Positions 1-35,870 of a stretch of DNA of 35,870 bases are shown piece after piece. The position numbers and the translations under genes are program-made. Numbering within the stretch: the stretch's first letter is position 1; each line of letters begins with the position of its first letter. Under the pieces are notes generated by a model. The model searched no databases and was not told the origin of the DNA. It saw only the letters and a program-made list of their open reading frames with translations. The stretch comes from an uncultured Methanobrevibacter sp. (lineage in GTDB: Archaea; Methanobacteriota; Methanobacteria; Methanobacteriales; Methanobacteriaceae): positions 1 through 35,870 of the forward strand of contig OMVX01000009.1 in NCBI GenBank assembly GCA_900314605.1, given 5' to 3'.

Positions 1-1
1 A

Positions 2-211
2 GTTGTAGAGGCTCAAATTAAAACCTTAAATGCCTTAACTCCAACAGAAAAAACTGCATATGAAATAGAATCAAGAAAAAAATTAATTAAACAAGTAATT
101 AATAAAGTAGATGATTTAACTAATGAATTAATTTTATCTGAACCAAGTAATATTGAAAATGTTATAGAGGATATGGATGATTTAATTAAATCTGTTAAAG
201 ACTATACATAA
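2..211 (+). CDS. C-terminal end of an unrecognised gene, cut by the window edge
   Basis: An open frame enters from the left edge and ends at TAA 209-211, giving about 69 residues. The sequence is charged and looks helical, with regularly spaced Leu, Ile and Val among Lys, Glu and Asp (for example KKLIKQVINKVDDL and IEDMDDLIKSVKD), suggesting a coiled coil or helical bundle. No catalytic motif is visible and I do not recognise the family. The start and most of the protein may lie outside the window, so function cannot be assigned. It is followed by about 450 bases of apparently decayed DNA. Confidence 0.55.
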   Translation, partial: VVEAQIKTLNALTPTEKTAYEIESRKKLIKQVINKVDDLTNELILSEPSNIENVIEDMDDLIKSVKDYT

Positions 212-401
212 ATTTTTTACTATTTTTATATTTTATTTTTTAAAAAATGGATTTCATTTAAGATTCTTCGGATAATTTGCTTTTTTTATTCAATTTTTGA
301 TGTTCTTGTATGGTTTACTTCAGATGGGCTGGAAATTAGTATTGCCTATATTTTCATCATCATATTTGAAGTGGCATTTGAATGATTGCAATATCAAATA
401 G

Positions 402-632
402 CTGAGGCATAGGGTAAGCAAGCAATTAATTGCAAAATTTCATTCATTTCATATAGATGAAATTTTTGTTGTTATTAGTAGTGGTTTTATCTCTTATATT
501 TTCTCTCATGAAATTTTTCATATGGCTCGAAGATCTGTCCTACACGTTATGACCAATTTTTTTATACAAAAAAATAATAATTATATACTAACTTCAGAGT
601 TTATGTTTTTGATAGTTCTAATGGAAAAATAA
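402..632 (+). pseudogene. possible degraded transposase remnant
   Basis: The stretch between the partial gene and the next small ORF holds one frame open for 76 codons, between TAG 399-401 and TAA 630-632. It has no start codon in a sensible place and no ribosome binding site. Residues reading FHSFHIDEIFVVI resemble the first catalytic Asp region (W-H-x-D-E) of IS6-type and related DDE transposases, and the frame also runs open upstream of the stop. This is a weak motif resemblance only; no terminal inverted repeats were found. The rest of 212-659 is AT-rich and shows nothing else I can support. Confidence 0.2.
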
Positions 633-659
633 GTTGTACCCGCGGATAAAAGAGAAGAT

Positions 660-896
660 ATGTTAATAAGATTTAATAAATCTGATAATGTTAGGGTCGG
701 AAAAGTCTATGTTTTGTATCCTGAAGAATTAGAAGAGTTGCAAAAACAAATAAGTGATGCATATGATGAAATTGCCTTATTAAGAAATAAAATAGTTGAT
801 AATGAATCTATTAAGATTGATGATATTGTTGAAATAATAAACAAGATGGATTATAGAGTTTCAAGACTTGAAGCTGATGTTTTTAAACTTAAATAA
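660..896 (+). CDS. small hypothetical coiled-coil protein (78 aa)
   Basis: The ORF starts at ATG 660; the frame is open upstream only to 633, after a TAA at 630-632. A purine-rich stretch just before the ATG could serve as a weak ribosome binding site. The protein is acidic and rich in Leu, Ile and Glu (for example EELEELQKQISDAYDEI), with heptad-like spacing, so a coiled coil is likely. There is no signal peptide, membrane segment or metal motif. It may be a real small protein or the tail of a larger decayed gene, since the neighbourhood is full of remnants. I do not recognise a family. Confidence 0.4.
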   Translation: MLIRFNKSDNVRVGKVYVLYPEELEELQKQISDAYDEIALLRNKIVDNESIKIDDIVEIINKMDYRVSRLEADVFKLK

Positions 897-1124
897 TTTT
901 AGTATGTATCTTTAGTTACAACACTAATTTCAATACATAATTATTAATTTCCTGATTAATATTATTGGGGGTTATGAGTATAAGTATAATATTTTTAATA
1001 TATGCTTTCAGTATTTTGGAGCATATATGAACTACCTATTTTTATTGATGTTGAATGTAGATGTGTCAGGTAATATAGATTAAGTAGTTAAGGAAGAAAT
1101 GACAAATATTTTAGTAAATTAGGT

Positions 1125-4076
1125 TTGAGTTTTGGTAGTATGGTTAATACTGTTTTGAATCAAGAAAATATAGAGAAAAGCAAAGGGAAGATTGCAGAGT
1201 TAGTAGCTAAATTTGACAGTAATAAAGACATATATTTATCTAGAGATTACAAAGAAGAAGATATAAAGGTTGAATTTATTAGTCCAATGTTTAAAGCATT
1301 AGGATGGGATATAGATAACACTATGGGTAATGCACCTCAATTTAAAGAAGTAATATTTGAAGAATCAATTTCTGTAGGCAATAAAACAAAAAACCCAGAT
1401 TATACCTTTCAGATTGGTGGGCAAAAAATTTTCTTTTTAGAAGCTAAAGCACCTCATAGGGATTTAGACCATGATAGAAATCCTGCTTATCAAGTAAGAA
1501 GATATGGTTGGTCTGCAAAACTTGATTTATGTGTATTAACTGATTTTGAAGAATTTGCTATATATGAAACCAATACAAAACCAAACAAAAGTCAACCTGC
1601 AAGTATAGGTCGAGTAAAATACTATAAATACACAGAATATGTTGATAAATGGGAAGAAATTTATAGTATATTTAGTAAAGAAGCAGTATTAAAAGGTTTA
1701 TTCGATAAATTTGTTGAAGGTACAGAAGGTATCAAAAAGGGAACTTCAAAAGTTGACCACGAATTTTTAAAGGAAATTAACCATTGGAGAGAAATTTTAG
1801 CAAGGAATATCGCATTAAGAAACGAAGATATCTCCATTGATGGTTTAAATTATGCTGTACAATTAACAATAGACAGAATATTATTCTTTAGGATGGCAGA
1901 AGATAGAGGGATTGAGAAATACAAAACTTTATACAACTTGGCTGATGAAGAAAACATTTACCAAAAGCTGATAGATGTCTTCAAAATAGCTGATGCAAAA
2001 TATAATAGTGGATTATTTTGTCTAACTGCAGACCCCAATAAACATCTAAACAGAGACACAGTTACAGAAGATTTAATTATTGATGACAAAGTGTTTAAAG
2101 AGATTTTTAAAAATTTATACTATCCTGAAAGTCCTTACGAATTTAGTGTGATTTCCCCTGAAATATTGGGAACAGTATATGAACAGTTTTTAGGCAGTAG
2201 GATTAGGCTAACTGATGGACATCAGGCTAAGATTGAACAAAAACCTGAAATTAGAAAAGCAGGAGGTGTTTTTTACACACCACAGACAATCGTTAAAGAC
2301 ATTATTGAAAATACAGTAGGTAAATTAATAAAAAATAAATCTCTTAAACAAATAGAGAACATAAAAATCATTGACATCGCATGTGGTTCAGGGAGCTTTA
2401 TTCTTGGTGCTTACAAGTTCTTATTAGACCATTATTTAAATGAATATTCTAAAATGGAAAGACCTCCAGCAAATACTATATATCAAGGAAAAAATGGGCA
2501 ATTGAGATTAACAATATCTGAAAAGAAAAGGATACTTAAAAATAACATTTATGGTGTTGATATTGACTTTTTAGCTGTAGAAGTTTCCAAACTGACATTA
2601 TTATTGCAGGTATTAGAAGACCAAAATAAAGATGTGGTTGAGCAACAGCAAACATTATTCAATGAAAGAGTATTGCCTGACTTAAGTGATAACATCAAGA
2701 ATGGAAATACTGTAATTGAAACAGATTATATCACTCCAGATACTGATTATGATGAAATTAAAAGAATAAAACCATTTAATTATGCTGATGAATTTCCTGA
2801 AGTATTTGAAAACTCTGCCTTTGATGTTATAATTACTAACCCTCCTTATGTTAGGCAAGAGTTGCAATCCAAAGCTGAGAAAGAATATTACAAAACACAT
2901 TATAATGTCTATACTGGGCAAGCTGATTATTATGTTTATTTTTATGAAAAAGCTTTTAATTTATTAAAAGAGGATGGATATTTTGGATTGATTTGTAGTA
3001 ATAAATTTACTAGAGCAAAATATGGAAAAAAATTAAGAAAATATTTATTGGATTATAATTTTATTTCTTATGATGATTATACTGGAAAGAATGTATTTAA
3101 AGATGCCACTGTAGACCCATCGGTCATGGTGTTTAATAAGTCTTTTAATAAAAATAACAAAATTTTAGTGGATAAAGAATTTACCTTAAATCAATCAGAT
3201 TTTGATGATGGAAGTTGGGCATTTTATTCTCCTGAAGTCTTAGCAGTAAGAGATAAAATAATGGATATTGGGATTCAATTAAAGGATTTGGATGAAATTG
3301 AGATATTTAGGGGAATAATGACTGGATACAATAAAGCTTTTGTAATCGACGATAAGACTAGGGAAATGTTAATTTCAAATGATGAATCTAGTATTGAATT
3401 GATAAAGCCTTTTTTAAGAGGTAAAGATTTAAAACCTAATGTTATAAACTTTGCAGATATTTATCTCTTGTATATTAAATGGGATTGTAATATTAAGAAA
3501 TACCCTGCTATAAATGAATATTTAAGTGGTTTTAGAAAGGAATTAGCTAAAAGACCTGAAGTTAAAGAAGGGAGATATAAATGGTATTGTTTAAGTAGAT
3601 ATGGTTCTAATTTTACAGATAATTTTGAAAAACCAAAGTTAATTTATCCCAACATGGCTTCAAGTTTATTCACTGTGTTTGATGACAATAGATATTATAC
3701 TAATCAAAAATGTTATATTGTTACTTCAGATACAGTTGATTTAAGATATATCCACTCTTTAATCTCTTCTAAAGTACTGAATTTTATTTTTAAGTTATTG
3801 GGTAGTCCATTAGGTACTGGTGGCTATGATATTAGTAAGATTTTTGTGGAACAATTACCTATTGTATTTAATGATGAATTAGAAGAACGAATTGTTGAAT
3901 TAACTGACAAATCTATAGAACTTAATAACTCTTTAAACGATGAATCTGTTACACCTAATCAAAAAATAGTTCTTCAGCAACAGCTAAATGTTGTTGATAA
4001 TGAAATTGAGAAATTAATTTATCAATTGTATGACTTGACAGATGATGAAATAGCTATTATCGAGGAGATAATGTAA
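1125..4076 (+). CDS. single-chain type IIG-like restriction enzyme / adenine-N6 DNA methyltransferase
   Basis: This 983-residue protein has the layout of Eco57I-type restriction-modification enzymes, in which one chain cuts and methylates DNA. An N-terminal PD-(D/E)xK-like nuclease is suggested by D92 and by E106-A-K108 in FFLEAKAP, with E50 upstream. The methyltransferase carries SAM-binding motif I at about residue 417 (DIACGSGSF) and the catalytic NPPY at 572-575, which marks amino-group (N6-adenine) methylation. Residues from about 715 on, beginning EIFRGIMTGYNKAF, resemble the TaqI-type specificity domain. The C-terminus is coiled. No separate R, M or S subunit lies nearby, so the enzyme appears self-contained. 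The start is uncertain: TTG 1125 has no spaced ribosome binding site and ATG 1140 has none either, while a purine-rich site precedes ATG 1099, which opens only a 7-codon out-of-frame peptide. Flanking DNA is decayed, consistent with an acquired defence gene. Confidence 0.9.
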   Translation: MSFGSMVNTVLNQENIEKSKGKIAELVAKFDSNKDIYLSRDYKEEDIKVEFISPMFKALGWDIDNTMGNAPQFKEVIFEESISVGNKTKNPDYTFQIGGQKIFFLEAKAPHRDLDHDRNPAYQVRRYGWSAKLDLCVLTDFEEFAIYETNTKPNKSQPASIGRVKYYKYTEYVDKWEEIYSIFSKEAVLKGLFDKFVEGTEGIKKGTSKVDHEFLKEINHWREILARNIALRNEDISIDGLNYAVQLTIDRILFFRMAEDRGIEKYKTLYNLADEENIYQKLIDVFKIADAKYNSGLFCLTADPNKHLNRDTVTEDLIIDDKVFKEIFKNLYYPESPYEFSVISPEILGTVYEQFLGSRIRLTDGHQAKIEQKPEIRKAGGVFYTPQTIVKDIIENTVGKLIKNKSLKQIENIKIIDIACGSGSFILGAYKFLLDHYLNEYSKMERPPANTIYQGKNGQLRLTISEKKRILKNNIYGVDIDFLAVEVSKLTLLLQVLEDQNKDVVEQQQTLFNERVLPDLSDNIKNGNTVIETDYITPDTDYDEIKRIKPFNYADEFPEVFENSAFDVIITNPPYVRQELQSKAEKEYYKTHYNVYTGQADYYVYFYEKAFNLLKEDGYFGLICSNKFTRAKYGKKLRKYLLDYNFISYDDYTGKNVFKDATVDPSVMVFNKSFNKNNKILVDKEFTLNQSDFDDGSWAFYSPEVLAVRDKIMDIGIQLKDLDEIEIFRGIMTGYNKAFVIDDKTREMLISNDESSIELIKPFLRGKDLKPNVINFADIYLLYIKWDCNIKKYPAINEYLSGFRKELAKRPEVKEGRYKWYCLSRYGSNFTDNFEKPKLIYPNMASSLFTVFDDNRYYTNQKCYIVTSDTVDLRYIHSLISSKVLNFIFKLLGSPLGTGGYDISKIFVEQLPIVFNDELEERIVELTDKSIELNNSLNDESVTPNQKIVLQQQLNVVDNEIEKLIYQLYDLTDDEIAIIEEIM

Positions 4077-4116
4077 AATATTACAACTATATCATATTGC
4101 TTTGTATTTTAAGCTA

Positions 4117-4123
4117 TTTTTTT
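4117..4123 (+). terminator. T-tract after the restriction-modification gene
   Basis: A run of seven T lies about 40 bases after the stop codon. U-rich tracts terminate transcription in archaea. No stable hairpin precedes it. Confidence 0.35.
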
Positions 4124-4388
4124 AATTAATTTCATTATATCGTCCCTTCATCATCTTAGATAAATTTTTCATCCTTAAACATGATTTATATTTTATAGTT
4201 GATATTAAAATGTTTGTTTATCATTTTTATGGTAATCCTTAGGAAAATTTGATAGTAACCCACTCACTTTTGAAGGGGTTTCTCTTAGCAGGCTATAACT
4301 ATATTTTTGCTATCTAAATTACTAATTATGAGATTAATCCTCTGATATTTGATAAAATAAATCTATTGTTATCAATACTTATATGTGT

Positions 4389-4756
4389 ATGATTAAAAGT
4401 ATGTTAACCTATTATTAGTAAGTAATATTAAGTTTGATTTTAATCTTTGCATTACTAGTAGGTGTAGTTTTTCTATCTGCAGCAGATGGAGATTATAATC
4501 ATGATGGAATGAGGTCTAACAGATGCATTTGATAAATTAAGCGATTCAATAACTAACCCAGACATGATGGAAATGTAGATACTACTGACAAAGTCACTCA
4601 ATGACTAATACATCAGACAACAATACAGATACTTCTGATGAAAATCATATAAACCCATCTGATAATCTTACACCAAAAAATGCAGAACCAGATAAAGAGA
4701 TATTTAATGTATCAAACGATACTCCTCAAAAAATATATCTAGAAGAACTAGATTAA
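4389..4756 (+). pseudogene. broken gene for a secreted protein (signal-peptide remnant)
   Basis: Three frames must be joined to read this remnant. From about 4422 a typical signal peptide is readable (LILIFALLVGVVFLSAADG), but two in-frame stops (TAG, TAA) lie just before it and TGA follows soon after. The frame then shifts to LTDAFDKLSDSITNPD and shifts again to a Asn, Thr, Ser and Asp-rich stretch ending at TAA 4754-4756. The signal peptide followed by a polar low-complexity region resembles the N-terminus of the small secreted and adhesin-like proteins common in Methanobrevibacter. The protein family beyond that cannot be named. At least two frameshifts and the stops mean it is not functional as it stands. 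Confidence 0.5.
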
Positions 4757-4758
4757 AA

Positions 4759-5317
4759 ATGACTCGTGAGGAACTTATATAATACTGCCAAGAACAACGT
4801 AATCCTACTAAATTAGATTCTTTTTATGGTATAAGATTTTTTGATTGTAGATATAAGGCTATTGCATTGGAAAACAAATACTTGTATAAAAATGATTCAA
4901 ATGATAACGAATATGTATTAAAAGGCATACCTATGGCGGTCTGTAAATTTTTAGAAGCTGGCAAAGCTGCCTGTTATTTTTTTACTTTAGTCAGAGTTTT
5001 GTTCTTGAGAAATGGTTTGATATTAAACTTTTACAAGTTTTAAAGTTGACAATTTGTAATAAAACTGCAGATGATTTAAAGGGTGAATTATTGGATTATA
5101 TGTTCAGTTTAAAAACTTATTCAGTCGATCAATCAGTGGAACATAATTCTAATCTTGTTAATATACCGAAACTCTTCGTTTGAAGTTGGTAAGAGATGAT
5201 ACAATTCTAATGTTTAATATCGTTGATGTAACTGTAATGTTGCAAAGAGTGTATGAGATAGTTTATTGGGATAATATACTCTTTCCTTTTTCTATTTTTG
5301 AATTTTTTAGTCTTTAA
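4759..5317 (+). pseudogene. broken gene of unknown family, about 185 codons
   Basis: Reading starts at ATG 4759 (MTREELI), meets TAA after seven codons, then continues in the same frame for about 85 residues (for example DSFYGIRFFDCRYKAIALENK and KGIPMAVCKFLEAGKA). At about 4985-4995 the frame shifts to a second segment containing VLEKWFDIKLLQVLKLTIC, which ends at TGA near 5180, and shifts again to TLRLKLVRDDTILMFN, ending at TAA 5315-5317. The three pieces look like one continuous protein: composition is ordinary and protein-like, unlike the surrounding AT tracts. It begins two bases after the preceding remnant ends, so the two may once have been co-transcribed. I do not recognise the family. 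Confidence 0.5.
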
Positions 5318-5972
5318 AATTTTATATGCCTATTTGATTATTATTTCACTATCCATGAAATATTGGAGAGTAATATATCTAAAAATTCAATTAGCATATA
5401 AAATTCTTAAAACTTTTTTTTCTATTTTATTAATTATTATATGGTTCTAGATTTTTAATTATCTAATACTCTTTTAAAATTCTTATTTTTTTTATTATAT
5501 TAAGAAAATCAATCTAAATTATATGAGTTCTATAAAGTAAAAAGATAAATTAAAAAAGAATGATGAAAGTAAAGATAAATAATCCTTATCGATAATAGAG
5601 CAAGAAATATTAGAATTTATTCCAAAATAAAAGCAAAATGTATGAAAATTTTTTATAAATCTAGGATTCTAGAATTCTTATATTAGTTTTTTTTTTTTAA
5701 AAAATTTTATTCCATAATTCACTGTAATTATAATTATATTTTACTTAAATAAAGCCTAATTTTAATCAAATAATTAAAATATAAATTAATTTTATAAGAG
5801 CCTAAATTCAATATACTTAATGTTATGATTATAATATCTTAAATATTATGTATCTATATATATATATATAATATACAATATAATTATAATATTTTATAAA
5901 AAAATACTATATTTCAAAATTAGTAAATATTTATTTTAAAAAAATAAGTTTTTTATTATAAAAAAAGTAAAA
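5318..5972. other. AT-rich gene-free stretch with a (TA)8 run
   Basis: Apart from the small remnant at 5523-5680, this stretch is extremely AT-rich and holds no credible gene. A (TA)8 run lies at 5855-5870. The region separates the decayed plus-strand genes from the minus-strand dnaJ. Confidence 0.6.
5523..5680 (+). pseudogene. small gene remnant interrupted by many stops
   Basis: From ATG 5523 one frame reads as protein-like text broken by stops: MSSIK, KDKLKKNDESKDK, SLSIIEQEILEFIPK, KQNV and KFFINLGF, separated by TAA, TAA, TAA, TGA and ended by TAG. Continuity in a single frame across five stops suggests an old small gene decayed by point mutation. No family is recognised, and chance reading in AT-rich DNA is possible. 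Confidence 0.25.
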
Positions 5973-5996
5973 GTAGATAAGAATTATCTTATCTAC
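5960..5996 (-). terminator. hairpin plus U-tract terminator after dnaJ
   Basis: A perfect 10-bp stem with a 4-base ATTA loop spans 5973-5996 and overlaps the dnaJ stop codon. Reading the minus strand it is followed by a T-rich run (complement of 5960-5966). This has the form of a bacterial intrinsic terminator and would end the grpE-dnaK-dnaJ transcripts. The stem is AT-rich, so the U-tract may do most of the work in an archaeon. Confidence 0.6.
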
Positions 5997-7138
5997 CCTA
6001 TAGAGTCTTTCATTTTACTGAAAAATCCTTTTTTTACATGTTTAATATCTTCACCACTTATTTCAGCAAATTGTTTAAGTAATTTTGTTTGTTCTTTATT
6101 AAGATTTTGTGGTATTACAACAGTTATTTTAACATACATATGACCTTTTATGCCACGACCTCTTAAAGGCATACCCTGATCACGTACTTTAAATGTTGTT
6201 CCACCTTGAGTTCCAGGAGGTATGGTAAGTGTAATTTCTTTTCCATAAATTGTTGGAATATCTATTTTATCTCCTAAACTTGCTTGTACAATACTTACTT
6301 CCTGATTATAGTGAAGGATACTACCTTCTCTTTTGAAGGTTTTATTTCTTTTTATTTGTATTGAAATTAATAGGTCACCAGGTGAAGCATTTCTATCTCC
6401 AGCATTACCTGCACCTGCAACTCTTAAACGGTCACCTTCATCAATTCCAGCAGGAATGTCAACTGTGATTGTTTGTTGTTCTCTTACAGTACCTTTACCA
6501 TGACATTTTTCACATGGATCTGTAATAAGTTGTCCTGTTCCACCACATCTTCTACATGGTCTTACACTCATCATTTGACCAAGTAATGTATTAGTTACTT
6601 CTTTAACTTGACCTGTTCCATTACATTGTGGACAAGTTTCAGGTTCGACTCCAGGTTTGGTTTTTTTACCATTACATTCAGGACAAGTAGCGTCATGGCG
6701 AATAGTTACTTCTTTTTTAACTCCAACTGCTGCTTCTTCAAGTGAAATTTCAATTTGTGTGTAAATATCTGAACCTCTTTGTGGACCTCGAGATTGGGTT
6801 CTATTTCTTCTTCCTCCACCAAATCCAAACATATCAAATATATTTCCTAAATCAAAATCTTCAAAAATATCTTCAAAGTTTACATTTTGGTATATGTCTT
6901 CAGCAGAGAATCCATCCATACCAGCATGTCCGAAACGATCATATTTACTACGTTTGTCTGAATCAGATAATACGGCATAAGCTTCACTTATTTCTTTGAA
7001 TTTTTCAGTAGCATCTTCGCTATCACTTACATCAGGGTGGTATTTCATTGCTAATTTACGGTATGCTTTTTTAATTTCCTTTTCATCAGCACTTTTGTCC
7101 ACACCTAAAACATCATAATAATCTCGCTTTTCTGCCAT
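5993..7138 (-). CDS. dnaJ: chaperone protein DnaJ (Hsp40)
   Basis: DnaJ delivers unfolded clients to DnaK and stimulates its ATPase in the cytoplasm. The 381-residue protein has the full type I layout. The J domain spans about 1-70, with the essential HPD at 34-36. A Gly/Phe-rich linker ([13 protein letters not shown]) runs from about 95 to 112. The zinc-binding domain has four cysteine pairs at 152/155, 169/172, 195/198 and 209/212; the first reads CPECNGKK and so lacks the last Gly of the usual CxxCxGxG. The two C-terminal beta domains follow. A good ribosome binding site (AAGGTGAA) precedes the ATG. It lies 93 bases downstream of dnaK and ends in a hairpin terminator, so it is the last gene of the chaperone operon. 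The DnaK system is generally thought to have reached archaea from bacteria. Confidence 0.98.
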
Positions 7139-7231
7139 GTATTCACCTTAAATTCAATGATTCTATTATTTTTTATTAAGACTGTTTAAAAAGTAAATAA
7201 AAAATTGTTTATTAAAACAATTTTTCTAAAT

Positions 7232-9112
7232 TTAATCTTTTACTTCATAATCTGCATCGATGGTATCATCATTAGCATCTTTAGCATCGTCACCAGGATT
7301 TTGACCTCCAGCATTAGCTTCTTGTTCAGCTTGTTGTTGAGCAGCTGCTTCCTGATAGATTTTTGCACCAATTTCTTGAACTTCTTTAGTTAATTCATCG
7401 GTTTTTTCTTTAATAGCAGCAATATCATCACCGGTGATTAATTCTCTAAGTTCAGATACTAAACCTTCGATTTTATCTTTAACGTCAGATTCGATTTTAT
7501 CTTTTAATTCTTCTATAGTCTTTTCAGCAGTATAAATCATTGAATCTGCATTATTTCGAACTTCAATTTCTTCTTGTTTCTTCTTATCATCTTCAGCATT
7601 CATTTCTGCTTCTTTGACTTTTTGTTCAATTTCTTCATCAGATAATTTTGTACTTGAAGTAATTGTAATAGATTGTTCTTTACCAGTACCTTTATCTTTT
7701 GCAGATACATTAATTATACCATTTGCATCAATATCAAATGTAACTTCAATTTGAGGTACTCCTCTTGGTGCTGGTGGAATTCCAACTAATTGGAATCTTC
7801 CAAGGGTAGTGTTATCATTTGCCATAGGTCTTTCACCTTGAACAACATGAATATCTACTGAAGGTTGATTATCTGCAGCAGTAGAGAATATTTGTGATTT
7901 TTTAGCAGGAATAGTAGTATTTCTTTCAATAAGTTTAGTAGATACTCCTCCTAAAGTTTCAATACCTAAGGATAATGGGGTAACATCAAGTAAAACTAAA
8001 TCTTTAATTTCACCAGCTAATACTCCTCCTTGTATTGCTGCACCTATAGATACACATTCCATAGGGTCAATTCCTCTTTCTACTTTTTTACCAATGTATT
8101 TTTCAACAAATTCTTGTACACATGGCATTCTTGTAGGTCCACCAACGAGAATAATTTTATCAATATCAGATTTTGACATTTTAGCATCAGATAATGCTTG
8201 TTCCATTGGTTTGGAACATTTTTGTACAATAGGATCAACTAATTGTTCGAGTTTTGCTCTTGAAATATCCATAATTAAGTTTTTAGCATCACCATCTTTC
8301 ATAGTAATAAATGGTAAGTTTACTTGACTGGTTAAGGTGGTTGAAAGTTCGATTTTTGCTTTTTCTGCAGCTTCTCTAATTCTTTGTACTGCTTGGTCAT
8401 CTTCCATTAAGTCAATACCGTTTTCATTTTTAAATTCAGTAGAGAGGTAGTTCATAATAGCATTATCCATATCGGTTCCACCTAATTTAGTGTCCCCACT
8501 GGTGGATTTTACTTCAAATACTCCTCCACCAAATTCCATAATGGTTACATCTAAGGTTCCTCCACCTAAATCAAATACCATAATATTTACTTCATCATCA
8601 CTTTGTTTATCAATACCATATGCTAAACTTGCTGCAGTAGGTTCGTTTACAAGTCTTACAACTTCTAATCCAGCAATGGTTCCTGCATCTTTAGTTGCAG
8701 TTCTTTGGTTATCATCAAAGTATGCTGGTACAGTAATAACTGCTTTTTCAATAGGTTCTCCTAAAAATGTTTCAGCATCTTTTTTAATTTTTTGTAAAAT
8801 GAAAGCAGAGATTTCTTGAGGACTATATTCTTTACCTTGCACATTTACTTTTCTATCAGTACCCATACTTCTTTTAATTGCACTAATAGTATTTTCAGGG
8901 TTAGTTATTGCTTGTCTTCTTGCAGGTTCACCAACTAATCTTTGTCCATCTTCAGTAAATGCCACATAACTTGGGAAAGCTTTACCATATTGACTTGCAC
9001 CTTCTGCTGATGGAATTACTGTTGGTTTTCCTCCAATAAGAACAGATGCTGCTGAGTTACTTGTACCTAAATCAATACCAATAATTTTTTCTTTTTTATT
9101 TTCTTCTGCCAT
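7232..9112 (-). CDS. dnaK: chaperone protein DnaK (Hsp70)
   Basis: DnaK is the ATP-dependent Hsp70 that binds exposed hydrophobic segments of proteins, assisted by DnaJ and the exchange factor GrpE. The 626-residue chain is full length. The nucleotide-binding domain shows the phosphate loop GIDLGTSNS at 12-20, the second phosphate motif [12 protein letters not shown] near 178-189 and the adenosine motif [10 protein letters not shown] near 320. The interdomain linker ([11 protein letters not shown]) and beta-sandwich substrate domain follow, then the helical lid and an acidic Gln, Ala and Asp-rich tail ending YEVKD. A GGTGAT ribosome binding site precedes the ATG. The gap of 208 bases to grpE is long and AT-rich, so dnaK could have its own promoter as well as read-through from grpE. 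Confidence 0.98.
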
Positions 9113-9320
9113 ATTATCACCATTTTTTATTTTTTTTAGTTAAGCTTTATGCTTTAAATGGTCTTAAATTAATAAAATTTTAAATGAGATTTTATTTTCA
9201 TATTTTTTAGTTAACTTAAGTTTTATCAACTAATTATCATTTTTTTTTTAAAATTTTACTATTTAAAACTTAATAAATTATAAATAATAAATCTAAATTT
9301 TAATTTTAATTTTAAATTAG

Positions 9321-9929
9321 CTATTTTTTACAAACTTTTACTTTTGAGTATCTAATAACATTATCTTTAAGGGTGTAACCTTTCATAAGTTCTTCAATTA
9401 TATATCCATTTTCAATATCAGGATTATTTTCTACAAGTAATGCTTCATGTTTAAATGGATCGAATTTTTCACCTTCTGTAGGAATTTTTTCAAGACCTTC
9501 TTTTTTAAGAACATCGGTAATCTTTTGATAGATTAACTTTACTCCTTCTTTTAGTTCTTTTTCGTTATTAGATTTTGTAAGTGCTCTTTCAATATCTTCA
9601 TAACTGTCTAAAATTTGTTTAATTAAATTTTCATTTGCAAATTTTATAATGTTTTGATTTTGTTTTTCAGTTTGTTTTTTGAAATTTTCAAAATCTGCTT
9701 GAAGTCTTTGTGTATGAGCAACATATTCACGAAGTTCTTCGTCTTTTTTTTCAAGTTCTTCTTCCATTTTAGCTAATTTATCTTCACAGTTTTCATCATC
9801 TTGAATTTTAGTTTTTTCTTCACTTTCTTTTGTATCTTGTGAAGAATCATTTTTCTCTTCACTTTTTTTTGTATTTTGTGAAGAATCATTTTTTTCTTCA
9901 AGATCTTTTTCTTCTTTTTTATTAGCCAT
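9321..9929 (-). CDS. grpE: nucleotide exchange factor GrpE
   Basis: GrpE is the dimeric factor that releases ADP from DnaK and resets the chaperone cycle. The 202-residue protein has a highly charged, low-complexity N-terminus, a long helix (about 50-115, with [14 protein letters not shown] typical of the family) that forms the dimer coiled coil, and a C-terminal beta domain ([19 protein letters not shown]) that touches DnaK. Residues 11-23 and 24-36 are a tandem 13-residue duplication. An AGGTGA ribosome binding site precedes the ATG. It is the first gene of the grpE-dnaK-dnaJ run and is divergent from a winged-helix regulator. The shared intergenic region holds an inverted repeat, so heat or stress control by that regulator is plausible. 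Confidence 0.96.
9822..9899 (-). repeat. 39-bp tandem duplication inside grpE
   Basis: Two adjacent 39-base units encode [13 protein letters not shown] and [13 protein letters not shown]. They differ at only a few bases, so the duplication is probably recent. It lengthens the disordered N-terminus of GrpE without touching the folded domains. Confidence 0.85.
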
Positions 9930-10003
9930 ATGGTCACCTTTTCTATTTAATTATAGGATAACATTATTATTTTCTATATATTATTTTATATTTTTATTTT
10001 TCA

Positions 10004-10114
10004 TTTAATACAATAGTTATAATTAAAAGATAATTATATTTTGTTATTTAATATTTTATTTTTTAAAAATATGAATATATAGGACATAGTTTAGGATATA
10101 ACTATTGTATTAAA
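10004..10114. repeat. 18-bp perfect inverted repeat between grpE and its divergent regulator
   Basis: The arm TTTAATACAATAGTTATA at 10004-10021 recurs as its exact reverse complement at 10097-10114, with 75 bases between the arms. One arm lies about 75 bases upstream of the grpE start and the other about 105 bases upstream of the regulator start. Two identical sites facing opposite ways in a divergent promoter region suggest operators bound by one protein, most simply the adjacent winged-helix regulator. Confidence 0.75.
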
Positions 10115-10138
10115 GAATTTTATAGTATAAAATATTAA

Positions 10139-10194
10139 AGTAACAAAAAGTTATCTTTCTCAATATATCTTTTAGTTACCAAAAGTTATATAAA
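10139..10194 (+). promoter_or_regulatory. promoter of the winged-helix regulator, with a direct repeat over the TATA box
   Basis: An archaeal TATA box (TTATATAAA, 10186-10194) with purine-rich bases upstream (10181-10185) lies 24-28 bases before the ATG at 10218. This places the transcription start at or next to the start codon. A 16-base direct repeat matching at 14 positions (AGTAACAAAAAGTTAT at 10139-10154 and AGTTACCAAAAGTTAT at 10174-10189) has its second copy over the B-recognition and TATA region. A protein bound there would block transcription, so autoregulation is likely. Confidence 0.65.
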
Positions 10195-10217
10195 CCTTTC
10201 GATATATAATATACTTG

Positions 10218-10757
10218 ATGAGTCAAAAGGATGAAAATCAAAATATTGAAAATGATAATCCATCTAATGATGTTGACATGGAAGATATTTTGGATATTAT
10301 GGGGTCTCGTACAAGGCGAGAAATCATTAATTTATTAAGAGAAGAACCTAGATTTGTTAGTGAAATTACTAAGGAATTAAATATAGGTCAAAAGGCTGTT
10401 ATTGAACATTTAAGGGCAATGGAAGAAGCAGGTCTTTTAAACTCTTCTTATAAAAAAATTACAAGAGGTAGACCTCGTAAATATTATGATATGCCTAATG
10501 ACATTACAGTTAATATAACTATTACACAAAACGTTTTTAATGTTAATATTTCTGAAGATAGATTATCTCAAAAACAATTACCTTCTGGTGATGAATGGTC
10601 TAAATTATTAAATTTAGAGAAAAAAATAGATCAAGGTCATTATGAAGCCGTTGAAGAATTAAAAAGTCAAATTCGCTTATATAATAACCTTATTGAAAGA
10701 GCAGAGTATATTTTAGAACGTACTTACAAGCAAAGAAATCATTTTAATCAAGAATAA
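10218..10757 (+). CDS. winged-helix (ArsR-like) transcriptional regulator, candidate chaperone-operon regulator
   Basis: This 179-residue DNA-binding protein begins with an acidic, disordered 20-residue leader. An ArsR-type winged helix follows at about 22-92: GSRTRREIINLL as the first helix, VSEITKELNIGQKAVIEHLRA with the recognition helix near 57-70, and a basic wing (KKITRGRPRKYYDMP). The C-terminal part is helical and charged (about 115-175), probably a dimerisation coil. No metal-binding Cys pair is present, so it is not a typical metal sensor. I chose ATG 10218 over the adjacent TTG 10215. There is no ribosome binding site, and the TATA box is so close that the mRNA is probably leaderless. 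Its divergent position beside grpE-dnaK-dnaJ, with repeats between, suggests it controls both; that is inference. Confidence 0.85.
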   Translation: MSQKDENQNIENDNPSNDVDMEDILDIMGSRTRREIINLLREEPRFVSEITKELNIGQKAVIEHLRAMEEAGLLNSSYKKITRGRPRKYYDMPNDITVNITITQNVFNVNISEDRLSQKQLPSGDEWSKLLNLEKKIDQGHYEAVEELKSQIRLYNNLIERAEYILERTYKQRNHFNQE

Positions 10758-10796
10758 ATGAGTCAATAAATTTAATTTAATTTAGATTATTTATTA

Positions 10797-10872
10797 CTTT
10801 TTTTTAATAAACTATTTTTTTTCATTATTTTTATTAATAAAATAATTTTTTTTATTTATGTTTTTTTTTTTA
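10797..10872 (+). terminator. U-rich terminator tracts after the regulator
   Basis: The 126-base gap between two converging genes carries four T-runs of eight or more on the plus strand, at about 10798-10805, 10816-10823, 10845-10852 and 10861-10872. Repeated U-tracts are the usual archaeal termination signal. Comparable runs for the minus-strand hypF are not evident. Confidence 0.55.
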
Positions 10873-10883
10873 ATTAAGATTAT

Positions 10884-13238
10884 TTATAAATACTGACTTG
10901 CAACAATAGCCTGCCCTAAAGATACAGAACCATCTCCACAACAGGAACCTTCATGTTGTATAAACTTATAACCAGATTTATCAATAATATTTTTACAGGT
11001 TAAGGTAATCTCTTCATTATATAATGTTCCACCAGTAGCACCAATATTTAATAGGTTTTTATCTTCAGCAACTTTAATTGCAATGGAAGAGAGACCTTCT
11101 GCTATAACCCTTTGTGCAGCTGATGCAATTTCTTTAATACTTTCTCCCTTAAACCTTAAGTCAATAACTTCTTTTAAAATATCTGTAGTATTAAACCTAT
11201 ATAATCCATTTATTTTTTCTATATTAAATGGGATATTAATGTTTTTAGATGCACCATAAGCTGCTGATTCAAGTTTCATAGCTGCTTCACCTTCATAAGT
11301 TCGACTTCCACATATTCCCAAAGCAGCAGATACAGAATCAAGTACTCTACCTGTACTTGATGAAAGACCAACATTCAAATTGGAATCTAGCTGTTTTAAA
11401 ATCATATCAATTTCACTTTCACCATATTTAAAGTAATGTGCATAATGTTCTTTCATTAATTTACTAATTTCCATATTATTATATTTTTTACCATAACTGT
11501 CTTCATTTAATAATATTGACATTAACATACGTGAAGGATATTTTGTACATAAATCTCCACCAGGCATTTTTTGAGGAGTTAAAGACCCTAATCTTTCAAA
11601 GTTTTTTACATCAGTATATAATATTTCTCCTCCCCATGCAGTTTTATCACTTCCATAACCTACACCATCAGCTGCAATAAATACTAGTTCATTTAAATCA
11701 TTATCATTTAATAGATTAATCCCATGAGCATGATGATGCTGGACCTGAATTAAATCTACATCATAATATTGACTATACTCCTGTGCAAGCTTTGTTGTAA
11801 AAAACTGAGGATGCATATCACATGCAATCAAATCAAAATTTTTTGTTTTAGTAATCTCCATCATATGTTTAACTGCATCTTTTAAAAATTCATATGTTTT
11901 ATATTTATTAGTATTTCCAATATGTTGTGATAGATAAGCCTTGCTATGATTTAGTATTGTAAATGTAACATCAAGTTCTGGTCCAAGGGCTAAAATATTA
12001 GAATCTTTAATATTTTCATTTAAATCTAATATTGATTTAGAAATACTATATGGTTTAGGAGTATATCCTCTTGAACGGCGAATAAATGAAAGCTTATTAT
12101 TTCTATATTTTACTACAGAATCATCACATCTATTGATTATACGTCTGTTGTGTACAATAGCATAATCATAAATCCCTTCCAATTCATTTAGAATACTTTC
12201 ATTATTAATCATCATAGGCTCTCCTGGAACATTAGCAGAAGTCATAATATATGCAGGATCACCATTGATTTTTTCATTTTCAATAAATAGTAAATGATGT
12301 AGTGGTGCGTATGGTAACATAACTCCTATTGTATGTAACATAGGTGCAACAGAATCAGCAAAGAAGTATTCTTTATTCTTTTTTAAAACAACAATAGGCC
12401 TCTCTTTTGATTTAAGACTTTCCTCTTCAAGTGGACTTATTTTAGCATATGTTTTTACAGTTTCTATATTTGGACTCATTACTGCAAATGCCTGTGCAGG
12501 TCTACTGAGAATTTTTCTTAATCTTTTCACTACCTTTTCATCTGTAACTTTACAGACAAGATGTGTTCCACCTATTCCTTTAAGAGCAATTATATTACTA
12601 TCTTCAAGAAGTTTTGCAGCTTCAGCTAAAACATCTTTAGATTCAATTAGATTTTTATTTTTATCATATAATTTAAGTGAAGGTCCACAATCTTCACAGC
12701 ACATTGCCTCTGCATGATAACGTCTATCTAGGGGATTTTTATATTCTCTCTTGCATTCATCACATAGTGGAAAATCATCCATACTTGTTTTATCTCTGTC
12801 ATAAGGTACAGATTCAATTACTGTAAATCTTGGTCCACAATCACAACAAGCATTAAATGGATATTTATACCTTCGGTTTGTAGAATCTGTAATTTCATCA
12901 AGACATTTATTGCATATTCCAACATCTGGTGGAATAACACTAGTCCCATCATAATTATCTTCACTTTCTAAAATTAGAAACTCATTATAATTTGGAGTGA
13001 GGATATTATTATCCTTTTCTTCGTATGTATCAATCTTAGCTATTGGAGGAAGTGATTTAAATAAAAGGTCTTTAAATTTGGAAACTTCACTTTCATTTCC
13101 TTCTAATATTATTTCTACAATATTTCCAAGGTTTCTAATACTTCCATTTAAATTTAAATCAGTTGCTATTCTGTAAACTGTAGGTCTAAAACCTACTCCT
13201 TGAACAATTCCAGAAACTAAAATATTCCTTTGAATCAT
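10884..13238 (-). CDS. hypF: carbamoyltransferase HypF, [NiFe]-hydrogenase maturation
   Basis: HypF makes the thiocarbamate on HypE that becomes the cyanide ligands of the [NiFe]-hydrogenase iron, using carbamoyl phosphate and ATP. The 784-residue protein shows the family's domain order. An acylphosphatase domain carries VQGVGFRPTVYRIA near 12-25. Two zinc fingers of the form Cx2Cx18Cx2C use C109, C112, C131, C134 and C159, C162, C181, C184. A YrdC-like domain spans about 200-385, and a Kae1-like carbamoyltransferase domain with HHHAHGINLL and DGVGYGSD completes it. I chose ATG 13238 because the acylphosphatase fold begins right after it and a GGGGTT ribosome binding site precedes it; a longer frame from TTG 13274 has no support. 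It lies 166 bases downstream of the PTS operon on the same strand. Hydrogenotrophic methanogens need it for their hydrogenases. Confidence 0.97.
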   Translation of the reverse strand: MIQRNILVSGIVQGVGFRPTVYRIATDLNLNGSIRNLGNIVEIILEGNESEVSKFKDLLFKSLPPIAKIDTYEEKDNNILTPNYNEFLILESEDNYDGTSVIPPDVGICNKCLDEITDSTNRRYKYPFNACCDCGPRFTVIESVPYDRDKTSMDDFPLCDECKREYKNPLDRRYHAEAMCCEDCGPSLKLYDKNKNLIESKDVLAEAAKLLEDSNIIALKGIGGTHLVCKVTDEKVVKRLRKILSRPAQAFAVMSPNIETVKTYAKISPLEEESLKSKERPIVVLKKNKEYFFADSVAPMLHTIGVMLPYAPLHHLLFIENEKINGDPAYIMTSANVPGEPMMINNESILNELEGIYDYAIVHNRRIINRCDDSVVKYRNNKLSFIRRSRGYTPKPYSISKSILDLNENIKDSNILALGPELDVTFTILNHSKAYLSQHIGNTNKYKTYEFLKDAVKHMMEITKTKNFDLIACDMHPQFFTTKLAQEYSQYYDVDLIQVQHHHAHGINLLNDNDLNELVFIAADGVGYGSDKTAWGGEILYTDVKNFERLGSLTPQKMPGGDLCTKYPSRMLMSILLNEDSYGKKYNNMEISKLMKEHYAHYFKYGESEIDMILKQLDSNLNVGLSSSTGRVLDSVSAALGICGSRTYEGEAAMKLESAAYGASKNINIPFNIEKINGLYRFNTTDILKEVIDLRFKGESIKEIASAAQRVIAEGLSSIAIKVAEDKNLLNIGATGGTLYNEEITLTCKNIIDKSGYKFIQHEGSCCGDGSVSLGQAIVASQYL

Positions 13239-13404
13239 TTTAACCCCAATAATATTAATTTTTATTAGATGCAAATTATAAGCTTAGAAATTCTATTGAT
13301 TATGATATATTTTTAATTTTATATTCAATAAAAAAATTAAGTTAATTAAAATATAGTTATAAAGAAAATTTATTTGGATAAAAATTTTCTACAAATATAG
13401 TTAA

Positions 13405-15003
13405 TTAAATCTCTCTTATTTTAGTAACCATATTTAAAATTCTATTCGGTGAAACTGATAGCTTATCAACACCCATATCTAATAAAACTTCGGTTAAACT
13501 TTCATCACTAGCTAATTCTCCACAGATAGAACATGAAATGCCGTTTTTATGTGCATTTTCTACACAAATTTTAATTTGCTTTAATATAGAATTGTGTCGT
13601 GTATCCAATTCTAATACAACATTATGATTTTCTCTATCACATGCTAAGGTATATTGTGTTAAATCATTTGTTCCTATACTGAAAAAATCAACTAAGGGGG
13701 CAAGTTCATCACTAATTAAAGAAGCAGCAGGTGTTTCTATCATTATCCCTTGTGGAGGAATTTCGTAAGCCTTTCCTTCTTTTTCTAATTCTTTCGCTAC
13801 TATATCTATTTGTTTATAGATAAATTTTACTTCTTTAACTGAAATAATCATAGGGTACATTATCCGTAAATTACCATGGCAACTAGCTCTTAATAATGCT
13901 TTTAATTGGGTTTTAAATAAATCCATGTAATCGAGGTAGACACGGACTCCTCTTTTTCCAAGAGCAGGATTATTTTCTTCTTTATAATCTACATACTCTA
14001 TTGGTTTATCAGATCCAATATCAATAGTACGGATTGTTACTTCTTTACCATTTAATTTTTCAAGCACAGACTTATATATTTGATATTGTTGTTCTTCTGT
14101 GGGAGGAGTTATTTTATCCATAAAAAAGAATTCAGTTCTAAATAAACCAACTCCTTGGCAGTTATTTTCAATACTTTCTTCTAAATCTGCAGAGGAAGAA
14201 ATGTTTGCGAGTACTTGAATTTCACGCCCATCGGTGGTTTGTGTTTTTAAACCTTTATTCTTTTTTAATTCTAATTTAAAATTCTCTAATTCTATTTGTT
14301 TAATTTTCATTTCTTCAATCGTTTCTTCATCAGGATTAATAATTAATTCATTTTGACTAATTATAATTGTATCTCCATTTTTTACTAAATCCATTATGTT
14401 TTCAATTCCACAAACGGTCGGTATTTGATTTTTTCTAGCCAGAATAGATGCATGAGATAAAGAAAATCCTTTTGATGAAACAAATCCTAAAACATCATTT
14501 TTTTCAAAGGCAAGAATATCATTACATGTTAATAAATCCGTTATGATAATTGAAGGTTCTTTTGGCATTACTTGCTTTTGATTTACTATATTAGATTTCA
14601 TTTGTGAAGAGATTTCATAAATGTCATTAGCTCGTTGAGAAAGATATCCATCATCCATATTTTTAAAAATTGTTACAAATTCATCACATACAATATTGAC
14701 AGCTTCATATGCACTTATCTTTGTTTTACAAATTTTTGATTTTATTGCATCAATGAAAGTGGGATCTTCAGCCATTAGTATATGTGTTTGGACAATCTCT
14801 GCTTCAAGGTCCTTTGAATCTTTTAGCATTGAGTCATACAAATGTTTTAATTTTGATTGTGTTATATTAACTGCTTTATCAAGGGTTTTTAATTCTTTCT
14901 CAATTCCTTGAAATTTATGTATAGGTTTATCAGTTTTATTTAATTTAAATGCAGGTCCAATAACAATTCCTTTTTCAATAATTTCAACATTATATTTTTT
15001 CAT
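13405..15003 (-). CDS. ptsI: PTS Enzyme I (phosphoenolpyruvate-protein phosphotransferase)
   Basis: Enzyme I takes phosphate from PEP onto a histidine and passes it to HPr, the first step of phosphotransferase sugar uptake. The 532-residue protein is slightly shorter than typical bacterial EI (about 570) but has all the key parts. The HPr-binding and phosphohistidine domains include H184 in SLSHASILARKNQIPTV. The PEP-binding barrel has GVGLFRTEFFFMD, DFFSIGTNDLTQYTLA and the catalytic Cys C494 in SICGELA. I chose ATG 15003, where the family homology begins (MKKYNVEIIEKG). The frame is open further upstream only because it overlaps ptsH. A GGAGG site lies inside the end of ptsH and only one base separates the ptsH stop from this ATG, so translation is probably coupled. 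It closest resembles Firmicute EI, so transfer from gut bacteria is likely. Confidence 0.95.
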   Translation of the reverse strand: MKKYNVEIIEKGIVIGPAFKLNKTDKPIHKFQGIEKELKTLDKAVNITQSKLKHLYDSMLKDSKDLEAEIVQTHILMAEDPTFIDAIKSKICKTKISAYEAVNIVCDEFVTIFKNMDDGYLSQRANDIYEISSQMKSNIVNQKQVMPKEPSIIITDLLTCNDILAFEKNDVLGFVSSKGFSLSHASILARKNQIPTVCGIENIMDLVKNGDTIIISQNELIINPDEETIEEMKIKQIELENFKLELKKNKGLKTQTTDGREIQVLANISSSADLEESIENNCQGVGLFRTEFFFMDKITPPTEEQQYQIYKSVLEKLNGKEVTIRTIDIGSDKPIEYVDYKEENNPALGKRGVRVYLDYMDLFKTQLKALLRASCHGNLRIMYPMIISVKEVKFIYKQIDIVAKELEKEGKAYEIPPQGIMIETPAASLISDELAPLVDFFSIGTNDLTQYTLACDRENHNVVLELDTRHNSILKQIKICVENAHKNGISCSICGELASDESLTEVLLDMGVDKLSVSPNRILNMVTKIREI

Positions 15004-15004
15004 T

Positions 15005-15259
15005 TTAAAAATTTTCCTCCATAAATTTTTTAAGATATTCAATTGCATTGGCTTCATCTGGGCCTGTAGCTTCAATAATAATAGTATCTCCTTGTTTAAC
15101 TTGTAGCATCATTATGTTCATTATACTTGAAGCATCAATTGTTTTTCCATTTAAGCTTATAGTTACTTTACTTTCAAAATTTTTAATTTCTTGTACAAGG
15201 ATTCCGGCAGGCCTTGCATGAATTCCTAATTCATTTGTTATGGTATAATTAAAATTCAT
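15005..15259 (-). CDS. ptsH: PTS phosphocarrier protein HPr
   Basis: HPr relays phosphate from Enzyme I to the sugar-specific EIIA domain. The 84-residue protein is normal length. The phosphorylated histidine is H14 in LGIHARPAG, the family signature. S45 in DASSIMNIM aligns with Ser46 of Bacillus HPr, the target of HPr kinase in Firmicutes. The start at 15259 is set by an AAGTGAT ribosome binding site that overlaps the stop codon of the upstream EIICBA gene; a longer frame to 15298 only overlaps that gene. Its position between EIICBA and ptsI with essentially no spacing shows one operon. No HPr kinase or CcpA-like gene is in the window, so the Ser45 control may be only a relic of the bacterial ancestor. 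Confidence 0.96.
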   Translation of the reverse strand: MNFNYTITNELGIHARPAGILVQEIKNFESKVTISLNGKTIDASSIMNIMMLQVKQGDTIIIEATGPDEANAIEYLKKFMEENF

Positions 15260-15263
15260 AAAA

Positions 15264-17339
15264 TCACTTTTTCTCAATTCTAAATAGTTCATTTTCATAT
15301 TTTATAGATGTTGATTCGGTTATATTGGTAATTTTTTCATTATCTTTTAACTCAGTACATACAATTGGGGAAATAGTAGACAAACCTTGGTTTTTAATAA
15401 AATCTATATCCATTTCAAGTATAGTTGTACCTTTACTTACATGTTCGCCTTCATTTGTTAGAAGTTTAAATCCTTTTCCATCTAGGGATACGGTATCAAT
15501 TCCTAAATGAACTAATATTGAAATACCATTGTCACATTCAAAAGCAAATGCATGTTTTGTAGGGGCTATGAAAGTTATGGTTCCATCTGTTGGAGCTTTA
15601 ACTTCATTATTATTTGGCTTTATAGCTATTCCTTCTCCCATAACTCCTGAAGCAAAGGTATCATCAGGAACTTCATTTAATGGAATAACTTCTCCTGATA
15701 AAGGACTTTCTATATCAATGGTATTTTTGGATAAACTAGATTCTTCTAAGGTATTTATTCCTTTAATATATTGGTCTAATTTAGCTTGGATAATATTTGC
15801 TTTTGTTCCATAAACTAATTGCACACCGGTTCCCTTTCTTTGAATGTAAATAACCTTGGTTTTATTAAGAATATCCTCGTTTATTAAGTCGGGATTTTTA
15901 ACTGTACATCTTAATCTTGTAGCACAACAATTTTGGTCTTCTATATTATCAATACCTCCTAATCCTTCAACTATTAACTTGGATCTATCATCTTTAGAAA
16001 TAGAAATACTTTCACTATTATCAATTTGAGTTGGGAATTTAACATTAAATTTAGTTATTGTAATTGTAAATGCTAAATAATAAATAATTGCAATTGCAAT
16101 TCCAATAGGTATAATAACTATCCATCCAGTTCTATCATTACCTGGAAGTATACCTAAAAAGATTAAATCCAATAGTCCTGAAGAAAATGTACATCCTACT
16201 GCAAAATTAAGTGCAACTTGCAATGCATTACACAAACCACACATTATTGCATGGAAAATGAAAAGTATTGGTACAACAGGTATAATTTGGAATTCAATTG
16301 GTTCTGTTATTCCAACTAATGCACTTGTAAGAGCTGCGGATTGCATAGCTGATTTTGTAGATTTTTTGAATTTTTTCGCAGTATGTCTGTAAATTGCATA
16401 TGCTCCAGCAGGTAAACCAAATATCATAGGTGCAAATTCTCCACCAAAATATTGGGTTACAGAAGGGGATATGTGACGAATACTTGAATCTGCAAGTTGT
16501 GCAAAGTAAATATTTTGAGCACCAACATAAGTTACTCCATTTATAACTTGTGTACCTCCAAGGGAAGTTTGCCAAAATGGTAAATAAAATACATGATGCA
16601 AACCAAAGGGAATAAGTAGCCTTTTAATGGTTGAAAATAAGAATGCACCAATTATTCCTAAATTTGAAATATAAGATGCTAAAAACACGATTCCAGATTG
16701 AATACCTGGCCAAATAATGTAGAAGATTCCACCTAAAATCATACTAGCAAAAATACTTACAATAGGTATGAAATTTGAACCTTCAAAGAATGAAAACATT
16801 GATGGCAATTCAATTTCATTAAATTTATTATTTAATAGTGCAACAACGAATCCTACTATAATTCCTCCGAAAACACCAACTTGTAATGTCGGTATTCCTA
16901 ATATAGTAGCAATCATCCCTTCTTTTGCACCTGGAAGTAATTCGCCAGTACTATTAATAACTTTTCCAAAAATTAATAAATAATTCAATGTTTCATGCAT
17001 AATTAAAAAAGATATTATTGCGGAAAGGGCTCCAATTTCTTTTTTCTTATTAGAAAATCCAATAGCAATACTTATTGCAAAAAATAAAGCTAAATTATCA
17101 ATTACAGTTTGACCAATAACTTTCATTAGTGTTAAAATTTGAAATAAGATAGTTCCTTCATGTATTAATGAACTGAGTCCTAATTGCCCAATTATTATTT
17201 CTTGAGTAAATGTTGCTCCTATTGCTAATAAAAATCCTGCAATGGGCATAAGGGTAATGGGCAGCATTATACTTTGACTTAAACGTTGTACAAAGGAAAA
17301 TACCCTTTCTTTATTAATAGAATTTTTTTCCTTATTCAT
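15264..17339 (-). CDS. PTS sugar transporter EIICBA, glucose/glucosamine family
   Basis: This membrane permease imports a hexose or amino sugar and phosphorylates it. The 691 residues run C-B-A. EIIC (about 1-445) is strongly hydrophobic with about ten membrane segments and PtsG-like motifs: LLIPFGLHHVFYLPFW, FGLPAGAYAIY and GITEPIEFQ. EIIB has the phospho-cysteine C472 in CCATRLRC. EIIA (about 545-691) has H596 and H611 (ILVHLGIDTV), spaced 15 apart like the two active-site histidines of E. coli EIIA-Glc. No phospho-relay residue is missing, so the protein should work. An AGGTA ribosome binding site precedes the ATG. It is the first gene of the operon with ptsH and ptsI. The substrate cannot be told between glucose, glucosamine and N-acetylglucosamine. 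A methanogen with this system is unexpected, and transfer from a gut Firmicute is the likely source. Confidence 0.95.
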   Translation of the reverse strand: MNKEKNSINKERVFSFVQRLSQSIMLPITLMPIAGFLLAIGATFTQEIIIGQLGLSSLIHEGTILFQILTLMKVIGQTVIDNLALFFAISIAIGFSNKKKEIGALSAIISFLIMHETLNYLLIFGKVINSTGELLPGAKEGMIATILGIPTLQVGVFGGIIVGFVVALLNNKFNEIELPSMFSFFEGSNFIPIVSIFASMILGGIFYIIWPGIQSGIVFLASYISNLGIIGAFLFSTIKRLLIPFGLHHVFYLPFWQTSLGGTQVINGVTYVGAQNIYFAQLADSSIRHISPSVTQYFGGEFAPMIFGLPAGAYAIYRHTAKKFKKSTKSAMQSAALTSALVGITEPIEFQIIPVVPILFIFHAIMCGLCNALQVALNFAVGCTFSSGLLDLIFLGILPGNDRTGWIVIIPIGIAIAIIYYLAFTITITKFNVKFPTQIDNSESISISKDDRSKLIVEGLGGIDNIEDQNCCATRLRCTVKNPDLINEDILNKTKVIYIQRKGTGVQLVYGTKANIIQAKLDQYIKGINTLEESSLSKNTIDIESPLSGEVIPLNEVPDDTFASGVMGEGIAIKPNNNEVKAPTDGTITFIAPTKHAFAFECDNGISILVHLGIDTVSLDGKGFKLLTNEGEHVSKGTTILEMDIDFIKNQGLSTISPIVCTELKDNEKITNITESTSIKYENELFRIEKK

Positions 17340-17977
17340 TTTTTTTACCTACACATTAAAATTTTATATTATTCTTATAATATTTATTATATTTTTTATT
17401 AATATAACTATTTTTATAGGTTTTATGGGCACTTTTAAAAATATTAACTGTGTTTTCGAAAAGTTATTTTTCTTCATTAAAAACTTTAATTTTAAGTTAA
17501 ACTTTTTCAAATTCATTATATTTTTAAAAAATATATTTTTATCATTATCTATTAAAATATTTATTTTATATGCTAAATTATTTTTAAAAAACATCATGAA
17601 GTTATATTCAGATAAAAATTTCTACCATTTTTCTTATAGTAAATTAAGAATTATTAGTTGTTTGAAACTATTAGTTTTTTTTATCTTCTTTTCTATGGAT
17701 TTTTGAATATTGTCTAATCAAATAACAAAGTTTAAAATGTTTATCAGATATAATATTATTTGAAGCTTTTATATTTTGATTTTCTATATTAATATATTAG
17801 TTTCATATTACAATGATTACTATTTTTAAATTATAAATAAAGAAAAATAAATAATAAATAAATAATATGTATCAGAATATTTTTAAAAATTAAAATCACT
17901 TAAGTTTTCTAAGAGCCTAAATTAAATTAAAGTAGTATTTATTTTTATTTAAAATACTTATTATTAAGGGTGTTTTT
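17340..17977. other. 638-base AT-rich divergent intergenic region between the PTS operon and larB
   Basis: Both flanking genes read away from this region, so it must hold two promoters. Open frames here encode almost only Phe, Ile, Lys, Asn and Leu and have no ribosome binding sites, so I read no gene. No long inverted repeat or catabolite-response-like element was seen. Confidence 0.6.
17410..17422 (-). promoter_or_regulatory. candidate TATA box of the PTS operon
   Basis: Reading the minus strand, ACCTATAAAAATA lies about 75 bases upstream of the EIICBA start and matches the archaeal TATA consensus, with AAAA bases just upstream that fit a B-recognition element. It would start transcription near 17389 and leave a leader of about 50 bases. 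Having an archaeal promoter means the operon can be expressed by its host. Confidence 0.45.
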
Positions 17978-18769
17978 ATGAAAAATACTTTAAATAATCT
18001 CGTTAATGGAAAAATTACAGTTGAAGAATGTGAAAAAAGAATTAAAGCAGATAATGTTCTAGAGATTAGCGGTATTGCTAAATTAGATGTTAATCGTAAA
18101 TCAAGAACTGGTTTTCCTGAAGCGATTCTTGCAGATACTAAAGATTATGATGATTTAGTTGAAATATTAAAAACTTATTATAAAGAACTTAATATTAAAG
18201 ATAATTTACTAATTACTCGTCTTAGTAATGAGTCCTATCTAAAACTTGTTGATGATATATCTTTTTTAAAGGATAAATACAATTTAATTTATAATAAAAA
18301 AGCAAGAATATTAATTATTTCAAATAAAAATTATACAAACGAACGAAAGAAATTTAACTATAAAGTTGGTATTATTACTGCTGGTACTTCTGATATATTT
18401 GTTGCAGAGGAAGCAAAAGTTATATTGGAAGAAACGGGTGTAGAAGTTTTAAGTTCATATGATGTTGGAATTGCAGGTATTCATAGATTATTTCCTCAAA
18501 TAGCACATATGATTAAAGAAGATGTTAAAATTTTAATTATATGTGCAGGTATGGAAGGAGCATTACCATCTGTAATAGCAGGATTAGTTGATATTCCAAT
18601 TATAGCAGTTCCTACTTCAATCGGTTATGGTGTAGGTGAAGGAGGTAAAACAGCTTTAAATTCTATGTTACAGTCTTGTGCACCAGGTATATCAGTTGTA
18701 AATATTGATAATGGTTTCGGTGCTGCAGTATATGCTATTACAATCTTGAAAACATTTTGCCTAAAATAG
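17978..18769 (+). CDS. larB: LarB, nickel-pincer cofactor synthesis (pyridinium-3,5-biscarboxylate mononucleotide synthase)
   Basis: LarB carboxylates and hydrolyses nicotinic acid adenine dinucleotide, the first step in making the nickel-pincer nucleotide cofactor of lactate racemase and related enzymes. The 263-residue protein has the N-terminal LarB signature SRTGFPEAI at 42-50 and a PurE-like domain from about 129 ([16 protein letters not shown]) to the end. C234 in QSCAPGI sits in the conserved cysteine region of the family. An AAGGGTG ribosome binding site precedes the ATG. No larC, larE or larA is in the window. Many archaea carry LarB homologues without an obvious lactate racemase, so the target enzyme is unknown. 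The plus-strand gene is divergent from the PTS operon and is followed by a broken transporter gene. Confidence 0.9.
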
Positions 18770-18999
18770 TATTTTTAAAAGACATTTTAAAAATAATTTT
18801 TATTTAAATTATACAGTATTTAATGTTTTATTGAAAAGTATATTCCTATGAATTATATAATAAATCTTTATGGTAAAATAAATAAAAAAAATTTACTGAT
18901 TCATGAATCAAATGTATTAATATTAATATTCAATTATTCCTTTTTTTAGATTTATTTTTTACATTAAATATATATAATAAAAAATTTAAAACATTAATT

Positions 19000-19630
19000 A
19001 TGGTTAAAAACCTTACAAAGATTGATATATATTCTATTAACTGGAGTTTTCACTGCTAATTTGATTATTGATATTGTTATTGCAAGTAAAACATTTGAAT
19101 TTTTTATATTTATATTTCCTTGCTCTATTATTATATTCCCTATTTTTTATATTTTAGATGATATTTTATCTGAAATTTATGGTTATAAAAAAACAAGACG
19201 TGTTATTTTTCTAGGATTTTTCATGAATCTCATAGCTATAGTTTGTTTTACTATAACTATTAATATGCCATCTCCACAATTTTTTGAACATCATAAAGCA
19301 TATGCTATAGTTTTAGGAAGTTCAACAGAATCATTGCCGCTAATTTCATTTCCTATTTAGTTGGTCATTAGTTAATGCTAAAGTTATGGTGTTTTTAAAA
19401 GATAAATATGATGGAAAAAAACTTTTCTTCAGGTGTATTTTTTCTACTATTGTTGGAGGGGGCTTAGATGCAATAATTTTTATTTTCATTGCATTTTATG
19501 GAACAATTCCGTTGTATGTATTATTAATAATGCTTATTGGGAAATATTATTTAAACCTATTTATGAGACTTTAACATACCCTATTACAAAATATATAATT
19601 AATTATATTAAATCTCTACCAGATTATTAA
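19000..19630 (+). pseudogene. frameshifted queuosine-precursor transporter (VUT/YhhQ family)
   Basis: Joined across frames, this reads as a complete member of the VUT (YhhQ) membrane family of about 210 residues, which imports 7-deazaguanine precursors of queuosine or archaeosine. The pieces are MVKNLTKIDIY from ATG 19000, then ILLTGVFTANLIIDIVIASK onward (with DDILSEIYGYKKTRR), then ANFISYLVGH, then NAKVMVFLKDKYDGKKLFFR, and finally ILFKPIYETLTYPITKYI to TAA at 19630. The joins fall near 19030, 19335, 19370 and 19540, so four single-base indels break it. Large neighbouring genes are intact, which argues against poor sequence quality. A TATA-like stretch (18966-18979) about 25 bases before the ATG and no ribosome binding site suggest the ancestral gene was leaderless. 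Confidence 0.8.
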
Positions 19631-19906
19631 TTTTTATTTTTTCCTTTCAAACACAATTTATTAATATATAGTTGTTTACCAAATTTTTCTTCTAAATCAT
19701 TTATAAACAAGTATAATAAAAGTTTAGTAATTTACTATAAATTTTATTTTTTTTTAAATAGGGGGTCTGCTATATCTTAAATTTTATTTCAAAAAAGCTT
19801 AAATAATCCTTAGATATTAAAATAATAAAATAATTTTTTTAATAAAATATAATTTTGGCTAACACTCAATAAAGTATCAAAAATTATTTTATTTTTAATA
19901 TAAAGA

Positions 19907-22177
19907 TTATTCTAAAATTTTAAGTGTATCAGCCATATTTAATTTTCTGATTTTATATGCAAAGTATAGGTTAATACTAAACAATACTGTTAATATTATG
20001 ATAAATGTACATGAAAGATTCATTATAGATATGTTTGGCAGTATAAAGAATTTCTCACTTGATGATTTCCATATTATATTTAAAACATAGTAACCTAAAG
20101 GAATTCCTAATAAACTTCCAAGTATTATAAAAATAATACTTTGGGTTAATAATATTTTTGATAATGCAAATGTTTTAAAACCTAAAACCTTAAGTGTTCC
20201 AATATCTTGTTCCATTTCTACAAAACTTAGTAAATATAAATTATAAAGAACAATTAATGCTAAAACAATTGCAAAAAACATTAATGCATAAACTTCCATC
20301 CATAATGGTTTGTAAAGTTCTCGCCAACTATCAATCATATCCTGACGGTCAATTATTGATTTAACACCCTCATAATCTCCTGTAACATTCTTGGCACTTA
20401 TAATACTTGTAATATAATGATCTAAACCTAGTTCATTAAATTTATTCTTAGACATGATTAATCCTTGAGAAGTTGGGTTTCCATGAATTTTATCAATTTT
20501 TACATTAATCCATTTATTAGTATTATGAACACGAAAACTAACAGTTTCTCCAGCTTGAATACCCAATAAATCAGCAATTTTTTGTGAAACTGAAACTTCA
20601 TTATCTTTTATTTCTATTTTATTCTGATATTTATCTGTCGGGGTGATTAAATCTGTATCATTAACTACAAGTAATGAAGCATATTTTTTAGTATGATCTG
20701 ATTCCATTTCAGTAACTAACTCTATTATTTCAACCCCATTTACTTGTCTTGACACATCATGAATTTGGGTTTCACTAACATTATTATTTAAAATTAATTT
20801 TGACTCATAATGATTAATTTTATTAAATTGCCAATTTTCTGCATCGTTTAATCCATCATATAATCCAAATGCAGAAATTAAAAGTACAGCACAACACATA
20901 ACTCCAAAAATAGTTGTAATTGCTCTAAAACGATTTCTTTTAATATCTCTATAATTCCAACGGAAATTAAAAGATAATTTTTCCCATATTTTAAATTTTT
21001 CAATAAAAGTAGAAGTGGATGCTTTCGGTACCTTAGGTCTTATTATTGTTGAGGGATGTTCACTAACAATACTTTTAATAGAATAATATGAAACTATCAG
21101 TGCCAATAGAAACATTATTACAACTATATAAGCAAAATTCATAAAACCTGATGGCATTAAATAAGGTAATTTAAATATATTTGTCAATGGTTTGTAAGCG
21201 ATTAGGTTTATAAAAAATGGCCCTGAAATTAAACCAATTATAGATCCTGCTAATATTAATAAAGACCCATGTGACAAGTAATGTATAATTATCGAATGAT
21301 TTTTAAATCCATTAGCTTTTAAAATCCCAATTTGAGTTCTTTGATGTGTAATAATCCTTTTCATCGTAGTTACAAGCATTAATAATGAGATGAAAATAAA
21401 GACAGTTGGAAGAATAGTTGATATCATTTGAAATAGATTTATTATGTGATTAAATTGACTTACACTAGAATGCTCTTCTCTTGGTAAAAATGAATCATAG
21501 CTATCTTTTAAATTATCTGCTAATAAATTAGAATAATCTTCAGCATTTCCATTAAATTTTACATTTAAAACATTATATGGAATGTTATCATCTGGAAATG
21601 CTTTATAAGACATGTAAGCAAAACCATATTCTGAATAGTTTAGTTTTGGCATGTAATATGGTAAATCATAAACATATTCTGGCGAATAACCTAATCCTCG
21701 GATTTCTTTTTCAATTTCTATTCCATTAAACTTGAATCCAATTTTATCTCCTACTTTAAGATTTCGAGCATCTGCAAAACTCTTATCAAGCCATACTCCA
21801 TTTTCATCATCTAAATTTATTTTTTCACCTTCAATTAAATAAAACTTAGATATGGTATTGTTTTCTATAAAATGGAGTTTAATATCTGGTTCAGTAGGTA
21901 ATTTAGCATCGGAAGTAATTACAAACTGACGTTCAATCGCTGTTGTAGGCTTTAAATTATTTACATGTTCAACTAAAGCATTATCTGCATTTGTTGAAAA
22001 AATCCATCCATCGGCTAAATTAGTATCAGAATAATAATTATTAATATTTGATTCTAGAGTTATTGCTTCTTCACCAATACCTGCAAATATAAATACTCCA
22101 ACAAATGCCATTAAAAAAACAGAAATGAATTGAATTTTATAATTAGAGAGATCTCTTAACATCTTTTTGTATAACAT
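19907..22177 (-). CDS. ABC transporter permease, double FtsX/MacB type
   Basis: This 756-residue integral membrane protein contains two FtsX-type permease halves in one chain. There is a membrane helix at about 15-37, a large extracellular domain, three helices around 250-375, a fifth helix near 415, a second extracellular domain, and three helices from about 630 to 745. Such proteins pair with a LolD/MacB-type ATPase and usually extrude lipids, peptides or antibiotics, or relay mechanical signals, rather than import nutrients. The partner ATPase gene ends 38 bases upstream. An AGGGG-containing site precedes the ATG. Following the NRPS gene on the same strand, it is a candidate exporter or self-resistance pump for the NRPS product; that link rests on position only. 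Confidence 0.9.
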   Translation of the reverse strand: MLYKKMLRDLSNYKIQFISVFLMAFVGVFIFAGIGEEAITLESNINNYYSDTNLADGWIFSTNADNALVEHVNNLKPTTAIERQFVITSDAKLPTEPDIKLHFIENNTISKFYLIEGEKINLDDENGVWLDKSFADARNLKVGDKIGFKFNGIEIEKEIRGLGYSPEYVYDLPYYMPKLNYSEYGFAYMSYKAFPDDNIPYNVLNVKFNGNAEDYSNLLADNLKDSYDSFLPREEHSSVSQFNHIINLFQMISTILPTVFIFISLLMLVTTMKRIITHQRTQIGILKANGFKNHSIIIHYLSHGSLLILAGSIIGLISGPFFINLIAYKPLTNIFKLPYLMPSGFMNFAYIVVIMFLLALIVSYYSIKSIVSEHPSTIIRPKVPKASTSTFIEKFKIWEKLSFNFRWNYRDIKRNRFRAITTIFGVMCCAVLLISAFGLYDGLNDAENWQFNKINHYESKLILNNNVSETQIHDVSRQVNGVEIIELVTEMESDHTKKYASLLVVNDTDLITPTDKYQNKIEIKDNEVSVSQKIADLLGIQAGETVSFRVHNTNKWINVKIDKIHGNPTSQGLIMSKNKFNELGLDHYITSIISAKNVTGDYEGVKSIIDRQDMIDSWRELYKPLWMEVYALMFFAIVLALIVLYNLYLLSFVEMEQDIGTLKVLGFKTFALSKILLTQSIIFIILGSLLGIPLGYYVLNIIWKSSSEKFFILPNISIMNLSCTFIIILTVLFSINLYFAYKIRKLNMADTLKILE

Positions 22178-22215
22178 TAATTCACAACCCCTATAAGATT
22201 TAAAACCACTTCAAA

Positions 22216-22920
22216 TCACCATTCCAAGTCGGTGACTTTTTTTGGAGTTTCATTAAGAACAATACTTTCAACCTGACCATTTTTTATTCTAATAACCTTG
22301 TCGGCAACTTCTGTTAATAATTCATTGTGTGTAACAATAATTACTGTGGTGTTTTTATAATTGCTTAAATCTTGAAGAAGTTTTAAAATTGAAACTCCAG
22401 TATTTGAGTCAAGAGCTCCTGTTGGTTCATCACATAAAAGTATTGAGGGTTTTTTAGCGATAGCCCTCGCAATAGAGATTCTTTGTTGTTGCCCACCAGA
22501 TAACTGCGCTGGAAATTGATTTGCATAATCTTTAAGGCCTACAGAATCTAATATTTTCAAACCATCAATTTTAAAATCTACAACATCTTCCATAAGTTGT
22601 ATATTTTCTAAAGCTGTTAAATTAGGTATTAAATTATAAAACTGGAAAATAAAGCCAACATTTTTAGCTCTATATGTGGTAAGTTCATTGTCATTGAAGG
22701 ACTCTATATGATTACCATCAACAATAATCTCACCAGAACTTACAGAATCAAGGCCTCCTAAAAGATTTAAAAGGGTTGATTTACCTGCACCTGATGGGCC
22801 TAGAATAACAACAAATTCACCATGTTCTATTGTGAAATTTACATTGTTCATAGCTTTCAATACATGGTTTCCAGATTTATATTCCTTTACAACATTTTTA
22901 AATTCAACTATATTATACAT
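22216..22920 (-). CDS. ABC transporter ATP-binding protein (LolD/MacB family)
   Basis: This cytoplasmic ATPase powers the FtsX-type permease encoded next to it. The 234 residues contain all nucleotide-binding motifs: Walker A GPSGAGKST (41-49), Q-loop Q93 in FQFYNLIP, signature LSGGQQQ (140-146), Walker B ILLCDEP (160-166), a D-loop (GALD) and H-loop H198. Length and motifs are standard for the family and nothing is missing. It starts 129 bases after the end of the NRPS gene, and its partner follows after 38 bases, so the pair is one transcription unit and may be co-transcribed with the NRPS. A purine-rich AGAAGGG site precedes the ATG. Confidence 0.95.
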   Translation of the reverse strand: MYNIVEFKNVVKEYKSGNHVLKAMNNVNFTIEHGEFVVILGPSGAGKSTLLNLLGGLDSVSSGEIIVDGNHIESFNDNELTTYRAKNVGFIFQFYNLIPNLTALENIQLMEDVVDFKIDGLKILDSVGLKDYANQFPAQLSGGQQQRISIARAIAKKPSILLCDEPTGALDSNTGVSILKLLQDLSNYKNTTVIIVTHNELLTEVADKVIRIKNGQVESIVLNETPKKVTDLEW

Positions 22921-23049
22921 AATGGCCCTTCTTTTAGAAAATTTTATAAGAAATTAATTATTTATTTAGTTTAACACTTTATATAATTTATATTTTTTCT
23001 TTCTATTCAAAAAATTATTCTTTTTAATTTCAAAAATAATATTTTGAGT

Positions 23050-26000
23050 TTATATTTCATTTATTAAATTCTCCAATTTTGAAGACATATCTCCATTAAT
23101 AATATTGGATAAAATCAATTCGAAGGTATTTTTAAATTTCTGAATCATTTCATTTGAATAGTTATTTGAATTAACTATCATCATACTATAATTTTCTCCT
23201 TTTTGGAAAACTTGAACAATGAAATTTGCCATCAAATCATTTTGTTTTTCTAAAATTTCATCAAGGATATCATCTACCAGATTTGTGGACAACATTTCAT
23301 CATTATAATTAATTCCATCATAAGAAACCCAATCAGGCACATATTGGAATATTACATCAGTAGTCAAAGGGTATTTTTGATAAAGTAATAAAAGGGGATA
23401 AAAATCATATTTTGTCACACCAAAAATATTTTTGGACGAATCTTTTATAAATGATTCAATATTTTGATTTTTACAATTAATTATTAGTGGTTTGACATTT
23501 GCATATAATCCTATAGAATCCATATCATCAAATCTACCTCTTCCACTACCTATTAATAAAAATAACACTTTATCTCCTTTATTAAATCTAGACAATGTAT
23601 AAGAAAAAGCACTTGTGAATAATACATTTTTACTTATATTGTTATCATCTATAAATCTTTTTAATTTCTCATGATTTATTTCCAAATCATATGTGTCCAT
23701 GGTAAATCCTTTTGATTGTTTATCACCAACAAAAGATTTTACTTCTTCAATATCACAAAGCATAGAATCAAAGAAATCTTCAGCATCACTAAACTTTTCA
23801 GTATTTTTTACTTGATGGTTGAAGGCAGACATTTTTAAAAATCCCTCATCAACATCAACTTTACCTCCATTAAGGAAAATTTCCATACTCTGTTTAAATA
23901 CATTTGAGGATATGGCATCAAAAATAAGGTGATGAAACTTAGCAAGTAATATATATGAGTCTTCTAAATCAAAAATCTTGAACATAGATAAATAATTATA
24001 TAAATCTAAATTTTCATTGATGAAATCGTTTACTATTTCTTTATTAAAATTTGATTCGATAGTAATCGGTGGTTTAGAACCTGTTACTAAATAGGGATAC
24101 TCTCCTTTAAACAACTTCAAGATGGTACTAATCATATCATAAATTCTTTTAATGTTCCAATTTTTTTCACGAAGCAAATCAAGAAGGGACATATTTTCAG
24201 AATTATTTGAATTTCCTAATTCTTTTAATAAATTTAAATTTTCCTTAATTCGAGCTATTAGATTTTTTTTCTCTTTTGATTCATAACGTTTACTTAAATG
24301 TGTTTTTATAATCGGATGGGCATTTATTGTTTTATCTAATGCTGTAAGTATTTCTTCTAATTTATAAGTTTTAGGAATTTGTATATATGTTGGAATTTGA
24401 TAAAAATCAAAGTTATCATTTACTATAATATCTGAAAATAAACTTGCTTGCGCTTCATTTAAAGGACAACCTTCCTCTATAGAATAAATATCTAAATCAA
24501 AAGGAATATCATTAATATTTTTTGCAATTTTTCTAGGGGTACGTAAATTTAAAATATCTGCTGCAGTAATGTTATAATTTTTAAGATAAGACAATAATTT
24601 AAGAGCAGTTAGAGAATCTCCTCCTAAATTAAGAAAATCATCATAAACACTGATTTTTTCTTCATTGAATATTTTTTCAAATGCATTAACAATCTCTCTT
24701 TCTTTTTCATTGGTCGGAGCAACATATTCTACCTGTAAACTGCTTCTATCAACTTCAGGTAAACTTTGTTTATCGACTTTACCATTTACTGTTAGAGGAA
24801 TATTTTCTAAAATCATTATAAATGAGGGTACCATATAATCTGGCTTATAGGAAGAAACATAATCACAAATCTTTTTTTGAATTGAATCGGTTATAGTTTT
24901 ATTATCTACAACAACATAGGCAACTAATTCATTATTTCCTCTTTCATTAATTGTTTGAACAGTAACATCTTTAATGAAATCCATGTTTCGTATTATTGAT
25001 TCTACTTCAGAAAGTTCAACACGATTTCCTCGTATTTTAACCTGTCCATCACGACGACCTACCATTCCAATTGTTCCATCAGGTAAAACTCTTACTAAAT
25101 CTCCTGTATAATACATTAGACCATAATTTTCATTATCATCAAATGGGTTTTTAACAAAAACTTTTTCTGTTTCCATCTGGCGATTTAAATAGCCATGGGC
25201 AACTTGTTTTCCTACAATACATAATTCTCCTATAGCACCTATTGGCACTCGCCGACATTCATTATCTAAGATATAAGCTTTAATATTGGTAAATAGATGG
25301 CCAATTGAGCTAGAATCAATCTTATTATTTACATCTATAGCACAAACTGCAACACAACATTCAGTTGGTCCATAGGAATCATGGAATGTATATTCAACAG
25401 TTGTGTTGACTAGACCTAATTTTTCTCCACCTGTAATTAAAACCTTTAGTGAAGTTTCATCAATCTCTTCAATAAATGCTCTGACTACTTGGGTAGGGAG
25501 TGTTGTATGGGTAACATTTTTTTCAATAAAATGTTTATTTAACTTATGCATATTTAGTCTAATGTCTTTCGGGATAATATCTAAACATGCTCCTGCATAT
25601 ATTGGAGAACACATACCTCTAATTGCACTTACGTCAAAGCCAATTGAAGAAAACAATGAATAGGTTGAGGTACTCTTCAATTTATATTCGTTGAGGTAAA
25701 AATCAACATAGTTCGTAATTCCTTCTCTAGTAATTTTAACCCCTTTAGGAACACCAGTTGTACCACTAGTATATAAAATACAAGCTAAATCACCATAAAC
25801 ATAAGGTAATGTTGATAGGCTATCAATATTACTTTTAATGATATTTGAAATGTTTAAAAGCTTAATGTTTTCATCAATATTTTTAATAATATTTTCTCCA
25901 CGATTATATGTTTCATCACTAACAATAACAACAGGTGAGGCACAATCTTTTATCATGAATTTAATCCGTTCATCTGGTAAATCATCATCCAATGGAACAT

Positions 26001-29000
26001 AAACACCACCAACAGATAAAATACCTAATACACAAAAAATATAAAGTTCTGAACGTTCTACGAAAAAGGAAACAGAATCCTGTAAATTAATACCTAATTT
26101 TACCAATTCTTTAGCTAATATATCAGCAATATATCCTCCTTCTCCATATGAATAAGATATATCATTATAGGATACAAGTTTATTACGAGGATATTTTCTT
26201 AGATTCTCATTAAAAGCTTCTAATATATCTGTGAACTTTAAATCTTTTTCAGTTTGATTATATTTGTCTAATATTTTTAAATCTGAATCTGTTGTATAAT
26301 TTATTTCTGATAATTTTTTTACATTCATCATTTCTTTTATAATTAATTTGTATGTTCTTGTAAAATTTTCAACAAATTCTTTGGAGTATTTTTCTGAATA
26401 TAGTATTCTGATTCCATATTCATTATTTTCTCTATTAAAAATAAAAAAGGAAAAGTCTTCTATAATATCATGTTTTAAATCAATAACCTCATATGATGAA
26501 TTTTCATTGTTTATTAGACTGTTGAAGAGGTCATGAGAATATTGGAATATGATATTTGATTTTATTTCATATTCCTTAGCTAAGATATGGAAGGGGTATA
26601 AATCATATTTTATTGCTGTTTTAATTAAGTTACTTGTATAATCTAAAAAACTAGATATGTTCTGGTTATTACAATCAATTAAAAGTGGAAGTGTTTGTGC
26701 AAACATTCCTATTGATTTAGATAAATCAAAATGCCCTCTACCATTATCTATTATATTGAATAAGATTTTTGAAGACCATGCAAATCTTGATAATGTATAA
26801 GCAAATGCGCTGCAGAAGAATTGGTTTGCTGTAATAGAATGTTGGGATAAAAATGATTTTAATTCATTGTTATTGATGCTGATATTATCATTATATTCAT
26901 ATTCTTCATTTTTGCATGTTTTAACTGAATCTAATAATTCATATACTTCATCTCTATCAGTTAACATAGAATCAAAGAATTCATGGGCTTTTAACATATA
27001 TTCTTCATTAAGGTTTTCTTCATAGGAAATTTGTCTTAATATGCCGTCATCGAGTAAATCTAAATCATGATCTTCCAATATTGAGCTTATGCAATTTAAT
27101 ATTATATTTATTGAACTTCCATCAAAGATTAGATGGTGTATATCAAAACATAAATAATTAGATTTTTCTTCTTCTACTATTAAAAATTTAGATAAATTTT
27201 TATCTAATTTAAATGGTTGTACAAAATTTTTAATGTCCTTTTGTGTTCCATAATGGATTTGAGGTTTACTATCAAAACTAAATAATACCTCACCTTTCTC
27301 TTTTATTACACGAGCTAATAAAATTGGATAAATATCATATAATTTATTTATTGTTTTTTCTATTTTATTTTTTGAATATTTTTTATTGAATTTTATTATA
27401 AATGGGTTATTATAGCCTGTATTTGTATTATTTACAATTTCGTCTAGGTAAACATTTAATTGTGATTGGGATAATGGATATTTATCTTTAAATGTATAAT
27501 TTGTACTGTTTTTTAAGTGAATGTCTTTATTAAATTTTATATAGTCTGTAATATTAAGTGGTGTTTTTAGTTCTATAATTTTTATAGAGTCTAAGTGTAC
27601 TTCTAATTTTTCTTTTAAATATATTTGGAGTTTCATTGCTGATAATGAGTTTCCACCTAATTTTATAAAATCATCTTTTAAGAAAATATTCTTCTGATTT
27701 AAAACTTCTTTAAATCCATTTACCACTACTTTTAATACATTATCGTCAATTTCAATATTTTCTTCTTCTCCATTTTCGATAATTTTATTTAATCTTATTT
27801 TATCAAGTTTACCATTTGCTGTTAACGGAATTTTGTCTAATTTAATAAAAATTGATGGAATCATATATGGAGGTAATTCAAGTTTTAAAGCCTCTTTTAC
27901 ATTGTCAATATTCAAATGATTTGTGGTTGTATAGTATGCTATAAGGTTATCATGGTCACTATCTAAATAAACATTGTTGATTTCTTTAAAATTTTTCATA
28001 ATTTTTAGTATTTCGTTGGATTCTATACGAAATCCTCTAACTGATAATTGGTCGTCTTCTCGGGATATATATTCTATCATCCCATCGAAATTATAAAAGC
28101 CTATATCTCCTGTTCGATACATTCTTTTATTTTCGCTACAGGTAGAATTGATATTTTCTACAAAGCTTTTATTTGTTAAGTCAGGTCTATTATAATAACC
28201 AGGACTTAAATATTCGCTTGCAATGCATATTTCTCCTGGAACTCCTATTGGCATAGGCATACTATTTTCATCTAGAATATATGCCCAAGTATTAGCCACT
28301 GCTTTACCAAGTGGAAAACTTTTATTATTTTTACTTATATTATAATTATTTACTATGGCCATTATTAGTTCTGTTGTACCGTAAAAATTAACTAATTGTG
28401 TATTGCTTTTTTTATTTGTTAATTCATTTAATTCTGCACCTGCTAAAATCATATGTTTTAATTTTAAATCTTCATTTTCAAATATGGGAATACCTACTGC
28501 TGGAGGTAAGATTATATCTCCTATTTCTTTTTCTTTAAGAGTTTTAATCAATAATAGACTGTCTTTTTGTTCATGTTCATTTAATATTCGTATGGTTTCA
28601 CCAAAAATAAATGAAACAAACATTCGAATAGATGCAATAAAACTAAAACTAGCATAATAGGCCATAACATCCTTAGCAGATATTTCAAAAAGGTCTTTAA
28701 AAGCTGTGGCCATACCATTAATCTGTTTGTTAGAAACCATAACTCCTTTTGGGATACCGGTAGTTCCAGATGTGAATATTATGGCAAATAAATCTTCTAC
28801 ACTCCCCTTATATTTCACATTCTTGTTATAATCTTTATTTAGATCTTCAATATATAAAATCTCTTTACCTAAATCTTTTAAATTATATTCTTTGGTTGTT
28901 ATAATGTAGGTTGATTCACTTATGTTTATCATATGTTCGATACGTTTTAAAGGGTATTCAGGGTCGATTGGTGTGAATATGGCTCCAATTTTGTTTAATG

Positions 29001-30324
29001 CTAATACAATTTCGCCAAAATGATAGGTTCTCGGAAGCATTAATGCTACACAGTCTCCATGGCCAATATTGTAATTTTTATTTAAATCATATGCTATGGA
29101 ATTTGTTGAAAGTTCTAGTTGTTTATATGTTATTTCATTGATTCCGTCATCAATGGCTATTAAATCAGGATATTTTAGTGCATTTTCATGAAAAGCCATG
29201 GCTAAAGTTTTTTCTTTATCTACTTTAATTGTTTTTCCTTTAGAAAAGTTAGATAAAGTGTTTTTTTCTTCAGAGGATAGGATTTCAATATTCCAACATT
29301 CTTGATTTGGATTTTCTACAAGATTATCAATTAATGTAAGGATATTTTCCATCATATGGTTGATATATTCATCAGTAAATATGTCTGTATTATAAATTAG
29401 TTCTAAATCATCTTCATATACATTTAATGTTAGAGCATCATTAGTTGTGTTAAGTATAGTTAAATTTTTAAATTTTGTTAAATCCTGTATTGAGTAATAT
29501 GATAAATTTTTATCTGTATAATAGTTTATATTAACCTTTGTTTTTTCTACAGTCTGTTTATAAACAGTTTTAACTTCTGTTAAGTGTTTAATAACTGTAT
29601 TATTTTTGTGATATTTTATTTTTACTAATGATTTTTTATCTACTTTATTTTCATGTATTAATGTTTTGAGTAGGCATCCTTTTGTTCTATCAATTCTAGA
29701 TAAGTATAAAGAGAATATTCCAGTTACAAATTCAAATTTACTTATGTTCTGTTTTTTAATGAATTTTTTGACTGTTTGATTTTTGAGTGTCGCTCTTTTA
29801 CTTTTATAATTATTTGTTTTTAGATTATAAAATTTAATATATTCTCCAATGTCTGATAATTGGTTTTTCCAATATTCTTCATCTTTTTTAAAATCACTTG
29901 AGTTTAAATATTTTTTTAGCTTAATATAATCTAAGTTAAGATTATTTTCATAGGAAAAATCCTTATTATTAAATAGGGGATATATTTTTTTTAAAGGAAT
30001 GTAATCTAAATATGATATGTGGATATTAGCTAATATTATCAATTTATCTTTGTTTTTTAGAAATAGGAATTTAGATAATGGGCAATTAACAGTTTTATTA
30101 TATGTAAATTTAAAAAAGGAGGTAATATTTTTATTAATTTCTCTCTGATTTAAATTGGATAAATCTTTATATTCACTAATTTTTTCATCTTTAGATAGGT
30201 AGGGTTTAAAATTTTCATCAATTTTTAGATTAAAGTTAGAATTTATTTTTTCTATAATACTCTCTACTTGGTTTTCATTTATTGATTCTATATCAAATCT
30301 TATTTTAATTTCTTGACAATTCAT
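23050..30324 (-). CDS. two-module non-ribosomal peptide synthetase (C*-A-T-C-A-T-C)
   Basis: This 2424-residue enzyme should assemble a small peptide-like product from thioester-bound units. A degenerate condensation domain (about 1-350) has lost the HHxxxDG motif (H102-I-S-Y-L-D107-Y). A1 (about 375-865) has SGTTGIPKG near 515 but Ser561 in place of the substrate-binding Asp. T1 carries the phosphopantetheine site S893 (GGNSLSA). C2 has an intact HHLIFDG at 1063-1069. A2 (about 1395-1870) has SGTTGVPKG near 1520, SYGPTE and Asp1564 in FDVSAIRG. T2 carries S1904 (GGDSLTA). The terminal C domain has HHLIFDA at 2131-2137. There is no thioesterase or reductase domain, and no MbtH or phosphopantetheinyl transferase gene in the window. 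NRPSs are rare in archaea but known in rumen Methanobrevibacter. The gene lies directly upstream of an ABC exporter pair. The ATG at 30324 has a modest GGT-containing ribosome binding site. Confidence 0.96.
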   Translation of the reverse strand: MNCQEIKIRFDIESINENQVESIIEKINSNFNLKIDENFKPYLSKDEKISEYKDLSNLNQREINKNITSFFKFTYNKTVNCPLSKFLFLKNKDKLIILANIHISYLDYIPLKKIYPLFNNKDFSYENNLNLDYIKLKKYLNSSDFKKDEEYWKNQLSDIGEYIKFYNLKTNNYKSKRATLKNQTVKKFIKKQNISKFEFVTGIFSLYLSRIDRTKGCLLKTLIHENKVDKKSLVKIKYHKNNTVIKHLTEVKTVYKQTVEKTKVNINYYTDKNLSYYSIQDLTKFKNLTILNTTNDALTLNVYEDDLELIYNTDIFTDEYINHMMENILTLIDNLVENPNQECWNIEILSSEEKNTLSNFSKGKTIKVDKEKTLAMAFHENALKYPDLIAIDDGINEITYKQLELSTNSIAYDLNKNYNIGHGDCVALMLPRTYHFGEIVLALNKIGAIFTPIDPEYPLKRIEHMINISESTYIITTKEYNLKDLGKEILYIEDLNKDYNKNVKYKGSVEDLFAIIFTSGTTGIPKGVMVSNKQINGMATAFKDLFEISAKDVMAYYASFSFIASIRMFVSFIFGETIRILNEHEQKDSLLLIKTLKEKEIGDIILPPAVGIPIFENEDLKLKHMILAGAELNELTNKKSNTQLVNFYGTTELIMAIVNNYNISKNNKSFPLGKAVANTWAYILDENSMPMPIGVPGEICIASEYLSPGYYNRPDLTNKSFVENINSTCSENKRMYRTGDIGFYNFDGMIEYISREDDQLSVRGFRIESNEILKIMKNFKEINNVYLDSDHDNLIAYYTTTNHLNIDNVKEALKLELPPYMIPSIFIKLDKIPLTANGKLDKIRLNKIIENGEEENIEIDDNVLKVVVNGFKEVLNQKNIFLKDDFIKLGGNSLSAMKLQIYLKEKLEVHLDSIKIIELKTPLNITDYIKFNKDIHLKNSTNYTFKDKYPLSQSQLNVYLDEIVNNTNTGYNNPFIIKFNKKYSKNKIEKTINKLYDIYPILLARVIKEKGEVLFSFDSKPQIHYGTQKDIKNFVQPFKLDKNLSKFLIVEEEKSNYLCFDIHHLIFDGSSINIILNCISSILEDHDLDLLDDGILRQISYEENLNEEYMLKAHEFFDSMLTDRDEVYELLDSVKTCKNEEYEYNDNISINNNELKSFLSQHSITANQFFCSAFAYTLSRFAWSSKILFNIIDNGRGHFDLSKSIGMFAQTLPLLIDCNNQNISSFLDYTSNLIKTAIKYDLYPFHILAKEYEIKSNIIFQYSHDLFNSLINNENSSYEVIDLKHDIIEDFSFFIFNRENNEYGIRILYSEKYSKEFVENFTRTYKLIIKEMMNVKKLSEINYTTDSDLKILDKYNQTEKDLKFTDILEAFNENLRKYPRNKLVSYNDISYSYGEGGYIADILAKELVKLGINLQDSVSFFVERSELYIFCVLGILSVGGVYVPLDDDLPDERIKFMIKDCASPVVIVSDETYNRGENIIKNIDENIKLLNISNIIKSNIDSLSTLPYVYGDLACILYTSGTTGVPKGVKITREGITNYVDFYLNEYKLKSTSTYSLFSSIGFDVSAIRGMCSPIYAGACLDIIPKDIRLNMHKLNKHFIEKNVTHTTLPTQVVRAFIEEIDETSLKVLITGGEKLGLVNTTVEYTFHDSYGPTECCVAVCAIDVNNKIDSSSIGHLFTNIKAYILDNECRRVPIGAIGELCIVGKQVAHGYLNRQMETEKVFVKNPFDDNENYGLMYYTGDLVRVLPDGTIGMVGRRDGQVKIRGNRVELSEVESIIRNMDFIKDVTVQTINERGNNELVAYVVVDNKTITDSIQKKICDYVSSYKPDYMVPSFIMILENIPLTVNGKVDKQSLPEVDRSSLQVEYVAPTNEKEREIVNAFEKIFNEEKISVYDDFLNLGGDSLTALKLLSYLKNYNITAADILNLRTPRKIAKNINDIPFDLDIYSIEEGCPLNEAQASLFSDIIVNDNFDFYQIPTYIQIPKTYKLEEILTALDKTINAHPIIKTHLSKRYESKEKKNLIARIKENLNLLKELGNSNNSENMSLLDLLREKNWNIKRIYDMISTILKLFKGEYPYLVTGSKPPITIESNFNKEIVNDFINENLDLYNYLSMFKIFDLEDSYILLAKFHHLIFDAISSNVFKQSMEIFLNGGKVDVDEGFLKMSAFNHQVKNTEKFSDAEDFFDSMLCDIEEVKSFVGDKQSKGFTMDTYDLEINHEKLKRFIDDNNISKNVLFTSAFSYTLSRFNKGDKVLFLLIGSGRGRFDDMDSIGLYANVKPLIINCKNQNIESFIKDSSKNIFGVTKYDFYPLLLLYQKYPLTTDVIFQYVPDWVSYDGINYNDEMLSTNLVDDILDEILEKQNDLMANFIVQVFQKGENYSMMIVNSNNYSNEMIQKFKNTFELILSNIINGDMSSKLENLINEI

Positions 30325-30511
30325 GTAATCAAGACCTATCTTTATTTAAATCATTGTACAAATTTTTTGAATATTTTTTATTATAAAATAAAAATAGTAT
30401 TTAGAATTTGCTATTTTGAACCTAAAATTAGTATTTTTTCCTTCAATTTATGTTATAAAAGTAAAAAAAAATAGTTTTAATTAAAATTAATAATTAAAAG
30501 AACAATTTAGT

Positions 30512-30802
30512 TTAGTGTCTACGTTTTTCAAATTCTTCTAAAATTTCATCAAATTTTATATTTTTATAAACAAGTAAAAGTAAAGTGTGGAATATTAAAT
30601 CAGTTCCTTCCCAAACAATTTCTTCATTATTTTTTGAAGCAATTATAAATTCTCCACATTCTTCAGCAACTTTTTCTAATATTTTATCTTCAGCTTTTTT
30701 TGAGCTATCTTGCATAATATTAGAGGTATAAGAATCAATAGGATTATCTCTTCTTGATTCAAGAGTTTCATATATTTCTCTTAAAATTTTATCATCAATC
30801 AT
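30512..30802 (-). CDS. hisE: phosphoribosyl-ATP pyrophosphatase HisE
   Basis: HisE hydrolyses phosphoribosyl-ATP to phosphoribosyl-AMP and pyrophosphate, the second step of histidine synthesis. The 96-residue protein matches the short stand-alone form. It has the all-helical MazG-like fold with metal-binding acidic motifs: KVAEECGEF at about 44-52 and the later [16 protein letters not shown] site precedes the ATG. It starts 9 bases after the CBS/ParB-like gene, so gatB, that gene and hisE probably form an operon. No other his gene is nearby, which is normal for archaea with scattered histidine genes. Confidence 0.95.
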
Positions 30803-30811
30803 TATAAATCC

Positions 30812-31633
30812 TCAGTCGATTTTTTTACCTACAATCTTTTTATCTTTACTTTTTTTAATACTTTCAGTAATAGCAATTAATGGATGTTGGTCATCATTTA
30901 TAATGTAAATATCATTTAATGTTTCTATTCCACTTTTATCTGCGGTTTTTTCAACACCTAATTTAATTTCTTTATTAAGTTCTATTACATATGCATCAAT
31001 TGTTTCACATCCTATTTTTACAGATGCTACTGCTCTGTGATGCCCATCAATTAAAATCCAACGTTCACCTGTATGCACTACTATTGCAGGTTCTGCTAAT
31101 CCTCGTTTAAGCTCATATGACCTACCATCTAACTCATCAGCATAGATTCTATCTTGTGTAGGTCTGATTTTATTTACAGGAACTTTCATTTCTACAACTT
31201 TAGCATTAACATCATATAATTGCTCTAAAGTATTTTTAAAAGAATTAACTTTAGTTGGGGTAGATCTTTCAATATGTGATCTGACAATATCTGTATTAGT
31301 TAAAAATCCGCTTAATTTTCCTTCAGCATTAGTTACTGGCATACGAGAAATTCCTTGTCTAAACATTACTCTAGATGCATCATTTAATGCCATATCTTCA
31401 CTTGCAATAACTACATCTTTAGACATAACTTCATCAATTGTTTCTTTCCAATCTTTAAGAAGTAAATCGTAGGTAGTAATAATTCCTACAATTGTATTAT
31501 TTTCATCTACTACGGGAAAACCGTCGTGGCTGGTTTCTTTCATTGTTTGTATAACATCTGCACATTTAGTATTTTCTCTAACACTTATAACTTTACTTGT
31601 CATATAATCTTTAACTAATGCTTTTTTTGACAT
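30812..31633 (-). CDS. CBS-pair protein with a ParB-like C-terminal domain
   Basis: The 273-residue cytoplasmic protein has two CBS domains (about 8-62 and 68-122; PVVDENNTIVGIITTYDL and PVTNAEGKLSGFLTNTDI are typical), which usually sense adenine nucleotides or SAM. A ParB/sulfiredoxin-like domain follows (about 145-230) with DGHHRAVAS at 196-204, a nucleotide-binding motif of that fold. Its true function is unknown. I chose ATG 31633 because a strong GGAGGT site lies eight bases before it; an earlier ATG overlapping the gatB stop would place that site inside the gene. It sits between gatB and hisE in an apparent operon. Confidence 0.9.
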   Translation of the reverse strand: MSKKALVKDYMTSKVISVRENTKCADVIQTMKETSHDGFPVVDENNTIVGIITTYDLLLKDWKETIDEVMSKDVVIASEDMALNDASRVMFRQGISRMPVTNAEGKLSGFLTNTDIVRSHIERSTPTKVNSFKNTLEQLYDVNAKVVEMKVPVNKIRPTQDRIYADELDGRSYELKRGLAEPAIVVHTGERWILIDGHHRAVASVKIGCETIDAYVIELNKEIKLGVEKTADKSGIETLNDIYIINDDQHPLIAITESIKKSKDKKIVGKKID

Positions 31634-31647
31634 TAAACAAACCTCCA

Positions 31648-33003
31648 TTATTCATCTATTAAATCTTTTAAGATTTTTACAGTTTCACCTGGATCAGCTT
31701 TACCTCTTGTAAGCTTCATAACTTGACCAACTAGGAAGTTAATAGAATTTTTTTGACCTTCTTTATAATCATTTACTGCTTTTGGATTTTCTGCTATCGC
31801 TTGTTTTGCAGCTTCTAAAACAGCATCTTCTTGAACTATACCAATTAAACCTAATTCTTCACCAATTTCTTTTGGTGATTTTTCATTTTTAGGCATTTTC
31901 TCTATAATTCTCTGACCTGCTTTTGTAGTAATTTCTTTATTTTTTAGTAGTGTGATAATTTCAATAATATCTTTTGTTGAAATTCCACTTTCAGCAAAAT
32001 CAAATTTATTATATGTTAAAACCCTTTTAAGTTCATCTTTCATCCAATAACTTGCAAATATAGGGTCAACATCAATAGCCACTTCTTCAAATGCATCAGC
32101 CAAATCAAGCTCTGAGGTTAATGTTGTCGCAGTCTCCTCATCAAGATTATATTCGTTCATAAATCTTTTTGCTTTATTATGAGGAGCTTCTGGCATTGTT
32201 TGTGAAATTTCAGTAATTTGATCATCATAGATTTCCATAGGAGGTAAATCAGGATCCGGTATAAATCTATAATCATCTGCATTTTCCTTTGATCTCATAG
32301 ATACTGTAATCATTTGGGATTCAAGATAAGCTCGAGTTTCTTGTTTAATTTCCATACCTCTTTTCATAAGATTTTTTTGTCTTATTACTTCGAATTTTAA
32401 TGCTTTAAATGCACCTTTAATAGAGTTAATGTTTTTCATTTCTACTCTGTTTCCACCTTCAATGGAAACATTTACATCAGCTCTCATTGTTCCTTCACCA
32501 CGAGCTCCTCCACTATATTCTAAAACTCTAATTAATTGATTTAAGAAATTACGAGCTTCCTCTGGAGAGCGAATATCTGGTTCTGTAACAATTTCAATTA
32601 AAGGAATTCCTGAACGATTAAAATCTACAATACCTTTATCAGGTTTATATTGACCAGGATCTTCTTCCATATGTATTTCTCTTATTCTTACACCATTTAA
32701 TTCTCCTTCATATCCAATTGGAATTGAAGTTCTCTGATAACCTGAAGGTAAATCTGGATAATCATAATGTTTTCTCATAAAATAAGCTATACCTTTTTCA
32801 ATCTTACAGTTTAACATTAAAGAAATCATTAATGCATTTTCCAATGCTTTTTCATTAGTTGGAAATGGTTTAGCTCCAGGTTGATTTAAGCATACTGGAC
32901 AAATATTAGTATTTGCCGGTGCTTCTTTATAATTAGTTGGACAGTTACAGAATAATTTTGATTTAGTTTCAAGTTGTACGTGAATTTCAAGTCCACATTT
33001 CAT
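31648..33003 (-). CDS. gatB: Asp-tRNA(Asn)/Glu-tRNA(Gln) amidotransferase subunit B
   Basis: GatB is the tRNA-binding and kinase subunit of GatCAB, which converts mischarged Asp-tRNA(Asn) (or Glu-tRNA(Gln)) to the correct amide form. In most archaea Gln-tRNA is made by GatDE, so GatCAB mainly serves Asn. The 451 residues are full length. The catalytic cradle begins CGLEIHVQL and has the zinc cysteines C19, C21, C35 and C38. HMEEDPGQ and VDFNRSGIPLIEIVTEPD are conserved kinase-site motifs, and the YqeY-like tail domain ends LTRGKADPGETVKIL. A GGAGG site precedes the ATG. gatA and gatC are not in the window. It is the first gene of an apparent operon with the CBS/ParB-like gene and hisE. Confidence 0.97.
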   Translation of the reverse strand: MKCGLEIHVQLETKSKLFCNCPTNYKEAPANTNICPVCLNQPGAKPFPTNEKALENALMISLMLNCKIEKGIAYFMRKHYDYPDLPSGYQRTSIPIGYEGELNGVRIREIHMEEDPGQYKPDKGIVDFNRSGIPLIEIVTEPDIRSPEEARNFLNQLIRVLEYSGGARGEGTMRADVNVSIEGGNRVEMKNINSIKGAFKALKFEVIRQKNLMKRGMEIKQETRAYLESQMITVSMRSKENADDYRFIPDPDLPPMEIYDDQITEISQTMPEAPHNKAKRFMNEYNLDEETATTLTSELDLADAFEEVAIDVDPIFASYWMKDELKRVLTYNKFDFAESGISTKDIIEIITLLKNKEITTKAGQRIIEKMPKNEKSPKEIGEELGLIGIVQEDAVLEAAKQAIAENPKAVNDYKEGQKNSINFLVGQVMKLTRGKADPGETVKILKDLIDE

Positions 33004-33210
33004 TTCAATAAGAATTCCTCCAATTTTTTTGGATTTTTGATATTTTTTTATAGTTTTGAGTTTAGAATAGTTAACTCGTTATATTAATATTGATTTATTA
33101 TTTTATTTTATTAATAAATATTTCTTAATTTTTTTAAAATATTTTATATTTTTCTATTTTTTTTTAAAATTGCTGTTTTTCTTTTTAATCATTAACTATA
33201 TTAAAGTATT

Positions 33211-34215
33211 TTAATCATATTTATTTTTTAATGACTCATTAATATATCTTTCAATATATTTATTTAATTTTTCATCATATTGACTTTTTTCAGGTCCTAA
33301 TTTGTTTTTATCTGTAAAGGTACCCTGAATTTTTCTTCCAGTAAATTTAATTTCATCTTCCACTCTTTTACCATATCTTGTTCCGAACATTTTAAAAAGC
33401 GGAAATTTTGTTATGCCATTAGCTCCACTTAATATTAATATACCAATATTTGCTAAATTATCAATCCATGTGCCACATATAATTTCAATTTTCGGAAAAT
33501 TTATTCTAATAGTTGATACAATTTGAGCATAATAGAGGGATGAGGGGGCAGATGAATTTGCAAAAATAGTTTCTTTATGGGGATTAAGTGAATAAAATAT
33601 TACTCTGTCAATTTTATGGTCTTTGATATATTGAATTAAATAGTCTAAATCATCTATTGTCTCACCAAGACCTAATATAATAGTAATGGCATTTTTAAAT
33701 TTTAAACTTTTAGATTTATCTAACATTTCACTAATATCTTCTAAAGGCTTACTTGGACATAATTTATTGTGCAATGTAGGATTTGCTGTTTCAACAGCTC
33801 CTGTAATTCCAGTAATTTCATCATCAAAAATTTCTAATTCATTTGTAATACCAGTATTAAGCCATACACTTTGTGAGGTGATTTTTTTAATATTTAAAGC
33901 AATATTTTTAATTTCATCATTTTTAAAACTTTTATATCCTCCAGATAAAAATTCAATATTCCACTCTAATCTTTTACACATTTCAGCTTCGGCTAATATA
34001 TTAGGGATCCGTCTTTTAGCTTTTTTTGGATCTTGAATTTTATCTTTTTGTGTGCTCATATAACAAAATGCACAATCTCCCTTATCACAATACCATGATA
34101 GAAATATTGCTCTTTCAAGACTAATAGTGTTTGAATGTTTTTTTAAACTTATATCATTTGCTTTTTTGATTAAGTCTAATAAATTTAAACTATCTATATC
34201 TTTATAATTTCTCAT
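33211..34215 (-). CDS. radical SAM protein with an atypical CX4CX2C cluster motif, BioB/HmdB-like
   Basis: The 334-residue protein resembles the biotin-synthase-like branch of radical SAM enzymes, which use a 4Fe-4S cluster to cleave SAM and start radical chemistry. The cluster cysteines are C43, C48 and C51 in WYCDKGDCAFCYM, spaced CX4CX2C rather than the normal CX3CX2C. FLSGGYKSF fits the SAM-binding GGE-like turn, and the barrel continues through NTGITNE, AVETANP and ITIILGLGET. HmdB, needed for the Fe-guanylylpyridinol cofactor of Hmd hydrogenase, is known for CX5CX2C, so an HmdB-related role is possible but not shown, as no hmd or hcg gene is nearby. It is probably transcribed alone. The ATG at 34215 has no good ribosome binding site. 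Confidence 0.8.
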   Translation of the reverse strand: MRNYKDIDSLNLLDLIKKANDISLKKHSNTISLERAIFLSWYCDKGDCAFCYMSTQKDKIQDPKKAKRRIPNILAEAEMCKRLEWNIEFLSGGYKSFKNDEIKNIALNIKKITSQSVWLNTGITNELEIFDDEITGITGAVETANPTLHNKLCPSKPLEDISEMLDKSKSLKFKNAITIILGLGETIDDLDYLIQYIKDHKIDRVIFYSLNPHKETIFANSSAPSSLYYAQIVSTIRINFPKIEIICGTWIDNLANIGILILSGANGITKFPLFKMFGTRYGKRVEDEIKFTGRKIQGTFTDKNKLGPEKSQYDEKLNKYIERYINESLKNKYD

Positions 34216-34637
34216 ATTATCTAAATTTTATATTAGTATAATTAATTATTTATATAATTATTAAATTTTTATTTTATTTTTATTAATTTTTTTTTACAAA
34301 TTTTTTTCTTATTATACAAAAGTAAAAATTGTTTTTTAATTATTAATTTAATAAACACTCTATATTTTAGTTTGATTTTAATTAATTCCTTTTTATTTTA
34401 TTTAAACTATTTATATATTATAAAACTTTTTAAAACATTGATTTACTCATTTTTTATTATTTTATTTTACTTATATTTTTATTAATTATTTTATATTTTA
34501 CTAGTTTTTACACTGAATCTTCTTATTAAACAAAACCTTTATATACTATGTAATCATAAATTATTTTGTATTTGAAGTTTTGTAATTATCATCTTATGAT
34601 GTACGGTTTGATACTTGGTTGAGATGGGTTTTTATAT
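34216..34637. other. AT-rich divergent region upstream of the tRNA cluster
   Basis: This 422-base stretch holds no credible ORF. It must contain the promoter of the minus-strand radical SAM gene and that of the tRNA cluster. Long T-runs occur around 34289-34297. Confidence 0.6.
34531..34546 (+). promoter_or_regulatory. tRNA-cluster promoter (B-recognition element plus TATA)
   Basis: CAAAACCTTTATATAC is a close match to the archaeal promoter: A-rich B-recognition bases followed by TTTATATA. It predicts transcription starting near 34568, about 70 bases before the first tRNA, with the leader removed by RNase P. Confidence 0.6.
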
Positions 34638-34710
<73 letters not shown>

Positions 34711-34714
34711 CTTT

Positions 34715-34788
34715 GGGCCCATAGCTTAGCCAGGTAGAGCGTCCGGCTCATAACCGGAAGGTCATGGGTTCGAACCCCATTGGGCCCA
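34715..34788 (+). tRNA. tRNA with CAT anticodon (elongator Met, or Ile2)
   Basis: The 74-base cloverleaf has acceptor arms GGGCCCA and TGGGCCC, anticodon loop CTCATAA and T-loop TTCGAAC. The acceptor differs from archaeal initiator tRNA. Elongator Met is the more likely identity, but an agmatidine-modified Ile2 tRNA cannot be excluded by eye. It lies 4 bases after tRNA-Asn, so both come from one transcript. Confidence 0.9.
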
Positions 34789-34820
34789 TTACAAAATTTT
34801 AATTATGTTCTTTTTTCCAT

Positions 34821-34895
34821 GCTCCGTTGGTGTAGTCCGGCCAATCATTCTGGCCTTTCGAGCCGGAGACTCGGGTTCGAATCCCGAACGGAGCA
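34821..34895 (+). tRNA. tRNA-Glu (TTC)
   Basis: The 75-base cloverleaf has acceptor arms GCTCCGT and ACGGAGC, a long D-loop (GTCCGGCCAAT), the anticodon TTC within CCTTTCGAG and T-loop TTCGAAT. The discriminator is A. CCA is not encoded. Confidence 0.94.
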
Positions 34896-34941
34896 TTTAT
34901 TTTATGTTGATTTTTAAGGGGATTGTCTCTTTTTTTCCGAT

Positions 34942-35024
34942 GCGGGGGTGCCCGAGCGGCCAAAGGGGACAGGCTTAGGACCTGTTGACGCAGGTCTACC
35001 AGGGTTCGAATCCCTGCTCCCGCA
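34942..35024 (+). tRNA. tRNA-Leu (TAG)
   Basis: The 83-base gene has the long variable arm of class II tRNAs (after CAGGCTTAGGACCTG), acceptor arms GCGGGGG and CTCCCGC with one G-T pair, anticodon TAG and discriminator A. CCA is not encoded. Confidence 0.95.
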
Positions 35025-35055
35025 TAATCTACTTAAAATACTCTTATTTTCATTT

Positions 35056-35132
<77 letters not shown>

Positions 35133-35308
35133 GATTAAACTATTTTTCAAAATTTAATTAAATATTTCAATATTCTTTTTTTAGATTAAATTTTAAAAAT
35201 AATTTTTTAATAAATAGGTTTATAATATTAGAAAATTAATAAATAATAATTACTTATTTACTATATTACTTTTAATTAAATTAATAATCATATTAAAATG
35301 GTAATATT

Positions 35309-35716
35309 ATGCCTAAGAAAGGTTCAGCGGAAGAAAGAGATTTAGTACATAAATTATGGGATAGAAATTTTGCTGCTATGAGGGCTCCTGCTTCTGGAGG
35401 CGCAACTAAAAAGCCTCTTCCTGATGTTGTTGCAGGAAATGGGAATATATATCTTGCAATAGAGGTTAAAACAACTATTAAAGATAAATTGTACATTGAT
35501 TATCCTCAAATTGATGCACTTATTGAATTTTGTGAAATTTTTGGTGCAACTCCATATTTAGGGGTTAAATTTAAGTACACTAAATGGCTATTTTTATCTC
35601 CTGATAATATTGAAAGAACTAAAAAGAACAATTATAAGGTTGAAAAAAATTATGCATTAGAATATGGACTTGAAATTGATGAAATCACTGGTTTAGATAA
35701 ACAAGTCAAATTTTAA
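35309..35716 (+). CDS. hjc: archaeal Holliday junction resolvase Hjc
   Basis: Hjc cuts four-way DNA junctions symmetrically as a dimer during recombination and fork repair. The 135-residue protein is normal length and has the full archaeal active site: E9 and R10 in GSAEERDLVHKLW, R25, and the PD-(D/E)xK metal site D39 (PDVVAG), E52 and K54 (AIEVKTT). The C-terminal part (YLGVKFKYTKWLFLSPDNIERT) is typical of the family. A GGTAAT site precedes the ATG. This is one of the clearest signs that the window is archaeal. It follows the tRNA cluster on the same strand after 180 AT-rich bases and probably has its own promoter. Confidence 0.96.
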   Translation: MPKKGSAEERDLVHKLWDRNFAAMRAPASGGATKKPLPDVVAGNGNIYLAIEVKTTIKDKLYIDYPQIDALIEFCEIFGATPYLGVKFKYTKWLFLSPDNIERTKKNNYKVEKNYALEYGLEIDEITGLDKQVKF

Positions 35717-35721
35717 TAATA

Positions 35722-35728
35722 TTTTTTT
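35722..35728 (+). terminator. T-tract after hjc
   Basis: Seven T lie a few bases past the hjc stop codon, a likely archaeal U-tract terminator, with more T-runs following. Nothing else is recognisable to the window end. Confidence 0.4.
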
Positions 35729-35870
35729 CATGTCTTTTATATAATATGGGATTTTTTTTAATTTTTAAATTTTATTGGCACTTTCAAAAACTTATGTGAT
35801 TTTAATTTTTACAAGTTACACAACCCAAAAATTATCCATCGATTTATGATTTATTTTTAATTTAAAAATT

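Follow-up and report, generated by a model that had tools for sequence, protein, structure and literature searches.

A glucose-family phosphotransferase operon of probable clostridial origin between hypF and larB in an uncultured Methanobrevibacter species

Results

Organization and relay residues of the operon

The window, by which we mean the whole 35,870-nucleotide stretch analyzed (contig OMVX01000009.1 of the uncultured Methanobrevibacter assembly GCA_900314605.1), carries on its minus strand three genes of a phosphotransferase system (PTS), arranged head to tail in the order EIICBA, HPr, and Enzyme I (EI). The genes, their key residues, and their archaeal neighbors are the following:

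10884-13238, minus strand: hypF, left archaeal flank (TIGR00143, 901 bits; start probably at 13238)
13239-17977, no strand assigned: extra segment between the archaeal neighbors, its ends approximate because of A+T-rich spacers
13405-15003, minus strand: EI (PEP--protein phosphotransferase), 532 aa, with a short C-terminus (TIGR01417; 40-44% identical to clostridial EI)
14452-14454, minus strand: EI H184
13522-13524, minus strand: EI C494
15005-15259, minus strand: HPr phosphocarrier, 84 aa (PF00381 and TIGR01003; start and spacing read from the sequence)
15218-15220, minus strand: HPr H14
15264-17339, minus strand: EIICBA, glucose-family PTS permease, 691 aa (Pfam/NCBIfam matches, residues, AlphaFold2 model), with EIIC at residues 13-430, EIIB at about 450-530, and EIIA at about 541-691
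15924-15926, minus strand: EIIB C472
15507-15509, minus strand: EIIA H611
16302-16304, minus strand: GITEP glutamate E346 of EIIC
17978-18769, plus strand: larB, right archaeal flank (NF033503, 257 bits)

EIICBA matched its Pfam/NCBIfam models over their full length (PTS_EIIC, 209 bits; PTS_EIIB, 46 bits; PTS_EIIA_1, 161 bits), as did HPr (PTS-HPr, PF00381, 102 bits), which also scored above the TIGR01003 cut-off, and EI, which comprises all three EI domains and reached 467 bits against a TIGR01417 cut-off of 342. These matches are far beyond chance. All three reading frames are open and uninterrupted, with spacers of 4 bases between EIICBA and HPr and 1 base between HPr and EI, and Shine-Dalgarno-like motifs precede both HPr (GTGAT) and EI (GGAGG). 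The phosphorelay is complete, since EI, HPr, EIIA, EIIB, and EIIC are all present with the catalytic His, His, His, and Cys residues; the second EIIA histidine is H596, and Ser45 of HPr aligns with Ser46. An initial sequence-only reading had described a complete, intact operon with these spacers, these five relay residues, and a Ser46-type HPr, and each of these points was borne out when frames, coordinates, and residues were recomputed. The same reading had placed an archaeal-type promoter before the first gene, which we could not uphold: the BRE/TATA consensus was matched equally well in 834 of 1000 shuffles, because the region is so A+T-rich that such a match is indistinguishable from chance.

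Genomic setting

The genome is a 2.37-Mb draft in 103 contigs (99% complete, 3.8% estimated contamination; the window is its contig C32), which we compared with 138 other Methanobacteriaceae genomes. The hypF gene is 88% identical to that of the sister species G007, and larB is 83% identical in G007 and 69% in its congener G008. In these two species, as well as in two other genera (G032 and G009), hypF and larB are neighbors with no PTS between them (loci L013, L014, L016, and L017). In these relatives, larB adjoins the conserved order mazG-CBS-gatB, with a radical-SAM gene next where the sequence piece extends far enough, and grpE-dnaK lies beyond hypF where that region is covered. The PTS-free adjacency therefore identifies the extra segment as a clean insertion with archaeal genes on both sides. 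Moreover, the G+C content of the PTS genes (0.28-0.30) is spanned by that of the other genes in the genome, and their codon usage lies at the 17th-28th percentile of the host range, so that the operon combines conserved host flanks with host-like composition, as a native cluster does. No convincing target-site repeat or transposase was found at the segment ends, where the repeat pairs detected were A+T-rich and chance-like, and mapping of the insertion point by spacer alignment yielded no alignable sequence, the spacers being too A+T-rich.

The conserved synteny of hypF and larB confirms that archaeal sequence lies on either side of the PTS in this contig, and it bears directly on the alternative that a bacterial PTS fragment was joined into an archaeal contig by misassembly or contamination. 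A genome in 103 contigs with some estimated contamination would allow for such an event, as would the bacterial sequence of an operon present in 1 of 152 genomes. However, two erroneous joins would have to have occurred inside the one hypF-larB spacer, each restoring the conserved order on its side, and the fragment would have to resemble the host in G+C content and codon usage; moreover, no close bacterial source was found among the Firmicute genomes sampled. At the level of sequence, synteny and composition thus both speak against a chimeric join, which we consider highly improbable.

Affinity with clostridial systems

Clostridial operons (Lachnospiraceae loci L024, L026, and L034; Clostridia/Ruminococcus loci L062, L064, L065, and L082) share with the window their proteins, domain order, gene order, and the short EI C-terminus, at identities of 38-45% for EIICBA, 43-55% for HPr, and 39-43% for EI, the window copy being far more divergent than the clostridial operons. 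In L062, L064, L065, L079, and L082, EIICBA, HPr, and EI follow one another directly, as in the window, whereas L024, L026, L029, and L034 contain one further gene between EIICBA and HPr-EI, which in L024 and L034 reads as a PRD/LicT-like antiterminator. No GlcT or LicT antiterminator adjoins the window operon, and a LicT seed found no match in the part of the genome covered by our seed (tblastn) searches (1.93 Mb of 2.37 Mb, 82%).

Among the matches listed, the nearest EIICBA proteins come from Lachnospiraceae, Erysipelotrichia, and other Clostridia, at 40-47% identity, and all three window proteins score highest against the clostridial group. The sequence-only reading had called the permease Bacillus-PtsG-like. 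The ptsGHI operons of Bacillus and Priestia (L018 and L023) do share gene order and domain architecture with the window, but their EI is longer, GlcT lies upstream, and the window scores lower against the Bacillus type (461 and 427 bits for EIICBA; 358 and 337 bits for EI) than against the clostridial/Lachnospiraceae type (618 and 437 bits, respectively). In both the PtsG and the EI trees, Bacillales form a separate, supported clade, and the window falls with the clostridial sequences on a long branch. The Bacillus likeness therefore holds for the gene order ptsG-ptsH-ptsI and no further.

On its long branch, the window copy has replaced 19 of the 123 EIICBA residues and 11 of the 91 EI residues that all other aligned sequences keep, a far larger number than in any other sequence; among these replacements is the linker motif between EIIC and EIIB, which reads FPTQ instead of TPGR. 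Such changes could mean relaxed or altered function, and the branch may reflect either an unsampled donor lineage or fast change after transfer. About 1,180 sampled Firmicute genomes yielded no match above about 47% identity, and no relatives were found in viral contigs. Sequence and gene order support the proposed bacterial (Firmicute) origin, and the most probable source of the operon is a gut bacterium of clostridial type; given the ceiling of 47% and the excess of changes at invariant sites, however, this part of the earlier proposal stands as to the clade, from which we infer the origin, and not as to an identified donor.

Distribution among archaea

Of the 152 genomes of the phylum, HPr (PF00381) was detected in that of the window and in none of its 151 relatives, in a search whose 14-genome control returned Haloferax volcanii and six bacteria as positives. 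EIICBA was likewise confined to 1 of 139 genomes of the family, no PTS being found in its three congeners or in the remaining 135 genomes of the family. The search of related archaea thus found the PTS absent from every relative searched, which speaks against an ancestral, widespread operon.

The simplest history is a single gain in the lineage of this species, an older gain followed by many losses being less likely. If the operon were instead old in the genus or family and the other species had lost it, its long branch would be accounted for, and both its strong divergence from all sampled bacteria and its host-like codon usage favor this reading. Against this, the operon is missing from the congeners and from the rest of the family, and sister and outgroup genera have hypF and larB adjacent and PTS-free, and therefore many independent losses would be required; we regard such an old origin as distinctly unlikely.

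The PTS was viewed in 2008 as bacterial plus a few haloarchaea, among them Haloarcula marismortui, whose plasmid pNG700 encodes a fructose PTS with EI and HPr that was judged bacterial in origin (PMC2405797). That system belongs to the fructose family and has separate IIC, IIA, and IIB proteins, whereas the window encodes a glucose-family EIICBA; its EI and HPr are 35% and 34% identical to those of the window, respectively. Window HPr scores 61 bits against a cut-off of 140 in the haloarchaeal HPr model, and the window has neither a fructose-family EII nor haloarchaeal-type HPr and EI. A clade of window and Haloarcula EI was rejected (p-AU 0.0015). In Methanobrevibacter smithii, a lone PTS IIA-like protein has been predicted (PMC10939349), which is not a complete PTS, and in the open-licence papers searched we came across no previous account of a complete PTS in a hydrogenotrophic methanogen lineage.

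Structural model and substrate

An AlphaFold2 model of EIICBA (mean pLDDT 86) has an EIIC fold resembling those of Escherichia coli PtsG (8qsr) and Bacillus cereus MalT (5iws), with which it shares the GITEP glutamate and the sugar-contact histidines and arginine at sequence identities of about 30% and 26%, respectively; its EIIA and EIIB domains match 1f3g (TM 0.94) and 1o2f (TM 0.93). The hallmarks of the Glc superfamily, namely (i) the PF02378, PF00367, and PF00358 domains, (ii) the GITEP motif, and (iii) the elevator EIIC fold, are all present, and the machinery is that of an ordinary glucose-family PTS.

Using the glucose-contact residues listed for E. coli PtsG (PMC11930441), we found 6 of 8 sugar-contact and gate positions kept: the contacts R203, H211, H212, T297, and E298 correspond to window R240, H248, H249, T345, and E346, and the gate residue F337 corresponds to F385. 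The two others are replaced, E202 by K239 (Lys in 10 of 32 bacterial relatives) and K257 by M305 (Met in all 32 relatives, Bacillus/Priestia-type PtsG included). The glucose-specific EIIBC model (TIGR02002) gave 382 bits against its cut-off of 591.8, a threshold that five clostridial/erysipelotrichial relatives also miss (514-552 bits), and every NCBIfam substrate-specific cut-off was missed by the window and likewise by the clostridial relatives tested. Family membership therefore assigns no substrate. Fold and contact residues support a glucose-type sugar but are also compatible with amino sugars or maltose, and glucose is our best guess on sequence and model.

A working PTS for a different sugar, for example of the N-acetylglucosamine, N-acetylmannosamine, or maltose class, is a possible but less favored reading. 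In its favor, the EIICB portion is 42% identical to an Enterococcus faecium system that adjoins N-acetylmannosamine-6-P epimerase, amino-sugar phosphates would suit pseudomurein synthesis, and the GlcNAc (TIGR01998) and malX models, at 312 and 290 bits, lie under their cut-offs just as the glucose model does. The glucose model nonetheless scores best, and NagA and NagB had no match in the searched 82% of the genome.

Fate of the sugar phosphate

Genome-wide searches, with controls behaving as expected, detected neither phosphofructokinase (PF00365 and PF04587) in this genome nor phosphoglucose isomerase (PF00342) in this genome and 20 relatives, and canonical glycolysis of the product is therefore doubtful. 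Within the portion covered by seed searches, Zwf, glucokinase, and pyruvate kinase were without match, as were NagA and NagB. PEP synthase and GalU are present. Within the enzyme families searched, these gaps favor a biosynthetic use, and the sugar phosphate would more likely serve biosynthesis than standard glycolysis.

These absences also bear on the alternative that the insertion is real and the transporter is decaying or no longer working, under selection relaxed after transfer. In its favor, no dedicated sugar catabolism is recognized, the window lacks the antiterminator that related operons carry, the linker motif is lost, and changes at invariant EIICBA and EI positions are in excess. 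However, the three frames have remained open, ribosome-binding motifs precede HPr and EI, and every relay residue and 6 of 8 sugar-contact and gate positions have been kept. We therefore hold decay to be unlikely. A sugar import route in this methanogen, as the sequence-only reading had envisaged, appears plausible, although the searches recovered no downstream pathway for it.

Discussion

The operon is most likely an acquired and selectively kept PEP-driven importer of glucose type that would feed biosynthesis. In this account, to which we give a probability of about 0.7, one species of a Methanobacteriaceae genus would have gained a glucose-family PTS operon of clostridial/erysipelotrichial type, which was inserted between hypF and larB. 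Phosphate would pass from PEP to EI-H184, HPr-H14, EIIA-H611, and EIIB-C472, and from there to the sugar (glucose being the best guess) during its inward transport by EIIC; the resulting sugar 6-phosphate may then enter sugar nucleotides, polysaccharide, and pseudomurein precursors. The genes, their open frames and catalytic residues, their place in the genome, their absence from relatives, their bacterial affinity, and their host-like codon usage are direct observations, whereas we infer that the operon is expressed and active in transport, which sugar it carries, and what becomes of that sugar.

A more far-reaching and tentative proposal, which we find rather doubtful, is that no methanogen before this one was known to have a complete PTS and that it works as an anabolic importer, in which gluconeogenic PEP would be spent on glucose or amino-sugar phosphate for cell wall or polysaccharide, in a cell without recognizable phosphofructokinase and phosphoglucose isomerase; the substitutions at sites that bacteria keep invariant would then be the visible mark of adaptation.

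Hydrogenotrophic methanogens are described as not using sugars. If an intact PTS has become fixed in one gut-type methanogen, it would show that an entire phosphorelay of several proteins has passed from one domain of life to another. It would also allow a concrete and cheap test of whether this archaeon takes up and phosphorylates sugar, and for what purpose, and the operon offers a natural experiment on the adaptation of a bacterial system to the membrane of an archaeon and to a metabolism that lacks standard glycolysis.

Additional features of the window

1125-4076, single-chain type IIG-like restriction-modification enzyme (Eco57I/N6_Mtase, TaqI_C, HSDR_N)
19022-19590, broken Vut_1/YhhQ-type transporter gene
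19907-30324, non-ribosomal peptide synthetase and ABC/FtsX exporter pair, between larB and mazG
34638-35131, five clustered tRNA genes (Asn, Met, Glu, Leu, His)

Compared with the sister species, the synthetase/exporter stretch is, like the PTS operon, an additional block. The synthetase comprises 2424 aa, with three condensation, two adenylation, and two carrier domains, and is accompanied by the exporter pair. The restriction-modification gene, whose codon usage lies at the 7th percentile, is likely a further acquired gene.

The Vut_1/YhhQ-type reading frame breaks off at ∼112 codons, and the gene is probably a pseudogene, since related sequence resumes downstream in a different frame. The tRNA cluster accounts for the G+C peak in the window, as well as for a spurious ORF (34914-35150).

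Phosphoglucose isomerase

A PF00342-type phosphoglucose isomerase, present in Methanocaldococcus jannaschii, was found neither in the window's own genome nor in any of 20 Methanobacteriales relatives; presumably an isomerase of a different type serves in all of these genomes.

Follow-up and report, generated by a model that had tools for sequence, protein, structure and literature searches.

On the minus strand of the window (the whole analyzed stretch of 35,870 nucleotides from an uncultured Methanobrevibacter sp.), three consecutive genes encode a nonribosomal peptide synthetase (NRPS; positions 23050 to 30324, 2,424 amino acids), an ABC transporter ATPase (22216 to 22920, 234 amino acids), and an ABC permease (19907 to 22177, 756 amino acids). 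The original prediction of an intact NRPS gene followed at 129 bases by an ATPase and at a further 38 bases by a double-FtsX permease holds to the exact base in open reading frames, strand, and gaps. The NRPS reading frame is free of stops across 2,424 codons. The parts of the cassette were identified with Pfam and NCBIfam, and the Pfam matches comprise AMP-binding (two), Condensation, PP-binding (two), ABC_tran, and FtsX (two). The A+T-rich gap between the NRPS and ATPase genes (22921 to 23049) could contain a separate promoter; TATA-like strings in the gaps mean little because the G+C content is approximately 26%. Upstream of the cassette are orf96 (PRA-PH family), a gene for a CBS protein, gatB, and a radical SAM gene, and downstream are a short Vut_1-like ORF, larB, a PTS operon, and hypF. 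The search for further biosynthetic genes in the window returned none besides the NRPS, in agreement with the proposal of a minimal locus with one assembly line and one transporter, and no long flanking repeats, which would be marks of a mobile element, were found at the cassette. Judging by its relatives, the window probably has a rumen provenance.

The permease search covered 119 genomes, and the six closest homologs (59 to 70% identity) were read with their flanks. An intact NRPS ortholog followed by the ATPase and permease genes on one strand is present in four other Methanobrevibacter genomes (G117, G072, G102, and G084), with NRPS identities to the window of 65%, 59%, 55%, and 57%, respectively, and permease identities of 63 to 70%. 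The ABC genes lie downstream of the NRPS, on the same strand, in every intact cassette. Because four other genomes have the identical gene order and strand, the NRPS-ABC linkage is real and not a chance adjacency, and the anticipated conservation of the pairing is borne out. In a permease tree, the six NRPS-linked permeases form one clade (support, 100/100) with that of G113, a genome carrying the ABC pair without an NRPS and with no NRPS remnant next to the ABC genes. The NRPS-linkage label is clustered on this tree (3 changes versus a shuffled mean of 6.3). In G078, intact ABC genes adjoin a broken NRPS, and a second, decayed NRPS-permease copy is also present. Named copies of the related genomes are Methanobrevibacter MAGs, of which one is labeled reindeer and others bear RUG isolate names.

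Three further observations concern these loci. The broken NRPS copies of G078, one by the intact ABC genes and one by a broken permease, are located at L094 (55 to 10703) and L221 (6879 to 16415) and could reflect decay or sequencing error. The ATPase gene of G117 (L089, 3232 to 3924) has one in-frame stop, and the NRPS and permease genes of this genome are intact. The more distant permeases occur in other gene contexts, with one exception: in G138 (L218, 2 to 5163), only 8 bases separate the end of an NRPS gene from a permease gene that belongs to a different clade, a second NRPS-permease pairing beside which no ATPase was found.

Outside the cassette-bearing genomes, orf96 and larB are parted by one short ORF alone in two genomes of the same genus (G001 and G002) and in one of another genus (G089). 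This ORF is acetyltransferase-like, measures approximately 190 to 230 amino acids, and has no counterpart in the window; the NRPS, ABC, and PTS genes are missing between orf96 and larB in all three genomes. G002 lacks the cassette, and the permeases of G001 and G003 are 40 to 41% identical to that of the window. The neighboring genes differ among the cassette loci, the exceptions being those of G102 and G084 and a few genes common to G117 and the intact-ABC locus of G078. The simplest reading of these gene orders is that the cassette was inserted in the window's lineage. The patchy presence, the differing flanks, and the contiguous locus in congeners argue for its horizontal transfer. A gatB tree left the order of the genera open and did not discriminate between vertical descent of the cassette and its transfer from genus to genus.

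The NRPS is organized as C1-A1-T1-C2-A2-T2-C3 (C, condensation; A, adenylation; T, carrier), all on the minus strand, and has the A, T, and C domains, carrier serines, and at least one intact HHxxxDG motif of a modular NRPS. The N-terminal domain with a condensation fold, C1 (29230 to 30324), is followed by A1 (27775 to 29211) and by the carrier domain T1 (27535 to 27753), with the motif LGGNSL and Ser893. The second module consists of C2 (26290 to 27486), with an intact HHLIFDG motif, the amino-acid-type adenylation domain A2 (24751 to 26235), and T2 (24511 to 24717), with LGGDSL and Ser1904. The terminal condensation domain C3 (23053 to 24477), a candidate for product release, carries HHLIFDA at 23914 to 23934. 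The corresponding HH[LM]IFDA motif is found in the terminal C domain of 5/5 orthologs, and HHxxxDA is likewise the last such motif in the archaeal NRPSs L041, L042, L218, L219, and L220. Pfam detected no thioesterase or reductase domain in the NRPS, and no ketoreductase, N-methyltransferase, or twin T2 was found in it. A predicted structure of C3 was unusable (pLDDT 33) and was set aside.

The substrate-binding residues of the two adenylation domains, taken from HMMER alignments and one local alignment, differ at the position of the aspartate that binds the amino group (Asp235). When aligned to LgrA, A1 has Ile at this position (codon at 28636 to 28638), and A2 retains the aspartate. The A2 code, read by eye off the HMMER alignment, is D-V-I-T-I-G-S-V-A-K; it is identical in four of the five orthologs, with the Asp kept. 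Adenylation domains without Asp235 are also able to accept beta-amino, aryl, or fatty acids. Keto-acid A domains typically have an aliphatic residue at the Asp235 position (PMC10949194).

From this domain anatomy and the residue states, we infer an amino-free starter, one amino acid, and release by C3. In the proposed mechanism, C1 would be structural only, and A1 would load T1 with a carboxylic acid that has no alpha-amino group (a hydroxy, keto, or short branched acid). C2 would form an amide bond between this acid and one amino acid that A2 had put on T2. C3 would then free the product, either by cyclization or oligomerization as in fungal depsipeptide synthetases or by condensing it with a free nucleophile. 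The predicted product would be a small hydrophobic acyl- or hydroxyacyl-aminoacyl compound that enters the membrane and could be extracted by the FtsX-type (type VII) ABC pair, an extraction that would amount to export and self-protection together. We favor, with modest confidence, a reading in which the three genes form a horizontally spread cassette for the synthesis and export of one small acyl-peptide, combining an amino-free starter, C3 release, and type VII ABC extraction. The missing ketoreductase, N-methyltransferase, and twin T2, the other acids open to Asp235-less A domains, and the stop in the G117 ATPase count against this reading, as does the NRPS-free ABC pair of G113, which suggests that the transporter may serve another use.

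The ATPase belongs to the LolD/MacB/DevA class and has intact Walker A, Walker B, and signature motifs. The permease contains two FtsX domains, approximately eight hydrophobic transmembrane segments, and two large regions between these segments; a MacB-like periplasmic core domain gave no Pfam match in it and a weak match in its bacterial counterparts. With a separate ATPase and a permease bearing FtsX domains, the pair falls in the type VII ABC class, and it matches the named families (YbbAP, LolCDE, and MacB) weakly. Only two FtsX-domain genes are present in the window genome, the cassette permease, which is its sole double-FtsX permease, and a single-FtsX gene on contig C24. For one related type VII system, YbbAP-TesA, extraction of hydrophobic compounds from the membrane has been reported (PMC12646458). 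The partner of the NRPS had been taken for a pump; the ABC pair itself stands, but simple cytoplasmic pumping requires correction, since transporters of the type VII class may extract or detoxify a compound. Export, immunity, or both are possible roles.

The pair might instead be a self-immunity or envelope-stress device that rids the membrane of foreign peptides or of the NRPS product, the product itself leaving through a remote MatE protein or by diffusion. FtsX-type transporters of the MacB and LolCDE families work at the outer side of the membrane, which is consistent with such a device. So are the ABC pair of G113, the MatE genes near other NRPS loci of the window genome, and the breadth of the permease family, which is matched in 73 of the 119 genomes and mostly has no adjoining NRPS where flanks were read. 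However, the ABC genes linked to an NRPS group in a clade of their own and keep their strand and their place downstream of the NRPS in all intact cassettes, and we regard a device of this kind as possible but rather doubtful.

The product could also be an ordinary two-amino-acid compound, such as a diketopiperazine or dipeptide amide, if A1 takes an unusual alpha-amino acid and C3 cyclizes or amidates the chain. Two A-T modules with a terminal C domain would accommodate this chemistry, and the remaining core motifs of A1 look intact. Against it, the Asp235 position is I, V, or M in 10/10 tested members of the A1 clade, bacterial ones included, and the A1-type domains (n = 10) form a clade separate from the A2-type domains; a dipeptide is accordingly an unlikely product. 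The cassette might, alternatively, be decaying or silent, with NRPS expression lost, as the broken copies in G078 and the stop in the G117 ATPase would allow. The three window genes are intact, however, and catalytic motifs are kept in C2, both A domains, both T domains, and C3, making decay improbable.

C1 lacks the catalytic second histidine and would presumably be structural only. Its motif, HISYLDY (30001 to 30021), was identified by alignment, and the assignment of the domain to the condensation fold also draws on an AF2 model (pLDDT 79, pTM 0.80) that matches C domains in Foldseek searches (best E, 3e-20). In 5/6 aligned relatives, HxxxxDY replaces HHxxxDG with the second histidine gone, and the sixth relative lacks the first histidine as well. 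An N-acylated lipopeptide with C1 as a lipo-initiating starter domain, a role often tied to N-terminal C domains and argued for Methanobrevibacter ruminantium (PMC2812497), is very improbable, as the second histidine is absent in every relative whose N terminus was read and the ORFs of G072 and G084 start past the C1 motif region, which weakens the surface-lipopeptide option first raised for the locus.

The reading in which the cassette makes and exports an acyl-peptide can be set beside known systems. The fungal iterative depsipeptide synthetases BbBEAS and BbBSLS share the C1-A1-T1-C2-A2-T2-C3 order and a terminal C domain in place of a thioesterase (PMC5457498). In these beauvericin and bassianolide synthetases, C1 shows no condensation activity but is required for expression, and C3 makes an ester bond (PMC5457498). 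The window NRPS has a C1 without the catalytic histidine; unlike the fungal enzymes, it has no N-methyltransferase, a single T2, and HHxIFDA in C3 where they have Ser at the first position. We suggest this analogy as one of a way of working, not of descent, and claim no membership. The best NCBIfam match of the NRPS is the aureusimine synthetase AusA (NF047350), which also has two A-T modules, but the score is 970 against a cutoff of 2500, and the window NRPS has no C-terminal reductase domain. YbbAP, LolCDE, and MacB (PMC12646458, PMC5985334) likewise combine a small ATPase with an FtsX permease; the window pair differs in having FtsX doubled in one chain, in being archaeal and cassette-borne, and in showing no MacA/TolC or TesA partner. 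The M. ruminantium M1 loci mru_0068/0069 and mru_0351/0352 similarly place a methanogen NRPS beside a transporter, with the phosphopantetheinyl transferase elsewhere, but feature MatE efflux proteins and thioesterase ends (Leahy 2010, PMC2812497). Neither a terminal thioesterase nor an adjacent MatE is present at the window locus; its NRPS ends in a C domain, and its transporter is the type VII ABC pair.

The window genome (2.37 Mb in 103 contigs, 98.95% complete, 3.83% contamination) contains 21 condensation-domain matches over seven contigs, and the window NRPS is thus one of several. MatE (L040 and L043), asparagine synthase, and other genes lie near the other NRPS loci of this genome; relatives of the window permease were not found there, and the lone ABC ATPase match close to another NRPS is 33% identical. 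A second NRPS of the genome (L042, 3945 to 13743) and one of the congener G002 (L049, 1604 to 12615) are both near asparagine-synthase and abhydrolase-CBS genes. The phosphopantetheinyl transferase that was expected elsewhere in the genome is indeed present as a single Sfp/AASDHPPT-type gene (C24, 20958 to 21245). Across 36 Methanobacteriaceae genomes (G000 to G035), the transferase occurs in 12/13 of those with NRPS-sized matches and in 0/23 of those without (Fisher p of 1e-8, with the kinship of the genomes ignored); the enzyme required for activity therefore travels with the NRPS genes. The earlier view that such genes are confined to a few rumen Methanobrevibacter gives way to one of common occurrence in Methanobrevibacter, with 687 clusters counted across 125 genomes of rumen archaea in a 2021 survey (PMC8241843). 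The survey describes clusters in Methanobrevibacter that are patchy among close relatives and resemble Firmicutes NRPSs.

Related NRPSs were found by an alignment-based scan of the genome collection; a single-sequence pattern scan gave nothing. Two are carried by gut Clostridia MAGs, a Lachnospiraceae from sheep rumen (L145, 6211 to 19705) and a Eubacterium from goat omasum (L143, 5538 to 19588), on contigs of 46 to 50% G+C with bacterial neighbors. They are 41 to 48% identical to the window NRPS over long stretches, and the type was found in 1/299 sampled Lachnospiraceae genomes. Directly upstream of each NRPS, in the same orientation, the bacterium has an ATPase gene and an FtsX permease gene of its own, and pairing with this transporter type therefore recurs; since the archaeal and Clostridia permeases share approximately 21% identity, the pairing is alike but its partner genes are different. 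The A-domain tree, which included bacterial outgroups, places the Clostridia A2 and A3 domains inside a set of 38 Methanobrevibacter domains. A constraint uniting the archaeal rows was rejected (p-AU, 0.014), which is moderate evidence because the group was picked after the first tree had been seen. Transfer of the NRPS from archaeon to bacterium appears to be the better reading of these trees when set against a bacterial origin. A bacterial origin has been proposed for archaeal NRPSs in general (PMC2812497, PMC8241843), and both events can have occurred at different depths. Tentatively, ruminant-associated methanogens may have evolved depsipeptide-type synthetases of their own, with an amino-free starter unit and release by a condensation domain; in one branch, the synthetase would have become part of a mobile three-gene cassette together with a type VII ABC exporter, and gut Clostridia would have received the synthetase type from the archaea, a transfer of a secondary-metabolite pathway between the domains of life.

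The function of methanogen NRPSs has been a standing question since 2010, and no product of any of them was found in the papers searched. Methanobrevibacter NRPSs with MatE neighbors were already known; the ABC cassette and the starter type appear to be new. Within the literature searched, which covered few subscription papers, we found no prior description of the starter clade without Asp235, of the bacterial copies nested among archaeal ones, or of the ABC cassette. The authors of the 2021 survey (PMC8241843) favor a bacterial origin, and the available portion of it mentions no paired exporter, no chemistry of the starter, and no transfer from archaea to bacteria. A conserved synthetase and transporter unit with an unusual starter domain points to specific biochemistry, namely, the substrate of A1, release by C3, and the cargo of the ABC pair. 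If the trees hold, archaea would have donated a natural-product enzyme to gut bacteria, the reverse of the direction proposed so far.

Two neighbors of the cassette are of separate note. The Vut_1-like ORF (19022 to 19360, plus strand, 112 amino acids) matches under half the length of the Pfam model and is possibly a truncated transporter gene. Between hypF and larB, the minus strand carries a complete bacterial-type sugar PTS operon (13405 to 17339) with EI, HPr, and an EIICBA of the glucose/N-acetylglucosamine class, an operon that congeners lack at the corresponding locus. Among 137 Methanobacteriaceae genomes, that of the window alone gave a match to PTS_EIIC, and the closest plasmid-borne relatives are approximately 38% identical.
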